From Sphingomonas sp. LY29 (lineage in GTDB: Bacteria; Pseudomonadota; Alphaproteobacteria; Sphingomonadales; Sphingomonadaceae): 64,000 bases of DNA. Shown here one piece after another: positions 1 through 64,000 of this stretch (positions within the stretch are counted from its first letter, which is position 1; each line of letters begins with the position of its first letter). The position numbers were made by a program, and so were the translations under genes. The DNA lies in NCBI RefSeq assembly GCF_035593985.1, contig NZ_CP141587.1, positions 1,858,001-1,922,000 of the forward strand, given 5' to 3'. Below the pieces are notes generated by a model that was given only the letters and a program-made list of their open reading frames with translations, ran no database searches and was not told where the DNA came from.

Positions 1-22
1 GGATATCCGATCGTCGCTGCGT

Positions 23-898
23 CTATCCGTTGGTGCAGATGAAGAAGGAAAAGTCCGACTTTCCCTGTTCCAGCAGCAGTTGATCGATATTCATCAACGT
101 ATTGATGAATGCCTGATGCAGGTCAGGTCGGGGCCCCAGTTCAGACAGGTTCAGGAACGGGTAAAGGGGATGCATCAGCGCCCCTCCCAGGCGTCGTTCG
201 TCGACGTTCTTGAAGTAAATCCTCAGAAAGTCCGGGATCAACTTCGACCTGACGGCTTCCGTCGGGTCACGAAAGAAAACCTGCTCGATCGTCGGATTGG
301 GAAAGCGCTCAATATTCTTCAGCGACGGGGGTAGACCGTCGAGCACATTCTGGAGCACGTCGATCTGATCGGGCCGGTAAATATTGTAACAGTCGCCGAC
401 ATATTCGTTGACGATGAAGACGCCCTCATCGGTAAGGGTTCGCCTGACTTGATGAAGAAGGTGCTCGATCTCCCGCACGTGATGCAGCGATCCCGTGCAC
501 AGGACCAGGTCATAGGTGGAATCGGCAAACTCCACCTGATTGAAGTCGCCGACGAAGAAATTGATTGTCTCGACGCCCGCTTCCCTGGCCTTGCCTTTGG
601 CGATGTCGATGCTGGCGGATGAGAAATCGAATGCGTCGATCCGGGCGTTTGGATTGGCGTGAGCCGAGGCCAGTTCGTGGTCACCGACACCGCAGCCGAT
701 CGACAGGATGCGTTCGAACGAGCGGCCCTGAAGATGATCGGCGAATAGCCAACTCAGCCAGTGGCCGGCGCTCTGGCCATTCGAGATGCGCTTATAGATT
801 GCGGCCGCGATGTGAGGGTCCGACGTCCATTGACTGTCCTGAGCAGCATTGGGATTTTCTTCCCAGAAGTTTGCGCTGTCGACAGTTGGAGCGTGCAT
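23..898 (-). CDS. Class I SAM-dependent methyltransferase
   Basis: This 291-residue protein has a Rossmann-type methyltransferase core. Glycine-rich motif I (ILSIGCGVGDHE) lies near residues 64-75, an acidic strand-2 end (IDAFDFS) near 87-93, and a motif-IV-like LVLCTGSLHH segment near 130-140. Family knowledge supports SAM-dependent transfer of a methyl group, but the sequence does not name the acceptor. The gene ends at a TAG close to the left edge and starts with ATG, with 77 bp separating it from the next minus-strand methyltransferase. The N-terminal ~60 residues and the C-terminal ~90 residues lie outside the core and could determine the substrate. Confidence 0.85.
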   Translation of the reverse strand: MHAPTVDSANFWEENPNAAQDSQWTSDPHIAAAIYKRISNGQSAGHWLSWLFADHLQGRSFERILSIGCGVGDHELASAHANPNARIDAFDFSSASIDIAKGKAREAGVETINFFVGDFNQVEFADSTYDLVLCTGSLHHVREIEHLLHQVRRTLTDEGVFIVNEYVGDCYNIYRPDQIDVLQNVLDGLPPSLKNIERFPNPTIEQVFFRDPTEAVRSKLIPDFLRIYFKNVDERRLGGALMHPLYPFLNLSELGPRPDLHQAFINTLMNIDQLLLEQGKSDFSFFICTNG

Positions 899-975
899 GC
901 ATTCTCACCTGTGCTGTATTCAGCTGACGATACAGTAAATCCCCAAGAGGCAAAGCCGTCTGCGCAACGGCCCAT

Positions 976-1743
976 TCAGACGTCTTCGCCGCGGAGGCGG
1001 CGGATGTGGACGTCGAGGCCGGGGCCGGGCTTGCCGTTGAGCGCAAGCGACAGTGCTTCGGCCGCCGCAAAATTATGGTTGGCGACCTTTCGCAGCAACT
1101 CGGCCGAGGCCTCCTCGCGGCCGAGCAGGATCTGGCAGGCGCTCAATTCGAAATGGGGGTTGTCGTGGACGAACGCGATCCGCGCGCCGATGTCGACCCA
1201 CTGGTTCTCGCCGAACCGCTCGATCCACCATTCACGCTCATAGAGCAGGTTGTGGGTCGGATCGGTCCGTAGGTTGAGCAGGTGACCGAAGCGATCGCCG
1301 ACATAGGGACCGGATTCGAGCATCGGGATCAGGTGGAACTGGAAGCCCGAACAGACGCGCGAAATCTCGGCGAGCGCCTTGTCTTTGATGTCGCTCGGCA
1401 GATGTTCGAGCGCGTGGACCGAATAGACCACGTCGAAGCTGTTGTCCTCGAACGGAAGCTCGGCCGCGCTGGCGACCTGGACCGAGGGGGCGAGGCTGTT
1501 CTGAACCGCCCATTCGGACACGTCGACCCCGTGGGCATCGACATCGAAGGTGGTCAGGTGGCTGACGATCGCGCCCGTCGCGCAGCCGATCTCCAGCGTG
1601 CGCCTGGGCCGGAAGAGCTCGACGATGGTCTGCGCGATCTCGAAATAGGTCCGGTTAAGCTTCGCGCCTTCGAGATAGTTGCGATACTGCGTCCCGCGCT
1701 CGCTGCCGTCCTGGAAATAGGCCTCGTCGAAGGCATTGGCCAT
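976..1743 (-). CDS. Class I SAM-dependent methyltransferase
   Basis: The protein has 255 residues starting at the ATG for MANAFDEAYF. The reading frame stays open upstream through the next gene, but that extension is an antisense-like shadow of the GST gene and was excluded. Motif I (TLEIGCATGAIVSHL) is near residues 49-63, the acidic loop GVDVSEWA near 73-80, and FDVVYSVHALEHL near 105-117. This is a Methyltransf_11-type core. The EHL post-motif is common in methyltransferases of small molecules, lipids and sugars. The acceptor is unknown. It sits tandem with another methyltransferase, with no clear operon partner. Confidence 0.85.
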   Translation of the reverse strand: MANAFDEAYFQDGSERGTQYRNYLEGAKLNRTYFEIAQTIVELFRPRRTLEIGCATGAIVSHLTTFDVDAHGVDVSEWAVQNSLAPSVQVASAAELPFEDNSFDVVYSVHALEHLPSDIKDKALAEISRVCSGFQFHLIPMLESGPYVGDRFGHLLNLRTDPTHNLLYEREWWIERFGENQWVDIGARIAFVHDNPHFELSACQILLGREEASAELLRKVANHNFAAAEALSLALNGKPGPGLDVHIRRLRGEDV

Positions 1744-1847
1744 GTCGTGCACCTCTTGTCGTCGATCAGCGCAATTTAAGACCAGATTAGACGGCGAATG
1801 ACCAGCGAATGTCGGCAGTCCGAACAATGGCGGCCGTGCCGATTTCT

Positions 1848-2519
1848 TTAGAAATCGACCTTGTCGTAGTGGGCAGGGGGCACGATGACTTCCATCCGCT
1901 CGCCGAGCAGGGGGCGGAAGCAGGGGCGGCTCTTCATCACCGCATACCAGTCCTTGGTCTGCTTGTGCCCGCGCCAGTCGAGCGCTCCGAGGTAGTCGAT
2001 GACGCTGAGGTGCGCCGCCGCGGTGAAGTCGGCAAGGCTGAGGCCCGCGCCCGCGATCCAGCGACGATGATCGAGCAAATAGTCGAGGTAATCGAGGTGG
2101 CCGTTGGCGATCCGCATCGCCTCGCGGAGGACGCGCGTGTCGGGCGATTCGCGGCTGATGAGGCGCTTGCGCATCCGCTCGTGCATCAGCGGCTCGACCA
2201 CTTCGCGGAACAGCTTCTCGTCGAACCAGGCGGTCAGGCGGCGAATCTCGGCACGCGCGACCGCATTGCCGTGGATCATCGGCATCTTGTCGATCGTCTC
2301 TTCGAAATATTCGACGATCGGTTGGCTTCCGATCAGGACGATCCCCGCGGTCGAATCGACGATGACCGGGGTTTCGCCGGCGGGATTGAGGTCGATGAAC
2401 TCGTCGCGCCGCTCCCACGGGTTTTCGCGGACCAGCTCATGCGCGACGCCCTTCTCGCCCAGCACGAGCCGGACCTTGCGGGAGAAGGGACAAAGCGGGA
2501 ATTGGAAAAGCTGCCACAT
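1848..2519 (-). CDS. Glutathione S-transferase family protein
   Basis: The protein has 223 residues. The N-terminal thioredoxin-like domain carries a CPFS motif at residues 10-13, where a catalytic Cys or Ser would sit, and the cis-Pro glutathione-binding strand GETPVIVDS near 48-56. An all-helical C-terminal domain follows (about residues 90-210). Cytosolic glutathione conjugation or thiol transfer is the family role. The CPFS motif with Cys first fits omega/beta-like classes, but the subclass is uncertain. Confidence 0.85.
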   Translation of the reverse strand: MWQLFQFPLCPFSRKVRLVLGEKGVAHELVRENPWERRDEFIDLNPAGETPVIVDSTAGIVLIGSQPIVEYFEETIDKMPMIHGNAVARAEIRRLTAWFDEKLFREVVEPLMHERMRKRLISRESPDTRVLREAMRIANGHLDYLDYLLDHRRWIAGAGLSLADFTAAAHLSVIDYLGALDWRGHKQTKDWYAVMKSRPCFRPLLGERMEVIVPPAHYDKVDF

Positions 2520-2576
2520 GGGTGGGCAGCTTTAACGGCGGCGCGGCGTCAGTCCACCGCGCCACCGACAAAAATA

Positions 2577-3020
2577 TCAGCGAACGGGGTAGGTCGGGTT
2601 GGGGATGGTCGCCATCGCCCGCTCGATCTCACCGCGAGCGCCTTCCAGCGCGCCCATGATCGCGGGGAGCGACGACATCAGCGCGCGGGTCGCGGCCTGC
2701 ATCGTGCGGCCGGTGGTCGCGGCCTCGGCGGCGACGCGCTGGTCGAGATAGGGATCGCCGATCGTGTCGCGAACGGTGCGCGCGCGGTCGTTCGGAGTGG
2801 CGGGGCGCCCCTCGATCGCCGCCTGAAGCTCGCCGACCGGCAGGTTCATCAGCCCGCGGGTCAGCGCGCCGGTCATGTTGCCGAGCCGTTCGGGAAGCGC
2901 GGGGTCGCTGATCGCCGGCGGGACCGCGACGGGCGCGGGCGGCATCGGCGCCGGATGGGTCTGGGCAGCGGCGGGCACGGCGGCCAGCAGCAACGGCAGG
3001 GACAGGATCAGGTTACGCAT
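2577..3020 (-). CDS. Small secreted protein of unknown function
   Basis: The protein has 147 residues from the ATG for MRNLILSLPLLLAAVPAAAQ, a clear Sec signal peptide with a likely cleavage after AAAQ. A Pro/Ala-rich linker of about 25 residues follows. The rest is an amphipathic helical region rich in Ala, Arg and Glu. No catalytic motif is visible. The longer open frame upstream overlaps uppP and was rejected because the signal peptide marks the start. It is likely periplasmic. I do not recognise a named family. Confidence 0.7.
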   Translation of the reverse strand: MRNLILSLPLLLAAVPAAAQTHPAPMPPAPVAVPPAISDPALPERLGNMTGALTRGLMNLPVGELQAAIEGRPATPNDRARTVRDTIGDPYLDQRVAAEAATTGRTMQAATRALMSSLPAIMGALEGARGEIERAMATIPNPTYPVR

Positions 3021-3097
3021 GGACGGGCACTCCAAAGACTCAAGCTCGTCCCGTAAAATCGGCCTTTTCAATTGGAACGTCAACCACTTGGGGTCGA

Positions 3098-3898
3098 TCA
3101 GCGCATTCCCAGCCAGACGAGCGCCGCAATCCCGGCGACGATCCGGTACCAGGCGAAGGGCGCAAAGCCGTAACGCTGGATGATCGCAACGAACGCCTTC
3201 ACCACGACGACCGCGACGATGAAGCTGACCAGCGCGCCGAGCAGGATCCAGCCGGTCATGCCCGGCTCCATCGCCGCGCCATGCTTGTACAGCTGCAATG
3301 CGGTCGCGCCCGAGAGGGTGGGGACGGCGAGGAAGAAGCTGAATTCGGCTGCGGTCTTGCGATCGACGCCGAAGCTCATCGCGCCAAGGATGGTCGCGCC
3401 CGACCGGCTGACGCCCGGGACCATCGCCAGGCACTGGACCAGGCCTATGCCGATCGAATGCTTTAGCGTGACGTTGGCGACGCCGCCGCTGTCGGTGGTC
3501 TTTGCATATTTTTCGACCACCAGGATGGCGAAGCCGCCGATGATCAGCGCCCAGGCGACGACCACCGCATTGCCCAGCAGCAATTCGATATAGTCACCGA
3601 TCGCGAGACCGAGGACGACCGCGGGAATGAAGGCGACCAGCAGGTTGCGTACGAAAGCGAAGGCAGTCGCCTCGCGCTTCCACATGCCGACCAGCACGTC
3701 GCGGAAGGTGCGCCAGTAGAGAACGAGGATCGCCAGGATCGCACCCGGCTGTATCGCGATGTTGAACAACGCCCACTTGTCGGCGTCATAGCCCATCAAC
3801 TCGGTCGCAAGGATCAGGTGCCCGGTCGACGAGACCGGCAGATATTCGGTCAGCCCCTCGACGATGCCAAGAATGATGACGAGCAGGAGGATGGGCAC
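3098..3898 (-). CDS. uppP: Undecaprenyl-diphosphate phosphatase
   Basis: The protein has 266 residues, the family's normal length, and starts at GTG. It is a polytopic inner-membrane protein with about eight hydrophobic segments. The two family signatures are present: EGLTEYLPVSSTGHL near residues 14-28 and PGVSRSGATI near 161-170, which contribute the catalytic Glu, Ser and Arg. It dephosphorylates undecaprenyl pyrophosphate to recycle the lipid carrier for peptidoglycan and polysaccharides. It lies about 26 kb from the capsule locus, so no operon link is implied. Confidence 0.95.
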   Translation of the reverse strand: MPILLLVIILGIVEGLTEYLPVSSTGHLILATELMGYDADKWALFNIAIQPGAILAILVLYWRTFRDVLVGMWKREATAFAFVRNLLVAFIPAVVLGLAIGDYIELLLGNAVVVAWALIIGGFAILVVEKYAKTTDSGGVANVTLKHSIGIGLVQCLAMVPGVSRSGATILGAMSFGVDRKTAAEFSFFLAVPTLSGATALQLYKHGAAMEPGMTGWILLGALVSFIVAVVVVKAFVAIIQRYGFAPFAWYRIVAGIAALVWLGMR

Positions 3899-3927
3899 GG
3901 TCGGCTACTCTCTACAGGGCTGGGGCG

Positions 3928-4869
3928 TCAGGCGGCGCGGGGCGCGAAGCGGCCGCCCTTGTGGAAGCGGCCGAGCCATTCGGGCGCCACGGCGGCGATC
4001 GGGGTGGCAGCGATGCCGAATGCGTCGAGACCGGGGTGTGAGCCGTCGGCGACATTGTCGCGCTGGAGCATCGTCCACTGGTCCTTGCTGAGCGGCGCGA
4101 CGGGCAGGAAGCCGAGCGCGGCCATGCCCCCGGCGACGAAGTCGGGCACGTCGACGAGGTCGGGCGACTGCCCGGCAAGGCCGGCGATCTCGGCATTGAG
4201 GTCGCGCATCGTCAGCTGATCGGGACCGCCGAGTTCGTAGGTCTTGCCGCCATGCGCCTTGGGGTCGAGCGCCGCCGCGGCGATCGCCTGGGCAAGGTCG
4301 CGGACATAGATCGGCTGGAAGCGCGTTCGGGGCGCGATCACCGGCAGGATCGGCAGGCGCGCCATCGACGCGAAGCGGTTGGTGAAATCGTCCTCGGGAC
4401 CGAACACGACGCTCGGCCGGATGATGGTCGCGGACGGGAACGCCTCGCGAACCGCGGCTTCGCCAAGTCCCTTGGTACGTCCGTAATCGGACGCGGCGTC
4501 TGGGTCGGCGCCGATCGCGCTGACCTGCACGAAGGCCTCGGCGCCGGTCGCCTTCGCGGCTTCGGCCGCAAGGCGCGCGCCGGTGACGTGGATCGCGTCG
4601 AGGTTGCCCTTGAACACGCCGACGAGATTGACGACTGCCGATGCGCCTTCGACCGCGCGCTCGATGGTGGCCGGGCGCGACAGGTCGGCGGCGACCGCGG
4701 AGACCTGGCCGACGCTGCCGAGCGGCTGCAGGAACCACGCCTTGCGCGGGCTGCGCTCGGCAACGCGGAGGCGGACGCCGCTTTTCAGCAGATATTCGCA
4801 GACGTAACGGCCGACGAAGCCGCCGCCGCCGAAGACGGTGACCAGGGGCGGAGTGCCGCTATTCGCCAT
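3928..4869 (-). CDS. NDUFA9-like NAD(P)-binding SDR protein
   Basis: The protein has 313 residues from the ATG for MANSGTPPLV. The glycine-rich nucleotide-binding motif VFGGGGFVGRYV lies near residues 10-21. The sequence resembles atypical SDRs of the complex I NDUFA9 type common in alphaproteobacteria: a Rossmann fold with NADP bound for a structural or quinone-related role rather than clear catalysis. A possible upstream start (4938) adds 23 residues ahead of the glycine motif and was not preferred. It ends 30 bp before the uppP start, so the two genes may be cotranscribed. Confidence 0.8.
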   Translation of the reverse strand: MANSGTPPLVTVFGGGGFVGRYVCEYLLKSGVRLRVAERSPRKAWFLQPLGSVGQVSAVAADLSRPATIERAVEGASAVVNLVGVFKGNLDAIHVTGARLAAEAAKATGAEAFVQVSAIGADPDAASDYGRTKGLGEAAVREAFPSATIIRPSVVFGPEDDFTNRFASMARLPILPVIAPRTRFQPIYVRDLAQAIAAAALDPKAHGGKTYELGGPDQLTMRDLNAEIAGLAGQSPDLVDVPDFVAGGMAALGFLPVAPLSKDQWTMLQRDNVADGSHPGLDAFGIAATPIAAVAPEWLGRFHKGGRFAPRAA

Positions 4870-4954
4870 GAGAGTTCCTCGAGAGCATCGGGTGGAAATT
4901 GCCGCGCCGTCCTTGGGCCAAGCGAGAAAGCGGCGCAAGTCTCGCGAGGCACGG

Positions 4955-4982
4955 TTGACAGGGTGCCGTGCCGCCTTCTAAG
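4955..4982 (+). promoter_or_regulatory. Putative promoter of tRNA-Leu
   Basis: A perfect TTGACA -35 hexamer lies at 4955-4960. A weak -10-like TCTAAG or TTCTAA follows after 15-16 nt, about 35 nt before the first tRNA base. The location fits a strong stable-RNA promoter. The -10 element is unconvincing on its own. Confidence 0.45.
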
Positions 4983-5014
4983 CGCCGCCGCCTACCGAAG
5001 AGACGACCCCGAGT

Positions 5015-5101
5015 GCCCAGGTGGCGGAATTGGTAGACGCACCAGCTTCAGGTGCTGGCGATCGCAAGGTCGTGGAGGTTCGAGTCCTCTCCTGGGCACC
5101 A
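5015..5101 (+). tRNA. tRNA-Leu (anticodon CAG)
   Basis: The acceptor stem GCCCAGG (5015-5021) pairs with CCTGGGC (5091-5097), followed by A and an encoded CCA ending at 5101. The anticodon arm CCAGC-TTCAGGT-GCTGG gives anticodon CAG at 5049-5051. The long variable arm is typical of class II leucine tRNAs, and the T-arm contains GGTTCGAGTCC. The 3' end is the integration site of the element that follows: 18 bp of it are repeated at 11791. Confidence 0.97.
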
Positions 5102-5102
5102 T
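5085..5102 (+). repeat. attL core (18-bp direct repeat)
   Basis: The sequence TCCTCTCCTGGGCACCAT overlaps the T-stem, acceptor stem and CCA of tRNA-Leu. It is identical to 11791-11808. The bases just outside the 18 bp differ between the two copies, which sets the repeat length. Confidence 0.9.
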
Positions 5103-5133
5103 CGGTCTACTAACTCGTTGGTATATGGCGTGA

Positions 5134-5149
5134 TGGCGGGAAACCGCCA
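5134..5149. other. Perfect hairpin inside attL flank
   Basis: TGGCGG (5134-5139), a GAAA tetraloop (5140-5143) and CCGCCA (5144-5149) form a perfect 6-bp stem between the att core and the integrase start. It could end tRNA transcription or control integrase expression. No T-run follows, so a simple intrinsic terminator is unlikely. Confidence 0.45.
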
Positions 5150-5163
5150 ACGACACAGGGAAA

Positions 5164-6915
5164 ATGGCTACAAACTGGCGCTACAAGCGCCGAGGAGTCA
5201 TGCCTGTGTCTTTTCGAGTGTCACACGTTCGCCCGCTTGCATCGGGTCGCTTGGAATACCGCCGTTCCTTCCCCCAAGATTTGCGCCTTCTGCTCGGGCG
5301 CCGCGAGCATATCGTCACTTTAAAGGCGAGGAGCCTAGCCGACCCTGGGGCGATGGAGCGCTATCAGGCCGCGAATGAGACTTTTGCGCGTTTGGTATCT
5401 GGCGCCCGGCGGGCTGCTTCGGGTCCATATGATGAGTTGACCGGCGCCCGCAGGGCCTGGGTCGTTGCGACCTATGAAACTGACGTCCTTGCTGCTGACG
5501 ACAGTGCTCGACTTGCGGGCCAAACGGATGCCGAGGCACATGACGCCGCAGACAGCGGCTGGACAGACGTCCTCGAACAGGGCGACTTGGCGGTCGTGCG
5601 CGAGATGATGGGAGCCGATGCGGCATCAATCGCGGCCCGCCAAGGGTGGGTTTTCGACAAGACCTGCGAGGCATTTGGCGTCCTTTGTTTAGACCTGGTT
5701 CGGACGATGGTCCGCGCAAATAGGGTCCGCATGGAGCGGGATAGGGGGCACCCACTTGCCACGCCCGTGGCGCCTCAAGTGATGCCAGCGGTCGAGAACC
5801 AACCGGCCTGTGTGGATCGAAAGAATCCGGAATCGTTCTGTGCGATCGTCGTTGACGAAATGGCGCGCCCCACCTTCAGCGGTGGGCCTTCGACGAAGCA
5901 AAGCTGGCGGACGGCATTGCGATATTTCCGTGAAACACATGGCGACCTCCTCCCCGCGCAGATTACTCGTCGCCATGCCAGCGAACTTGCTGACCAGCTC
6001 GCCCTCGCCCCGGTAAAGCGAGCGGTAAAGTCGAAGGAGCGCGTATGGCCGCTTTCCAAGCTTGTCGAAGCCTATGCGGGTAAAGACGTGCAGCGGCTCT
6101 CCTGGAAATCAAGGCAGACGGTCTTGGGGGCGTTACAGGCCGCCTGGACCAAGAGTCAGCGCTCAGGGCGCATTGAGGACGACGGAGGCAACCCGTTTTC
6201 TCGGCCTAATCTTGGCAAGGCTCCTCGCAAGCGCACAAACGACGGCATTTCACGTGACATTTCCCGCGCGATCTTTGGTCTTTCAGTCTTTACCAGCGGA
6301 GCGCGCGTATCGCCTCGACAGGGAGAGGCTGGGTATTGGATGCCGCTTTTGCTCATCACGACCGGCGCTCGACCCGAGGAACTTGCACAGGCGCTTGTTG
6401 AGGACGTGCGCCGGGACGCCGAAGGCCATTGGTGGCTGACCGTCACCGCAGAAGGGGAGCATCCCGCAAAGGGCCAGCGGACGCTTAAGTCGCCGAGTGC
6501 CGAACGCTCCGTGTATTTGCCGCCGATCCTCGTTTCGCTCGGGTTCGGGGACTATCTGCGCTGGTTGACAGAAGGAGGGGAGAGCGCACTCTTTCCCGCC
6601 TTGCGACCCAAGGGAGAGCGTCGCGAATTGTTTGCCGGTTTCGGTATTTGGTGGAGCCGGTACCTCCGTGACAATGGCGTTGAATTGGCTGGGAAGCGTC
6701 CATCCCGCGAGTTTCGACCCACCTGGACCACTATCGCCCGAGAGTGTGGGATGACACGCGAGGCCCAAGACTTTCTGATGGGCCATGCGCCAAGCGCGAA
6801 CGATATGAACGCCCGCTATGGTTCCCGCGAACCGTTGCGCCGCGAAGCGTTCAAACTGTCGTTTGACGGATGGGGCTTGGAACAAGTCCGCCGATGGCAA
6901 GCTCCATCCCAATGA
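5164..6915 (+). CDS. Tyrosine site-specific integrase (DUF6538-type N-terminus)
   Basis: The protein has 583 residues. The N-terminal ~60 residues match the beta-rich segment often found in alphaproteobacterial integrases (RYKRRG..., RLEYRRSFPQDL). A core-binding helical region lies around residues 225-340 and the catalytic domain around 350-570. Catalytic signatures: TTGARPEEL supplies Arg and Glu near residue 400, LMGHAPS the second His near 541, and MNARYGS the nucleophile Tyr near 553. The HxxR box reads REFRPTW, so the usual first His is Arg. It should catalyse integration and excision at tRNA-Leu. It starts at ATG 62 nt downstream of the att core, within the left copy of the 20-bp repeat. 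Confidence 0.92.
   Translation: MATNWRYKRRGVMPVSFRVSHVRPLASGRLEYRRSFPQDLRLLLGRREHIVTLKARSLADPGAMERYQAANETFARLVSGARRAASGPYDELTGARRAWVVATYETDVLAADDSARLAGQTDAEAHDAADSGWTDVLEQGDLAVVREMMGADAASIAARQGWVFDKTCEAFGVLCLDLVRTMVRANRVRMERDRGHPLATPVAPQVMPAVENQPACVDRKNPESFCAIVVDEMARPTFSGGPSTKQSWRTALRYFRETHGDLLPAQITRRHASELADQLALAPVKRAVKSKERVWPLSKLVEAYAGKDVQRLSWKSRQTVLGALQAAWTKSQRSGRIEDDGGNPFSRPNLGKAPRKRTNDGISRDISRAIFGLSVFTSGARVSPRQGEAGYWMPLLLITTGARPEELAQALVEDVRRDAEGHWWLTVTAEGEHPAKGQRTLKSPSAERSVYLPPILVSLGFGDYLRWLTEGGESALFPALRPKGERRELFAGFGIWWSRYLRDNGVELAGKRPSREFRPTWTTIARECGMTREAQDFLMGHAPSANDMNARYGSREPLRREAFKLSFDGWGLEQVRRWQAPSQ
5167..5186 (+). repeat. Left copy of 20-bp candidate integrase arm site
   Basis: GCTACAAACTGGCGCTACAA matches 11707-11726 at 18 of 20 positions in direct orientation. 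It contains two GCTACAA words. It begins exactly 64 nt after the attL core and overlaps the first codons of the integrase gene. Confidence 0.6.
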
Positions 6916-6995
6916 TACATTGTCCCAATCGCCCATCAGCCCGCCCAAGGAGTAAGCCGAAGCTGAGGAGTTAGTGGGATTTTTGAAGGCAGAGA

Positions 6996-7068
6996 GCGCT
7001 TCCGAAAATTCGAATATTCCACGCCTTTTCGGGTGGGTCGCCCACCCATATTTGCCTCCGGAAAGCGC
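6996..7068. other. Nested inverted repeats upstream of ParB-like gene
   Basis: An inner perfect stem GGGTGGG (7031-7037) - TCG - CCCACCC (7041-7047) sits inside an outer imperfect pair, GCGCTTCCG (6996-7004) and CGGAAAGCGC (7059-7068). The structure fills the 190-bp gap between the integrase and the ParB-like gene. It could be an operator, an mRNA structure or a centromere-like site. Only the base pairing is observed. Confidence 0.5.
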
Positions 7069-7105
7069 CCACTCCCATCGTTCAAATTATACACGGAGAA
7101 ATGTC

Positions 7106-7855
7106 ATGTCGAAATCGGATGAAGGCATCCTATGGCGTTACAAGTCGGTGGGACTAAGGGCCTTGAATGTCGACCAACGCTTCCAGATGCGCGCCGACGG
7201 CTTGGATGAGCAGCGCGTCAAGAAATATGCGTTCGATATGCGCCGGGGTGATGGTTTCCCAGCTATCACGGTCGCCAGCATCGACGGTCGTCTGAACGTC
7301 CTTGACGGATTTCACCGCGTCGAAGCGGCGCTACGGGCCGAACTCCCAGACATTAACGCTAAGATTGCCAAACTGACCGAGAAGGCCGCTGTCCGCGAGG
7401 CGATAAAGGCGAATGCTCGCCACGGCCTCAATCTGAACCGGAAAGACAAAAGGAATATCTTTCGCCTATACCTTGAGCGTGGCGACCACCTCCGCCGCGA
7501 TGGCGAACCAAAGTCCCTTCGACAAATGGCAGCGGACCTTCATCATTTGGTATCGCACGGGACCGTTCGGAACTGGTTGAAGGCCGAGGGCATCACGCCC
7601 ACTGAAGATCCGGACGGGCCGCTGCCGTTCCCTGAACAAGACCGCCGCTTTATCAGTCCCGGCCTTGATGAGTTCAATGAAGCGCTGGGTTACACGGAGG
7701 AATTGTTCCTCCAGTTGGAAAGTGGCGACCAGACCGAGGCGATGTATGGCTTACTTGGCGTCGCAGACCGGCTGGCGAACGGAGAAACGCGCTGGATGGA
7801 TGCAATCGCTCGGTCGAATCTGCCGTTGGACGTAGCGAAAAAACTCGAAATCTAG
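7106..7855 (+). CDS. ParB/Srx-fold DNA-binding-like protein
   Basis: The protein has 249 residues from an ATG preceded by GGAG at 7095-7098. The N-terminal ~95 residues resemble a ParB/sulfiredoxin-fold domain, with the GFHRVEAA box near residues 70-77 in the position of the ParB GxxRxxA nucleotide-binding motif. A helical region follows with a possible helix-turn-helix (RQMAADLHHLVSHGTVRNWL). No parA lies next to it, so a regulatory or element-maintenance role is as likely as partition. The acidic C-terminal third is unassigned. Confidence 0.7.
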   Translation: MSKSDEGILWRYKSVGLRALNVDQRFQMRADGLDEQRVKKYAFDMRRGDGFPAITVASIDGRLNVLDGFHRVEAALRAELPDINAKIAKLTEKAAVREAIKANARHGLNLNRKDKRNIFRLYLERGDHLRRDGEPKSLRQMAADLHHLVSHGTVRNWLKAEGITPTEDPDGPLPFPEQDRRFISPGLDEFNEALGYTEELFLQLESGDQTEAMYGLLGVADRLANGETRWMDAIARSNLPLDVAKKLEI

Positions 7856-7900
7856 TTGGCCACCACAAATCCCTGCGTAGAGTTATGACGGGCGCAAAGG

Positions 7901-8251
7901 TCACCGGCCTCGATGACGCTCGCAGGCTACCCCATCCAGGTCATTGTCCATCTTTGTCCGGTAGCCAGGTTCGCCAATGTAAAGCGGCGCAACTCCAGCG
8001 GCACGGGCGGCGGCACAGTTCTGGTAATATGCTTCGGCTTGCGGGGCGTCCCCGCGTCCGACGCCATCGGGTGCGGCCAGTAATCCCTGCTCGATGGGCG
8101 GCACTTGCTCGCTCGTGAACACGCCTAACAACGTCAGAAGGGCCACCCCTATCGCGGACGTGACGAGTGCTTGCCGATTTATAGAACCCGAGTCGCCGTG
8201 ATCTAGGCGGTGTTGGCGTCGACCTTGCCTGAAATAGGGGGCGTTTCTCAT
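7901..8251 (-). CDS. Excalibur calcium-binding domain membrane protein
   Basis: The protein has 116 residues from the ATG for MRNAPYFRQG; a TTG start 39 nt upstream is also open. One hydrophobic segment (SAIGVALLTLLGVF) near residues 30-45 should anchor it. The C-terminal Excalibur domain has YYQNCAAARAAG and the Asp-rich loop DNDLDGVACE, with two Cys flanking a DxDxDG-like calcium site. In known proteins the domain is extracytoplasmic and accompanies nucleases or wall proteins. Here it stands alone. Confidence 0.75.
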   Translation of the reverse strand: MRNAPYFRQGRRQHRLDHGDSGSINRQALVTSAIGVALLTLLGVFTSEQVPPIEQGLLAAPDGVGRGDAPQAEAYYQNCAAARAAGVAPLYIGEPGYRTKMDNDLDGVACERHRGR

Positions 8252-8324
8252 TGCCCGACTATAAATGAGAGGAAGTAAATATAGTCTCAAAGGCCAAGAA
8301 GCATAGCAGCGCCTGCGTGCAGCA

Positions 8325-8687
8325 TTGCCGCTTTCGACCCATTGCGGACAGTCGCCGCAATGCGATAACTATTGCGGTAAGTGGAGGCCGCTCGAAGTGC
8401 ATCGACAAGCTCGAACTAAAGTAGGTCAGAAGTCGATAGTGGGGCCAGTCGTCAAGCCGTGGAGTTCAGCCGACAGATTACGGCTGCGCTTACTCGGTAA
8501 GCCTTGGTTATGTGCTCGATTTCCCCGCCTGTGTGAGTGGATGAGGGAAGGGGTGCGTCTCCATCGGTGCTGCGAAATCAATGACTGCTGGAATGAACCA
8601 ACGTGCACGTGGGCGGAGCAGAAAGTTTGTGCTCGTCACTATGCCGAAATAGCCAAGATTGCGGCCGCCGACCGGTCATCCGCTTAG
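8325..8687 (+). CDS. Possible Cys-rich small protein, unknown function
   Basis: The open frame has 120 codons starting at TTG; an in-frame ATG at 8541 would give 48 residues. The C-terminal part holds clustered Cys and His (HRCCEINDCWNEPTC then VCARHY), suggesting a small zinc-binding fold, and the N-terminus also has a CxxxxxCxxxC pattern. Its TAG overlaps the stop codon of the converging recombinase gene, a pattern repeated elsewhere in the window and weak support for a real gene. If it is not translated, 8252-8683 is a 430-bp gap containing only the ATTGCGG repeats. Confidence 0.38.
   Translation: MPLSTHCGQSPQCDNYCGKWRPLEVHRQARTKVGQKSIVGPVVKPWSSADRLRLRLLGKPWLCARFPRLCEWMREGVRLHRCCEINDCWNEPTCTWAEQKVCARHYAEIAKIAAADRSSA
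8340..8377. repeat. Three ATTGCGG words, one inverted pair
   Basis: CATTGCGG (8340-8347) and CCGCAATG (8355-8362) form a perfect inverted repeat with a 7-nt spacer. A third ATTGCGG copy lies at 8371-8377. The cluster is upstream of the Excalibur gene and inside the doubtful Cys-rich frame. It could bind the ParB-like protein or the serine recombinase; this is inference only. Confidence 0.4.
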
Positions 8688-9403
8688 GGCGCCTTATCGC
8701 TCCCCGCATATGAATCTGAGGACACGCCCGCCGCTTCAACGCGCGCCAGTAGATTTTTGACAGACGTGGCGTGCCATGTGGCTCCGCGAGGCGTCCGCAT
8801 CCGACGCTCATTCAAGCCAGCCGCGAGTTCCCGGAGCGACGAACGCCCTTCCGCTTGGAGGTCCTTAATAACGTCGGCAAGGTCAGCGGCGTGGCGGTCT
8901 GCGTTCGCCCTTATCGCGTGTATCGCAGCGCCGTTGCCTTTTCCCGCACGCCTGATAGCCGCCGCCCCGTTTGGATTGCCTAGCTTCGTCCCCCGGGCCT
9001 TCGCGGCTTTTAGGGCAACTGAGGTCCGTTCTGAAATGGCTTTGCGTTCGGCCTCCGCTACCACGGCCAAAATGCCAATGGTCATGTCGTTAACGTTCGG
9101 CTGGTCAGCCGCCACCAATTTGGCGCCGCTGTCGCGTAAAGCGAGGAGGAAAGCGGCATTACGGGAAAGACGGTCTAACTTGGCAACGACCAGGGTAGCA
9201 CCCGTCACCTTGGCATGACGGAGGGCTTGGATCAGCTTGGGTCTATCGTTTCGCCTTCCGCTCTCAATCTCCACGTACTCGCCCAAAACCTCGCATGAAC
9301 GACCACTACAAAATTCGGAGATGGACTGTCGCTGTGCTTCTAAGCCTAGGCCCGAACGACCTTGGGTGACCGTCGAGACGCGAAAGTAGGTGACCACCCG
9401 CAT
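8684..9403 (-). CDS. Serine recombinase (resolvase family)
   Basis: The protein has 239 residues from the ATG for MRVVTYFRVST, preceded by an AGAGGA Shine-Dalgarno; the frame extends to 9424 without support. The N-terminal resolvase catalytic domain has the nucleophile Ser at residue 10 in YFRVST and the Arg pair in AKLDRLSRN near 65-73, then the long helix AEAERKAISERT. The C-terminal region (SLRELAAGLNERRM) looks like the DNA-binding start of a recombinase domain. It may act as a resolvase or invertase for this element. It is the second recombinase class in the island. Confidence 0.88.
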   Translation of the reverse strand: MRVVTYFRVSTVTQGRSGLGLEAQRQSISEFCSGRSCEVLGEYVEIESGRRNDRPKLIQALRHAKVTGATLVVAKLDRLSRNAAFLLALRDSGAKLVAADQPNVNDMTIGILAVVAEAERKAISERTSVALKAAKARGTKLGNPNGAAAIRRAGKGNGAAIHAIRANADRHAADLADVIKDLQAEGRSSLRELAAGLNERRMRTPRGATWHATSVKNLLARVEAAGVSSDSYAGSDKAP

Positions 9404-9601
9404 AGATACGTTCCTCTGTATCAAACCCCGTAACGTTGGTTACGCCATCTTATCCGCATGGCAACCATTCTTTAGTGCCTTCCCATCCCTGTGTTCGATG
9501 GAGATCCGAGGGGTGCCGATTGCCACGGCGTGTCCGGCTAGGTATCGCGAGCCAAGCAGATGATGGGAGATGCTGCATAAGATGGTTAAGGCAGCGCGAG
9601 C

Positions 9602-10444
9602 ATGAGCCTCAATTTTGAACTTCGGCGAGAGCACCACGCTATTGGTGAGTTCACCGCATCATTGAATTTTTTCCAGCCGATTAGCGCTCCGACTTTTGCG
9701 GTGGTGACTTCCGCACTCAAGGAGGTCGCTCAAGGCCTGAACTTGCCCGCCTCGGTTCCGGTACCATCGTTTCAGTTTACGGTCGAAATGCAGGGATCGC
9801 CCGGCGTCGTGCCGCCGCAGATTCAGTCAAACGGCGTCGGCTTTCAGCGTTTTTCGCCGGAAGGCGAGATTGCCGAATTTCTCTCGTGCAGTCCTAGTGC
9901 AATCACGTACGTGCTTCGCGACTACACCGTCTGGGAGGAAGTCGGAGCCAAGGTCGTCGAGATATTCAGCCGTCTCGCTGCTAGTTATGTGAAGGAAGTT
10001 CCGGCAATCGAGTCCGTGCGAGTTCAGTATCAGAATGAATTTCGCTCCCTGATAGGTTCGCCGCTAAGCGCTGCCGAACTGTTTCGTGCGGACAACGGCT
10101 GGGTCGCTCCCATCGCTTGCCAAAGCATGGAAGCATGGCATTCCCATGTTGGCGTTTATATCCCGCACAGTGAGATTGAGCGGCGACTAGTCAACGTAAA
10201 TTGCGACATATCGCCTCTCCAGTTTCCGGGTGAGGGAGTGCCACGGACCTTAGCAAAAGTGCTTGTGTTCTGCGGATGCTTCTTCAATGTTCCTGGTAAG
10301 CAACCATTGATATTGAGCGGTGAGGAACTGGTATCAACGCTCCGAACCAAGTTCGACGAGGCGCATGACCTTGAGAAGTTAGTCCTTGGCGAAGTGATTT
10401 CGGATCCCTACTTGAGGGCCATTGGAGCTTTGCATGCCGAGTAG
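9602..10444 (+). CDS. TIGR04255-like protein, cargo gene A
   Basis: The protein has 280 residues. The region around 78-147 has the layout I associate with TIGR04255 proteins: a GxGFxRFS strand, a YVLRDYTVWEEV segment, a helix, then IESVRVQYQNEF. The family's biochemical function is unknown. It is the first gene of a tight operon with overlapping genes B and C and is divergent from the serine recombinase across a 198-bp gap that should hold both promoters. There is no signal peptide or membrane segment, so it is likely cytoplasmic. Family assignment is by pattern recognition only. Confidence 0.65.
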   Translation: MSLNFELRREHHAIGEFTASLNFFQPISAPTFAVVTSALKEVAQGLNLPASVPVPSFQFTVEMQGSPGVVPPQIQSNGVGFQRFSPEGEIAEFLSCSPSAITYVLRDYTVWEEVGAKVVEIFSRLAASYVKEVPAIESVRVQYQNEFRSLIGSPLSAAELFRADNGWVAPIACQSMEAWHSHVGVYIPHSEIERRLVNVNCDISPLQFPGEGVPRTLAKVLVFCGCFFNVPGKQPLILSGEELVSTLRTKFDEAHDLEKLVLGEVISDPYLRAIGALHAE

Positions 10445-10994
10445 CGTGAAATCCTTGGGTGAGAACATTGCTGAAACGGACCGCGCGAGCAAAGTTGAAG
10501 CAGGCCCCTCTTGGTCTTATGCGTTCGGTCGCGCCTTACAGACGTGTGACTTCACCAAAATAAGTCCGAATGCCGCCTATACGAATGGGACTTTTGCAGT
10601 GGTGCGAGCCGCTCCGAAGGTGGCGGAGATAAATCGGCAGGTCGAACGTCTCAGGCATGCCAAAGAATTTGCCGAGGCGTCGGGTCTCCCCTGTGATTTT
10701 GACGGCCTCGTTTCATCAATCCAGCTGTTACAGCATCTAGTCAGCGGTCCCGTTCCGGTGCCGGTTGCTTCGTGGGATGCTGACGGTGGACCTTCTCTCT
10801 TTATCTCCGAGGAAGGCTTCTACGGAGACCTGGAAATAAACGGCAAGGTCATCGAATACCTGCTCAAGATTGAGGGCGGGCAAGGCTCGCGCGAAATCTA
10901 CGACAGCGAGGAAATTGAAGAAGGCCGCATTCCCCCACGCCTTCTGACGCATCTCTTCGCTAAATTCGCGAAATCGAATGCCTACATGCCTTGA
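10434..10994 (+). CDS. Hypothetical protein, cargo gene B
   Basis: The protein has 186 residues. The ATG at 10434 is chosen over a TTG at 10422 because GGAG (10424-10427) lies 6 nt upstream. It overlaps gene A by 11 nt, implying translational coupling. A Pro/Val segment (PVPVPVASWDADGG, near residues 106-119) leads into alternating hydrophobic strands to about residue 146, then an acidic helix (SEEIEEGRIPP). It has no catalytic motif, signal peptide or membrane helix. The name is unknown; it looks like a small beta-rich partner protein. Confidence 0.7.
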   Translation: MPSSVKSLGENIAETDRASKVEAGPSWSYAFGRALQTCDFTKISPNAAYTNGTFAVVRAAPKVAEINRQVERLRHAKEFAEASGLPCDFDGLVSSIQLLQHLVSGPVPVPVASWDADGGPSLFISEEGFYGDLEINGKVIEYLLKIEGGQGSREIYDSEEIEEGRIPPRLLTHLFAKFAKSNAYMP

Positions 10995-11565
10995 GCTGAT
11001 CTGGCACAGCGGGTTGGAAGGACCACCGCTGCAGATTGCACTAGACCAGCATCACCCGAACTTCGGTTGCGAACTGGATTGTTGCAGTCCCCACTCGCCA
11101 GGTCCCGTGAACGATAACGAGGACGTCGCCTTCCTGCTTATCAATCCATTGCATTTTGACGAACAGCGAAACGTAGTGGTTCCAAGCGCCTTCCAAGAGC
11201 TGACAAACCGCGATCTTTCGGTTCTGCGCTTATCGTATGCAACACAACAAGAGGCGCGAGACACCAAGAACGAATTGGTGGAGCGAGGTGAAGGCCGAAT
11301 TCCACCCCAATTGCGACTTGTGGAAGAGGTCTGCATCGCGTCGGTTTCTGAGCTGCGCGCCAGCGTTGGGCCGCAAGGACGGCTCATCGGCGTTTTCGAT
11401 ACAGCTCTGCCTAGCAAGCCCAGTCATGCCTCGCTTTTCACGAATGCCGCTGCCCTTGACGACAGACGCTTGCGAAAGCTCGTGCGTCAACGGGTTCATG
11501 ACGTGATGACGAAGCGACGCGAACGCTTCAGCGAATTAGTCGACCGTCTACCTTCGTCGGAGTGA
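10978..11565 (+). CDS. Hypothetical protein, cargo gene C
   Basis: The protein has 195 residues with an ATG start overlapping gene B by 17 nt. The N-terminus holds several Cys and His (LDQHHPNFGCELDCC, near residues 22-36), which could bind metal. A central segment, DVAFLLINPLHF and then VVPSAFQEL, leads to DLSVLRLS near residue 85. The C-terminus is a basic helix (VRQRVHDVMTKRRERF). It is not recognised. Its position in a three-gene overlapping unit with a TIGR04255-like gene suggests the three products work together. Confidence 0.68.
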   Translation: MPTCLELIWHSGLEGPPLQIALDQHHPNFGCELDCCSPHSPGPVNDNEDVAFLLINPLHFDEQRNVVVPSAFQELTNRDLSVLRLSYATQQEARDTKNELVERGEGRIPPQLRLVEEVCIASVSELRASVGPQGRLIGVFDTALPSKPSHASLFTNAAALDDRRLRKLVRQRVHDVMTKRRERFSELVDRLPSSE

Positions 11566-11790
11566 AGGCGGCGTGAGAAGGGTCCCTTATCTGCAAGCGG
11601 ACCGAACAGCGCCGAGCGGACCTATTTCAAAAAAAGGGGTAAAGCTCGCAAAGCGCTGTTGTTAGTTGGCTCATCATGGGCTGACAAAAGGCCAAGAATG
11701 TCACAAGCTACAAATTAGCGCTACAATTGGTCGTCCGGGCGTGGTGCAAAAGCATTCATTTTTGGCCATTTTTCCTTAATCGGTTTCCAT
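11566..11790. other. Right-end non-coding segment of the element
   Basis: This roughly 225-bp AT-richer stretch lies between cargo gene C and the attR core and holds the right copy of the 20-bp repeat. No ORF or convincing intrinsic terminator is visible. It probably forms the right arm of the attachment site. Confidence 0.6.
11707..11726 (+). repeat. Right copy of 20-bp candidate integrase arm site
   Basis: GCTACAAATTAGCGCTACAA ends exactly 64 nt before the attR core and matches the left copy at 18 of 20 positions, in the same orientation. In the excised circle the two copies would flank the core at equal distances. Confidence 0.6.
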
Positions 11791-11808
11791 TCCTCTCCTG
11801 GGCACCAT
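11791..11808 (+). repeat. attR core (18-bp direct repeat)
   Basis: TCCTCTCCTGGGCACCAT is identical to the tRNA-Leu 3' end at 5085-5102. It marks the right boundary of the element. The next gene (DCC family) ends just outside it at 11816 and is not interrupted. Confidence 0.9.
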
Positions 11809-11815
11809 TTCCGGG

Positions 11816-12280
11816 TCATGGCGGGTCAGGATCCTGATCGCGCCGCCGCTCGACGAACCCGTCACAGCATACGCGATCGGTAGCGCTCGGGTGCGACCCA
11901 GCACGTCGTTCGCTTGCGAACACGCGATAGCGGTTGCGGGCGATCAGCCGATACAGCGGATCACGCACCGCGGCCGGGACGATCCGCAGCAGCGACACCA
12001 GTCGCCAAGGGTAGCCCAAGCCTTCGTAGATGCTCAGCACGGCGTCACTGTCTTTGCGAACGATCGCCCCGTCGACCACCAGGATGCTGGTCGGGTCGGA
12101 CGGGTCGAGCCCATGCGCCCGAAAAAGCGAGGCGCCGACATCCCCCTGCATAGACGCCAGGCGGAAGCATTCCTGCCGGTCGTGCGTCAGGACGAATTGC
12201 GCGTTGGCCGAGCAAAGCACGCATTCGGCATCGAAGAGGATGATGGGTCCCGAACCGGGTAAAGGTCGATCTACGCTCAC
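11816..12280 (-). CDS. DCC-family thiol-disulfide oxidoreductase (DUF393)
   Basis: The protein has 154 residues and a GTG start. The N-terminal signature ILFDAECVLCSANAQF (near residues 13-28) has the DxxCxxC thioredoxin-like motif that defines DCC proteins. The helical RDPLYRLIARNRYRVF segment near residues 107-122 is typical of the family. The last ~25 residues are charged and atypical. The family is predicted to be redox-active; substrates are unknown. It is the first chromosomal gene to the right of the island and reads towards it. Confidence 0.85.
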   Translation of the reverse strand: MSVDRPLPGSGPIILFDAECVLCSANAQFVLTHDRQECFRLASMQGDVGASLFRAHGLDPSDPTSILVVDGAIVRKDSDAVLSIYEGLGYPWRLVSLLRIVPAAVRDPLYRLIARNRYRVFASERRAGSHPSATDRVCCDGFVERRRDQDPDPP

Positions 12281-12414
12281 GACGTTGATCTACCCGCCCG
12301 ACAGGCAGTCTGTCACGCTTTGGCGTGGCGCGGCCGAATGCGTTTTGTGCCACAGCGATTTCGTCTTTCCGACGACTATTCGCCCTGTTACGAATCGCGA
12401 AACGGGGGGTAAAC

Positions 12415-12822
12415 ATGGTCCAGTATTTCACGGCAACGCTGCCGCATTTTCTTGCGTATTTCGGGGCTGCGATCCTTCTCGCCGTCGCCTTCATCACGCT
12501 TTACGTGATGATCACGCCTCACCGCGAGCTTGCGCTCATCCGCGACGGCAATTCGGCGGCGGCCACGCAGTTGGTCGGCACCTTCCTCGGCTTCGCCATT
12601 CCGGTGGCCATGGTGATCGGCCATTCGGTCAACATTCCCGACATGCTGTTATGGGGCGCGGTCGCCGCGATCGTGCAACTGGTCGTCTTCTTCATCATCT
12701 CGCGCCTTCTTTTCAAAGGCATCGAGCAGCGCATCACCGACAATTGCTCGGCATCGGGCATCTTCATCGGGGGGATCGGCCTCGGCATCGGCATTCTCCA
12801 AGCCGCGTGCATGGTTCCCTGA
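12415..12822 (+). CDS. DUF350 (YjfL-like) membrane protein
   Basis: The protein has 135 residues from the ATG for MVQYFTATLP. It has four predicted membrane segments (about residues 10-30, 45-65, 75-95, 110-130), with TPHRELALIRDGNSAAATQL between the first two, a loop characteristic of DUF350. It heads an operon with a small lipoprotein, an ATP-grasp enzyme and a K+ channel. The same association occurs around E. coli yjfL, yjfM and yjfC. Molecular function is unknown. Confidence 0.88.
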   Translation: MVQYFTATLPHFLAYFGAAILLAVAFITLYVMITPHRELALIRDGNSAAATQLVGTFLGFAIPVAMVIGHSVNIPDMLLWGAVAAIVQLVVFFIISRLLFKGIEQRITDNCSASGIFIGGIGLGIGILQAACMVP

Positions 12823-12846
12823 TCGGCCGGTGCGAGGAGTTTCGCG

Positions 12847-13245
12847 ATGAAGAAGCAATTATTCATGACCTCCGCGATGGCGGCCACGTTGATGGCGACA
12901 AGCGGCTGTTCGTCCAACGACGGCTGGGACGACCAGGAAGTCTATGCGGCGACGGATACCGCGGTCTGCGTCGATGGGAACGGGTCGCGCATCGATGACG
13001 ATCTGTGCAATGACAACAGTTACCGGGGCGGCTCCGGCGCTTATTGGTATTTCCTCGGCCGCAATTCGGCCGTGCCTTACTATGGCGATTCGATCCACGA
13101 CCGTCGTTTCGTCGGCTCGCGGTCGAGGCGGCCGGGGGCGAGCTATGCGCTGGCGCCTATGTCGACCAAGATGACCCGCTCGCAGGCCGTTTCACGCGGC
13201 GGATTTGGGTCGAGGTCGCGCAGCTTCGGCAGCGGCCGCTCCTAA
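12847..13245 (+). CDS. DUF1190-like (YjfM-type) small lipoprotein
   Basis: The protein has 132 residues. A signal peptide with lipobox ATSGCSS (Cys near residue 21) predicts a lipoprotein. The mature part has CVDGNGSRIDDDLCND, then YWYFLGRNSAVPYYGD, and ends in a Ser/Arg/Gly-rich tail. GCGAGGAG precedes the ATG. It lies between the DUF350 gene and the glutathionylspermidine-synthase-like gene, matching the conserved neighbourhood. The DUF1190 assignment rests on gene context and the Cys/Tyr pattern. Confidence 0.72.
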   Translation: MKKQLFMTSAMAATLMATSGCSSNDGWDDQEVYAATDTAVCVDGNGSRIDDDLCNDNSYRGGSGAYWYFLGRNSAVPYYGDSIHDRRFVGSRSRRPGASYALAPMSTKMTRSQAVSRGGFGSRSRSFGSGRS

Positions 13246-13252
13246 CCGCGCC

Positions 13253-14398
13253 ATGCAACGTCATTCGATCACGCCGCGCCGCGACTGGAAAGCCGCGGTC
13301 GAGGAGCAGGGCCTCATCTGGCATTCGGATGGCGACAAGCCCTATTGGGACGAGAGCGCCTATTACACCTTCACCCTGGCCGAGATCGAGAAGATCGAGG
13401 CGGCCACCGAGGAACTGCACGGCATGTTCCTGAAGGCCGCCGAACGGGTCGTCGCCACGCCCGAGCTGATGACGCTGTTCGGCATTCCCGCTTACTGCCA
13501 TCGCGCGATTCAGCAGGCGTGGCACAGCGATGCGCCCGCGCTCGATTACGGCCGCTTCGACTTCGGTTATGACGGCGAGGGCGACCCCAAGCTGTTCGAG
13601 TTCAACTGCGACACGCCGACCTCGATGCTGGAGGCCGGGGTGGTCCAGTGGACGTGGAAGGAAGAACTCTTTCCCGACAACGACCAGTTCACCAGCCTGC
13701 ACGAGAAGCTGATCGCGCGCTGGTCCGAGCTTCGCCCAGCGCTCCTTGGCGATCGCGTGTGGTTCACGCACGTCGCCGACCCGTCGCACGAAGACACGAT
13801 CACCACGACCTACATGCGCGATCTCGCGGCGCAGGCCGGGCTGGAGACGCACGCCGTGGTCATCGACGACATCGGCGTCGATGCCGCCGGCCGCTTCGTC
13901 GACAATGAGGATCGCCTGATCAGTGCGATCTTCAAGCTTTATCCGTGGGAATGGCTGATGGCCGAGGCCTATGGCCCGAATATCGTCGACCAGAGCGCAC
14001 AGACGCTCTGGATCGAGCCGATCTGGAAGATGGTGTGCAGCAACAAGGCGATCCTGGGCGTGCTGTGGGACATGTTCCCCGACCACCCTAACCTGCTGGC
14101 GGCGTCCGACCGGGTCGAACGGGTCGGCAGCAACCATGTCGCCAAGCCATTCCTCGCGCGCGAGGGTGCGAACATCGACGTCGTCCGGGACGGGCAGCGC
14201 GTCGCGACGAGCGGCGGCGACTATCTCGATGGCCAGATCATGTTCCAGCAGCTCTATCCCCTGAAGGACTTCGGCAACGGCTATCCGGTCATCGGCAGCT
14301 GGGTCGTTGCCGGCGAGGCCGCCGGAATGGGAATTCGCGAGGACGGCCTCATCACGGGCAACCAGGCCCGCTTCATTCCCCACATCATCGAAGGCTGA
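13253..14398 (+). CDS. Glutathionylspermidine synthase-like ATP-grasp protein (YjfC-like)
   Basis: The protein has 381 residues starting at ATG 13253; the frame is open to 13205 but that part overlaps the previous gene. Signatures of the GSP synthase C-terminal-like ATP-grasp family are visible: KLFEFNCDTPTSMLEAG near residues 112-128, WIEPIWKMVCSNKAIL near 252-267, and KPFLAREGANI near 299-309 for nucleotide and metal binding. The N-terminal amidase of true GspS is absent. A ligase activity on an amine or peptide is expected; the substrate is unknown. It is followed 2 nt later by the K+ channel gene. Confidence 0.88.
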   Translation: MQRHSITPRRDWKAAVEEQGLIWHSDGDKPYWDESAYYTFTLAEIEKIEAATEELHGMFLKAAERVVATPELMTLFGIPAYCHRAIQQAWHSDAPALDYGRFDFGYDGEGDPKLFEFNCDTPTSMLEAGVVQWTWKEELFPDNDQFTSLHEKLIARWSELRPALLGDRVWFTHVADPSHEDTITTTYMRDLAAQAGLETHAVVIDDIGVDAAGRFVDNEDRLISAIFKLYPWEWLMAEAYGPNIVDQSAQTLWIEPIWKMVCSNKAILGVLWDMFPDHPNLLAASDRVERVGSNHVAKPFLAREGANIDVVRDGQRVATSGGDYLDGQIMFQQLYPLKDFGNGYPVIGSWVVAGEAAGMGIREDGLITGNQARFIPHIIEG

Positions 14399-14400
14399 CG

Positions 14401-14802
14401 ATGAACAAGATCCGTGCCGCGACCGACACCTTCAAGGAATTGGTCTTCATCTACGTGGCGTTGCTGGTGGGCGCATCGCTGATCTTCATGATCGCCGAAG
14501 GCCATTCTTTCGCTGACAGCCTCTATTGGGCGGGCACGACGGCGACCTCGACGGGCTATGGCGACATCAGCCCGAAAACCAACCTTGGCCGCGGGGTGGC
14601 AGTCATCCTCATGCACTTGTCGATCTTCGTGATCGCGCCGATGATCGTCGTCCGCCTGATCGACCGGCTGAACGAGAACCGCGATGCGTTCACTCACGAG
14701 GAGCAATTGCTGATCCTGGAAGGCATCCAGAAGATCGACGATCGCCTTGCGCGACTGGAAGGGTCGGCAAAGGCTGACGAGCGACACACCCCGGCTCGCT
14801 AA
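14401..14802 (+). CDS. Two-TM potassium channel protein
   Basis: The protein has 133 residues. Two membrane helices (about 12-33 and 62-87) flank a pore loop with the selectivity filter TATSTGYGDISP near residues 43-54. The cytoplasmic tail is a charged helix and has no RCK domain. As in KcsA-like channels it should form a tetramer conducting K+. It is the last gene of the DUF350 operon, 2 nt after the ATP-grasp gene, suggesting the operon responds to ionic or membrane stress. Confidence 0.9.
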   Translation: MNKIRAATDTFKELVFIYVALLVGASLIFMIAEGHSFADSLYWAGTTATSTGYGDISPKTNLGRGVAVILMHLSIFVIAPMIVVRLIDRLNENRDAFTHEEQLLILEGIQKIDDRLARLEGSAKADERHTPAR

Positions 14803-14838
14803 CATCGGGCGTCGGCGAACAAGGTAGGCAGCATACGA

Positions 14839-14868
14839 AAAGAGGCCGGCGCGGGCGCCGACCTCTTT
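14839..14868. terminator. Bidirectional intrinsic terminator
   Basis: AAAGAGG (14839-14845) and CCTCTTT (14862-14868) enclose a GC stem with one mismatch. T-runs follow on both strands. It lies between the converging K+ channel and glycine-zipper genes. Confidence 0.8.
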
Positions 14869-14884
14869 CCTTCAGTCGCTCAGC

Positions 14885-15412
14885 TTAATTGCAGCGAACG
14901 CTGCCGCGGGCGATTTCGCGGCCCAGCAGGGCACCGGCGGCGCCGCCGATGACGGTGCTGACCGTGGCCGAACCGCCGGTATCGATGCGGTTGCCGATCA
15001 GCGCGCCGATCCCGGCACCGATGATCAGGCCGGTCGTCCCGTCGCTGCGGCGGCAATAATATTGCCCGTTCTGGCCGCGATAGATGCGGTCGTTCCGCGT
15101 CAGGCGACGGTCGGCATAGTAGCGGCCATCACGATAATAGCGGTCGGCATAGTAGCGATTATAGCCGGGCTCGTAGCGGTTATAGTCGTAGCGGTTGTAC
15201 TGGCGCCAGTCGCGGGCCGAGGCCCGGCGAAGCTCGCGGCGGCACTCGCGCAGTTCGCTGCGATATTCGGCGCGGCTGTTGGTCCGCCGAAGCTCGCGGT
15301 TACACTCGCGCAGTTCGCGGTTGTAATTGGCGTTCTGGGCGTGCGCGGGGGCCGCAAAGGCAACGGGCGTCAGCACCGACGCAGCGGCGGTGGCAAGAAT
15401 CAGCGGTTTCAT
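14885..15412 (-). CDS. Glycine-zipper 2TM-like surface protein
   Basis: The protein has 175 residues. The ATG is preceded by GGAG, and a signal peptide ends near AHAQ. The middle region has charged repeats related to RELRECRRELRR (about residues 30-70) and a Tyr/Arg/Asp-rich tract. The C-terminus has the glycine-zipper hairpin LIIGAGIGALIGNRI and VIGGAAGALLGREIA, as in Rickettsia 17-kDa-like outer membrane proteins. Likely an envelope protein; role unknown. Confidence 0.8.
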   Translation of the reverse strand: MKPLILATAAASVLTPVAFAAPAHAQNANYNRELRECNRELRRTNSRAEYRSELRECRRELRRASARDWRQYNRYDYNRYEPGYNRYYADRYYRDGRYYADRRLTRNDRIYRGQNGQYYCRRSDGTTGLIIGAGIGALIGNRIDTGGSATVSTVIGGAAGALLGREIARGSVRCN

Positions 15413-15455
15413 GGGGGTACTCCTTCGTCCGTCCCAAACATCGGGATCGTGAAGG

Positions 15456-15480
15456 AAAAACGCCGGGCGCTCGCGCCCGG
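15456..15480 (-). terminator. Intrinsic terminator of the PilZ gene
   Basis: CCGGGCGC (15463-15470) and GCGCCCGG (15473-15480) form a perfect 8-bp stem. On the minus strand it is followed by CGTTTTT. It lies 28 bp downstream of the PilZ stop codon. Confidence 0.75.
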
Positions 15481-15507
15481 TTGCGTGAACTGAAAACAAC
15501 AATCCGT

Positions 15508-15825
15508 TCAGCGCAGGTCGTTCGATCCAAGGCGCTCGCACAGCATCGAAAAGACCGACGGATAGAGCGGCCGGTCGAACTCCACGCCCGCGGTCCAGTC
15601 GCGGACCCAGCAGATCCGGCCGGGGATCGATTCCATCTTGGGAAGGCTGATCCAGATGAGGTCGCCCTGTTCGACCCGGATCGGGGTCTCGATGCGGCAA
15701 CCTTCGGGTGAGAAGTCGAGCAGGGTGACGCGATAGCGATGGTCGCCCGCGCGGCGAAAGTCGATTTCGGCCGAGATGGTGACTCGCGCCGCTCGTCGGG
15801 GAGAAGGCTGGTCGGCCATGTGCAT
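15508..15825 (-). CDS. PilZ-domain protein
   Basis: The protein has 105 residues, essentially a single PilZ domain. The RRAARV segment near residues 10-15 matches the RxxxR cyclic-di-GMP motif, and LDFSPEGCRIET (near 36-47) matches D/NxSxxG. A c-di-GMP receptor role is inferred from these two motifs. There is no output domain. An intrinsic terminator follows. Confidence 0.85.
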   Translation of the reverse strand: MHMADQPSPRRAARVTISAEIDFRRAGDHRYRVTLLDFSPEGCRIETPIRVEQGDLIWISLPKMESIPGRICWVRDWTAGVEFDRPLYPSVFSMLCERLGSNDLR

Positions 15826-15919
15826 GTGTCGTCCCTTGCGTCGGTCGGCAGTGGGGCGTCATACATGACGGGTAAGCATCCGCAGTGGGCGGCTGATCCG
15901 TTTTGGACCTTATCGACAA

Positions 15920-16444
15920 ATGCCCCTCTACTCAATCGACGACGCCAGCCCCTCGATCGCCCCGAGCGCATGGGTCGCGCCGTCGGCGGACCTGATCGGC
16001 GACGTCCGGCTGGCGGCGCGGGCCAGCGTGTGGTTCGGGGCGGTGATCCGCGCCGACAACACTCCGATCCTGATCGGCGAGGACAGCAACTTCCAGGACG
16101 GCGCGGTCGGGCACAGCGACCCGCACGCGCCGCTGAGCATCGGGGCGCGCGTAACCGTCGGGCACCAGGCGATCCTGCACGGCTGCACGATCGAGGACGA
16201 AGCGCTGATCGGCATGGGCGCACGGATCCTGAATGGCGCGGTGATCGGAAGCGGCTGCATCGTCGGCGCGGGCGCGCTGGTGACTGAGGGCAAGATGTTC
16301 GAGCCTGACTGCCTGATCGTCGGAAGTCCGGCGCGGGTCGTGCGAACGCTGGGCGACACGCAGCGCGCGATGCTTCGCGCGTCGGCGGCGCACTATGCCG
16401 AAAAGGCGGCGCATTATGCGCGGGGACTGCGGTTACATCGCTGA
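15920..16444 (+). CDS. Gamma-class carbonic anhydrase-like protein
   Basis: The protein has 174 residues. It has left-handed beta-helix hexapeptide repeats through about residue 145. The metal-ligand and catalytic region VWFGAVIRADNTPILIGE (near 38-55) and HSDPHAPLSIG, VGHQAILHGC supply the conserved His residues of the YrdA/PaaY-type gamma-CA family. A short C-terminal helix follows. Carbonate/bicarbonate interconversion or an acyl-metabolism role is possible. Confidence 0.9.
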   Translation: MPLYSIDDASPSIAPSAWVAPSADLIGDVRLAARASVWFGAVIRADNTPILIGEDSNFQDGAVGHSDPHAPLSIGARVTVGHQAILHGCTIEDEALIGMGARILNGAVIGSGCIVGAGALVTEGKMFEPDCLIVGSPARVVRTLGDTQRAMLRASAAHYAEKAAHYARGLRLHR

Positions 16445-16484
16445 CACTTGAAGCGGGGTGGGCAGGGGGTCCATCTTGCCGATC

Positions 16485-17177
16485 ATGATCGACATTCGCC
16501 CCTTCGCTTCGCTCGGCCACGCCGACCACGGCTGGCTCGACGCCCGCCACCACTTCAGCTTCGCCAACTACCACGATCCTTCGCGGATGGGGTGGGGTGC
16601 GATCCGCGTCTGGAACGACGACAAGATCGCCGCGAAGAGCGGCTTTCCGCCGCATCCGCATCGCGACATGGAAATCGTGACCTACGTCCGCACCGGCGCG
16701 ATCACGCACCAGGATTCCATGGGCAACAAGGGCCGAACCGCCGCCGGCGACGTGCAGGTGATGAGTGCGGGCACGGGCGTGACCCACGCCGAATATAATC
16801 TGGAGGACGAGGACACGACGCTGTTCCAGATCTGGATCCAGGCCGATCGCCCGGGCCTGCCGCCGTCGTGGGGAATGAAGCCTTTTCCCAAGGAACAGCG
16901 CGACGGCCAGTTCCAGCTGCTTGCCAGCGGCGATGCCGATGACGGCTCGCTCACCATCGGCGCCGATGCGCGGGTGATGGGTGCGACGCTTGGTGCGGGC
17001 GAGACGCTCGAGCATGACGCCGATCCTTCGCGGCACCTCTACTTGGTGTCGTCGGCACCGATCCGAATCAACGGGGTCGAAGCGGGGCCTCGTGACGGCG
17101 TCGCGATCACCGGCGAGGAGCGGCTGACGATCAAGGCGACGGCGGGCGCGGAATTGGTGCTGGTCGACGCACGCTGA
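16485..17177 (+). CDS. Pirin family protein
   Basis: The protein has 230 residues from the ATG for MIDIRPFASL. The bicupin pirin N-terminal domain has GFPPHPHRDMEIVTYV (near residues 48-63) and GVTHAEYN (near 97-104), which supply the His and Glu metal ligands. Bacterial pirins are metal-binding cupins, some with quercetinase activity or regulatory roles; none can be chosen from sequence. Confidence 0.92.
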   Translation: MIDIRPFASLGHADHGWLDARHHFSFANYHDPSRMGWGAIRVWNDDKIAAKSGFPPHPHRDMEIVTYVRTGAITHQDSMGNKGRTAAGDVQVMSAGTGVTHAEYNLEDEDTTLFQIWIQADRPGLPPSWGMKPFPKEQRDGQFQLLASGDADDGSLTIGADARVMGATLGAGETLEHDADPSRHLYLVSSAPIRINGVEAGPRDGVAITGEERLTIKATAGAELVLVDAR

Positions 17178-17298
17178 GGCCCGAATTAGCCATAAACCCT
17201 TGTGTGCAGGCGATTTGCGCGGCAATAGCGCAGGCGATGAAAAGGCGCGCCGTGGGGCCGGCGCACATGCCTTGACCAGCAACAGCCAGGGCGGGGAA

Positions 17299-18603
17299 AT
17301 GTCGGTGTCGCACCGCGTGCAATGGAAAATCTTGGCGCTGACGATCGGCGCCGTGGCGCTGCCGCAGGCGGCGGTCGCCCAGAACAGCGAAACGCCGATC
17401 GACGTCACCGCCGCGCCGCCGCCGACCGCGGGGACGGTCGGCCCGGCGCAGCTGCGCAACTTCAACCTCAACGGAACGAGGACGCAGTCTTCGGAGGCAC
17501 CCGCGAAGACGACCGCACCGGCGGCGCCGACGAGTGCGCCGGCATCCGGCAATGGCACAGCATCGCGTCCCGCCGCGCCGCGCACCGCACCGACGACTTC
17601 CCAGGTCGAACGCCAGCCTGCCCCTACGGCGTCGACGCCCCGGCCGGCCCGCGACACTGCCGCGCCGGTATCGGTGCCGACGGCGCCGGTCAGCAACGTT
17701 CCCGATCTTTCGCTGTCGGTCCCGACCGAAGCCGCACCCGCGGCCCCGGTCTCAGTGGCGCCGTCGACGCTGGCGCCGGTCGACGACCCAGCCACGCCGG
17801 CCGACGGCCTGCCCTGGGCGTGGATTGCCGCGTTGGTCGCGTTGATTGGCGGCGGACTGTTCATCTGGCGAAGCCAGAAAGCGCGCCAGCAACGCTATGG
17901 CGACTTCGGACGACTGGCCTTTGCCGGTGGGCCGGACGCCGATTCCCTTCCGTCTCCGTTGCCGACGCCGCGACCGGCGCCGAGCCCGCGCGCGCATCCC
18001 GTGCCGCCGCGCGCCGATCCCGTTCCGCCTAGCCCACGTCCGGACCCCGCGCCCGTGTCGGGGGTTCGCGGCGACGGCATGATCACCGCCTCGCGGCTCA
18101 AACCCGATCTAACGTTGAAGTTCACGCCCGATCGCGCGGTCGTCTCGGCGACCGACGTGCTCGTCCAATTCGACGTTGAAGTGGTCAACAACGGTTCTGC
18201 GCCCGCACGCGACGTGCTGATCGAGGCGATCATGGTCAGCGCGCACGCCGGCCAAGACCGCGACATCGCCGAATTCTTCATGCGGCCGCCGGGCCCGGGC
18301 GATCGCATTGCCGGAATTCCGCCGCTGGGCCGCGTGTCGCTGAAAAGCGCGGTTCGAATGCCGATCGACCGGGTGCAGAGCTTCGACGTGGAAGGGCGCA
18401 AGCTGTTCGTGCCGCTGGTCGCGCTCAACACGCATTACCGCTCGAGCGCCGTGGACGGGCATCGATCGGCTAGTTTCCTGGTCGGTCGTGGCGACGAGAC
18501 GGTCGAGAAACTCGCGCCGTTCCGGCTCGACCTCGGGCCGCGGATCTTCCGCGGGCTGAGCGCTCGCCTGCACAGCTCGGGGTTGACCAGCAAGGCCGCT
18601 TGA
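17299..18603 (+). CDS. Single-pass membrane protein with Pro/Ala-rich periplasmic region
   Basis: The protein has 434 residues from an ATG preceded by GGGGAA; a longer frame to 17200 has no support. It has a signal peptide (about residues 1-26, ending AVAQ) and a Pro/Ala/Thr-rich low-complexity segment to about 168. A membrane helix WIAALVALIGGGLFIW follows near 173-188, then a Pro-rich linker and a beta-rich C-terminal domain (about 265-420) with FDVEVVNNGSAPARDV, resembling an immunoglobulin/CARDB-like fold. Family unknown. Confidence 0.72.
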   Translation: MSVSHRVQWKILALTIGAVALPQAAVAQNSETPIDVTAAPPPTAGTVGPAQLRNFNLNGTRTQSSEAPAKTTAPAAPTSAPASGNGTASRPAAPRTAPTTSQVERQPAPTASTPRPARDTAAPVSVPTAPVSNVPDLSLSVPTEAAPAAPVSVAPSTLAPVDDPATPADGLPWAWIAALVALIGGGLFIWRSQKARQQRYGDFGRLAFAGGPDADSLPSPLPTPRPAPSPRAHPVPPRADPVPPSPRPDPAPVSGVRGDGMITASRLKPDLTLKFTPDRAVVSATDVLVQFDVEVVNNGSAPARDVLIEAIMVSAHAGQDRDIAEFFMRPPGPGDRIAGIPPLGRVSLKSAVRMPIDRVQSFDVEGRKLFVPLVALNTHYRSSAVDGHRSASFLVGRGDETVEKLAPFRLDLGPRIFRGLSARLHSSGLTSKAA

Positions 18604-18607
18604 CAAC

Positions 18608-18627
18608 TGTATTGTATCAGCAATACA
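18608..18627. promoter_or_regulatory. Dyad operator in serine hydrolase promoter
   Basis: TGTATTG (18608-18614) and CAATACA (18621-18627) are perfect inverted arms with a 6-nt spacer. A TTGACA -35 hexamer lies at 18600-18605 and the dyad spans the spacer and -10 region, 24 bp before the hydrolase ATG. This layout fits a repressor site of the GntR/YtrA type, but the regulator is not in the window. Confidence 0.55.
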
Positions 18628-18650
18628 CCTCCGTAGGAACGGGGGCTTGA

Positions 18651-20303
18651 ATGCATATAAAGTTGATCTCAGCGGCAATGGTTTCGGTGACGGCAATTGC
18701 CGCACCCGCACAGGCTCTTCCCGCCGACTTCAAGACCAAGGCTGACGCCCTGCTGGCGAAAAGCTACGCGGCCGATGGACCCGGCGCACAGGTGGTGGTC
18801 AGCGAGCGTGGGCGCGTGGTCTATCGCGGTGCTCGCGGGATGGCGAACGTCGACAGCAAGGCGCCGATCGACGAGACGACGGTGTTTCGCATCGGGTCGA
18901 TCACCAAGCAGTTCGCCGCGGCGGTCGTCCTTCAGATGGCGGCCGAGGGCAAGCTCAAGCTCGACGACCCCATCGTCAAATATCTGCCGGCCTATCCCAA
19001 CGGGGCGGCGATCACCGTGCAGCAGTTGCTGAACCACACCAGCGGTATCCAGAGCTACACCGGCATCCCCGGCTGGATGGTCGAGGCGAAGACCAACAAG
19101 GCTTATTCGACCACGGCGCTTATCGCCGAGTTCAAGGACATGCCCGCGGTGACGAGTCCGGGCGAAGCCTTTGCCTACAACAACAGCGGCTACGTGCTGC
19201 TTGGTGCGTTGATCGAAGCGATCAGCGGCCGACCATGGCACGAGGAAGTCGAGCGGCGCCTGACGAAGCCGCTCGGCCTGACGAGCCTTCGCTATGGAGT
19301 GGATGAAACGTCGGTCCCAACGATGGCCAGGGGACACACCGACTTCGGTGGCACGGTCATCCCGTCGCGCCTGATCCACATGAGCGTGCCCGGCGCGGCC
19401 GGCGCCCTGGTCGGATCGGCCGGCGACTTGGCGAAGTGGCACGACGCGCTGCATCACGGGAAAGTTGTCCCGGCACCTTACTACGCACGCATGATCGCGC
19501 CGACTGTCCTGCCCGACGGGAAGACCGAACAATATGGCTTTGGCATCGCACCCGGCACGCTGCGTGACGTGCCAGTGGTCGGACACGGCGGCGGCATCTT
19601 CGGGTTCTCGTCGGACAGCGTCTACGTGCCCAGCGCCGATGTCTCGGTGACGGTCCTGACCAACAGCGACAGTCCGCCGGTCGATACCTCTCTGGTCATG
19701 AGTCGCCTGGCGGCGATGGCGATCGGCAAGCCGTTCGAGGAGTTCACCGCCCAGCCGCTTGACGCTGCGTCGGTCACGCCCGCGCTAGGCCGTTACCAGT
19801 TTGCCACGGCCGAGCGGGTGCTGACCCTGGTGGACGGCAAGCTTTATGCGCAGCGAGTCGGCGGCTCGCGCCTGCCGGTCCTGTCGGCGGGGAAGGGCCG
19901 ATACTTCTATGGTCCAGCCGATCTCAGCTGGTTCGAACTGGCGACGGATCCTGCCGGGAAGCCGGTGATGAAGTTCTACGCCAACGGTTCCGAGAAAGCG
20001 GAAGCAGGCAAGTATCTCGGCCCGCCGCCGGTCGAAGCCGCGGCGGTGACGGTGCCCGCGGCCATGCTGGCGGCCTATGTCGGAACCTATTCAACCCCGG
20101 TTGGGAAAGCCGCCGTGACGTCGGATGCTGGCCAACTGATGATCCAGCTCCGGGGAAGCGCCTTGCCGATGAAGGCGGTCAGCCTTGCGGAATTCACGGT
20201 CGACCAAGTGGCCGCCAAGGTCCGGTTCGTCAGCACGGCCGGGAAAGTCACGGAGATCGAGATCGAGCAGGGCGGTCGAACCCTGCCGGGCACGCGCGAC
20301 TAG
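18651..20303 (+). CDS. Class C beta-lactamase-like serine hydrolase
   Basis: The protein has 550 residues with a signal peptide ending near AQALP. The catalytic SxxK motif is SITK in FRIGSITKQFAAAV (near residue 85). YNNSGY (near 179) supplies the YxN motif and GHGGGIFGF (near 311) the third motif. The N-terminal ~360 residues form a beta-lactamase/esterase domain, followed by a beta-rich ~190-residue C-terminal domain. It is probably a periplasmic D-amino peptidase or esterase rather than an antibiotic-resistance enzyme. Its promoter overlaps the dyad at 18608-18627. Confidence 0.9.
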   Translation: MHIKLISAAMVSVTAIAAPAQALPADFKTKADALLAKSYAADGPGAQVVVSERGRVVYRGARGMANVDSKAPIDETTVFRIGSITKQFAAAVVLQMAAEGKLKLDDPIVKYLPAYPNGAAITVQQLLNHTSGIQSYTGIPGWMVEAKTNKAYSTTALIAEFKDMPAVTSPGEAFAYNNSGYVLLGALIEAISGRPWHEEVERRLTKPLGLTSLRYGVDETSVPTMARGHTDFGGTVIPSRLIHMSVPGAAGALVGSAGDLAKWHDALHHGKVVPAPYYARMIAPTVLPDGKTEQYGFGIAPGTLRDVPVVGHGGGIFGFSSDSVYVPSADVSVTVLTNSDSPPVDTSLVMSRLAAMAIGKPFEEFTAQPLDAASVTPALGRYQFATAERVLTLVDGKLYAQRVGGSRLPVLSAGKGRYFYGPADLSWFELATDPAGKPVMKFYANGSEKAEAGKYLGPPPVEAAAVTVPAAMLAAYVGTYSTPVGKAAVTSDAGQLMIQLRGSALPMKAVSLAEFTVDQVAAKVRFVSTAGKVTEIEIEQGGRTLPGTRD

Positions 20304-20923
20304 AGCGCGGTCCCGACGCTGTTGTAGCTGTGCCAGGCGAGCACGGCGGCGGCGCCGCGATGGGGGCGCCAATTTTCGGCAAGCGCGCGCAGCTGCTTTT
20401 CGCTCGGCCGCTCGTCGAGACCCAGCAGGCGGCCGATTTCGACCTGCACCGCGAGGTCGCCCGCGGGCCACACGTCGCCGCGTCCCTCCGCGAACAGCAG
20501 GTAGATTTCGGCCGACCAGCGCCCGATGCCCTTGATCCGCGTGAGCAGCTCGATCGCTTCCTCGTCGTCTTCAGGAAGGCGCGTCAGGTCGAGGTCGCCC
20601 GACAGGACGAGACCGGCCAGGCTGCGCGCATAGCCCGCCTTCTGCCGCGACAGGCCCGCCTCGCGCAGTTCATCGTCGCTCGCGGCCAGCAGCGCCGGAA
20701 GGTCGACCGGTTCGCCATATTTCGCGACCAGCTTGTTCCACATCGACCGTGCGGCGGCGACGCTGACCTGCTGGCCGACGATCGTGCGAAGCAGGGTCTC
20801 GACGCCGGGTTCGCTAAGGCGGGGTTCCGGCTTGCCGTGGCTCGCAAGGACCGCTGCGAACGCCGCCTCGCGCTCGACCAGCGCATCGAGGCTGGCGTGG
20901 AGCGATTGGCGGGTTCGGACCAT
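20300..20923 (-). CDS. DNA-3-methyladenine glycosylase (HhH-GPD family)
   Basis: The protein has 207 residues, starting at an ATG that overlaps the rlmB stop by 1 nt. The helix-hairpin-helix LLTRIKGIGRWSAEIYLL lies near residues 125-142, and the catalytic Asp follows in WPAGDLAVQ near 155. LLRTIVGQQVS (near 45) is the conserved first-helix segment of AlkA-like enzymes. It excises alkylated purines in base excision repair. The AlkA N-terminal domain is absent. Confidence 0.9.
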   Translation of the reverse strand: MVRTRQSLHASLDALVEREAAFAAVLASHGKPEPRLSEPGVETLLRTIVGQQVSVAAARSMWNKLVAKYGEPVDLPALLAASDDELREAGLSRQKAGYARSLAGLVLSGDLDLTRLPEDDEEAIELLTRIKGIGRWSAEIYLLFAEGRGDVWPAGDLAVQVEIGRLLGLDERPSEKQLRALAENWRPHRGAAAVLAWHSYNSVGTAL

Positions 20924-21663
20924 CAGGCGACGGTGGCGGCGTAGAGCGCGACCGCGGCGGCGTTGGACACGTTGAGGCTTTCGACCTCGGCCGTGATAGG
21001 CAGCCGCGCGAGCGCGTCGCAATGCTCGCGGATGTTATGGCGCATGCCTGGACCCTCGGCGCCGAGCACCAGTGCTACCCGCTGAGGTCCCAGCGCGGCC
21101 TTGAGGTCGTCCTTGGCCTCACCGGCCAGCCCGATCCGCCAGAAGCCCGCCTCGGCGATTTCCTCGAGCGCGCGCGACAGGTTGACGACGCGGACCCACG
21201 GCACGCGCTCCAGCGCGCCCGATGCGGCCTTGGCGAGCGCGCCGCCTTCGGGTGGCGCGTGGCGGTCCTGCGTGACGATTCCGATCGCGCCGAATGCGGC
21301 GGCCGAGCGCAGGATCGCGCCGACATTGTGCGGGTCGGTGACCTGGTCGAGCACGAGCAGCACTGCGCGCTCGGGCGCGTCGGCAAGCAGGTCGCCAAGC
21401 CAGATTTCCTCAAGCGGTTCGACTTCGATCACCACGCCTTGATGCGGGGCGTCGGACGGAACCATGCGGCCAAGGTCGGGCCCTTCGGCCATGACTACGG
21501 GAAGATCCTTGGGGAAATTCATGAACGCCGCGGCCTCACGGCTCGACCAGGCCTTCAGCACTCGCCGTTCGGGATTGTCGAGGGCGGCGGCGACCGCATG
21601 CTTGCCCCAGAAACGGGGACGGTTCGGATTGCCGCCGGACTTGCTCTTGTTCTTGCGCGCCAT
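20923..21663 (-). CDS. rlmB: 23S rRNA 2'-O-ribose methyltransferase, RlmB/TrmH family
   Basis: The protein has 246 residues. The N-terminal substrate-binding domain starts with FWGKHAVAAALDNPERRV (near residues 18-35). The SPOUT knotted domain has DQVTDPHNVGAILRSAAAFG (near 105-124), LVLGAEGPGMR (near 200) and the C-terminal SLNVSNAAAVALY motif. RlmB modifies G2251 of 23S rRNA; assignment within the TrmH/RlmB family rests on the N-terminal domain. Confidence 0.9.
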   Translation of the reverse strand: MARKNKSKSGGNPNRPRFWGKHAVAAALDNPERRVLKAWSSREAAAFMNFPKDLPVVMAEGPDLGRMVPSDAPHQGVVIEVEPLEEIWLGDLLADAPERAVLLVLDQVTDPHNVGAILRSAAAFGAIGIVTQDRHAPPEGGALAKAASGALERVPWVRVVNLSRALEEIAEAGFWRIGLAGEAKDDLKAALGPQRVALVLGAEGPGMRHNIREHCDALARLPITAEVESLNVSNAAAVALYAATVA

Positions 21664-21691
21664 GGGGTGCGCCTAGCCCAAGGACGGCGGC

Positions 21692-22381
21692 TTACGCCAC
21701 CCCTTCGGCATCGAGCGCATAGCCCGCCGAGCGAACGGTGCGGACGATATCGGGCTCGCCAAGCGCCATGCGCAGGCGGCGGATATGCACGTCGACGGTG
21801 CGAAGCTCGATATCTTCGCTGTGCGGCCACACGGTTTCGAGCAATTGCTGGCGCGAGAAGACGCGGCCGGGGTTTTCGAGGAAATGACGAAGCAGACGAT
21901 ACTCGGTCGGGCCCAATTGCACCGGCTCGCCGTCGCGTTTTACCCGGTGCGCGGCGAGGTCCATCTCCAGCCCGCCATAGCTGAGCGAATCGGCGGCAAG
22001 TGCGGGACGCACCCGGCGGAGGACGGCGCCAGCGCGCGCGACCAGTTCCTTCGGGCTGAACGGCTTGGTCATGTAATCGTCGGCGCCGGTTTCTAGGCCG
22101 CGGATGCGGTCGTCCTCCTCACCGCGCGCGGTCAGCATGATGATCGGCACGTTGGCGGTCGCGCCGCGGCGGCGCAGGCGGCGGCACACTTCGATCCCGC
22201 TGATGCCCTCGATCATCCAGTCGAGCAGGACGAGGTCGGGCTTGATCTCCTCCGCAAGGATCAGCGCTTCCTCGCCGTCGCCGGTGCGGGTGACGGTGTA
22301 GCCGGCGCGGTCGAAGTGAAACGAGACCAGCTCCGCCAGGGCGCGGTCGTCCTCGACCAGCAGCAGGCGCTTGGCGGCCAT
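21692..22381 (-). CDS. phoB: Phosphate regulon response regulator PhoB
   Basis: The protein has 229 residues. The receiver domain has LLVEDDRALAEL (near residues 6-17), the phospho-Asp in VLLDWMIEG (near 54) and the Lys in MTKPFSP (near 105). The C-terminal winged-helix domain ends RTVDVHIRRLRMALG then RTVRSAGYAL. It is the last gene of pstSCAB-phoU-phoB, 4 bp after phoU, and should bind the Pho box at 27862-27890. Confidence 0.95.
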   Translation of the reverse strand: MAAKRLLLVEDDRALAELVSFHFDRAGYTVTRTGDGEEALILAEEIKPDLVLLDWMIEGISGIEVCRRLRRRGATANVPIIMLTARGEEDDRIRGLETGADDYMTKPFSPKELVARAGAVLRRVRPALAADSLSYGGLEMDLAAHRVKRDGEPVQLGPTEYRLLRHFLENPGRVFSRQQLLETVWPHSEDIELRTVDVHIRRLRMALGEPDIVRTVRSAGYALDAEGVA

Positions 22382-22385
22382 GACC

Positions 22386-23081
22386 TCAGCCTCTCCAGTC
22401 GGCGCCGCGCGGTCGGTCGGCGAGATGCTGACCGGTTGCGGCGTAATAAACCATTTCGGCGATGTTGGTGGCGTGGTCACCGACCCGCTCAATGTTCTTG
22501 GCGATGAATAGAAGGTGCGTGGACTGACCGATGTTGTTCGGATTTTCCATCATGAAGGTCAGCAGCGTGCGGAAGATCGAATTATAGAAATCGTCGACCG
22601 CGCGGTCCCGCTCGACCACGCGCACCGCTGCGTCGGCGTCGCGCTCGACGAAGGCGTTGAGGACGTCGTGGACCATCTCGGTCGCGATGCGCGCCATCTC
22701 GGGCATCAGGCTGATCGGTTCGATCTTGCCGACGCTGTCGATCAGCGCGACGCGCTTGGAGATGTTCTTGGCATAGTCGCCGATGCGCTCGACCACGCTG
22801 GAGATCTTGAGCGCGGCAACGACGTCGCGAAGGTCGCCTGCCATCGGCGCCCGAAGCGCGATCAACTGGATCGCGCGGCGCTCGGTCTCGATTTCCAGCG
22901 CGTCGATCTTCTTGTCGTTCTCGACAACATTTTCAGCGCCCTGCAGGTCGTGCTGGACGAGGCAACGCATGGATTCGCGGATAGCATGCTCGGCAAGCCC
23001 GCCCATCTGGCTGATGAGCGCGCGCAGCCGGTCGAGATCGTCGTCGAACGCCTTGATCGTATGTCCGCCGGTGGTGGCCAT
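22386..23081 (-). CDS. phoU: Phosphate transport regulator PhoU
   Basis: The protein has 231 residues. The two PhoU helical repeats carry the metal-binding signatures VERIGDYAKNI (near residues 97-107) and VGDHATNIAEM (near 201-211). PhoU couples the Pst transporter to the PhoR kinase and represses the regulon when phosphate is plentiful. It follows pstB by 14 bp. Confidence 0.95.
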   Translation of the reverse strand: MATTGGHTIKAFDDDLDRLRALISQMGGLAEHAIRESMRCLVQHDLQGAENVVENDKKIDALEIETERRAIQLIALRAPMAGDLRDVVAALKISSVVERIGDYAKNISKRVALIDSVGKIEPISLMPEMARIATEMVHDVLNAFVERDADAAVRVVERDRAVDDFYNSIFRTLLTFMMENPNNIGQSTHLLFIAKNIERVGDHATNIAEMVYYAATGQHLADRPRGADWRG

Positions 23082-23095
23082 ATTCGTCTCTCCGC

Positions 23096-24022
23096 TCAGC
23101 CGTAACGGCCGGTGATGTAATCTTGGGTGCGCTGCTCGCGCGGATTGGTGAAGATCTCGCTGGTCTTGCCGTATTCGACCAGCTCGCCGAGGTGGAAGAA
23201 GGCGGTTCGCTGACTGACGCGTGCCGCCTGCTGCATGTTGTGCGTGACGATCGCGATGGCGTAGCGGCCGCGCAGGTCGTGGATCAGCTCCTCGATCCGC
23301 GCTGTGGCGATCGGGTCGAGCGCCGAGCAGGGCTCGTCCATCAGGATGACTTCGGGATCGACCGCGATGGCGCGGGCGATGCACAGGCGCTGCTGCTGCC
23401 CGCCCGACAGCGCGGTGCCGCTTTCTGCCAAGCGATCCTTGACCTCTTCCCAAAGGCCGGCGCGCTTGAGCGATTTTTCCACCACCTCGTCGAGCTCGGC
23501 CTTGTTCGCCGCCAACCCGTGAATGCGCGGGCCGTAGGCGACATTTTCGAAGATCGACTTGGGGAAGGGGTTGGGCTTCTGGAACACCATGCCGACGCGG
23601 GCGCGGAGCTGAACCACATCCATCGCGGGGGAGTAGATGTCCTGCCCGTCGAGCGTGATTTCGCCGGTGACGCGGGCACCCGCGATCGTGTCGTTCATGC
23701 GGTTGAGCGTGCGCAGGAAGGTCGACTTGCCGCAGCCCGACGGACCAATGAACGCCGTGACGCGGTCGTCGTGGATGTCGATGTCGACGCCCTTCAGCGC
23801 TTCCTTCGCACCGTAAAAGACGCGCACGTCGCGCGCCGACATCTTGGGCGTGCGATTGTCGTTCACGTCAGCGGCGGCCTCAGGCCCGTCTGCGGCGATG
23901 TGGACCGAGCCGCGATCGGCGACGGCGGGGCCGCCGCGCGGAATGACCTGGTCGTGCTCGGCCTCGGCCGCGACGGCGGTCGAAGGAGCGGGATTGGGGA
24001 CGAGGGGGGTCGTGGGTTTCAT
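23096..24022 (-). CDS. pstB: Phosphate ABC transporter ATP-binding protein PstB
   Basis: The protein has 308 residues. Walker A (GPSGCGKST) is near residue 93, the signature LSGGQQQR near 205 and Walker B VILMDEP near 225. The first ~60 residues are a Pro/Ala/Asp-rich extension absent from E. coli PstB (257 residues). It energises high-affinity phosphate uptake with PstC and PstA at the inner membrane. Confidence 0.96.
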
Positions 24023-24033
24023 GGGTTTCAAGC

Positions 24034-25332
24034 CTACCAGCGGCGTTCGAAGCGATTGCGAAGATAGATGGCGAGCCCGTTCATCAACAGCATGAAGACG
24101 AGCAGAACGATGATCGCCGCCGAGGTCTTCTCGACGAAGTTGCGGTCGACCTCGTCGGACCACAGGAAGATCTGCACCGGCAGAACACTCGACGGCGCGG
24201 TGATCCCGCCTGGCGGCGTGGCGATGAAGGCGCGCATGCCGATCATCAGCAGCGGCGCGGTTTCGCCCAGCGCGCGGGCCATGCCAATGATCGTGCCGGT
24301 CAGGATGCCGGGCAGCGCGAGCGGCAAAACATGGTGGAAGACGACCTGCATCTTCGACGCGCCGACGCCCAGCGCCGCGTCGCGGATCGACGGCGGCACC
24401 GCCTTGATCGCGTTGCGGCCGGCGATGACGATGACCGGCATGGTCATCAGCGCGAGCGTCAGGCCGCCGACGAGCGGGGCCGATCGCGGCAGGTGCATGA
24501 AGTTGAGGAACACCGCGAGGCCAAGCAGGCCGAAGATGATCGACGGCACCGCGGCGAGGTTGTTGATGCTGACCTCGATCATGTCGGTCCAGCGATTGCG
24601 CGGGGCGAATTCCTCCAGGTAGAGCGCCGACAGCACGCCGATCGGGAAGGCGAGCGCCATCGTCACGAGGATGGTGAGCAGGCTGCCCTTCAAGGCGCCC
24701 CACACGCCGACCACCGAGGCATCGGTCGCGTCGGAGGACGTCAGGAAGGCGGCATTGAAGCTGCGACGGGTCTCGGCGCGCGTCAGCATCGCCTCGAGCG
24801 CGGGATCGCCGTCGCCCTTCACCGCGACGTCGCCGCGCGAGGACAGCGGCAGCCACAGCTGCGCACGTTTGCTCAGAAGGGAGGGGTCGTCGACCAGCTG
24901 GTCGGCGAGTTCGCGGACGCTGGCGGGCCCGAACAGGTCGGCGCCCGCCGCCCCGAATTGCGCGACGGCGGCCTGGTCGACGACGCCTTCGAGGCCCGCC
25001 GACTGCAGGACGTTCGACGCGTCGGAACGACTGAGCGCGGCGGGATCGACCATCAGGTCCGACCTCGGGAAGTCGATCGTCAGCTGCGCCTCGCCGCGGG
25101 TGAAGCCGCCCGCGCCTTTCCACGCCATCGTGATCAGCAGGAAGGCGAGGAAGGCGACGCTGATCCCGACCGCAGCAAGCCCGAACAGCTTGAAGCGGCG
25201 CTCGGCAGCATAGCGGCGCGCGACGCGGCGCTGCATTGTGCCATCGGTCCAGCGCGAGGGAATTCCCGCGGTCCCGGAAGAGGCGGTTCCCGTGCTCGTC
25301 ATGCCCCCGGCATGTCTGCGCGCGTCACTCAT
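24034..25332 (-). CDS. pstA: Phosphate ABC transporter permease PstA
   Basis: The protein has 432 residues, longer than the ~296 of E. coli PstA. The extension is an N-terminal cytoplasmic tail, one membrane helix and a ~150-residue periplasmic domain ahead of the permease core (about residues 205-430). The core has the EAA-type loop with [21 protein letters not shown]. It overlaps the pstC stop by 8 nt. Confidence 0.94.
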
Positions 25333-26707
25333 AAGCTTCCCGATACTTGCGGACCACGCGCAGCGCGATGAGGTTGAGGATCAGCGTGATTACGAACAGC
25401 GCGAGGCCGAGAGCGAAGGCGGCGAGCGTCTTGGCGCTGTCGAATTCCTGGTCGCCGGTCAGCAGCTGGACGATCTGCGTCGTGACGGTGGTGACGCTCT
25501 CGAACGGGTTGGCGGTCATGTTGGCGGCGAGGCCCGCGGCCATGACGACGATCATCGTTTCGCCGATCGCGCGGCTGACCGCGAGCAGGACTCCGCCGAC
25601 GACGCCCGGAAGCGCGGCGGGAAGCACGACCTTCTTGATCGTTTCCGATCGCGTTGCGCCGAGCGCGAGGCTGCCGTCACGCATTGCCTGCGGGACCGCG
25701 GCGATGCTGTCGTCGGCCATCGAACTGACGAACGGGATGATCATGATGCCCATGACGAGGCCCGCGGCGAGCGCGCTTTCGCTGCTGGCGGACGAAATGC
25801 CGATGCCGATGCCGAGGTCACGAACCAGCGGCGCGACGGTCAGCGCGGCGAAATAGCCGTAAACGACGGTCGGGACGCCCGCGAGGATCTCGAGCATCGG
25901 CTTGAGCCACGCGCGCAGCCGCTGCGGCGCATATTGGGTCAGGAAGATCGCGCTCATCAGGCCGAGCGGGATGGCAACGATCATCGCGATGATCGCACCG
26001 ATGAAGGCCGTGCCCCAGAACAGCGGAATCGACCCGAACGCGCCCGACGATCCGGCCTGGTCGGCGCGGAGCGCGGTCTGCGGGCTCCAGGTCGTTCCGA
26101 ACAGGAACTCGGTCGGGCTGACCATCTGGAAAAAGCGGAGGCTTTCGAACAGCAGCGACATGACGATGCCGAGCGTGGTGAGGATCGCAATCAGCGACGC
26201 GCCGACGAGCAGGCCCATCAGCCACCGCTCGACCCCGCTGCGCGCGCGGAAGTCGGCGCCGATGCGGCGAAGCGCGAAGAAACCGCCAAGCAGCGCGACG
26301 AGCAGGGCAATCCCGCCGCCGATCCACGACAGGCGGCTATTCGCCTCCGCATAGACCGGGGCGATGCCGGCAGATTCGGGGATGAAGCCGACGCTGCGCT
26401 GGCCGAGCGCGATCTGGCGCGCCTCGCTGATAATGTTGTCTCGCGCCATGGCGAAGTCCGGCAGCGCCTGGCCTGCGGGCGAGGCGAGCACCGACTGTTC
26501 GACCAGCCCAGGCTGGACTGAGGCCCAGATGCCGAGGAACAGCAGCGCCGGAAGCAGCACCCACAGCGCGACGTAGATGGCGTGGTAATTGGGCAGGCTG
26601 TTGACCCGCGTCCCGCCGGCACGAATGCCGACGACCCGGCGCCGGGCATAAAACCCGGCGCCGAGCGCAATCAGGAGGACCGCGACGAGCGCGAACGTCA
26701 GGGACAT
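25325..26707 (-). CDS. pstC: Phosphate ABC transporter permease PstC
   Basis: The protein has 460 residues, against ~319 in E. coli. It has an N-terminal membrane region and a periplasmic segment before the permease core (about 205-450), with the EAA-loop sequence MRDGSLALGATRSETIKKVVLP near 345-366. It forms the channel with PstA. It starts 22 bp after the pstS stop. Confidence 0.95.
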   Translation of the reverse strand: MSLTFALVAVLLIALGAGFYARRRVVGIRAGGTRVNSLPNYHAIYVALWVLLPALLFLGIWASVQPGLVEQSVLASPAGQALPDFAMARDNIISEARQIALGQRSVGFIPESAGIAPVYAEANSRLSWIGGGIALLVALLGGFFALRRIGADFRARSGVERWLMGLLVGASLIAILTTLGIVMSLLFESLRFFQMVSPTEFLFGTTWSPQTALRADQAGSSGAFGSIPLFWGTAFIGAIIAMIVAIPLGLMSAIFLTQYAPQRLRAWLKPMLEILAGVPTVVYGYFAALTVAPLVRDLGIGIGISSASSESALAAGLVMGIMIIPFVSSMADDSIAAVPQAMRDGSLALGATRSETIKKVVLPAALPGVVGGVLLAVSRAIGETMIVVMAAGLAANMTANPFESVTTVTTQIVQLLTGDQEFDSAKTLAAFALGLALFVITLILNLIALRVVRKYREAYE

Positions 26708-26729
26708 GGGCCTGGCCGAGCTCCGCCGC

Positions 26730-27767
26730 TTACTTCAGCGTCGCCGGGTCGAGCGGTTTGAGCGCCGTGGCCTGCGCGTTCGCGGCCGCGGCGTCGGCGT
26801 CATGCAACGGCACGAGGCCACGCTTTTCGAGCGGGCCGCCCTTGCCCCACATCTTGGCATAGGCCGCGACGAACTGGCGGATCGCCGGCTTGGCGGCCAG
26901 ATGCTCACCCTTCACGTAGACGAAAATCTTGCGGCTGCCCGGATAGCTGAGGTCGCTGATCGTCGCTTCGGTCGGGGTGACGCCGCCGATCGTCACCGGG
27001 GCGACGCGGTCGGCATTTTCCTCGAGGAAGCTGTAGCCCAGCACGCCGAGCGCGCCCGGATCGGCAGCGACCTTCTGTACCAGCAGATTGTCGTTCTCGC
27101 CGGCTTCGACATAGGCGCCGTCTTCGCGGATCTTGGTGCAGGTCGTCTTGTGCTGGTCCGAGTTGGCGGTCTTGAGCGCCTTCATCGCCGGGTCGCTGTC
27201 GCAGCCCTTCTCGAGGATCAGCTCGGCCAGGCTGTCGCGCGTGCCCGACGTCGGCGACGGGCCGATGACGCGGATCGGCGTCGCGGGAAGCGACGGGTTG
27301 ATGTCCTTCCACGTCTTGGCGGTCTGCGGCTTGCCGAACGGGTTGGCGGCGAGCGCCTTGTAGATTTCGGCGACGGTCACGTTGAGCGCGGGCTGGCCCT
27401 TGGCCTGTACCAGCGTCAGGCCGTCGATGCCGACCGGAAGCTCGATGACCTGCTTCACGCCCGATGCCTGGCAGGCGGCATATTCGCTAGCCTTCATCGG
27501 GCGCGAGGCGTTGACCATGTCGGGGAATTGTTCGCCAACGCCCGAGCAGAACAGCTTGATGCCCGCGCCGGTGCCGGTCGATTCGACGATCGCGCTGACG
27601 CCGGCATTGGTGCGCTGGAAATCTTCCGAGACGGCGGTGGTGAACGGATAGACCGTCGAGGAACCGACGATCTTCAGCTGGCTAACCGCGCCCGCACCAT
27701 CCGAACCGCCGCTTCCGCAAGCTGCAACAAGCGCCACCAGCGGCAGCGCGCCGAACAATTTCTTCAT
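26730..27767 (-). CDS. pstS: Phosphate-binding lipoprotein PstS
   Basis: The protein has 345 residues. The signal peptide has lipobox LVAACGS with the lipidated Cys near residue 17, so it is probably a lipoprotein. Phosphate-binding segments typical of PstS are visible: IVGSSTVYPF near 33-42 and PSPTSGTRDSLAELI near 175-189. It delivers phosphate to PstC/PstA. It is the first gene of the pst operon, 94 bp downstream of the Pho box. Confidence 0.94.
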   Translation of the reverse strand: MKKLFGALPLVALVAACGSGGSDGAGAVSQLKIVGSSTVYPFTTAVSEDFQRTNAGVSAIVESTGTGAGIKLFCSGVGEQFPDMVNASRPMKASEYAACQASGVKQVIELPVGIDGLTLVQAKGQPALNVTVAEIYKALAANPFGKPQTAKTWKDINPSLPATPIRVIGPSPTSGTRDSLAELILEKGCDSDPAMKALKTANSDQHKTTCTKIREDGAYVEAGENDNLLVQKVAADPGALGVLGYSFLEENADRVAPVTIGGVTPTEATISDLSYPGSRKIFVYVKGEHLAAKPAIRQFVAAYAKMWGKGGPLEKRGLVPLHDADAAAANAQATALKPLDPATLK

Positions 27768-27861
27768 GCGTCAAACTCCCCAATTGCCGGGTCCTCGGCG
27801 CGAATCCCAATTGCGCCGTCCGGTGATCGCGGACGCTCTAGCGCCGGCTCGGCCAGTCCCT

Positions 27862-27890
27862 GTGACAGTGGGGTTACCGTTTGATGACAG
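27862..27890 (-). promoter_or_regulatory. Pho box (three 11-bp repeats) for pstS
   Basis: Read on the minus strand there are three 7-bp words at 11-bp spacing: CTGTCAT, CGGTAAC and CTGTCAC, separated by CAAA and CCCA. This matches the PhoB consensus of tandem CTGTCAT repeats every 11 bp; the middle copy is degenerate. It lies between phoR and pstS, so pstSCAB-phoU-phoB is predicted to be PhoB-activated independently of phoR. Confidence 0.85.
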
Positions 27891-27902
27891 CGATTCCGGC
27901 GG

Positions 27903-28907
27903 TCAGGCGGAGGGGATCGTCACCGTCACGGTGGTGCCCGACCCGAGCGAGGAGCGGATCGTCATTCGCCCGCGATGTCGTTCGACGATGTGCTTCACGA
28001 TCGCGAGGCCAAGGCCGGTGCCGCCCGATTCGCGGCTTCGAGCCGAATCGACGCGGTAGAATCGCTCGGTAAGGCGCGGGAGGTGCTCGGCGGCGATGCC
28101 GTCGCCATCGTCCTGAACAATCAGCTCGACCTTGCCCGCGTCGGCGCTGACCTCGACCCGTACCGTGCAGCTGTCCTCGCCGCAGCCATAACGAAGCGCA
28201 TTGCCGATGAGGTTGTCGGCCAACTGCATCAGCTGTCCGAAGTCGCCCTGCACCGATGCCGATTCGATCGACGGGACAAGCTCCACCGTACAATTGCGCT
28301 GTTCGGCATGGGCGGCGGCATGATCGACCGACAGGCGTGCCACCTCGACCAGATCGACCGTTTCGTCGGGGAGGCGGAAGCGATCGGCCTCGATCCGCGA
28401 CAGGCTCATCAGATCCTCAACGATCCGAAGCATCCGCCGCGCCTCGCCCTCGATGGTGTGGCCAAACCGGCTGCGCATCTCGTCGGGGAGCGGCCCGTCT
28501 TCGGCAAGCGTCTCGGCATAGCCGATGATGGTGGCGAGGGGCGTGCGCAGCTCGTGGCTGGCATTGGCGACGAAGTCGGTGCGCATCCGCTCCGCCGCGA
28601 GCGCGGCCGAACGGTCGCTTAGTCGAACCAGCACCGCACCGCCGTTGAGTGGGCGAACGGCGAGCACCCACGGGCGCTCCGCCGATCCGATCCCGATGAC
28701 CTCGACATCGGCTGTGCGGCCCGACGCGATCGTTTCGAGCGCGAGCGGGTGACGGATCGCGATCCGCACGTCGCGGCCGACGACCTGCTCGCCCAGAATG
28801 GAGCGCGCCGCGCGGTTGGCGGCGGCGACCGTCCCCGACGACAGGATCAGCGCCGGATCGGCGATCGCATCGAGGATCGACTGGGCGAGGGGATTGAGGG
28901 TGACCAC
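27903..28907 (-). CDS. phoR: Phosphate regulon sensor histidine kinase PhoR
   Basis: The protein has 334 residues with a GTG start. A PAS-like N-terminal region spans about residues 1-100. The HisKA box is NASHELRTPLATIIGYAET (phospho-His near 118). ATPase motifs are NLIGNALRYG (N box near 236), DDGDGI (G1) and GGTGLGLAIVKHI (G2 near 302). No membrane segment is seen, unlike E. coli PhoR, so it appears cytoplasmic and may sense through PhoU/Pst. It is the first gene of the pho cluster. Confidence 0.88.
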   Translation of the reverse strand: MVTLNPLAQSILDAIADPALILSSGTVAAANRAARSILGEQVVGRDVRIAIRHPLALETIASGRTADVEVIGIGSAERPWVLAVRPLNGGAVLVRLSDRSAALAAERMRTDFVANASHELRTPLATIIGYAETLAEDGPLPDEMRSRFGHTIEGEARRMLRIVEDLMSLSRIEADRFRLPDETVDLVEVARLSVDHAAAHAEQRNCTVELVPSIESASVQGDFGQLMQLADNLIGNALRYGCGEDSCTVRVEVSADAGKVELIVQDDGDGIAAEHLPRLTERFYRVDSARSRESGGTGLGLAIVKHIVERHRGRMTIRSSLGSGTTVTVTIPSA

Positions 28908-28940
28908 GGTGTCGATCCTAGGTCGGCATCCGCAGAAGCG

Positions 28941-29384
28941 CTAGGTCGCGCCTTGAGCCTTGGCAGCTTTGGCGCGGCGGACCCGGCGATGGCGCCGCCA
29001 GGTACCCACGGCCAGGACCAGCAGGATCGGATAGCCCCAGAACTGGAGGGCGGCGCCATAGGCGTGGGGAAGCATGTCCTGCTCGACCGATTTCAGCGCA
29101 TGGCCCATCGCGGTGGTCAGCTGGAAGCCGGCGACCCACAGCGGCCAGAACCGCGTCGACTGGAGCGCGACCGCGACGAAGCCCGCCAGCACCGCTAGGT
29201 CGACCAGCATCAGCCCTTCCTCGACGCTGCTGTACCGGCTCACCCAGGGCGAGACCGTCAACAGGGTCGCGACCGTGCCGAGGATACAGATGGCGCCCGC
29301 GATCCGCTCGTCCCGCCCGCCGAACGCAAAGGCGTAGAGGCAGACGGCCAGCAGCAGGGGGATGAAGATCGAGGCGCCAAGCAT
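28941..29384 (-). CDS. Four-TM membrane protein of unknown function
   Basis: The protein has 147 residues from the ATG for MLGASIFIPL; the frame extends to 29489 but the upstream residues look non-coding. There are about four hydrophobic helices (residues 3-22, 29-50, 60-80, 108-128) and a very basic C-terminus (RRHRRVRRAKAAK). No family motif is recognised. It ends 33 bp before the phoR start on the same strand. Confidence 0.65.
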   Translation of the reverse strand: MLGASIFIPLLLAVCLYAFAFGGRDERIAGAICILGTVATLLTVSPWVSRYSSVEEGLMLVDLAVLAGFVAVALQSTRFWPLWVAGFQLTTAMGHALKSVEQDMLPHAYGAALQFWGYPILLVLAVGTWRRHRRVRRAKAAKAQGAT

Positions 29385-29436
29385 GGTCGGTGGAAGCCGG
29401 ACCACGACGCGCGTGGTCCAGTCAATCCTTGTCCCG

Positions 29437-29778
29437 TCAGGCGACGACGCGAAGGTCGGCGCGTGCGGTCGGCGGGCATTCCTGCGCATCGCCGAAGCCG
29501 ACGGTGCGAAGGCCCGGGACGACCTGCTTGGTATCCTTCAGCGCGCCGTGGCAGCGCGCCATGCCGCCGCGCGCCGCGACCAGTCCGGTCAGCGACTGCA
29601 TCAGATGCTCAAGCGCGTCGTGACCGGTGGCGGTGGCGACCCCGGCGACGGCGCGGGCGCGGATCATGCGCGCCTGCAGTTCGGCGATTTCCTCAAGGGC
29701 GGTCTCGATGCTGTCTTCGACCAGGCGGACCTGGGTGGCGACATCGTAGGCGGGGGCTTCGATCATTTGTTTGCGCAT
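29437..29778 (-). CDS. Small helical protein of unknown function
   Basis: The protein has 113 residues. The N-terminal two thirds are predicted helical and mixed-charge (VEDSIETALEEIAELQARMIRARAVAG). The C-terminal third is less regular, with two Cys. It has no signal peptide or membrane segment. It lies next to the LuxR-type gene on the same strand, 75 bp apart. Function unknown. Confidence 0.6.
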   Translation of the reverse strand: MRKQMIEAPAYDVATQVRLVEDSIETALEEIAELQARMIRARAVAGVATATGHDALEHLMQSLTGLVAARGGMARCHGALKDTKQVVPGLRTVGFGDAQECPPTARADLRVVA

Positions 29779-29853
29779 GACTATTCCTTCCCAAGCGCGG
29801 GGGATTCCCGCGCTGGGCCATGGGTCAGCGATGGAAGGGCATCGGCGGGCTGG

Positions 29854-30447
29854 CTAGTTGCCGATCATCCGCGAGAGGCTTTCGAGGCCGGCGAGGTACA
29901 TTCCCGCCGAGAAAGAAGCGCCGATCGCAATCAGGGCAATCCACATCAGCCGCTGGCCGATACTCATCGCATTGCTGGGATGGCTCCTCGTTGCGAACGG
30001 CGGATGCAGGGAAGACCAGGACCCCTCCGAAGCTTGCTCGGTTATAGCCCCGGAAGAACTGGCCTTCCCCACACGGTCAGCGTGCCGAATCTGATGGCTG
30101 ACCGCCCCGTCCTGATGCGGGTCGGCGGCCGGAGCGTCGATGTGCGGCGATTGATGTATCAACCGTTGATATGCGTCGGAGGACGTCGTGGTGGAGGCGG
30201 CAACGATGCGCGCGGCCTCGCCGCGCCGGTCGACGCCCAGCTTTTCCAGGGCGCCGCGGATGCGCTGGTCGACGGTATGCGGGCTGATGCCCAGGCGAAC
30301 CGCGATTTCCTTGCTGTTGAGGTGCTGGTCGACGAGCAGCAGGCAGTCGACCTGCCCGGGCGTCAATTTGGAAACCTTGGCCAAGTCATCGTCGCCAACG
30401 ACGACGTGCCGACCACTTGCCTCAAGCGAAGCATCTTGCCGCAACAT
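29854..30447 (-). CDS. LuxR-type HTH regulator with C-terminal membrane helix
   Basis: The protein has 197 residues from the ATG preceded by GGAAGGA; an upstream ATG at 30477 is possible. The LuxR-type helix-turn-helix lies near residues 24-80 (LTPGQVDCLLL..NSKEIAVRLGISPHTVDQRI), placed at the N-terminus instead of the C-terminus. A hydrophilic linker leads to a membrane helix (LMWIALIAIGASFSAGMYLAG) near residues 168-188. A membrane-tethered transcription factor is inferred. No receiver domain is present. Confidence 0.78.
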   Translation of the reverse strand: MLRQDASLEASGRHVVVGDDDLAKVSKLTPGQVDCLLLVDQHLNSKEIAVRLGISPHTVDQRIRGALEKLGVDRRGEAARIVAASTTTSSDAYQRLIHQSPHIDAPAADPHQDGAVSHQIRHADRVGKASSSGAITEQASEGSWSSLHPPFATRSHPSNAMSIGQRLMWIALIAIGASFSAGMYLAGLESLSRMIGN

Positions 30448-30631
30448 GATTCCTTCCGAGCATGGAACGCTGCGCATTCGGTTGATTCAGTTACGATTCT
30501 CTAGCGCGACCCAACCGAATCCTCAAATATTCTTGGCAAACGTAGCGGAAACGATCTTCGCGCAGCCTCGGCTACGAAGAATTACATCCGATCTGGTGGG
30601 TTCGACCATCGCCGGACTTGTCCGTTGAAGA

Positions 30632-30717
30632 TGGTGGACAGGGCTGGATTCGAACCAGCGTACGCTTGCGCGGGCAGATTTACAGTCTGCTGCCTTTAAC
30701 CACTCGGCCACCTGTCC
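30632..30717 (-). tRNA. tRNA-Tyr (anticodon GTA)
   Basis: The acceptor stem GGACAGG pairs with CCTGTCC, followed by A and an encoded CCA. The anticodon arm CAGACTGTAAATCTG gives GTA at 30681-30683 (minus strand). The variable arm is long, as in bacterial tyrosine tRNAs. A TTGACA hexamer at 30764-30759 on the same strand is a candidate -35. No copy of its 3' end is seen elsewhere in the window. Confidence 0.97.
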
Positions 30718-30769
30718 AGATGGGGTCGCGGCGCGCTCTTGGCCTCCAGCCGTTTGACTGTCAACCGCG

Positions 30770-31963
30770 TCAGAAGCCGAGGCGCTTAAGGATGGAGGCG
30801 ATCAGCGTCGACACCGCCGATTCGCTCGCGAGCCCGCCATAGACGAGGCAGCGATCGACGAGGACGCGCTTGAAGGTCTCGTAAAATCCCGGCTCCGGCG
30901 GCTGCGGCGCTTCCCAGAAGCTGTCGACGTGACCACGGTGGGTGAGACCGGGCATGTCGTAGACCGCCTCGCCGATAGTGCAGACGGGAATGTCTTGCTG
31001 AAGCGCGATCGTCGCCGACGTGCTGTTGACGCACACCAGCCCCTTCGAATGGCGCACCATCTCATCCAGGTCGCCGCCGTCGACGAAGTGAAGCCGCCCT
31101 TCGACGCCGAGCCGCTTCGCCTCACGCCGAACGAAGCGAGTCCAGTTGAAGAAGCTGCAATCGAGTGGATGCGCCTTGATCAGCAGGTGGGTGCCTTCGG
31201 GCGCATTGTTGGCAAAGCTTTCGAACACGAATTGCGCGGCGCTTTGCATGTTGCCGAACGGCGAATGGGTGCGGATCTGGAAGTCGCCCGATAGCTGGAG
31301 CGGAAAGACGAAGGTCGGCTTCCCCGCGATGCCCGCGACGATGTTCTTCACGCGCGACCGCCGGCGTTCCTGCGTCGCGAACTTCCACAGCCAGCCAAGC
31401 CCTTCCTTGACGATCGATCCCTGACGGTGGGAGCGATAGTGGCGGTAGTGCAGACGGCCGGTCACGACCCGGTGGTAGTGCCAGTAGGAGTCTCTGGCGC
31501 GGCGACGGAAACTTGACGTGATCGGCGGCAATTCCGCCGGCGGCTCGATCTTGCCCGCCTCGCGAACGAACCAGTCGCGGTCGCGGCGAAGCGGGGACCG
31601 CGCGTTCACCCCGTCCAGCTCGAGCGTCATCCAGTTCGGTCGAAGATAACCCTCCTCCAGCACATGGATCCGAACGCCGAGGTCGGCGGCGATCTTGTGC
31701 GCGCTGACATGGTAGGGGCGGCAGTCCCCGTACAGCATCAGGTCGGTGACCTCATGGTCGCGCAAATAATGGTCGATGAAGACCGGCCATTCCGAATAGG
31801 TGCCGAGATAATCGATCGCGCCATCGGGCCAGTCGCGCTGGTCGCCACCGCTCAGGTTGATACGATGGACGTGGGCGCCGCGCGCGGCGAGTTCGTGGCC
31901 CAGCTGACGGAACATCGGTCCGGGCGGACCCTGCAGGAAAAGAAAGGCGCGCCGGCCGGTCAC
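30770..31963 (-). CDS. kpsS: Capsule Kdo-linker glycosyltransferase KpsS
   Basis: The protein has 397 residues from a GTG that overlaps the kpsC stop (GTGA). The open frame extends to 32374 but that part is a low-complexity shadow of kpsC. Core features of the KpsS/LipB family: FLFLQGPPGPMFRQLGHEL at the N-terminus, VLEEGYLRPNWMTLE near 110-124, and VNSTSATIALQQDIPV near 325-340. KpsS adds the first beta-Kdo to lysophosphatidylglycerol in ABC-dependent capsules. It is the last gene of the minus-strand capsule operon. Confidence 0.88.
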   Translation of the reverse strand: MTGRRAFLFLQGPPGPMFRQLGHELAARGAHVHRINLSGGDQRDWPDGAIDYLGTYSEWPVFIDHYLRDHEVTDLMLYGDCRPYHVSAHKIAADLGVRIHVLEEGYLRPNWMTLELDGVNARSPLRRDRDWFVREAGKIEPPAELPPITSSFRRRARDSYWHYHRVVTGRLHYRHYRSHRQGSIVKEGLGWLWKFATQERRRSRVKNIVAGIAGKPTFVFPLQLSGDFQIRTHSPFGNMQSAAQFVFESFANNAPEGTHLLIKAHPLDCSFFNWTRFVRREAKRLGVEGRLHFVDGGDLDEMVRHSKGLVCVNSTSATIALQQDIPVCTIGEAVYDMPGLTHRGHVDSFWEAPQPPEPGFYETFKRVLVDRCLVYGGLASESAVSTLIASILKRLGF

Positions 31964-33621
31964 TCCGGCGCTCGGCGCTTCAGCCCGGCCAGCAGGTTGC
32001 GCAATCGACCCTGCAGTCGACGAAGTGCCACCAGCGGCCGCGGCTTCGGCCGCGGGGTCGACAGTCGCTGGATGAGAACTTCGGGCGGGCATGGCAGTCC
32101 GGTATCGGGATCGAGATAGCGTGGATAGATCAGGAGGACGGCCGCCACCAGCGCATCGAGCGAGGGGCGGGCCGACCGCCGTTCCGGTACCGCGCCAAGG
32201 TCGCGGGTCAAGCCCCAGCCGGCGTAGAAGGGAACGCCGTGCGTCGTCACCGGCTTGTGGCGCAGCAAGGCCTCGAACCCGGCCAGCGAGGTGTTGACGT
32301 GAACCTCGTCGACTGCCGCGATGACGGTCGAGATCGGAGCGTCCGACAGGATTTCGTCGGCGTAGGCCCGGCATTGATCCTCCGGGATCGCGCCGATGCG
32401 GTGGCCGGCGATGACATCGGGATGCGGCTTATAGATGATGTGGGCGTCGGGCCGATCCTTACGCACCCGCTTCAGCAATTCGAGGTTGGTGCTCACCGCG
32501 CCGCCGCCGCTGATGACCGATCGGTCGTCCTCGACCTGGCCGGGAACGAGGATTTGATGTTTGTCCGAACGGGCCTGCCAGCCGCCGGTAGACGCCGAGC
32601 CGTACTTGCTGATGCCCGACGCAACGATGACCTCGCGCAATCGCCGCGCGCGGTCGACCATTTCCTCGGGGATTTTGCCGTGCTGAATCAGCAGCTCAAG
32701 TTCGCTTGGCGCTGCAGGATCGAAGTGGGCGCCGAGGCGGTCGACGGTGATCGACAGCGGGGGGACGCAGTCGGCGCCAAGTCCGACCGAGCGAATGAAG
32801 CCGTCCTCGACCTCGACCAGCTTCGCTCCCGCCGACGCCAGTTCGCCCTTCTCGCGCGGCGACAGGCGCGATCGCCACACGGCGACGTTCGACCCGGGGG
32901 CAAGGTCGGCTGCCGACCGGGTGAACGGCAGGTCGGCGAGGCCCGGCCACAGCAGCGGGCGAACGGTTTTCCGCTTCCAGCCGGCGAACCCCATCGCCGC
33001 GGCAAGCCCGCGATTGGAATCGATCGTCTCCCGCCAAAATGCGCAAAGCGCGATGATCTCGGCCAGCGTCGCCGGCTGCCCGTCGAACGGATTGCGGTAG
33101 GAAAGGCCGTCGACGGCAGCGGCACGGAACGCGGCGCGCCGCGCGGCCGCTCCGTCAGAAACGGGAACGCACTTATCGAACATCCCCGCTGAGACGCAAG
33201 TCACGGGCAAACCCAAGAGCGCTGCGAAAAGCGCGATCGGATTGTCGCCGTCGGTGACGACCTTTCCTGCACCCGACAGCAGGTGCCACGGGTCGCAATC
33301 GGCCGGTGCGCGGAACAGCGATTCGTCGGTCAGTGTGTGATGGTGGCGCTCGGGATCGCGGATCGCGACCAGCGTGTACGTGGCCTGTGGCAGGAGCGGA
33401 TGATGCCCCCAATATTCACCTCCGACCCGCTCACGGACCATTGCCCGCAACAGGTCGTCGATCTCTTCGTCCGAAGCCGGAGGGGCAGGGGGCCCGCTCC
33501 GAACGGCCAGAACCGTCGGGCCCGCCGACGGAAACGGAGGCGCCTCGAAAAGTCCTACTGGCACGGTGACCGGGTCATCGGCGTCAGCGGTGTTTCGGCA
33601 GGTCGGCCAGATATCTCGCAT
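31960..33621 (-). CDS. kpsC: Capsule poly-Kdo linker transferase KpsC, shortened
   Basis: The protein has 553 residues versus about 670 for two-module KpsC. A complete C-terminal module spans about 225-510, with [11 protein letters not shown] (near 266-276), IIYKPHPDV (near 393-401) and [17 protein letters not shown] (near 435-451). The N-terminal ~190 residues look like only the second half of a module, without an EDGFIRS box. KpsC extends the beta-Kdo linker on the lipid anchor. The start (38 nt inside rmlA) is uncertain; a GTG slightly downstream is also possible. Confidence 0.87.
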
Positions 33622-34453
33622 AGTCGCTCTTGCCGAGACGACCGATGCAGCGTTCGAGACCGGCGTCGTCGATAAAACCGCTGCGCCATGCGATTTCCTC
33701 GGGGCAGGCGATCTTCATTCCCTGCCGCCGCTCGAGCGTGGCGACGAACTCGGCCGCCTCCAGCAGGCTGTCGGGGGTTCCGGTGTCGAGCCAGGCGAAC
33801 CCGCGGCCCATGACTTCGACGCCCAGCTTGCCGCGCTCGAGGTAGACGCGGTTGACGTCGGTGATCTCATATTCGCCACGCGCCGAGGGCGCGATGTTGG
33901 CGGCGATGTCGACCACGTCCTGGTCGTAGAAATAGAGGCCAGTGACCGCCCAGTTCGACTTGGGCTGCGCAGGTTTCTCCTCGATCGTCAGCGCGCGCAT
34001 CTGGTCGTCGAAATCGACCACGCCGTAGCGCTCCGGATCGGCGACGTGGTAAGCAAAGACGGTCGCGCCGTCGGTTCGCTCACGCGCGCGCTCCATCAGC
34101 TCGGGCAGGCCGTGCCCGTGATAGATATTGTCGCCAAGGATCAGGCAGGACGGACCGCCGCTGACGAAATCGGCGCCGATGGTGAAGGCCTGCGCCAGGC
34201 CGTTGGGTTCGGGCTGGACCGCGAAGCTGATCTCCATGCCCCATTGCGATCCATCGCCAAGCAAGTGGCGAAAGCCAGCCGCATCGTGCGGCGTGGTGAT
34301 GACCAGCACCTGCTTGATCCCCGCCAGCATCAGGGTGCTGAGCGGATAGTAGATCATCGGCTTGTCGTAGACCGGCATCAACTGCTTCGACACCGCCAGC
34401 GTCATCGGGAAGAGGCGCGATCCGCTGCCGCCTGCGAGGATGATACCCTTCAT
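33584..34453 (-). CDS. rmlA: Glucose-1-phosphate thymidylyltransferase
   Basis: The protein has 289 residues, the usual length. The nucleotide-binding motif [12 protein letters not shown] is at residues 7-18, followed by [16 protein letters not shown]. Catalytic-region segments [10 protein letters not shown] (near 107) and GFAWLDTGT (near 222) are present. It makes dTDP-glucose from dTTP and glucose-1-phosphate, step 1 of dTDP-L-rhamnose synthesis. It sits in the order rmlC-B-D-A-kpsC-kpsS. Confidence 0.96.
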
Positions 34454-34472
34454 CGTCCGTTGCTCCGTTAAT

Positions 34473-35363
34473 TCAGGATGGCGCGTGGAGCAGACGCTCC
34501 ACTACCAGCGCCGCCGAACCATGCCAGTCAGGAAGGCTGACGCCATGGGTCGCGGCAAGTTTTTCGCAATTCAGTCGGCTGTTCGGCGGGCGCGTGGCCG
34601 CGACCGGATAGTCGGCAGTGGTGATCGGCACCACCGTCGCAGATGGGGCGCCCTGCGCCGATGCGGCCGCGAAGACGGCGTCGGCGAACTCGGCCCAACT
34701 GGCCTCGCCCGCAGCGGTCATATGGAAGACGCCGCGCAGTTTTGCGTCGCGATCGGCGACAAGATTGCGCGCCACCGCGATGATTCCCGTCGCGATGTCG
34801 AGCGCGCTCGTCGGATTGCCTATCTGGTCGGCCACGACGCGCACTTCGTCATGGCTTTGGCCCAGACGCAACATCGTCTTCACGAAATTCGCGCCGAAAG
34901 GGCTGTAGACCCACGCGGTGCGAAGGATCGCGACGTCGTCGTGCGCTGCGAGCACCGCCTGCTCGCCGGCCAGCTTGGACGATCCGTAAACGCCGGTCGG
35001 GCCCGTGGGATCATCCTCGCGATAGGGCTCGTCTTTACGGCCATCGAAGACATAGTCGGTCGACACGTGGATCAGCGGGACGCCACGCGTCGCCGCGGCT
35101 TTCGCCACGGCTCCGGCACCCCGCGCGTTGATCGCAAAGGCGGCTTCCTCGTCGCTCTCGGCCTTGTCGACCGCGGTGTAGGCGGCAGCGGACACGATGA
35201 CGTCGGGGCGCGCGGCGGCGATCGCGGCAAGGATGTCCTTGGCGGGGGCTGACAGGTCTAATTCGGGTCGACCAAGCGGAACGACCTCGATCCCCGACGC
35301 CTCGCCGCGTTCGACCAGCGAACGGACGACCTGTCCTTCACGGCCGGTGACGAGCATTCGCAT
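34473..35363 (-). CDS. rmlD: dTDP-4-dehydrorhamnose reductase
   Basis: The protein has 296 residues. The N-terminal NADPH-binding motif is [14 protein letters not shown], where true RmlD often has GxxGQx[10 protein letters not shown] lies near 100-108 and the catalytic [10 protein letters not shown] near 126-135. It reduces dTDP-4-keto-L-rhamnose to dTDP-L-rhamnose, the last step. It starts 3 bp after the rmlB stop. Confidence 0.95.
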
Positions 35364-35366
35364 GGT

Positions 35367-36425
35367 TCAGACCTTCGCCGGCTCGACCAGGCCGATGCGC
35401 TCACCCGCATATCGGTCGCGGAGCGGCTTCCACCACCAGTCGTTGTCCAGGTACCAGCGCACGGTCTTCTCGATGCCGGAATCGAAGTCTTCCTGCGCTT
35501 TCCAGCCCAGTTCCTGTTCCAGCTTCGTGGCGTCGATCGCGTATCGGGCGTCGTGGCCCGGGCGATCGGTGACGAATTCGATCAGTTCCTGACGCGGCCG
35601 ATCGGCGGGGACGAGGCGATCCAGCACGTCGCAAATGCGGCGGACCACCTCGATATTCTGGCGCTCGTTGCGACCGCCGACATTGTAGGTTTCGCCGATC
35701 CGGCCGCGCTCGATGATCAGGTCGAGCGCGCGCGCATGGTCGTCGACATAGAGCCAGTCGCGGACGTTATCGCCCTTGCCGTAGACGGGCAGCGGCTGCT
35801 CGTTGAGCGCGTTGAGGATCGTCAGCGGGATTAGCTTCTCGGGGAAGTGATAGGGTCCGTAATTGTTCGAGCAATTCGAGACGACGACCGGCAGGCCGTA
35901 GGTCCGCTCCCACGCCTTGGCGAGGTGATCGGACGAGGCCTTTGATGCCGAATAGGGCGAGCTGGGATCGTAGGGCGTGGTCTCGGTAAACAGGCCGTCG
36001 TCGCCGAGCGAGCCGTACACCTCGTCGGTCGAGACGTGGAGGAAGCGGAAGCGATCCTTGGCTTCGCCCGAGAGACTTCCCCAATGCTGGCGCGCGGCTT
36101 CGAGCATCGTGAAGGTGCCGATGACGTTGGTCTGCACGAATTCGGCTGCGCCGGTGATCGAGCGATCGACGTGGCTTTCGGCGGCAAGGTGCATCACGCG
36201 ATCAGGCTGGAACTGGGCGAACGCGTCATCGATCGCCGAGCGGTCGCAGATGTTGGCCTGAAGGAAGCGATAGCCCGGCTTGTCCTCGACCGAACGCAGC
36301 GACGCCAGATTGCCGGCGTAGGTCAGCGCATCGATGTTGAGGACCTCATAGCCCTTGTCGAGGACGAGGTGCCTGACGAGGGCCGACCCGATGAAGCCAG
36401 CCCCACCCGTCACGATTACACGCAT
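35367..36425 (-). CDS. rmlB: dTDP-glucose 4,6-dehydratase
   Basis: The protein has 352 residues from the ATG for [13 protein letters not shown]; a GTG directly upstream is possible. The Shine-Dalgarno AAAGGA lies inside the end of rmlC. It has the NAD motif TGGAGFIGS (6-14), [11 protein letters not shown] near 80-90, STDEVYG and the [11 protein letters not shown] active-site Tyr/Lys near 160-170. It forms dTDP-4-keto-6-deoxy-glucose, step 2 of rhamnose synthesis. Confidence 0.96.
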
Positions 36426-36428
36426 CAC

Positions 36429-36992
36429 TTATCCTTTGGTCGAAAAGTAGGTCGGAAGCTCGGCGAGGGCCGGCTGTCGCTGGTCCTTGTCCGACAAGGT
36501 CGCGGCGTTCGCAACCGCCGGCCAGTCGATCCCGATATCGGGATCGTCCCACGCCACGCCCTTGTCGCACGGCTGGCTGTAATAATCGGTCACTTTATAG
36601 GCGATGACCGAATTGGGCTCGAGCGTGCAGAACGCGTGGCCGAAGCCGACCGGAACCCACAACTGATTGTTCGCCTCCGGGGTCAGGACCGTCGAGATCC
36701 AGCGACCGTAAGTAGCGGAGCCCGAACGCAGGTCGACCGCGACGTCGAACACGCTTCCCGACAGGCAGCGAACCAGCTTGCCCTGGGCTGCGGGCTCGCT
36801 TTGAAAGTGGATGCCGCGGATCGTGCCGGTCGCGATGCTGAGCGACTGGTTGTCTTGGACGAAGGTGACGGGTCCGCAATGCTGTTCGAACAGGTCGGTC
36901 CGGAATACTTCGGAGAAATAGCCGCGACTGTCCGCGATCTTTCGCGGCAGGATTTCGACAGGGCCTTCCACCTCGAAGGTCGAGAAGTTCAT
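36429..36992 (-). CDS. rmlC: dTDP-4-dehydrorhamnose 3,5-epimerase
   Basis: The protein has 187 residues. The cupin core has DSRGYFSEVFR (21-31), TIRGIHFQ with the catalytic His (near 58-65), VFDVAVDLR (near 81-89) and the FGHAFCTLEP segment. It epimerises C3 and C5 of the keto sugar, step 3. It is the first rml gene, 64 bp after the glycosyltransferase. Confidence 0.95.
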   Translation of the reverse strand: MNFSTFEVEGPVEILPRKIADSRGYFSEVFRTDLFEQHCGPVTFVQDNQSLSIATGTIRGIHFQSEPAAQGKLVRCLSGSVFDVAVDLRSGSATYGRWISTVLTPEANNQLWVPVGFGHAFCTLEPNSVIAYKVTDYYSQPCDKGVAWDDPDIGIDWPAVANAATLSDKDQRQPALAELPTYFSTKG

Positions 36993-37056
36993 TCTGATTC
37001 CTTGCGTTCGTCCGAAGGGGACTTGCAGCGGTCGCTTAGTCGATTGCCCCTCGGTT

Positions 37057-38295
37057 TCAAACCCGACGGCGATCAAAAGGCCGGATGGAAGGTTGCCCGC
37101 CCAATTCTGCGATCCAATCCTCGACGATCGCGAAATGCGACGGCCAGTCGGGCGCCGAATATCCCTTCATCCGGCGAAGCTGGGCCGGTCGATCGCCACC
37201 ATCGGATGCGTAATCGAGGATCGCGTCCTGCCACAGGTCGGGGCGATCCGGATCGATCAGCTGGACGATATCGCCTGCCAATTCCTTGAATACGGGCAGG
37301 TCGCTGGCGATGACCGGTGTCCCCAGCTGCAGCGCTTCGATGACCGGCAACCCGAATCCCTCGGCATAGGACGGCATCAGCAATGCCCGCGACCCTGCCA
37401 GCAGGCCCGCCAACTCCTTGTCGCCGCATGTCTCGCGGAACTGGACGTGACCGCGATATCGCTCGGGAGAGGACAGCGCTTCGATTTCGGCACTGGCTTC
37501 CCATCCCCGCTGACCGATCACGATCAGGGTCGGAATGTTCTCGTCATTCCGGGACAGGAGCCGCGACCAGACGTCGAGAAGGAGACGGTGGTTCTTCCTG
37601 CCTTCGACGGTTCCCAGCACCACGAAATAGGGCTTGGCAGGTACAGATGGTTGCTGCGGTGGGGACGGGGGAGGGCCGCTGATCCACGCCGCGACCGAAG
37701 GCGGCATCGGCTGCCCGCTGTCGCGCGCGTAGGTGGCGAGATCGTCGAGCGTTGCCCGCGAGTTGCCGATCACGCCGGAAGCAGTGCGTAGAACGGTATC
37801 CATCCGCTTCGCATGGCGCTCGGCCTCTCCGACCCGGCAAAATTGCGGGTGGGTCAGGGGGATGAGGTCGTGCACGAGGTAGATCGGCTTCAGCGCGTGT
37901 CGCTCGGTCCACTCCGACAGCGTGGGCTCGTTAAGCCCGGTGTGGCCGACGTTGAGATAGATTTGCCCCCGCTCCACGCGTTGTCTCGGCAGGCGTGCGA
38001 AGGCCTTCGCCAGCGTCCACACCAGCCGTCGTCGGCTGGCCGGTCCGGGGTTGAGAAAAAGGTCTGCCAACCGATCGGTACCTTCCTCGGACAGTACGAA
38101 GAAATGCCCTCGGCGCTGGATCACGGCGCGGGCGCGGCCTCTGAAATGGTCCAGATAAGCCAGGCAAACCCGGTCGATGCCCGTCGGCAACCGCCGGCTC
38201 CAGTAGCGCCATACCAGCCGCGACACGTCGATCAGGTAGGGACGGACGGATTGCGACGGCACGGCACCCGACGCCGCGGTGATGGGACTTTTCAT
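37057..38295 (-). CDS. GT4-type glycosyltransferase (family 1)
   Basis: The protein has 412 residues. The C-terminal Rossmann half has VVLGTVEGRKNHRLLLDVW (near residues 224-242) and the donor-binding segment MPSYAEGFGLPVIEALQLGTPVIAS with the E-x7-E motif near 311-319. SGVIGNSRATLDDL near 183-196 is typical of GT4 rhamnosyl- and mannosyltransferases. Given the adjacent rml genes, a rhamnosyltransferase is plausible but not proven. It starts 6 bp after the phosphatase gene. Confidence 0.88.
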   Translation of the reverse strand: MKSPITAASGAVPSQSVRPYLIDVSRLVWRYWSRRLPTGIDRVCLAYLDHFRGRARAVIQRRGHFFVLSEEGTDRLADLFLNPGPASRRRLVWTLAKAFARLPRQRVERGQIYLNVGHTGLNEPTLSEWTERHALKPIYLVHDLIPLTHPQFCRVGEAERHAKRMDTVLRTASGVIGNSRATLDDLATYARDSGQPMPPSVAAWISGPPPSPPQQPSVPAKPYFVVLGTVEGRKNHRLLLDVWSRLLSRNDENIPTLIVIGQRGWEASAEIEALSSPERYRGHVQFRETCGDKELAGLLAGSRALLMPSYAEGFGLPVIEALQLGTPVIASDLPVFKELAGDIVQLIDPDRPDLWQDAILDYASDGGDRPAQLRRMKGYSAPDWPSHFAIVEDWIAELGGQPSIRPFDRRRV

Positions 38296-38301
38296 CGCCT
38301 G

Positions 38302-39138
38302 TCAGCCGAGCGACGCAAGGCGGGCGCCCTCGTCCCACAAAGCGGGAGTCGAAGCGGCGAGCAGGCCGTGGCGTTCGTCGTCGACCCGATAAGCGCTGCC
38401 GTCGAACCGCCGCGCGTCACCGCCCGCTTCGGTCAGGCACAGCACCCCGGCGGCATGATCCCACGCCAAGGTGCGCTGAAAGAAGGCGAGGCTGTTCCTC
38501 CCGAGGAGCAGCCGCGGATATTCTTCCGCGGCACACCGCGCCATGTCGATCACGTTGAAGGATGGCGAGAGGCCTTCGCGCAAGGTGCGGCGCCGGTCGT
38601 CCGGAACGAGCGCCGACAGTCCAGCGGTTCGCTCGCCCTGCGGCTGCTCTTGGACCCGGACCCTGCGTTCATCGATCCATGTGCCCGCGCCCTTCGCCGC
38701 CGCGACGAAGCGCTTCGACCGCGGATCGAGGATCCAGCCGCCGATGACCTCCCCGCGTTCGGCCAGCGCGACCATGATCCCGAACGGGCCGTCGCCCGAT
38801 ACAAAATTGCCGGTCCCGTCGAGCGGATCGATGATCCAGCAAAGCTTCTCGCCCAGGCGGTGAATGATCGACGGGTCGACGCTGGCATCTTCTTCCCCGA
38901 CCACCAGCGCGTCGGCGATGATCTTGGAGAGCCCTTCGGACAGGATCTCTTCGCTTTCGCGGTCGGCAATAGTGACCGGATCATCGACCGCCTTCTGGGC
39001 GACATCGCCGACGGCCAGCCTTCGATAGCGTGGCATGATCGCGCGGTCAGCGGCCTCGGTCATCACCGCCTGAACGGCTTGATGGAGCGTGGCGGACGAA
39101 TGGGAAAGCGAGGTCACGGGCGTGATGTTCCACGACAA
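38302..39138 (-). CDS. Inositol-monophosphatase-family phosphatase
   Basis: The protein has 278 residues. Metal-binding signatures of the Li+-sensitive phosphatase family are present: VVGEEDAS (near 78-85), WIIDPLDGTGNFVSGD (near 100-115) and WDHAAGVLCLTEAGG (near 225-239). Family members hydrolyse inositol-P, PAP (CysQ) or histidinol-P. It lies between kdsA and a glycosyltransferase in a capsule operon. No kdsC is in the window, so a Kdo-8-phosphate phosphatase role is conceivable but speculative. Confidence 0.85.
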   Translation of the reverse strand: MSWNITPVTSLSHSSATLHQAVQAVMTEAADRAIMPRYRRLAVGDVAQKAVDDPVTIADRESEEILSEGLSKIIADALVVGEEDASVDPSIIHRLGEKLCWIIDPLDGTGNFVSGDGPFGIMVALAERGEVIGGWILDPRSKRFVAAAKGAGTWIDERRVRVQEQPQGERTAGLSALVPDDRRRTLREGLSPSFNVIDMARCAAEEYPRLLLGRNSLAFFQRTLAWDHAAGVLCLTEAGGDARRFDGSAYRVDDERHGLLAASTPALWDEGARLASLG

Positions 39139-39195
39139 AGAGAGCGGGTCCGGCCTTAGCGACGACTCCGCCGCTTGCCCACCGGCGCAACGCCG

Positions 39196-40038
39196 TCAGG
39201 CGATCGGTAGCGGGCCGAAGCCTTTTACCAGGCGATCGATTGCCACCACCTGTTCGAGGAAGGGGCGGAGCAGCAGCAAGGGCAGGGCGGAAGGCCCGTC
39301 GCAGAGCGCCTCGTCTGGATTCGGGTGCGTTTCGACGAACAGGCCCGCCAGCCCGAGCGCCATCGCCGATCGAGCAAGGGCCAGTGCCTGCGTGCGGCGT
39401 CCACCAGCGCTGTCTTCGCGGCCACCCGGCTGCTGCAGCGAATGGGTGACGTCGAAGACGACAGGAGCGAAGTTCTTCATCAGGTCGACGCCAAGCATGT
39501 CGACCACCAGATTGTTGTAGCCGAAGCTCGAGCCCCGCTCGCACAGCATCACCCGCTCGTTGCCGTTTTCGCGGCACTTGGCGATGATGTGGCGCATTTC
39601 CGGCGGCGCGAGGAACTGCGGTTTCTTCACGTTGATGGCGACGCCGGTCCGCGCGACGGCGGCGACCAGGTCGGTCTGCCGGGCCAGGAAGGCGGGAATC
39701 TGGACGATGTCGACCACCTCGGCGGCGGGAATCGCCTGCGCCGGCTCGTGAACGTCGGTCAGCAACGGAACGCCGAACCGCGCCTTTACCCCCTGCAGGA
39801 TGCGCAGCCCCTCGTCGATGCCGGGCCCGCGATAGCTGTGGTTCGACGACCGGTTGGCCTTGTCGAACGATGCCTTGAAAACGAGCGGAACGCGGAGATC
39901 GCCGGCGACCGTCGTCACTTCCTCGGCGACGCGGAACAGCGTGTCCTTGTCCTCTATCACGTTCATGCCCGCGATCAGGACGAACGGACCCCGATTATCG
40001 AAGGTAATGTCAGGACCGATGGAAACGGCGCTGGTCAT
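39196..40038 (-). CDS. kdsA: 3-deoxy-8-phosphooctulonate synthase KdsA
   Basis: The protein has 280 residues from the ATG for MTSAVSIG. Signature segments are [14 protein letters not shown] (near 51-64), [11 protein letters not shown] (near 87-97), [11 protein letters not shown] and [15 protein letters not shown] (near 160-174). It condenses PEP with D-arabinose-5-phosphate to make Kdo-8-P. Its presence in the capsule operon matches the Kdo linker made by KpsS and KpsC and the kdsB and kdsD genes at the right end. Confidence 0.96.
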
Positions 40039-40060
40039 GCCTTCGTCCTGCACGGCGCGA

Positions 40061-41239
40061 TCAGGGCTGGTTCGTCGTCAGGTTGCGCGCCGCATTCTGG
40101 ACCGTAATGATCGGGGCGAACAGCTGGCTGAGCAACTGGATGAACTTCGCCGGCTGGTTGGCGCGGGCATTGCCGACATACAGGACGTCGCCGTCGCGCA
40201 TCGCGAAGCGCTGCGACAGGAAATAGGCGCCCGGCTTCATCATGTTGACGTGATACACCACCGGGATTTCCGAGCCGTCCTCGCGACGGACGTAACGGAA
40301 GACGAAGATCGCGGCGGCATCGCCGGCCGACGGATTGGTCCCCCCCGAAAGCGCGACGGCCTGTGCAAGTGTCAGGCGGGTCCGCGGGAAGCGGATTTCT
40401 TCGGAACGATTGGCGGCGCCGAGCACCGAAAAGGCCTGCGGGCTGTTGATGACCGTGATCCGGTCGCCGGGCGCGACGGGGACGTTGAGGCCGGGATAGG
40501 TCAACAGGTCGCCAAGGCGGACCTGGAAGGCCTGGTCGCCGCGCTCGACCCGGGCGATCATGTCGCGCGCTTCGCCGCGATAGCCGCCGGCAAGCGCGAT
40601 GATGTCGCTCAACGTTTCGCGATTGGTGTCGAGGGTCAGGCGGCCGGGCTTCGCGACTTCGCCGGACATGATCACGCTGCCGGTCAGCGACCGCTCGATC
40701 GATACCAGCACCTGTGGATCCTGCGACAGGCCACTCAATCCCGAGCGAACCATGACCGCCACGTCGCGAGCCGTCTGGCCGGCGACCGAGAGGCGGCCGA
40801 CGTAGGGCAGGCTGATATAGCCATTGTCGTCGACGCGAACCTGGATCTGCTCGGCGCTGGCGCTGGGATCAAGGCCCAAGGCGCCCGCCTGACCGGTCGC
40901 CAGCGTCCGCGCGCCCCCGCCGAACAGGGTCACCCCGGCCTCGTAGACGGCGACGTTCAGCTGGTCGCCCGGACCGACCAGATCGGTCGGGCCGACGATC
41001 GGCGTGGCCAGCGTCGAAATGGGAAGTTCCGGCGCGGCGGGAAGGGCTTCGGCGGTCTCGACCTCGACGACCGAAAAGGGCAGCTGGCCGCCCGATCCGT
41101 CGGCCCCGCGAAGCACCGCGGTTCCAGTCGGCCCGCTGACCGGCAGGGTCGAACAGCCCGCAGTTGCCACGGCCAGTAAGCAAAGGAACAGGCAGTCGCG
41201 CAACGAAGCGCCACCGCGCGGCAACATAGGTAGGTTCAT
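40061..41239 (-). CDS. Outer-membrane capsule export lipoprotein (OPX, CtrA/BexD/KpsD-type)
   Basis: The protein has 392 residues, the length of CtrA/BexD. The signal peptide has lipobox VATAGCS with the lipidated Cys near residue 29. A polysaccharide export domain ([15 protein letters not shown], near 88-102) is followed by [21 protein letters not shown] and two SLBB-like domains ([29 protein letters not shown]). It forms the outer-membrane end of the export channel with KpsE/M/T. It is the first gene of the minus-strand capsule operon. Confidence 0.92.
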
Positions 41240-41388
41240 TAGGTTGGAAGTCCCGCACTGATCAAATGATCGCCGAAGACCTTACCATCCTCCGCCGGAA
41301 AAACGCAACTGGAAGGGCGGTTGGCGAATTCAGCCAAGTGCCGACAATCGGGGTTCAATCCGGCGCAGGGAGCGAATAGGAGGCGGCG

Positions 41389-41472
41389 ATGGGACAAGGC
41401 GAAGCCAAGGCCGAAAGACCGCTTCCCTGTGGTTTCGTACGACAGACCGATGGCGGTAAAGCGAGTAGATGA
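41389..41472 (+). CDS. 27-residue leader ORF coupled to the capsule glycosyltransferase
   Basis: The frame is ATG plus 26 codons and ends in a TGA that overlaps the next gene's ATG (ATGA at 41469). A strong Shine-Dalgarno, AGGAGG, lies 5 nt upstream. The downstream gene has no evident site of its own, so its translation may depend on this ORF. The peptide begins MGQGEAKAERPLPCGF and is not recognised. It may be a real small protein or a translational-coupling leader. Confidence 0.5.
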   Translation: MGQGEAKAERPLPCGFVRQTDGGKASR

Positions 41473-43175
41473 ATTTCCTTCAGGCCTTCTGGATGACCTT
41501 GCGGTGGCGTCCCGCCCAGGCGCTTGCGGGCCTCTACTGGCACGTCACGCGCCGCCGCGTCCGCGCCCGGAACCGCCTGCGGGAAGGCGCGGCGGGAGCG
41601 CCGCATGCCTATGACCTGTGGATCGACACCGTCGAGCAGCCTCGATCGCAGGCGCTGAAGAGCAATAGTGGTGGCGAGGACGGGCCGTTTTTCACTCTGA
41701 TTCTGCCGAGTGACGCCGACACGGACGCCGCACGGCGCATCGTGTCGGTGCTGGAGCGGCAATCGTATCCGAACTGGGAGCTCATCGGTCCGGCACGGTC
41801 GCTTGCCCCGCTTCGGAATGAGCGCATCCGCGGCGTCGACGAAGTGGGGTTTGCTCAGTCCTTCCAGGATGCGAGTGGCGACTTCGTCGTGCCATTGAGG
41901 CCCGGCGTCATCCCATCGATCGATGCCTTGCATCATCTCGCCGACGGGGTGCGGAGGCATCCGGACGCGGCCATCCTGTATGGTGATCAGGACTTGCTGA
42001 CGGCCAAGGGACGACGAAAGCAGCCTTGGTTCAAGCCCGCCTGGGATCGAGAGATGTTTCTGGCCCAGGACTATCTGATCGACGCATTCGCGATGAAGAC
42101 AACGCTCGCGCGTTCGTCTGCTCGGGGTGGCGCTTCGCTTACCGAGGTCCTTCTTGGGGCGGTCGCGGCAAGTCGGGACGACGAAATCGCGCACGTCCCC
42201 GCCATCCTCTCGCACCGCGAGGAAGCGTCGGCGAGAGCGAACGACGACCGGCTCGACGCTGTCGAAGCGAGCATACGCGCTGCCGGCGGGACCGCGAGCG
42301 ATGGACCGTTCGGCACGATCAAGGTCGACTGGCCGCTGCCGTCGGACTTGCCGGCTGTGAGCATCGTCATTCCGACCCGCGACAAGGTCGAACTGCTTCG
42401 CCCGTGTGTCGAGAGCGTCTTGGCGAAAACCGACTATCCCAATTTCGAGGTTGTCGTCGTCGACAATGGCAGCAGCGATCCGGCCGCATTGGATTATCTG
42501 AAGCAGATCGCGCGTCAGCCGCAGGTTCGCGTCATCGAAGATCACCGGCCGTACAATTACTCGGCGATCAACAATGCAGCGGTCGCCGCGACCGACAGTC
42601 CGTTCGTCTGCCTGCTCAACAACGACACCGAGGTGCGGACCCCGGAATGGCTGAGCGAACTGATGCGCCATGCGTCGCGACCCGATGTCGGCGCGGTCGG
42701 GGCGAAGCTGCTCTATGAAGACATGACCATCCAGCATGCGGGGGTGGTGGTCGGCGTCTGCGAGGCCGCCGGCCATGCGCATCGCTTCGTCCGAAACGAC
42801 GAAGCCGGCTATTTCGCGCAGCCGCACATTACCCATCGCGTCAGCGCGGTGACCGCCGCCTGCATGCTGGTCGATCGCGCCAAGTTCGATGCGGTCGGCG
42901 GGCTCGACGAGGATGGGCTTGCGGTCGCGTTCAACGACGTCGATTTTTGCCTGAAGCTGGAACGGGCCGGCTGGCGGAACATCTATGTGCCGCACGCCGT
43001 CCTGCTCCACCATGAATCGAAATCGCGGGGGCTCGACACGACGCCTGCCAAGCGGTCGCGCTACATGGGGGAGCTGTCGGTGCTCCAGACCCGGTGGGGC
43101 ACGAAGAATTATCGCGATCCACGGCTCAATCCGAACCTGGATCGTTACAGCGAATCATTCATCCTGAAGTTCTGA
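41469..43175 (+). CDS. GT2-family glycosyltransferase
   Basis: The protein has 568 residues. An N-terminal GT-A-like region (about 70-220) appears degenerate, with DADTDAARRIVSVLERQSYPNWEL. It is followed by a complete GT2 domain (about 295-530) with VSIVIPTRDKVELL, VDNGSSDP and FVCLLNNDTEV (the DxD-like NDT), and AVAFNDVDFCLKLERAG. Resembles RfbF/WcaA-type capsule and O-antigen transferases. It is the first large gene of the plus-strand operon and diverges from the OPX gene across 229 bp. Confidence 0.88.
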   Translation: MNFLQAFWMTLRWRPAQALAGLYWHVTRRRVRARNRLREGAAGAPHAYDLWIDTVEQPRSQALKSNSGGEDGPFFTLILPSDADTDAARRIVSVLERQSYPNWELIGPARSLAPLRNERIRGVDEVGFAQSFQDASGDFVVPLRPGVIPSIDALHHLADGVRRHPDAAILYGDQDLLTAKGRRKQPWFKPAWDREMFLAQDYLIDAFAMKTTLARSSARGGASLTEVLLGAVAASRDDEIAHVPAILSHREEASARANDDRLDAVEASIRAAGGTASDGPFGTIKVDWPLPSDLPAVSIVIPTRDKVELLRPCVESVLAKTDYPNFEVVVVDNGSSDPAALDYLKQIARQPQVRVIEDHRPYNYSAINNAAVAATDSPFVCLLNNDTEVRTPEWLSELMRHASRPDVGAVGAKLLYEDMTIQHAGVVVGVCEAAGHAHRFVRNDEAGYFAQPHITHRVSAVTAACMLVDRAKFDAVGGLDEDGLAVAFNDVDFCLKLERAGWRNIYVPHAVLLHHESKSRGLDTTPAKRSRYMGELSVLQTRWGTKNYRDPRLNPNLDRYSESFILKF

Positions 43176-43186
43176 GGGAAGTTCCG

Positions 43187-44290
43187 ATGTCTCCGGCCAA
43201 TGCCATTTTTCCGGGCGTACCCATCGTCGAATCGCCGCTGTTCGGTCAGCTGGTTGACACGCTTGGCTTGACCGATACGCAGCGATCGGCGGCGACGCAG
43301 CTTCACGAGCGCGGCTATGCGCTCATCGACTTTCCCGACCCCTTGGTTGGCGAGCGGATCGACCGGATCAAGGCGCGGCTGGCGCCGGTGTTCGGAGTGG
43401 ACTTCGACGATCCGGCGGTCATCAAGAATGCCAAGGGCGACCTTCGCGTCCAGGACGCATGGCAGTTCGACGAGGACGTACGCGCCATCGCCGCCAATGC
43501 CGAGGTGCTCGAGCTGCTGTCGGCGCTTTACGGGCGCCGCGCCTTCCCGTTCCAGACGTTGAACTTCCCGGTCGGCACCCAGCAGAATCTGCACAGCGAC
43601 TCGATCCACTTCTCCAGCATCCCGGAACGCTTCATGTGCGGGGTCTGGCTCGCGTTTGAGGACGTCAGCGAAGGCGCAGGGCCGCTCGAATATCTGCCGG
43701 GTTCGCACAAATGGCCGATCGTTTCGAACGAGATGATTGGCCGGCGCGGTGAGGATCACCGCGAAGGATCGGCGCAGGACCCGTTCGAGCAGGCATGGCA
43801 GGCGATGGTCGCTGCGTCGGGCCTGCAGAAGGAGCAATTCCTGCCGCGCAAGGGGCAGGCGCTGATCTGGGCCGCGAATCTTCTGCACGGGGGGTCGTTG
43901 CAGACCGACCCGACGCTGACCCGCTGGAGCCAGGTAACGCATTATTACTTCGACGATTGCGTCTATTACACCCCGGCTTTTTCCAACGAAGCGTTCGGTG
44001 AACTGGACGTCCGGTCGATCACCAACATCGCGACCGGGGCGCTCGTCCCCAATCTGCGTCAGGGCCAGGAATATCGAGTGGCGAAGGCCGAAGCGGCGCC
44101 GCGACGGAAGTTCTGGAAAGGCATGGCGCGAAAGGCGGCTGCCCCGCATCCGGACCTGCCCGCCGATTTCGACGCGGAGGCTTATTACCAGCTGAACCCG
44201 GATGTCGCAAAAAGCGGGGTCGATGCGGCCGAGCATTATCTCAACCATGGTCGCGGCGAGAAGAGGCTCTACCGGCGTCCCTCGCTGTGA
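43187..44290 (+). CDS. Phytanoyl-CoA dioxygenase-like protein with C-terminal FD..YPDV-type module
   Basis: The protein has 367 residues. A PhyH-type Fe(II)/2-oxoglutarate oxygenase core covers about residues 40-315. NLHSDSIHF gives the HxD metal ligands (near 136-144), LLHGGS the distal His (near 234) and TRWSQVTHYYF the 2OG-binding Arg. Residues ~327-365 are a copy of the locus-wide module (DFDAEAYYQLNPDV...HYLNHGRGEKR). It may hydroxylate a sugar or glycolipid intermediate. It starts 11 bp after the glycosyltransferase. Confidence 0.82.
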   Translation: MSPANAIFPGVPIVESPLFGQLVDTLGLTDTQRSAATQLHERGYALIDFPDPLVGERIDRIKARLAPVFGVDFDDPAVIKNAKGDLRVQDAWQFDEDVRAIAANAEVLELLSALYGRRAFPFQTLNFPVGTQQNLHSDSIHFSSIPERFMCGVWLAFEDVSEGAGPLEYLPGSHKWPIVSNEMIGRRGEDHREGSAQDPFEQAWQAMVAASGLQKEQFLPRKGQALIWAANLLHGGSLQTDPTLTRWSQVTHYYFDDCVYYTPAFSNEAFGELDVRSITNIATGALVPNLRQGQEYRVAKAEAAPRRKFWKGMARKAAAPHPDLPADFDAEAYYQLNPDVAKSGVDAAEHYLNHGRGEKRLYRRPSL

Positions 44291-45573
44291 GGCGGCGCGG
44301 GTTCCTGATCGGCGGCGCGACGATCGCGGCGGCCTTACTGCTCGCCGTGGTCCCGGCGAAGGAATCGCCGGCGCAGCGTCGGTCAATCGACAAGCAGATC
44401 GGAAACGACCGGATCACGGTATCGGTCGAGCCCGGCCGCTTTGCCGGCGCCGTCAATTCGCTGACGTTCCGCGGCATCGAATATGTCGATAATTTCGACC
44501 ATGGACGACAGATCCAGTCGGCGCTGCAGATCAATGGGCTGGGCGAATGCCTCAACCCGACCGAGGCAGGATCGAAAGCGGACGCCGCCAAGTCGACGAC
44601 ATCGAGCAAGGCGCAGTCGATCGCGGTCAGTGACAACCGGCTGACCACGGTGACGCAGGCCGCCTACTGGCTTTCGCCTGGCGAACAATATGGCCGCCGT
44701 TGTTCGGCGCTTAGTGGCAAAACCCAGGCCCAGAACCGTTCCGCGCTGTCGCCGGTGCTGATTTCGAAAACGATGTCCTTTTCGCCGCTCCATCCCAATT
44801 TGCTGACGGTCGACGTGTCGTTCAGCGTGCCGAGCGGGCTGCAGTCGGGGAGCGTCGAGGCGCTGACGGGCTATCTGCCGGCCCGGTTCAATAGCTTTTA
44901 TTCCTATGAGCCGGCGACGCGACGGCTGGTCAGGCTGGAGGCCAATACCGCTGGCGCCATGGTCATGGCCCCCGTCATTATCGCCACCGCCGACCGTCGC
45001 CACGCGATGGGGGTCATCTCGCCCGACATCCATCGTCGCGGCTTCGATCGATCCTATTACGCTTACTTCGCCTTTTCCGGGAAAGAAGGCGCGTCCAAAT
45101 GGTCGTGCGTCTTCAACGAGTCGAACATCCCGGCGGGCCAGGCCCTTCGCTATCGCTGCCCGATCGCGGTCGGCACGGTCGCCGAGGTCGTGGCCGCGCT
45201 CGACGCCTTCGCCGTGGCCGAGCGCATGGTAATGACCGCCCGCCCGGCCCCGACCGAACGGTCAGACGGCAAATGGCAGTTCGGCGGTGCAGCGTTCACG
45301 CCGCTCCGCCAGCCGGCAGCCGACCGGATCGCATTGTATGCCTGCGCGATGAAGGGGTCGGGCAATGCGTTCGTGTCGACGCGGATGGACTGCGAGATGT
45401 CGAACCCGGCCGGCATGATCGGCTACGCTCGACAGTCACCGCTCGCCGGTTGGGTCGGCCTCAACCGCTACTATCATGCGGGGCAGGGGAGGCACCTCAT
45501 TTCGACGCAGGAGCCGAGGTCGGTGGGCCAAGGCTACGCGCTCGAAGGGATCCTCGGCTACCTCCCCCGCTGA
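44287..45573 (+). CDS. Secreted protein with DUF5648-like C-terminal repeats
   Basis: The protein has 428 residues and a GTG start overlapping the previous stop (GTGA). The N-terminus RRRGFLIGGATIAAALLL looks like a Tat or Sec signal. A beta-rich middle domain (about 35-330) contains GIEYVDNFDHGRQIQSAL and GECLNPTEAG. The last ~85 residues (ALYACAMKGSGNAFVST, GMIGYARQSPLAGW, LEGILGYL) match the DUF5648 repeat pattern seen in surface proteins. It may bind or process the exported glycan. Middle-domain function unknown. Confidence 0.7.
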   Translation: MRRRGFLIGGATIAAALLLAVVPAKESPAQRRSIDKQIGNDRITVSVEPGRFAGAVNSLTFRGIEYVDNFDHGRQIQSALQINGLGECLNPTEAGSKADAAKSTTSSKAQSIAVSDNRLTTVTQAAYWLSPGEQYGRRCSALSGKTQAQNRSALSPVLISKTMSFSPLHPNLLTVDVSFSVPSGLQSGSVEALTGYLPARFNSFYSYEPATRRLVRLEANTAGAMVMAPVIIATADRRHAMGVISPDIHRRGFDRSYYAYFAFSGKEGASKWSCVFNESNIPAGQALRYRCPIAVGTVAEVVAALDAFAVAERMVMTARPAPTERSDGKWQFGGAAFTPLRQPAADRIALYACAMKGSGNAFVSTRMDCEMSNPAGMIGYARQSPLAGWVGLNRYYHAGQGRHLISTQEPRSVGQGYALEGILGYLPR

Positions 45574-45744
45574 TCCTGGCGCCGTCGAATATTCGCTCGG
45601 CTTCGGAGCCGATCGAACGCACTTCGGCCGCGCCGCTTGGTTGACGCAAATCAGGCCGCAAGCTAACCGGCGCGGCGGTCGAAAGACGCGGAAAAACCGC
45701 ATGAAAGCAATTTCATCTTCTTGAAATAGGTCGAAGGTCTTTTG

Positions 45745-46392
45745 ATGGACACTACTCCCCAGGATCCGCGTCATCTGAACGACATGTTCGATGACAGCTC
45801 GATCGACGCGTATAAGCTGAACTATGCCAACGCCCTGAAAGTGGCACTCGACGGCGTGTCGTCGGCCGAGATCGACAAGCTGTGCCAAACGATCATCCGG
45901 GTCGCCGACGCGGGCGGGCAAATCCTGGTGGCCGGGAACGGCGGGTCGGCGGCAATTGCCGAGCACCTATGCTGCGACTGGACAAAGGGGACGTCCTGCG
46001 AAGGGCATAATGTCATTAACACGCGGTCGATGACGTCCAACGTCGCGCTCTACACCGCGATCGCCAACGATTATGGTTTCGAGAATGTCTTCGGGACGCA
46101 GCTCGATTTCTTCGGGCGCGAAGGCGACCTGCTGATCGCCATATCTTCGTCGGGCAACAGCCCGAACATCCTGAACGCCGTGACGGCCGCGAAGGAGCGG
46201 GGCATGTTCGTCGCGGGCTTCTCGGGCTTCAGCGGCGGGAAGCTGAAGGACATGGTCGACGCGTCGATCTACGTCGGGATCGACAATTACGGCATCGTCG
46301 AGGATGCACACCAGGCCGTGATGCATGTCATCGCGCAATATATCGCCGGACGCCGCGACAAGGCGAATGCGGAAGGCAAGGGCGCGCAGTGA
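45745..46392 (+). CDS. gmhA: Sedoheptulose-7-phosphate isomerase (SIS domain)
   Basis: The protein has 215 residues. The SIS-domain segments are ILVAGNGGSAAIAEHLCCDW (near residues 60-79) and LLIAISSSGNSPNILNAV (near 129-146), with EDAHQAVMH near 192-200. GmhA converts sedoheptulose-7-P to D-glycero-D-manno-heptose-7-P, the first step of heptose activation. It opens a tightly overlapping series with an epimerase, the HddC/GmhB fusion and HddA. Confidence 0.92.
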   Translation: MDTTPQDPRHLNDMFDDSSIDAYKLNYANALKVALDGVSSAEIDKLCQTIIRVADAGGQILVAGNGGSAAIAEHLCCDWTKGTSCEGHNVINTRSMTSNVALYTAIANDYGFENVFGTQLDFFGREGDLLIAISSSGNSPNILNAVTAAKERGMFVAGFSGFSGGKLKDMVDASIYVGIDNYGIVEDAHQAVMHVIAQYIAGRRDKANAEGKGAQ

Positions 46393-47330
46393 AGATCCTC
46401 GTCACCGGCGGCGCCGGCTTCATCGGTAGCCATGTCTGCGACGCGCTGATTGCCAACGGACATGACCTCGTCGTCCTCGACAATTTCTCGCTGGGGCGGG
46501 AAACGAACGTCGAGCACCTGGCCGACAATCCGAACTTCCGGCTGGTGCGCGGCGACGCGACCAATCGCGCGCTGCTGGCCGAGATCTTCGCCGACGGCGC
46601 GTTCGAATGCGTGTTTCATCTGGCCGCGAATTCGGACATCGCACGGTCGCACGCGGCGCCTTCGGTCGATCTCGACAATACGTTCATGACGACCTTCTGC
46701 CTGCTCGAGGCGATGCGCGAAGCGGGGACGAAGCAGATCGTCTTTGCCTCGACTTCGGCCATTTATGGCGAGGCGGCCGGGGAAGTGGGCGAGGATCATG
46801 GCCCCCTGGCGCCCATTTCGCACTATGGCGCGGCCAAGCTCGCGTCCGAGGCTTTCATCAGCAGCTATGGCGAGAATTACGGCATCCAAAGCTGGATCAC
46901 CCGCTTCCCCAACGTGGTCGGTCCGCGCGGCACGCACGGGGCGGTGTTCGATTTCGTGCAAAAGCTGCGGCGCACGCCAGGCGAACTTGAAGTGCTCGGA
47001 GACGGGACTCAGGAAAAGCCGTACTTGAATGTCCACGACTTGGTGGCCGCCATCCTCATGGTGTGGCGCGAGACCAGCGAGCGGATGAACATCTTCAACG
47101 TCGGTGCGCCGACGCGTTCGACGGTTGCGGACATCGCCCGCATCGTGATCGAAGAGGGCCCGGGCGACGCCGACATCCGTTACACCGGCGGCAATCGCGG
47201 CTGGGTCGGTGACGTGCCGAAGTTCGCCTACGACATCAGCAAGATCAGCGCGCTCGGTTGGGCGCCGACGATGACTTCGGACGAAGCCATCCGCGTCGCC
47301 GCCCGCGCGATCTGGGATGAGGCGCAGTGA
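46389..47330 (+). CDS. NAD-dependent sugar epimerase/dehydratase
   Basis: The protein has 313 residues. GTG start overlapping gmhA's stop. The Rossmann motif is [17 protein letters not shown] (4-20). Catalytic FASTSAIYGEA (near 119-129) and YGAAKLASEAF (Tyr/Lys near 145-149) mark an extended SDR. Placement inside the heptose genes suggests it acts on GDP-heptose (epimerase, dehydratase or reductase) or on another NDP-sugar. The exact reaction cannot be read from sequence. Confidence 0.9.
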   Translation: MKILVTGGAGFIGSHVCDALIANGHDLVVLDNFSLGRETNVEHLADNPNFRLVRGDATNRALLAEIFADGAFECVFHLAANSDIARSHAAPSVDLDNTFMTTFCLLEAMREAGTKQIVFASTSAIYGEAAGEVGEDHGPLAPISHYGAAKLASEAFISSYGENYGIQSWITRFPNVVGPRGTHGAVFDFVQKLRRTPGELEVLGDGTQEKPYLNVHDLVAAILMVWRETSERMNIFNVGAPTRSTVADIARIVIEEGPGDADIRYTGGNRGWVGDVPKFAYDISKISALGWAPTMTSDEAIRVAARAIWDEAQ

Positions 47331-48625
47331 AAGCCGTGGTGATCGCCGGCGGCAAGGGCACCCGGCTCGGCCTGGGTGACCTGCCCAAGGCGATGGTCGA
47401 TGTCGACGGGACGCCGTTGCTGGAGCGCACGGTTCGCGCAGCCGTCCGCGACGGGATTACCGACTTCATCTTCCTCACCGGGCACCTGTCGAATGCGATC
47501 GTACGCCACTTCGGTGACGGGCAGAGGTTTGGCGCGACCATCCGGCATGTGGTGGAGAAGGAGCCGTTGGGGACGGCGGGGGCGTTCCGGGAAATCCGCG
47601 ACCTTCTCACCGAGCCGTTCGTAGTGATCTACGGCGATGTCCTGATGGACGTCGACCTTCGTGCCTTTGCCGACGCGGCCGATCGCAACGACGGCGCGGG
47701 CACCTTGTTCGTCCACCCCAACGACCATCCTTACGACAGCGACCTGCTGGAGTGTGACGAGAATGGGCGGATCATCGCCTTCCATCCCAAGCCGCATGCC
47801 GAAGGGGCGTTGTTACCCAATCTAGTCAACGCGGCACTGTATATTCTTCACCCGCGCGTGCTCGATTACATCCCAGTCGAAGGCCAGTCGGATTGGGGCC
47901 GCGACGTCCTCCCGATCGTCGCTCGCGAGGAGAGCCTGTTCGGCTATCGCAGCTGCGAATATGTCAAGGACATCGGCACGCCGGACCGGTTGGCGAAGGC
48001 CGTCAAAAGCCTTCGCGATGGTAAGCTGGATCGTCTCGCGCTGCGCACGGCCAAGCCTGTGCTGTTCCTCGACCGCGACGGCGTGATCAACGAGGAAGTG
48101 GACGGCGCATTGTCCCCTTCGCAAGTGACCGTGCTGCCCGGTGTGGCAAGCGCCATTCGCGCATTCAACGACGCGGGCATTCCCGTCATCTGCGTGACCA
48201 ACCAGCCTGCGCTCGCCAAGGGGTTCATGAGCTGGCAGGACCTTCGTGATGTCGGCGCAGAGATCGATCGTCAACTCGCGGATCAGGCGGGCGCCTATCT
48301 CGACGACCTCCTGATCTGCCCGCATCATCCCGAAGCCGGGTGGGAAGGTGAGGAGCCCGCGCTGAAAATCGACTGCGACTGCCGCAAGCCCGGCGACGGA
48401 ATGCTCCGCACCGCGGCGGCGATGCATAACATCGACCTTGGCCGCTCGTGGCTTGTCGGCGATCGCTATTGCGACGTGGCGGCGGCCGCGTCGGCAGGGG
48501 CGCATTCCATCCTGGTTCGTGGCGGTCATGGCGGGAACGACAGATCGTCGTTTGATGTGCGGCCCGATCATGTCGTCGCCGACCTTGCCGAAGCGGCCCC
48601 GCTCATTCTGGCCGACCTGACATGA
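47327..48625 (+). CDS. Fused heptose-1-P guanylyltransferase and heptose-1,7-bisphosphate phosphatase (HddC-GmhB)
   Basis: The protein has 432 residues. The N-terminal nucleotidyltransferase (1-240) has VIAGGKGTRLGLGDLPKAMVD and FVVIYGDVLMD. The C-terminal HAD domain (about 243-430) has LFLDRDGVINEE (near 246), VTNQPALAKG and the zinc site CPHHPE..CDCRKP of GmhB. Together they provide the phosphatase and guanylyltransferase steps of GDP-D-glycero-alpha-D-manno-heptose synthesis in one polypeptide. It overlaps neighbours by 4 nt on both sides. Confidence 0.88.
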   Translation: MKAVVIAGGKGTRLGLGDLPKAMVDVDGTPLLERTVRAAVRDGITDFIFLTGHLSNAIVRHFGDGQRFGATIRHVVEKEPLGTAGAFREIRDLLTEPFVVIYGDVLMDVDLRAFADAADRNDGAGTLFVHPNDHPYDSDLLECDENGRIIAFHPKPHAEGALLPNLVNAALYILHPRVLDYIPVEGQSDWGRDVLPIVAREESLFGYRSCEYVKDIGTPDRLAKAVKSLRDGKLDRLALRTAKPVLFLDRDGVINEEVDGALSPSQVTVLPGVASAIRAFNDAGIPVICVTNQPALAKGFMSWQDLRDVGAEIDRQLADQAGAYLDDLLICPHHPEAGWEGEEPALKIDCDCRKPGDGMLRTAAAMHNIDLGRSWLVGDRYCDVAAAASAGAHSILVRGGHGGNDRSSFDVRPDHVVADLAEAAPLILADLT

Positions 48626-49596
48626 TCATTTCGCGCACGCCGCTTCGCGTCAGTTTCGTCGGCGGCGGATCCGACCTGCCCAGCTTCTACCGCGAGCATG
48701 GCGGCGCGGTGCTGAGCATGTCGATCCAGAAATATGTCTACCTGTCGATGCATCGCTACTTCGAACCGACCGGCAGCATCCTCAAATATTCGGAAATCGA
48801 AAAGCCCGGCTCGGTCGACGAAATCCGTCATCGCATCATCCGCCAGGTCTTCCGCGATCTGGACATCGACGGCGTCGATTTCAATTCCAGTGCCGACGTG
48901 CCCGCAGGTACGGGAATGGGGTCGTCGAGCGCCTTCACCGTCGGGCTGCTTAATCTCTGCCACGCCTACAAGGGCGAATATGTTTCCCGCGGAAGGCTCG
49001 CGGAGTTGGCGTGCGAGATCGAGATCGACAAGTTGGGCGAGCCGATCGGCAAGCAGGACCAATATGGCTGTGCGCTCGGCGGGATCAATTTCATTGAATT
49101 CCTGCCCGACGGGAGTGTCGCGCACCAGACGGTCCCGCTGACGATCGAGCAGCGGCGCCAGATGGAGCGGAATCTCGTCCTCTTCTATCTCGGCACCACC
49201 CGCTCGGCGAGCGACCTCCTGTCGAAGCAGGCGAAGGCCGTGTCGAGCGACGCCGACAAGCTGGCGACGCTCAGGACCATGGTCGGGCAGGCGCATGACC
49301 TTCGCCGCGACTTGTGCGGGGACATCGACGTCCTCGGGCACTTCCTGCACGACGGCTGGATGCGGAAGCGTCGATTGTCGGCGGATATCTCCAGCCCGTT
49401 GATCGACGATGCCTACGACCGCGCGCTGAAGGCCGGCGCGACCGGGGGGAAGCTGCTCGGGGCAGGCGGGACGGGCTTCCTGCTGTTCTACGCGCCGGAC
49501 GGCAAGGTCGCCGATGTCGAGCGTGAGCTGGCCGAGTTCCGATCGCATCCCGTCTATCTCGACTCCGCGGGTTCGACGATCATCTATAGCGATTGA
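48622..49596 (+). CDS. hddA: D-glycero-alpha-D-manno-heptose-7-phosphate kinase
   Basis: The protein has 324 residues. It is a GHMP kinase: the N-terminus is SRTPLRVSFVGGGSDLPSF, the ATP loop is PAGTGMGSSSAFTVG (near 93-107) and the third motif is KLLGAGGTGFLLFY near 282-295. The GGGSDLP start is typical of HddA/WcbL. It phosphorylates heptose-7-P to the 1,7-bisphosphate, between GmhA and GmhB. ATGA overlap with the preceding gene. Confidence 0.92.
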   Translation: MIISRTPLRVSFVGGGSDLPSFYREHGGAVLSMSIQKYVYLSMHRYFEPTGSILKYSEIEKPGSVDEIRHRIIRQVFRDLDIDGVDFNSSADVPAGTGMGSSSAFTVGLLNLCHAYKGEYVSRGRLAELACEIEIDKLGEPIGKQDQYGCALGGINFIEFLPDGSVAHQTVPLTIEQRRQMERNLVLFYLGTTRSASDLLSKQAKAVSSDADKLATLRTMVGQAHDLRRDLCGDIDVLGHFLHDGWMRKRRLSADISSPLIDDAYDRALKAGATGGKLLGAGGTGFLLFYAPDGKVADVERELAEFRSHPVYLDSAGSTIIYSD

Positions 49597-49604
49597 CGGG
49601 AACG

Positions 49605-52600
49605 ATGAGCGCAGAGCAAAACTCCGTTTCGGAGCGGTCGGGCGACAGTCCGGCCGTTTTGCCGCTTGCTCGGTTCAAGAAGCGGCTGGCAAGACTTGTC
49701 GGCAAGATAGCGAATAAAAAGGTGGATCAGGTGCAACGCGATTATCGGGCATTGGCGGACAGCGGGCTTTTCGATCCCGAATATTATCTGCGGGAAAATT
49801 CCGACGTCGCGAAGCTGGGCATCGATCCGCTCCAGCACTTCATCGACTGCGGTTGGTCCGAGAGCCGAAATCCCAATTCGCTGTTCGATACCCAATGGTA
49901 CCTCGATGAATATCCCGATGTGGCCCAGTCGGGGATCAACCCCTTGCTGCATTACCATCGTATCGGCGGCTTCATCGGCCGGAACCCCAGCCTGCGGTTC
50001 GACAGCAAATGGTATCTGGATTTCTACCCCGACGTTCGCGAAGTCGGCGTCAATCCACTGTCGCATTACCTGGTCAGCGGCCAGTTTGAATCGCGTCAGG
50101 CCAAGTCGGTCGTCGCCGCCGCGGCAGCAGGTGGGCGTGCACAGACGCCGTACGATCATTGGATGGAGGTCAATCGCTTCAGCGCTCGCGACCGCGCCGA
50201 GCTTGAGCAGAGGCTGAAAGGCCACAAGGCGCGTCTGCCGAAGATCTCGGTCGTGACGCCGGTGTACGATACCGACCGTCACCTGCTGACCGAGACTGTC
50301 GATTCCGTGCTCAACCAGGTCTATCAGAACTGGGAGCTATGCCTCGTCAACGATGCCAGCCCAGCCGCGCATATCGCGCCGCAGCTGGAACGCTTCGCGA
50401 CCTCCGATCCGCGCATTCGGGTCAGGCACTTGTCGAAGAACGGCGGTATCTCGATCGCGACCAACGAAGCCGTCGAGATGGCGACCGGCGACGTCGTTCT
50501 GTTTCTCGATCATGACGACCTGCTGACGGTCGATTGCCTTGCGGAAATCGCGCTCCACTATGCCGAGCATCCCGACGTCGACATGGTCTACAGCGACGAC
50601 GACAAGATCGATGTGAAGGGCCGTCGATACGCCCCACAGTTCAAGCCAGACTGGTCCCCGGTCCTGCTGCTGTCGTGGATGTACATCGGCCACGTCTTCA
50701 CCGTGAAGCGGTCGCTGTTTCTCGATGTCGGGGGCTTCCGCGCGGACTTCGACGGATCGCAGGATTACGACTTCGCGCTTCGCGCGGCGGAGCGAGTCCG
50801 CGGCGTCGGCCACGTTCCAAAAATCCTCTATCACTGGCGCGCGGTCGAAGGTTCGACCGCGACCGGCGGCGAGGCAAAACCCAGCAGCATGAACCGCGGC
50901 CTGCTCGCGGTGCAGGAAGCGATCGACCGCCGCGGGATCAAGGGCGCCAAGGCTTTTTTCCCCGACTGGGCGCAGGAAGCGAATGTCGGCATGTTCGACA
51001 TCAAGTTCGCCGACCGGGGGCCCACGGTGACGATCATCATTCCGACCAAGGACCAGGTCGGGCTGCTTCGCAATTGCATCGAGTCGATCGGCAAGACGAC
51101 CTACCGCGATTTTTCGATCCTCGTCGTCGACAATGGCAGCGAAGAGGAAGAGACCGCCGAATATCTCGAAACGCTTTCGGAGAATCCGTCGTGCCGAGTG
51201 GTGGCGATCCCGAACGACAAGGCCGGGTTCAGCTTCGCGCGCGTCAACAACAAGGCGGTCGAACAGTGCGACAGCGAGTTCGTGCTGTTTCTCAACAATG
51301 ACACGCAGGTCATCACCCCCGGCTGGCTCAGCCAGATGATGGGCTATGCCCAGATGCCGGACGTCGGCGCCGTCGGGGCTCGCCTTTATTTCGAGGACGG
51401 CACGCTTCAGCATGCCGGGATCGTGCATGGCTATCACGGCGGTCTCGTCGGGCATGCCTTCCGTGGATTGCCGCCGCATAATTGGGGCTATCTCGGCTTC
51501 GTGCGGAGCGCTCGCGAATATTCGGCCGTGACCGCTGCGTGCATGCTCACGCCGCGCGCGCTGTTTGAGGAAGTCGGCGGGTTCGACGAGGAGAATTTCG
51601 CGGTCGCCTACAACGACGTCGATTATTGCTACCGCCTCGTCCAGCACGGGAAGACCTGCGTCTACTGCCCGACCGCCGAGCTTTGGCACTACGAAGGCAA
51701 GTCGCGCGGCTTCAACGACAATCCCATGGAACGCGCGAACTTTCGCCGCCTTTACGGCGAATGGGTCGATCGCTGGTACAACCCTAATCTGTCGCTGGAG
51801 AATGAGGAGTTCGAGGTCCGGCCGATCCGGCCCGCGACGATCAGCAAGGATCCCATCCGAATCGGCGCCTTTACGCATAATCTGAACAACGAGGGTGCGC
51901 CGACGACGTTGATGGACCTGATCATCGGCATGAAGAAAAAGGGGTTGATCGATCCGGTCATTTTCTCGCCCGCCGATGGTCCGCTGAAGTCGCTTTACGA
52001 GGCGGAAGGATGTCGGGTCATCATTCTCGATGGCGCGATGCATGGCGCGAAGGACCGCGACACGCAGACGACGGGCTTCGCCGGGATCGGCATGCTGCTT
52101 CGCGCGCTTGAGATCGAGGTCGTCATCGCCAACACGCTGCAAAGCTATTGGGCGGTCGAAGGGTCGCGTTTCGCTCGCATTCCGTCGATCCTTGCGCAGC
52201 ACGAGAGCGAGCCGTGGGAAACCTATTTCGACGACTTGGCGCCCGACATGCGCGACGCCGCCTACAAGGCGTTTGCGGACGCGTATCGCGTTCTCTACGT
52301 CGCCGAGGCGACGCGGCGCTCATGGCTGCCGGTCCAGACCCGTCGCAACTTCGAAGTCGTTCGGCACGGCATCCCGCTCGATCGCCTGAAGGCCGAGACG
52401 ACTCGGTGGACGCGCGCTGCTGCCCGCAAGAAGCTTGGCGTTCCAGCGGGCGCGTACGTCCTGTCGGTGGTCGGGACGGTCTGTCGGCGAAAAGGTCAGC
52501 TCGACCTCGTCAAAGCCTATGCCCGCCTGAGCGAAGAGCGGCGCGCCAGCACCTACGTCTTCATCGCGGGCAAGATCGTTGACCCTGAATATATTGTCGA

Positions 52601-53012
52601 GTTCAACGAAGTGCTGGACACCCTCGACAATCCGAATTTGGTGCTGACCGACCACATCGACGACCCGTTCCTGTTCTACGCAGCGAGCGATATTTTCGTC
52701 TGCACCTCACTCATCGAAAGCGCGCCGAGGGTGATCGTCGAAGCGATGGCGTGCGGCCTTCCCATCGTGACCACTCCGGTGTTCGGAATTCCCGAGCTCG
52801 TCGATGAGGGTGTCAACGCGGTCTATTACGAGCCGGGCGACGATCAGGAACTGGCGGAATGGATCGAACGCATGCTGTCGGACGACCAGCTGCGCGGCAA
52901 GCTGGCCAAGAACAGCCCCGCCGTGCTCGCCGGGCAGGCCGGGTTTGCCGAGATGGTCGACCAGTATGGAGAGATCGTTCGACAGGCGGTGAACCTGGAG
53001 ATCGTCGACTAA
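49605..53012 (+). CDS. Tri-domain glycosyltransferase with three N-terminal FD..YPDV modules
   Basis: The protein has 1,135 residues from an ATG; a TTG start 12 nt earlier is possible. Residues ~45-165 hold three copies of the locus module (LFDPEYYLRENSDV, LFDTQWYLDEYPDV, RFDSKWYLDFYPDV). A GT2 domain (about 210-450) has VVTPVYD and FLDHDDLL. A second GT2 domain (about 470-740) has IIIPTKDQ, FLNNDTQ and YNDVDYC. A GT4 domain (about 745-1125) has RKGQLDLVKAYA and TSLIESAPRVIVEAMACG. It could build a repeat unit by itself. The last gene of the operon; its stop overlaps the opposite gene's stop. Confidence 0.9.
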   Translation: MSAEQNSVSERSGDSPAVLPLARFKKRLARLVGKIANKKVDQVQRDYRALADSGLFDPEYYLRENSDVAKLGIDPLQHFIDCGWSESRNPNSLFDTQWYLDEYPDVAQSGINPLLHYHRIGGFIGRNPSLRFDSKWYLDFYPDVREVGVNPLSHYLVSGQFESRQAKSVVAAAAAGGRAQTPYDHWMEVNRFSARDRAELEQRLKGHKARLPKISVVTPVYDTDRHLLTETVDSVLNQVYQNWELCLVNDASPAAHIAPQLERFATSDPRIRVRHLSKNGGISIATNEAVEMATGDVVLFLDHDDLLTVDCLAEIALHYAEHPDVDMVYSDDDKIDVKGRRYAPQFKPDWSPVLLLSWMYIGHVFTVKRSLFLDVGGFRADFDGSQDYDFALRAAERVRGVGHVPKILYHWRAVEGSTATGGEAKPSSMNRGLLAVQEAIDRRGIKGAKAFFPDWAQEANVGMFDIKFADRGPTVTIIIPTKDQVGLLRNCIESIGKTTYRDFSILVVDNGSEEEETAEYLETLSENPSCRVVAIPNDKAGFSFARVNNKAVEQCDSEFVLFLNNDTQVITPGWLSQMMGYAQMPDVGAVGARLYFEDGTLQHAGIVHGYHGGLVGHAFRGLPPHNWGYLGFVRSAREYSAVTAACMLTPRALFEEVGGFDEENFAVAYNDVDYCYRLVQHGKTCVYCPTAELWHYEGKSRGFNDNPMERANFRRLYGEWVDRWYNPNLSLENEEFEVRPIRPATISKDPIRIGAFTHNLNNEGAPTTLMDLIIGMKKKGLIDPVIFSPADGPLKSLYEAEGCRVIILDGAMHGAKDRDTQTTGFAGIGMLLRALEIEVVIANTLQSYWAVEGSRFARIPSILAQHESEPWETYFDDLAPDMRDAAYKAFADAYRVLYVAEATRRSWLPVQTRRNFEVVRHGIPLDRLKAETTRWTRAAARKKLGVPAGAYVLSVVGTVCRRKGQLDLVKAYARLSEERRASTYVFIAGKIVDPEYIVEFNEVLDTLDNPNLVLTDHIDDPFLFYAASDIFVCTSLIESAPRVIVEAMACGLPIVTTPVFGIPELVDEGVNAVYYEPGDDQELAEWIERMLSDDQLRGKLAKNSPAVLAGQAGFAEMVDQYGEIVRQAVNLEIVD

Positions 53013-55813
53013 CTCTGCGCCGGGATTGTCTCAGTTAGCGCTCGATAGAAGCGGTCGCGGATCCGACGCCGTTCGGTCACGCTTTGGTCGTCAACGTCCG
53101 ACGACGACCGCGACTTCTCGCAATCGGCATCGCGACTTTCCCGGGCGTAGACGGCGGCGAGTTCCAGGCCGACCTGGGCACATGCCATCGGCCAAAGTCG
53201 TTCGATCGCGTGAAGTACGGTGCCGTCGACCTTGATCGGCTCGGTCGGCCAAGTCGATTGTATCGTCGCCTCGCGCATCGCGTGAAGAACGGCCCCGCGA
53301 ACCCAGAACATGTTGCCGATCGGGAAAGGCCCGGGATGATAGGGCAGGTTCTCGGTCCACGCGGCGGCGATCTTCTTCGCTTCGGCCCAATTCTCGGTCC
53401 AGCCGTTGTTTCGCGGATTGTCGGGGATGACGAGGCCGACGGCTGGATCGTTGAACAGGTCGATCGCCGGCTGCGACAGGACGCTGCGATACATGTTGTC
53501 TCGCCACCGCTCGCCGAACCAGTCGCCCGCTTCTGGGCTCTTCTTCGTATGCACATGGCACACGACGTCCGAAGGAGCGCATCGCGACGCCAGTTCGTCG
53601 ATGAACGGTCCGATGTCACGTCCGCGGTTGGATGGGGTCACGACGATGTCGATATTCTCCATCGAGAAACGCTGACCGATCGTCCTGATCTCGGAAGCTT
53701 TCTCCTCGTTGGGAGTGGTGATGACGAACGATGCCGATCGCGCGCCCTTGGCGAATTGTCCGAAGATTTCGGGAAGAACGTCGGGGTAATAAGCGTGCAC
53801 ATGGACGATGGTGGACGCGGGCACGTCCTCGATCCTTCGATCCTGGCACCACACCGACCGGTAATGAGCCATGCGCCCATTTTCGTCACGGCGTGAATGC
53901 ACGCCGGGCCGCGGGTTGAAGGTCGCAATGCCAAGGCGGAGCGAGCGCTCGATCAAATGCTTGGTCTCGACCATCTCGCGCTCGTCATTGAAGCGGTTGA
54001 AGCGGGTCTTGAGCGCGGGACCGGTGTAATCCGGATCGACCGTTTCGTTCGGCTCGATCGGCAAATCGCGGAGCGCTTCCGCAGCCTTGAAGACCTCGGC
54101 GGCATAATTGCCGTAGGTGCGCACCGATCCAACCGAGTGCTCCGGACGCTGCCGCTTTTTCCAAGGCCATTTCGCTGCTTGCGAGGCCGTCGTTCGTTCG
54201 ATCGCGTCGACGATCTGCTCGACCGATCCATAGTCGGCTTCGATGAGGTCAATTTCGCCAAGCCGCGCCAGGTCGCCGAGCCCGGTCGCGCCAGCGAACG
54301 CGACCACCGGCGTTGCACGCAACGCCGCATCGAGCGCGACGTTCGGGAGGGGGTCGAGACGCGACGGCACGACGAAAACGTCGGCCGCGTCCATGAGCAC
54401 CTCATACGCGGGCCCGGCAGGCACGAAGTGAACGACGTCGGTTCCGAATTGACACGCGGCCTCCTTGATGTGGACGTGCAGCCAGATACCGAAGCCGCGA
54501 TCGTGTTCGTTGACCTGTTGCCCCACCCAAACGCAGACATGGCGACGGCGTCTGCGGCGAAGATCGGTGGCGACTTGCAGAAAGGTGTCGACCCCCTTGC
54601 GCATCTGAACCGCCCCGGCGGCAAGCACCAACGGGTCATCGCCAAGGTCGATGTTGAGCGATTTTTCGACCAGGGAACGGGCCTCGGCGCGGCTCCACTT
54701 TCGTTCGGAGCCAGCGCTCGGCGGCTGCGGAAGGACGATCGACCGCTGCGGCGGCCGGCCGACTTCCTGGATCAGCGTCGCCCATGATGTCCTCAGGCGC
54801 TCCGACGAGAAGACCAGCAGGTCGCAGTAATTGACGATGCTTCGTTCGAACTGGAAAAAATCTTCGCGGAACTCATGGACGAGGCAGACGATCTGCACGT
54901 CGCATTCGGCGATTGTCCGGATCAGTGGCTCGCAGGCGACGCTAGAAAAAACGGCGCGTGTGATTCCAAACCGCGCATTGAGGCTTTCATAAATGAAGAG
55001 CGCCTCCTGCATATTCGTCCCGGCGTGCACGGTGATCGGGAAGCGATATTGGGCGATATCGAGCAGCGGGCCGTCGTTCAGCAAAAAGAAGATCACGTTG
55101 AACTGCGACGACAGTTCCTGCGCCAGGTCGAGACCGACCTTGGGGGCGCCCGTTTGTGAGCCTTCGTGGATGCCCACGAGGATGAACGGAAGGCCGGGGG
55201 TCACGACGCGGTCGTTGAAGATGATCGAATCAAGCACGTCGAGGTTCGACCGACGGCCTTCTGCGCGGCCATGGCGCATGTAGTGGATAAGCGGCGGGAT
55301 CGGAAAGTCGCGCAGGTCGGGATTGAACCGGATGTAGGCGGCCGCGGAGAAGAAGTCCTCGTCTGCTTCGCCTTTTCGCAGCGCATCGATCAGGCCGCGA
55401 AGATAGTCGGGATGGTCGGGGCCGTGCCCTGGAAACGGGACGAGGCCCTCCGCGATTGCCTGCTGGTCCAACCCTTCAGCCATCAGAAAGCTGGCGAAGG
55501 TGCCGTGGCGGCCTTCCGCCTGGCCGTACTGAATGAAGTGCGCGAACTTGCACTCCGCCTTGGCAAGGTCGGGATAGGTGTGAGCGTAGAAAGCAGGGTC
55601 GAAGAACGGGCCCGGGCTCAGACCCTCGGCTTCGCCCTGATCGACATAGTCTCGAGCGAGAGCCGCCCTGTCGAGGCTCTTTGAAAACCCGCGAAGCCCC
55701 GCATAATATGTCGGATCGAACCGCTCGGATTGCTCGACAATATCGTAAAGCGACACCTCGTCGGATGCGGTGACCGCATCCGAACCTTCGCCATCCTGCA
55801 CAGCGGTCATCAT
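53009..55813 (-). CDS. GT4-RgpF glycosyltransferase with three FD..YPDV-like modules
   Basis: The protein has 934 residues. The N-terminal modules lie near residues 30-70 (divergent), 73-108 (FFDPAFYAHTYPDL) and 152-192 (FFSAAAYIRFNPDL). A GT4 domain (about 205-590) has AAGAVQMRKGVDTFLQVA; its donor motif reads SRLDPLPNVALDAAL, with Asp where E-x7-E has Glu. The C-terminal RgpF (rhamnan synthesis F) domain (about 610-890) has IVHVHAYYPDVLPEIF and HVHTKKSPEAGDW. It probably adds rhamnose or a related sugar. The gene is convergent with the triple-GT gene. Confidence 0.88.
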   Translation of the reverse strand: MMTAVQDGEGSDAVTASDEVSLYDIVEQSERFDPTYYAGLRGFSKSLDRAALARDYVDQGEAEGLSPGPFFDPAFYAHTYPDLAKAECKFAHFIQYGQAEGRHGTFASFLMAEGLDQQAIAEGLVPFPGHGPDHPDYLRGLIDALRKGEADEDFFSAAAYIRFNPDLRDFPIPPLIHYMRHGRAEGRRSNLDVLDSIIFNDRVVTPGLPFILVGIHEGSQTGAPKVGLDLAQELSSQFNVIFFLLNDGPLLDIAQYRFPITVHAGTNMQEALFIYESLNARFGITRAVFSSVACEPLIRTIAECDVQIVCLVHEFREDFFQFERSIVNYCDLLVFSSERLRTSWATLIQEVGRPPQRSIVLPQPPSAGSERKWSRAEARSLVEKSLNIDLGDDPLVLAAGAVQMRKGVDTFLQVATDLRRRRRRHVCVWVGQQVNEHDRGFGIWLHVHIKEAACQFGTDVVHFVPAGPAYEVLMDAADVFVVPSRLDPLPNVALDAALRATPVVAFAGATGLGDLARLGEIDLIEADYGSVEQIVDAIERTTASQAAKWPWKKRQRPEHSVGSVRTYGNYAAEVFKAAEALRDLPIEPNETVDPDYTGPALKTRFNRFNDEREMVETKHLIERSLRLGIATFNPRPGVHSRRDENGRMAHYRSVWCQDRRIEDVPASTIVHVHAYYPDVLPEIFGQFAKGARSASFVITTPNEEKASEIRTIGQRFSMENIDIVVTPSNRGRDIGPFIDELASRCAPSDVVCHVHTKKSPEAGDWFGERWRDNMYRSVLSQPAIDLFNDPAVGLVIPDNPRNNGWTENWAEAKKIAAAWTENLPYHPGPFPIGNMFWVRGAVLHAMREATIQSTWPTEPIKVDGTVLHAIERLWPMACAQVGLELAAVYARESRDADCEKSRSSSDVDDQSVTERRRIRDRFYRALTETIPAQS

Positions 55814-55992
55814 AATCTTTCGAAGAATTCGAGCTTCGCCAATCGCCGCGCCCGCGGCTTTGCTTAAAATGGCGGGCCGCTTTAAGTCAATTCGGAGAAA
55901 TTAACGTAAAGCGTCGCATTAATGGTGGCAACTCAATCGGCTATGGATGCGGAAAACCCAATGCGGCGGCGTCTGCACTTCAGGAAAACTCA

Positions 55993-56904
55993 GTGACGGA
56001 TCGTCTGCGCATACTCGTCATCGGCGGCGGCTTTATTGGCAAGGCGGTCGTTCGACGACTGATCGCCGATGGGCATCAGGTCTCGGTCATCACCCGCGCG
56101 CCGCGCCCGTCGTCGATCGCCGGAGTGGATTGGCGGCACGGGGACATCGTCAGCGCGTGCAGTCCGGACACGCTGTCCGACGTCGATGCCATCTTCTGTT
56201 GTCATGGAACGATCGCGCCCGCCACGAAGCTTGCGAGCGTCGCGGACGCCTTGAGGAGCGAGACGCTTCCGATGGTCGATCTCGCAGAACTGGCGGCCAA
56301 GAAGGGGGTTCGGCGGCTCGTATTCGTGTCATCCGGTGGCACCGTCTACGGAGCCGCGAGCGAGGTTCCGACGTCGGAAGATTGCCGACCGGCGCCGATC
56401 AATACCTACGGAATGACGAAGGTGCAGACCGAATATGCGCTGCTCGACGTCGCGCGCCAGACCGACCTCGGGACGACGATCTTGCGCGTTTCCAATCCCT
56501 TCGGGTTCGATCAGGTGGGGACGTCGCGCAACGGCTTCGTCGCCGCCGCAATCTCGGCCGCGCTGTCAGGCGAATCGTTGGCTCTCTGGGGTGATGGCTC
56601 GGTCGTCCGGGACTTCGTGGCCGTCGATGATGTTGCCGGTGCGGCCGCGCGCGCGCTAACCGATCGGGGCGAGGAGTCTCGCGTTCTCAATGTCGGATCG
56701 GGAGTGGGGACCTCCCTGCAAGAGGTCTGCGACATTGTCGAAGCGGTGGTGAAGCGTCCGCTCCGCATTGCCTTCGAGCAGGGTCGCCCGGTCGACGTCC
56801 CGATCAATGTCCTCGATATCGGGCGCGCTGCCGAGCAACTCGGCTGGCGACCACGAATTGGCCTTAGGCAGGGGATCGAGGAAATCGTCGCCAGATTGGC
56901 CTGA
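55993..56904 (+). CDS. NAD-dependent epimerase/dehydratase
   Basis: The protein has 303 residues from a GTG preceded by AGGA. The nucleotide-binding motif VIGGGFIGKAVVRRL lies at 9-23. FVSSGGTVYG (near 112-121) and YGMTKVQTEYALL (near 137-149) give the catalytic Ser, Tyr and Lys. It is related to UDP-glucose 4-epimerases, though more divergent than the epimerase at 46389. It is divergent from the GT4-RgpF gene across a 180-bp AT-richer gap that should carry both promoters. Substrate unknown. Confidence 0.87.
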   Translation: MTDRLRILVIGGGFIGKAVVRRLIADGHQVSVITRAPRPSSIAGVDWRHGDIVSACSPDTLSDVDAIFCCHGTIAPATKLASVADALRSETLPMVDLAELAAKKGVRRLVFVSSGGTVYGAASEVPTSEDCRPAPINTYGMTKVQTEYALLDVARQTDLGTTILRVSNPFGFDQVGTSRNGFVAAAISAALSGESLALWGDGSVVRDFVAVDDVAGAAARALTDRGEESRVLNVGSGVGTSLQEVCDIVEAVVKRPLRIAFEQGRPVDVPINVLDIGRAAEQLGWRPRIGLRQGIEEIVARLA

Positions 56905-56965
56905 AAGGTTGCCTTGATCACCTCGGGACGGCACGGCGGTCCCGACAACAGATCGGGGCCAAGCG

Positions 56966-58660
56966 ATGCATCACACTGCGGCAAAGATCGGCGGCCTTGT
57001 GCTCAAGGCATATTGCCCGACCGCCGATGGCGACATTCTGGAGATCGGTTCGCTCGATGTGAACGGGTCCCTCAGAGCAGCCGCGCCGCCATACCGCTCC
57101 TACACCGGTATCGATTTCGAGCAGGGGCCGGGCGTGGATATCGTCGTTCAGCCGGGCGAGGAATGGCCGGTCGAGGATGCAAGCTTCGACTTCGTCATGG
57201 CATCCTCGGTCTTCGAGCATGACCCGGCATTTTGGCAGACCTTCAATCGAATGGCGCGCAAGGCGCGACCGGGCGGGTTCCTCTATGTCAGCGCACCGTC
57301 GAACGGGACGATCCATCGCTATCCGCAGGACTGCTGGCGGTTTTATCCCGACGCTGCGCCTGCCCTCGTCGACTGGGCGGCCGAAAACGGCCTGCAACTG
57401 ACGCTGGTCGAAAGCTTCGTTGCCGAACGCGAGCATGACATCTGGAACGACTTTTGCGCGGTGTTCCGCCGGGAGCCGACTGACGAGCCACTTCCCGAGA
57501 AGCTCGTCTTCGAGGATCATGACTGCGTCAACGTCAGGACGTGGAAGTCGCCCGATCTGATCCGCCCCCGCGACGCGAGCCAGGACATGGTGCTGCTGAG
57601 CGGGCAGGCGGCGGAGATCAAGCGGCTGAACGAGCACATCGCCGATCTCGGAAAGGCGATCTCGGACTCGCAGCAGGCGGCGAGGGATTCGAGCGCAGCG
57701 GTGCAAGCGGCGGTGGAACAGGAACTGGCGGATGCCTCGCGCCAGAAAACGGCATTCGATTCGTTGGAAGCCGCCTTGCGGGAATCGGTCGCGTCACTCT
57801 CGATGCAACTCGACGAGACCAAGCAGCGTCTGGCGGCAACGCGTTCCGAGGTGGAGACCCTGAATGCGGAGGGCGCTCAGACGACGGCGAAGCTCGCCAG
57901 CGCGCAGGAAGAGGTAGAGTCAAGTCGGAAGCTGTTGGACGAGGCGGAGGCCAGGGAGCGCGTCCATCAGGAAGCGATCGCGCAACTTCAGGAGCAGATT
58001 TTCGATGCTCAGCGCCTATCAGCCGAGGCCCAGGCGCACGCCGCGGCGCTTCGGGAGCAATTCGACAGCGAGGCCCAACGATTGCGGTCGAATGCGCTTG
58101 ATCGTGAAGAGGCGGAACAGGCGTTGCGCACCGCCGCTGCGAGCGTTCGCGAGGCGGAACAGGATGCCGAAACGGCGAGGCTCGATCTTGCCAAATGCCG
58201 GGACGAGTGCAATCGACTGAGGACGATGATCAACGTTGCTCCGGCCTCTGGCGACGAACTGCCGGCCATGAAATCCGCTCTGCAAGCCCTCGATAAGGAA
58301 AATGCCGCCGCCGACGCGCGCGCCGCCCGGGCCGAAGCGCGACTGGAAACCTGCTACGCTGAGCTGGCGCAGCTGGCCAACACGGTGCTGAAGGCCGAAG
58401 GGCGTGTCGCACTTGGCGACGAGACGATCCGCTGGCTCTCGGAAGTCTATCGGTCGAAAAACACCAAGCGCTCCTGGTACTGGTCGCTTATGCCCGAGGG
58501 ATGGCGCAAGAAGCGGGAGTTTGCGGAGCTGAAGCGCAAAGGGCTCTTCGATGCGACCGCGTACGAGACCCAATACCCCGATGTGAAGGCGGCCGGGTTG
58601 GACCCGCTCTACCACTACATGTTCCACGGAATGCACGAGAAGCTGGAAGGCCGTCGATGA
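56966..58660 (+). CDS. Methyltransferase - long coiled-coil - FD..YPDV module protein
   Basis: The protein has 564 residues. The methyltransferase domain (about 1-185) has DILEIGSLDVNG (motif I, near 23-34), YTGIDFEQGPGVDIV and FDFVMASSVFEHDP (near 73-86). A continuous Ala/Glu/Arg-rich heptad region from about 210 to 490 should form a coiled coil of roughly 280 residues. The C-terminus has one locus module (LFDATAYETQYPDVKAAG...). The layout recalls WbdD-type chain terminators, where a coiled coil measures chain length, but no kinase domain is present. It lies just upstream of the exporter genes. Confidence 0.82.
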   Translation: MHHTAAKIGGLVLKAYCPTADGDILEIGSLDVNGSLRAAAPPYRSYTGIDFEQGPGVDIVVQPGEEWPVEDASFDFVMASSVFEHDPAFWQTFNRMARKARPGGFLYVSAPSNGTIHRYPQDCWRFYPDAAPALVDWAAENGLQLTLVESFVAEREHDIWNDFCAVFRREPTDEPLPEKLVFEDHDCVNVRTWKSPDLIRPRDASQDMVLLSGQAAEIKRLNEHIADLGKAISDSQQAARDSSAAVQAAVEQELADASRQKTAFDSLEAALRESVASLSMQLDETKQRLAATRSEVETLNAEGAQTTAKLASAQEEVESSRKLLDEAEARERVHQEAIAQLQEQIFDAQRLSAEAQAHAAALREQFDSEAQRLRSNALDREEAEQALRTAAASVREAEQDAETARLDLAKCRDECNRLRTMINVAPASGDELPAMKSALQALDKENAAADARAARAEARLETCYAELAQLANTVLKAEGRVALGDETIRWLSEVYRSKNTKRSWYWSLMPEGWRKKREFAELKRKGLFDATAYETQYPDVKAAGLDPLYHYMFHGMHEKLEGRR

Positions 58661-58884
58661 TCGCAGGCGCCGAGCTCGGCGAACGCGTGACGGATGCCGA
58701 GATCGAAAAGCTGCTGACGAGCGGCAGATTCGATCCATTCTGGTATGACGAGCAGTATCCCGACGTGCGCCGAAGCGGCCTGTGTCCTGCCAGTCATTAT
58801 CTGCTCATTGGCCGTCGCCTGGGCCGTCTTGGGAAAAAGCCGGCACCCGATCTGGCGTTCCCTACCGACGACGCCGTCGCATGA
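58657..58884 (+). CDS. Stand-alone FD..YPDV module protein (75 aa)
   Basis: The protein has 75 residues and an ATGA overlap with the previous gene. Residues ~24-63 are one full copy of the capsule-locus module (RFDPFWYDEQYPDVRRSG, then HYLLIGRRLGRLG), with only short flanks. No other domain is present. The overlap implies coupled expression with the coiled-coil methyltransferase. It might be a docking or competing partner of the other module-bearing proteins. Confidence 0.75.
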   Translation: MIAGAELGERVTDAEIEKLLTSGRFDPFWYDEQYPDVRRSGLCPASHYLLIGRRLGRLGKKPAPDLAFPTDDAVA

Positions 58885-59039
58885 CGCCATGCCGCCGCGC
58901 ACCGTATAATCCGGTTGTCGTTACGGGTCCCGCAGAGTAAGGGCGTCGGCAGCCTCATCCCATTGTCTTCAGGCGGTTTATCACCGCCCTTCGCGCCGAC
59001 CTCTCGACAGTGTGTTGCGCCAGCCCTTATAGGAAACCC

Positions 59040-60203
59040 ATGAACGCGCCTCCGACGGACCAGGAAATTCTCCGCGCCCCTACTCGCAAGGCGTCGCGCC
59101 TGAAGTTTCTAGGGCGGCACCGCTGGTTCGTGGTTTTCGTCGGGCTGCCGACGTTGCTCGCCATTCTCTATTACGGCCTGATCGCTTCGGACGTGTACAT
59201 TTCCCAGTCGCGGTTCGTCATCAAGACACCGGGGCAAAAGGGCATGCAGACGACGACGCTGGCAAGCCTGATCCAGACGACCGGCTTTTCGAGCGGCAAG
59301 GATCAGACCCAGGAAGTCATCGAATATATTCAGTCGCGCGACGCGCTGAAGGCGCTCGAAGGACGCGTGAATGTCCGCCAGCGCTACTCGCAGCGCGATG
59401 CTGACTTCCTCAGCCGCTTCCCGGAGATTTTCCGCGATACCTCGTTCGAAAATCTCTATCGCTACTACGGCAAGAAGGTGAATGCGGAGATTGACGCCGA
59501 GAGCGGCATGGCCGTGCTCGAAGTGCGCGCCTTCCGACCTGAGGATGCCTTCCTCATCAACGCGCAATTGCTCGACCTCAGCGAAACGCTCATCAACCGC
59601 CTGAACCAGCGCGCCGAAGGCCGCGCCATCGCCGAGGCGGAGCGCCGCGTGACCATCGCGGAGGACCGTGTCCGCAATGCGCGCAGCCAGATGGCCGAAT
59701 TCCGCGACCGTCAGGAAATCGTCGATCCGGCGAAGCAGGCCACCGCCGCGCTCGAAATTTCGAACGAACTGATTGCCGAGCAGGCGGCGCTTCGCTCGCA
59801 GCTGTCGCTCATCAGCCGCGCGGCGCCGCGTCATCCCGCGATCCCCGCCTTGCGGAGCCGCATCTCGGCGATCGGCCAGCAGATCGATGCACAATCGGGT
59901 CGGGCCGTCGGCGGTACCAACAACATCGCGTCAAAGCTGAGCCGCTTCCAGCAGCTCGAGCTTGAGCAGGAGTTCGGGACTCAGACCCTGACCGCCGCGA
60001 CGGCGAGCCTGGAGCAGGCACGTACCGAGGCGCAGAAGCAGCAATTCTACCTTGAGCGGGTGGTCGAGCCGAATAAGCCTGATCTTCCCCTGCTGCCGAA
60101 CCGCCTGCGCTCGATCCTCGTGATCTTCGCCGCTTCGATGTGCCTCTACTTCATCGGCTGGATGCTGGTGGTCGGCATTCTCGAGCACTCGCCCGAAGAC
60201 TAG
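59040..60203 (+). CDS. kpsE: Capsule export inner-membrane protein KpsE (PCP/OPX-partner)
   Basis: The protein has 387 residues. Two membrane helices lie near residues 30-50 and 360-380 and flank a large periplasmic part with coiled coil (about 195-345). ISQSRFVIKTPGQK near 58-71 is typical of the KpsE/CtrB/BexC family. The protein bridges the KpsMT transporter and the outer-membrane OPX protein. A 155-bp non-coding gap precedes it and probably holds a promoter. Confidence 0.93.
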   Translation: MNAPPTDQEILRAPTRKASRLKFLGRHRWFVVFVGLPTLLAILYYGLIASDVYISQSRFVIKTPGQKGMQTTTLASLIQTTGFSSGKDQTQEVIEYIQSRDALKALEGRVNVRQRYSQRDADFLSRFPEIFRDTSFENLYRYYGKKVNAEIDAESGMAVLEVRAFRPEDAFLINAQLLDLSETLINRLNQRAEGRAIAEAERRVTIAEDRVRNARSQMAEFRDRQEIVDPAKQATAALEISNELIAEQAALRSQLSLISRAAPRHPAIPALRSRISAIGQQIDAQSGRAVGGTNNIASKLSRFQQLELEQEFGTQTLTAATASLEQARTEAQKQQFYLERVVEPNKPDLPLLPNRLRSILVIFAASMCLYFIGWMLVVGILEHSPED

Positions 60204-60204
60204 G

Positions 60205-60990
60205 ATGTTTGCTCGACTTCAAACGGGATTGCGCATCCAGCGCCGGGTCATCGGCGCCCTGATGATCCGCGAGCTCGTCACGCGCTACGGACGCGAGAAC
60301 ATCGGCTTCCTGTGGATCATGGTCGAGCCACTGCTGTTCGCGGTCCTCGTCGGCGTCATGTGGCGCGCGATGAAGGGGCCCGAAGATCACGGCGTCAGCG
60401 TCATCGCCTTCGTGGCGAGCGGATACATTCCCATCACCCTGTTCCGCCACGCGGTCAGTCGGTCGGTGCGGGTGTTCACGGTCAACAGCAGCCTGATGTA
60501 CCACCGCCAGATAAAGGTGCTGGACTTCATCACGGTCCGGTTCCTGGTCGAGTTGATCGGCGCGATGATGGCCTATTTCTTCATCGTCCTGATCCTCATG
60601 CAGATCGGCGAATTCCCCGTTCCCGACGACCTCGGGAAGCTCTTGGCGGGGTGGTTTCTCTACGCCTTCTTCTGCTTTTCGCTCTGCCTGATCCTCGCGC
60701 CACTGTCGGAGAAATCGGACGTTCTCGAGAAGATCATTCCCGTGTCGACCTACATCATGATTCCGTTCTCGGGCACGTTCAACATGAACGCCTGGCTGAC
60801 GCCCGAGGCGCAGGCGGTGATGTGGTATTCGCCGTTCGTCCACGCGATGGAGATGATGCGCGAAGGGATCTTCGGGCAAAGCGTCAATGCAATGTACGAC
60901 TGGCAGATGCCCTTCTGGACCTCGGTGGTTTGCGCATTGATCGGGCTCGCGATGTGTCGCCGCGTCCGCCGTCATCTGGTGGTCGAATGA
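60205..60990 (+). CDS. kpsM: Capsule ABC transporter permease KpsM
   Basis: The protein has 261 residues with about six membrane segments of the ABC-2 type. The N-terminal cytoplasmic stretch ALMIRELVTRYGRENIGFLWIMVEPL (about 17-42) is the conserved family signature. It starts 1 nt after the kpsE stop and overlaps kpsT by 4 nt. It forms the membrane channel that moves the lipid-linked polysaccharide across the inner membrane. Confidence 0.95.
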   Translation: MFARLQTGLRIQRRVIGALMIRELVTRYGRENIGFLWIMVEPLLFAVLVGVMWRAMKGPEDHGVSVIAFVASGYIPITLFRHAVSRSVRVFTVNSSLMYHRQIKVLDFITVRFLVELIGAMMAYFFIVLILMQIGEFPVPDDLGKLLAGWFLYAFFCFSLCLILAPLSEKSDVLEKIIPVSTYIMIPFSGTFNMNAWLTPEAQAVMWYSPFVHAMEMMREGIFGQSVNAMYDWQMPFWTSVVCALIGLAMCRRVRRHLVVE

Positions 60991-61634
60991 TCACCTGCGA
61001 GGATTTGAACAAATCCTACCCGATGGGCCGCGGTCGCAAACATGTTCTCAAAGGGTTGAACCTCTCGGTCAGCCCTGGGGAGAAGGTCGGCTTGCTCGGG
61101 CGTAACGGGGCCGGCAAGACCACGCTGATCAAGCTCATCGGTGGGGTTGAACTGCCGACTTCGGGGAAGATCACCCGCCGAATGTCGGTCAGCTGGCCGC
61201 TGGGCTTTGGCGGCGGCTTTCAGGGGAGCCTGACGGGCTACGACAATGCCCGCTTCATCTCGCGCATCTACGGACACGATTATTCGACGATCAAGGATTA
61301 CGTCGAGGACTTCTCCGAGCTCGGAAAACAGCTCCAGATGCCGGTGAAAACCTATTCGTCGGGCATGCGCGCGCGTCTTGCGTTCGCACTATCGCTGGTG
61401 ATCGAATTCGACTGCTATCTGATCGACGAAGTCATCCTGGTTGGCGACCAGAGCTTCCACCGGAAGTGCCATTACGAATTGTTCGAAAAGCGGGCCGATC
61501 GCACGCTGATTTTGGCGTCGCACAGTGCCGAATTAATCCGCGAATTCTGCGATCGTGCGATGGTGTTGCACGACGGCAAGGGCACGACCTATGGCGACGT
61601 GAACGAAGCGCTGGAAATCTACGACAAGCTTTAA
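60987..61634 (+). CDS. kpsT: Capsule ABC transporter ATPase KpsT
   Basis: The protein has 215 residues. Walker A is GLLGRNGAGKTTLIKL (near 36-51), the signature-like SYSSGM-type motif is YSSGMRARLAFALSL (near 126-140) and Walker B is CYLIDEVILVGD (near 147-158). It lacks the extra C-terminal carbohydrate-binding domain of Wzt, as expected for capsule KpsT. Its stop overlaps the convergent DUF5672 gene. Confidence 0.95.
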   Translation: MITCEDLNKSYPMGRGRKHVLKGLNLSVSPGEKVGLLGRNGAGKTTLIKLIGGVELPTSGKITRRMSVSWPLGFGGGFQGSLTGYDNARFISRIYGHDYSTIKDYVEDFSELGKQLQMPVKTYSSGMRARLAFALSLVIEFDCYLIDEVILVGDQSFHRKCHYELFEKRADRTLILASHSAELIREFCDRAMVLHDGKGTTYGDVNEALEIYDKL

Positions 61635-62407
61635 GCGCGACGCGGACTCATCGCGTATTTCAGTCGATCCACAGTCAACTTCAAGCGTCGGCGCGGCGCA
61701 TCGGGACCCGACTTCAATTGGCGCATCAGGATGCCGAAATCGCGCATCGCGGTTCCGGGCCCGTCCAACCCTTCATAGAGTTGCCAAAATCGATCTGCCC
61801 CGATCAGGGGGATGAGGTTGAAAATGCCGTGAAAGCCGAAAGTCGGCCCTGCCGGCTGCCCTCGCTCAAACGAAAAACGCTCGGCAAGTTCGCGCGTCGC
61901 GAAGCGAATGCCATGCTCTCGCTCCAGTAGGTCCCGATTGGCCCGCCCGATTGCAATGTCCTCTGCCATGCCGCCTTCGAAGCGTGGGTCGAGGCAGGCC
62001 GCCATCAGTCGGCGGCTTCGCAATGAGAACCCGCCATTGCCGACGTCGTGGCCATCGTCGAATTGCGGCCATGGGGCGCCGACATAGTCGACATCTGAAA
62101 ATGCGGCATCCCATGCTTCCGCATTGATGACAAAACCGTCCCACTGGGTGATCAGGCAGTGGTCGGTGCGAACGTGATGAACCAGATCGCGCAGGATGAA
62201 ATCGGAATAGGCTTGCGACGACGCGATCGCCGGAATGCGGACGACGCGGAACGCCTCGGCAGTCGCGTCGACCTCGGCCTCGGTGAAGAGGACCGCATCG
62301 CCGACATCGACGTGGCGCAGTGACTCTCGTATCGCCGCGACCGTCGGCTGCACATGGATCGACGTCGCCGCACATAGCGTCACCGAGGGTAGCGAGAGCT
62401 TCGTCAC
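61631..62407 (-). CDS. DUF5672-family glycosyltransferase-like protein
   Basis: The protein has 258 residues from the GTG for VTKLSLPSVTLCAATS; the frame stays open to 62476 but that would overlap kdsB. Segments typical of DUF5672 are present: HCLITQWDGFVINAEAW (near 82-98), DYVGAPWPQFDDGHDVGNGGFSLRS (near 105-129) and APTFGFHG-like PTFGFHGIFN near 188. The family is thought to be GT-A-like sugar transferases. Flanked by kpsT and kdsB, so a capsule role is likely. Confidence 0.78.
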   Translation of the reverse strand: MTKLSLPSVTLCAATSIHVQPTVAAIRESLRHVDVGDAVLFTEAEVDATAEAFRVVRIPAIASSQAYSDFILRDLVHHVRTDHCLITQWDGFVINAEAWDAAFSDVDYVGAPWPQFDDGHDVGNGGFSLRSRRLMAACLDPRFEGGMAEDIAIGRANRDLLEREHGIRFATRELAERFSFERGQPAGPTFGFHGIFNLIPLIGADRFWQLYEGLDGPGTAMRDFGILMRQLKSGPDAPRRRLKLTVDRLKYAMSPRRA

Positions 62408-62429
62408 GAGGCCGCGACCCGATGGTCGG

Positions 62430-63242
62430 TCAAGCGATGCCGCGCTCGACCAGGATCCGCTCGATCGCGCCGACATCGCTTGGATTGTTCAGTTCGATCG
62501 AATCCCACCCCAGCGGGTCCATCTGCATGACCGAGACAGGCAATCCGATGTCGAGAAAACGGAGCTGCTCGAGCCCTTCGACTTCTTCGAGCGTCGAGGG
62601 GGTCGCGGCGAGATAGTCAACGAGGGCGTGCGGTCGATAGGCGTACATGCCGAGGTGGAGAAACACCGGGATCGCGTCCACGCTCGCTGCCCTGTCCGGG
62701 AGATAGGGGATCATTCGCTTCGAAAAATAGAGTGCGCGCGAGGCGCGGTCGAAAACGACGGTCGTGCCACCGACGCGACCGTTGGCGGCATCGTCCTCCA
62801 AGTGGCGATAGAGCGTCGGGGAACAACGCACAGCCGGGGTCGCCATGGCTGCGTCCGCCTCGTCCGCGAGCCGCTTGACGAGGTCCTGAACGATCACAGG
62901 TGGGGAGAGGGGGGCATCCCCCTGCAAATTGACGATGATGTCGACGTCGAGGTCGAGCGCTGTGATTGCTTCCGCGCACCGCTCGGTTCCGTTCCGGCAC
63001 GAGGTCGAAGTCATCACGACCTGCCCCCCGAAGCCCTCCACGACCTCCGCGATGCGATCGTCGTCGGTCGCGACCCAGATCCGGTCGGATGCGCCCTCCA
63101 CTTCGCGGGCGCATTCCCAGCTCCGCTGGATCAGCGGCTTGAGCAGTCCGCTCGCCCCGGCAAGCGGCGCAAGCGGCTTTCCCGGAAAGCGCGAGGATTC
63201 GTAACGCGCCGGAATGATGATCGCGAAGCTGGGCGACGGCAT
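62430..63242 (-). CDS. kdsB: CMP-Kdo synthetase KdsB
   Basis: The protein has 270 residues. The N-terminal motif IIPARYESSRFPGKPLAPL (9-27) binds CTP. ATDDDRI (near 58-64), VVMTSTSCRNGTERCAEA (near 75-92) and INLQGDAP-like IVNLQGDAPLSPP (near 103-115) complete the family set. It activates Kdo as CMP-Kdo for KpsS and KpsC (and possibly lipid A core). It lies 6 bp after the kdsD stop. Confidence 0.95.
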   Translation of the reverse strand: MPSPSFAIIIPARYESSRFPGKPLAPLAGASGLLKPLIQRSWECAREVEGASDRIWVATDDDRIAEVVEGFGGQVVMTSTSCRNGTERCAEAITALDLDVDIIVNLQGDAPLSPPVIVQDLVKRLADEADAAMATPAVRCSPTLYRHLEDDAANGRVGGTTVVFDRASRALYFSKRMIPYLPDRAASVDAIPVFLHLGMYAYRPHALVDYLAATPSTLEEVEGLEQLRFLDIGLPVSVMQMDPLGWDSIELNNPSDVGAIERILVERGIA

Positions 63243-63248
63243 CGTGGC

Positions 63249-64000
63249 TTAGCTTAGGCCGATCCGCAGGAAGTCATGGATGTGGACGAAGCCGATAGGA
63301 ACGTTGGCATTCACGCTCGCGCGCCGGTCCATGACGAACGCGCCGGTGATCTTGTTCTGATTCAGGAGGTGCAACGCGTCCTCGGCAATTGTGTCGTTGC
63401 ACAAGGTGATCGGGTCGGCGGTCATCACTTCCGCGGCCTTGGCAGTGGCCAGATCGTCGAAGTGCCGGCGAATGTCGCCATCGGTGATCACGCCGACGAG
63501 CCGGCCGGCCATGTCCACGACCCCCGCCATCCCAAAGCCGGTCGAGGTCATCGTCAGGATGACGTCGCGCATCGAGGTAGCCTGATCGACTAGGGGCATC
63601 CGCGCCGGACCGTGCATCACTTCCCGGACCGGAGTCATCCGAAGACCAAGCGACCCGCCTGGATGAAGGACTTTCATCCGGTCGAGCGAGAAACCGCGAG
63701 AATCCATGAGGGCGAGCGCCATGGCATCGCCAAGCGCCAACTGCATCGTCGTCGATGTCGTTGGGGCGATGTTGACCGTGCAGGCCTCGCGCGCTTCGGG
63801 ATAGAGAAGGCGAACGTCCGCATTCTGCATCACCAGCGATTCCATGCGCGAGGCCACGCCGATGATCTTGACGCCAATGCTGACCGCGTAGCTGAGGAAA
63901 GCACGCAATTCGCTGGTGTTGCCGCTGTTGGAGATGACGATCAGCACGTCGCCGGGAATAAGCATCCCCAGGTCGCCATGTGCTGCTTCGGCGGGGTGAA
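63249..64000 (-). CDS. kdsD: Arabinose-5-phosphate isomerase KdsD/KpsF (partial, cut by window edge)
   Basis: The gene runs off the right edge, so the N-terminal part of the SIS domain is missing; the frame stays open to 64000 (HPAEAAHGDLGMLIP). Visible are DVLIVISNSGNTSEL of the SIS domain, HPGGSLG linking to two CBS domains, and VVDMAGRLVGVITDGDIRRHF. It makes D-arabinose-5-P for KdsA. Together with kdsA and kdsB it supplies Kdo for the capsule linker. Confidence 0.93.
   Translation of the reverse strand, partial: HPAEAAHGDLGMLIPGDVLIVISNSGNTSELRAFLSYAVSIGVKIIGVASRMESLVMQNADVRLLYPEAREACTVNIAPTTSTTMQLALGDAMALALMDSRGFSLDRMKVLHPGGSLGLRMTPVREVMHGPARMPLVDQATSMRDVILTMTSTGFGMAGVVDMAGRLVGVITDGDIRRHFDDLATAKAAEVMTADPITLCNDTIAEDALHLLNQNKITGAFVMDRRASVNANVPIGFVHIHDFLRIGLS

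Follow-up and report, generated by a model that had tools for sequence, protein, structure and literature searches.

Small repeated units on diverse enzymes and secreted proteins are familiar from carbohydrate-binding modules, LysM and other glycan-binding repeats, and DUF4214 is a domain common to secreted and glycosyltransferase proteins. Capsule loci of the KpsC/S type are expected to contain Kdo-pathway genes. A further point of comparison comes from O-antigen systems that depend on an ABC exporter. As two papers describe, the chain terminators of these systems contain a coiled-coil ruler whose far end bears an amphipathic helix and recruits the polymerase, a task that falls to the C-terminal region in WbdD (PMC11231755, PMC3482155). 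Of the WbdD enzymes, that of O9a has a kinase domain; that of O8 is a methyltransferase only (PMC3482155). Here we analyse a 38-residue repeat in a capsule locus of Sphingomonas sp. LY29, within a 64,000-nucleotide stretch of DNA (the window).

The capsule locus encodes two KpsC/KpsS-type proteins on the reverse strand in overlapping ORFs (30770–32374 and 31960–33621; PF05159, E = 4e-68 and 3e-41), together with a Wza/KpsD-type export protein (40061–41239, reverse; PF02563 and SLBB). Further along, on the forward strand, lie genes for a Wzz/KpsE-like protein (59010–60203; PF02706 at 23.3 bits, under the cut-off of 25.5), a KpsM-like ABC exporter membrane protein (60205–60990; PF01061) and a KpsT-like ABC exporter ATPase (60990–61634; PF00005). 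Genes of the Kdo-pathway type are also present. Between 43187 and 58884, five ORFs have the 38-residue unit in common, at the places given in an earlier note made from the DNA sequence.

The unit is a tandem repeat attached to enzymes and separate from their catalytic domains. The earlier note had put its length at 40 residues, but the commonest gap between adjacent copies gives a period of 38 (294 times). The first 36 positions of the HMM consensus read LFDTAWYLAQYPDVAAAGINPLLHYLRYGAREGRNP. Across 485 modules, F2, Y7, H24 and G29 are near-invariant (98–99% each) and may be purely structural. The copy number ranges from 1 to 27. Eight of the nine copies proposed for the window were matched in a six-frame search at E-values between 7.1e-19 and 6.9e-8, using an HMM of 466 modules from other proteins that excluded the window proteins and four closest relatives. 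The next-best window stretch reached E = 0.17 and the best reversed control E = 0.78. This HMM is independent of the window in sequence but not in origin, because its modules were collected by iterating from the window copies.

The first host belongs to the PhyH family (2-oxoglutarate oxygenase-like; 43187–44290, forward; PF05721, E = 3e-16) and carries a single module at its C terminus. Its ORF is open from 43094, with the ATG at 43187 as the likely start, and its module lies at 44168–44266 (HMM E = 3.9e-11). A triple glycosyltransferase of GT2-GT2-GT4 organisation (49593–53012, forward; PF00535 over two stretches, PF00534) has three N-terminal modules, at 49767–49877, 49881–49991 and 49998–50099 (E = 1.2e-17, 7.1e-19 and 1.9e-14). 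On the reverse strand, a GT4-RgpF protein (53009–55813; PF05045, E = 2.5e-37, and PF00534) likewise has three N-terminal modules. Two of these had been taken as divergent; all three are there, but only the first is badly degenerate, and this is the ninth copy of the proposed set. It spans about 55607–55723, where only its ends match the HMM (2.4 and 7.3 bits), and it is in register, stopping where module 2 begins (55505–55606, E = 6.9e-8); module 3 follows at 55244–55354 (E = 1.4e-11). The fourth host, a methyltransferase-coiled-coil protein (56966–58660, forward; PF08241, E = 4.3e-9), continues through a Trp/Arg-rich linker into a C-terminal module (58544–58642, E = 1.1e-12).

The fifth ORF encodes a stand-alone module protein of 75 residues (58657–58884, forward; module at 58729–58827, E = 8.6e-13). 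It may be the leftover N-terminus of a module-glycosyltransferase gene and not a free adaptor, an explanation to which we give somewhat less than an even chance. In the related genome G017, a 444-residue protein with a similar N-terminal module, glycosyltransferase-like by BLAST and without a Pfam match, holds the matching place before the kpsE-like gene; in G022 the kpsE-like gene comes directly after the methyltransferase gene, and a protein search with the stand-alone protein returned just one relative among 3 candidates. Against a leftover, the stand-alone gene appears coupled to the upstream gene, its ATG overlapping the upstream stop (ATGA), and an intact relative that is 97% identical exists (P0092). 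Moreover, no trace of a glycosyltransferase part was found, and the similarity of the stand-alone module to the N-terminal single modules in G017 (0.49) barely exceeds that to module 3 in the triple glycosyltransferase of G022 (0.48).

A stretch of the triple glycosyltransferase comprising a cap helix and three modules (49710–50138, forward) was modelled with AlphaFold (pLDDT 95.4, pTM 0.88). Each module forms three short helices in the model, and arrays of modules are predicted to stack into a solenoid with three helices per unit. The model found no fold match in the PDB, and a PDB sequence search with the modules gave nothing better than E = 0.02; the best matches, a dynein-like chain and designed ankyrin proteins, look like chance. 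No significant profile match over the modules was obtained in the copies of Pfam, NCBIfam and PHROG searched (for NCBIfam, the best 25 of 58 families for the triple glycosyltransferase; for PHROGs, two query sequences with a sole, insignificant match at E = 0.27), and a newer precomputed Pfam set held no family common to the module-rich proteins. Membership of known families was rejected case by case. Pfam gave no TPR or Sel1 match over the window's modules at E ≤ 1, and the TPR matches in the module protein L052 fall outside its modules. Over the modules of the proteins scanned there was no carbohydrate-binding-module match and, in the Pfam scans, no LysM match; DUF4214 was not matched in the module proteins scanned. 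We found no description of the repeat in the literature, which is weak evidence of absence since such motifs are hardly text-searchable. The earlier note had allowed that the module might already be a characterised domain with another role; none emerged from the libraries and literature searched.

Within the order, the module tracks one capsule locus. It occurs in 9 of 41 genomes (LY29 and 40 relatives; E ≤ 0.001), all of them among the 13 that contain PF05159 (KpsC/S). The Fisher p-value for this co-occurrence is 2e-6, which is no clean probability because the genomes are related. In all nine, the module nearest to KpsC/S lies 7.7–30.7 kb away. In members of the genus with several module ORFs these lie clustered: a 34-kb span contains six in G017, a 24-kb span four in G022 and a 28-kb span two in G007. 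Five of the nine genomes have a single one. G017 and G022 also encode PhyH-module and methyltransferase-coiled-coil-module proteins. The modules of the triple glycosyltransferase and of the PhyH protein are most like the module at the same position of the orthologue, and those of the methyltransferase protein are closest to each other and to a coiled-coil fragment in G017; no other module stands out as the nearest to those of the RgpF and stand-alone proteins. The nearest named relative, Sphingomonas sp. LY160, has a methyltransferase protein tail that is 96% identical, and a protein search with this tail gave one relative, near-identical, among 10 candidates.

The picture differs across the class. 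The earlier note had suggested asking whether HMM matches cluster in capsule loci; they do among the 41 genomes of the order but not in a class sample of 289. There, the module was found in 23 genomes (E ≤ 1e-5) and PF05159 in 51, and only four have both (G000, G058, G178 and G259, with weak PF05159 matches in the last two). A class-wide association with KpsC/S is thus absent (4/23 vs 47/266, Fisher p = 1), as chance expects. From 20 of the 22 other class module genomes, 60 stretches were drawn among the matches listed. They contain 70 module ORFs (≥ 20 bits), of which 29 were classed as RTX by motif count, 13 as enzyme-like by BLAST and 28 remained unclassified. Pfam searches on some of the unclassified ORFs gave GT92, GT2, polysaccharide pyruvyltransferase, methyltransferase and S8 peptidase domains; others have Calx-beta or RTX repeats, and several are without a useful Pfam match. 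In a limited test, 14 genes of the window were compared by BLAST with the surroundings of the modules up to about 8 kb away; 1 of 25 RTX stretches and 10 of 35 non-RTX stretches had a sugar-gene neighbour.

Two RTX proteins in the LY29 genome itself have a 40-residue form of the repeat. The 38- and 40-residue forms align by profile (hhalign probability 97%) and have the same three-helix pattern. The module is also present on M10 and S8 peptidases. Among mobile elements, the three-module stretch matched 111 of 72,556 plasmid records, and no match turned up in 50,697 phage records. In IMG/VR contigs, 50 stretches were detected with a degenerate DNA pattern of the module and all were confirmed by the HMM, with the viral context checked for one; on contig L245, an 817-residue module protein is encoded among portal, head and tail genes. 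Giant-virus matches come from fold comparison alone and are weak, with E no better than 3.1e-3 and TM no higher than 0.33.

The enzymes that bear the module are varied. Partner domains include GT2, GT4, GT92, GT61, RgpF, WsaF, polysaccharide pyruvyltransferase, methyltransferases and, in some homologues, PF13469, which we take to be a sulfotransferase. Of 91 homologues from a search that favoured proteins of glycosyltransferase size, a set that takes in the window's proteins, 71 have a glycosyltransferase-type domain (count by eye); 14 have no Pfam domain and 6 have other domains. One module protein with eight copies (P0013) is named as a cytochrome P450. Of 80 fetched loci with a relative of the triple glycosyltransferase, only 10 contain a module at all, in some cases in another gene, which marks the modules as accessories.

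By analogy with the O-antigen terminators, the window's methyltransferase-coiled-coil protein is terminator-like in architecture. Its coiled coil (SMC-like match at residues 212–470; 210–494 by a home-made heuristic that was positive for 34 of 192 module proteins against a shuffled background of 16 of 194) stands between the methyltransferase and a W/R-rich linker, read by eye, that leads to the module. No kinase match was found in this protein with Pfam. The stand-alone gene and then the kpsE/M/T-like genes follow 3' of the methyltransferase gene. The order methyltransferase, coiled coil, W/R-rich linker, module recurs in G017, in G022 and on the E. coli plasmid p13QT31-2, where the protein has two modules and its gene adjoins ABC permease, ABC ATPase and export genes. 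Of 5,426 E. coli genomes, 17 contain DNA matching the p13QT31-2 gene, over at least 80% of its length in 14 of them, and 15 of the 18 places are on plasmids. On a second E. coli plasmid, pKTa005_1, a protein annotated as a glycosyltransferase comprises a sulfotransferase-like start and long heptad-like repeats, both seen by eye (the heuristic flags residues 490–533), then a linker and four modules; its gene adjoins ABC exporter genes and cysDNC. A SWRxTxPLR-like motif occurs in 5 of 191 module proteins, each time 36–55 residues before the module, and is absent from the window protein.

Polysaccharide-type ABC exporter genes lie near the module gene in four of seven annotated plasmid regions (two from E. 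coli, one each from Azospirillum and Sphingobium); the Paracoccus, Rhodobacteraceae SC52 and Pseudoroseomonas regions are without them. For the class, PF02563 and PF01061 matches in 22 module genomes were compared by eye with the module matches listed. Among these, an enzyme-type module lies near an exporter membrane gene (about 3 kb) only in G131, and RTX-type modules lie about 5–10 kb from one in G081, G186 and G267; on these matches, a class-wide association with ABC exporters was rejected.

What might the module do? The earlier note had suggested a docking or polymer-binding tag that assembles a capsule synthesis complex. This idea is supported in part: within the order, KpsC/S lies within 31 kb in all nine module genomes, and in some ABC-exporter loci the module comes just after the coiled coil of a terminator-like protein. 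As a capsule-only tag the proposal is too narrow, because the module is found on secreted RTX proteins (29 of the 70 ORFs) and once in a phage structural cassette; nor is there a class-wide KpsC/S association.

We lean, at slightly under an even chance, towards a polysaccharide-binding repeat through which enzymes would stay attached to the nascent chain. Most of the enzyme partners, though unlike in fold, probably act on polysaccharide, and the same repeat is on secreted and phage cassette proteins, where cytoplasmic partners are absent; both points incline us to polymer binding. The range of copy numbers, the many glycosyltransferase-type domains among the homologues and the relatives of the triple glycosyltransferase without modules count in the same direction. 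In the capsule locus, the modules would retain the elongating chain close to that end of the assembly machinery which faces the membrane, and polymerase, chain-modifying and chain-ending enzymes would thereby stay on one chain. Outside the cell, the modules of secreted RTX proteins and of one phage structural protein would bind polymer of this kind. Five of the nine module genomes have one module ORF, so no second module protein is required, and this also weakens a requirement for homotypic pairing of module proteins. Several observations speak against polysaccharide binding: the eight-copy P450 host, the small number of module genes in polysaccharide loci outside the order, and the tendency of modules to group by host protein and position. 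Such grouping could mean specific protein partners, and descent alone would also give it. The module is also without a match to a known carbohydrate-binding family. A fuller version of this reading is possible but rather doubtful: a hitherto undescribed repeat, its fold not yet in the PDB, that binds polysaccharide, retains the nascent chain where ruler and polymerase meet in ABC-exporter systems, and acts also outside the cell on RTX proteins and a phage structural protein and possibly in giant-virus glycosylation enzymes.

The main rival is protein docking, which we consider unlikely but take seriously, because the far end of the coiled-coil ruler recruits the polymerase in the O-antigen terminators. 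The module would then be a membrane-side element bringing together polymerase, terminator and modifying enzymes, and would occupy the position of the polymerase-recruiting C-terminal region of WbdD. The recurrent domain order of the window, G017, G022 and p13QT31-2 proteins and the similar layout on pKTa005_1 are consistent with docking, as are the up to six module ORFs in one locus and the retention of the module where the methyltransferase has diverged (47% module identity vs 30–31% in the catalytic part). The RTX and phage cassette proteins and the genomes with one module ORF argue the other way. That the solenoid is a passive, ligand-free spacer or scaffold setting distances, for example from ruler to polymerase, is improbable: the widely varying copy number and the optional presence of modules on related enzyme cores would suit it, but a single C-terminal module, as in the PhyH and methyltransferase proteins, has nothing to hold apart, and in the PhyH protein module and catalytic part are conserved to a similar degree (58–64% vs 64% identity).

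The repeat is widespread, is missing from the libraries searched and stands where the WbdD precedent puts polymerase recruitment. Should it bind chain or polymerase, it would help to explain how several enzymes stay together on a single chain in ABC-exporter capsule systems, and it would be of use in annotating hypothetical and RTX proteins.

Among known systems, TPR and Sel1-like repeats resemble the module as short helical tandem repeats, the module's solenoid being predicted, but the module has three helices per 38 residues and a different consensus. Like carbohydrate-binding modules and LysM, it is small, repeated and attached to diverse enzymes and secreted proteins; the Pfam scans gave no match to either over the modules, and its glycan binding is putative. 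The repeats of alphaproteobacterial RTX proteins belong to the same family by profile match, with a period of about 40 in the LY29 examples and RTX proteins, not cytoplasmic enzymes, as hosts. Compared with the WbdD-type terminators (E. coli O9a, Klebsiella O3/O5, and ORF6 of Klebsiella O7), the window protein is without a detected kinase domain and its locus is of the KpsC/S and not the O-antigen type; it shares with them a terminal methyltransferase, a long coiled coil followed by a putative membrane-side region, and an ABC exporter system, and differs in placing the 38-residue module after the coiled coil.

A DAHP-synthase-family gene (39196-40053), a cytidylyltransferase gene (62430-63242) and a SIS-CBS gene (63249-63965) fit a role in making Kdo for a KpsC/S-type capsule. 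Four further genes (45742-49596), putatively encoding a SIS isomerase, an epimerase, a fused nucleotidyltransferase-phosphatase and a kinase, resemble a GDP-heptose pathway, judging by their sequences. The PhyH gene is followed by a gene for a hypothetical protein (44287-45573) with no clear Pfam match.

The exporter genes are adjoined by a gene for a DUF5672 protein (PF18922; 61631-62476). A DUF5672 protein also appeared in the fold search with the module model, which returned weak matches to giant-virus proteins (Hyperionvirus, Fadolivirus), namely glycosyltransferases, an FkbM methyltransferase and the DUF5672 protein. On a viral contig, an 817-residue protein with two modules (L245:8210-10660) is encoded within a phage portal/head/tail gene cassette; it matched no PHROG, and the phage collection yielded no relative.

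P0093, a relative of the methyltransferase-coiled-coil-module protein (56966-58660), bears PF28367.1, a newer Pfam family outside the locally scanned set. This family is probably not the repeat, since it is unlisted for the most module-rich proteins, P0001 and P0002.

In the window's own genome, the 40-residue form of the repeat occurs on two secreted RTX proteins (C1:1737651-1738484 and 325913-326386; stretches L020 and L021), the larger of which has, by eye, the appearance of an M10-type peptidase.

On E. coli plasmid pKTa005_1, a protein combining a sulfotransferase-like N-terminus, heptad-like repeats and modules (L240:10336-15699) is encoded beside ABC exporter genes and cysDNC, and this combination suggests a locus for a sulfated surface polysaccharide.
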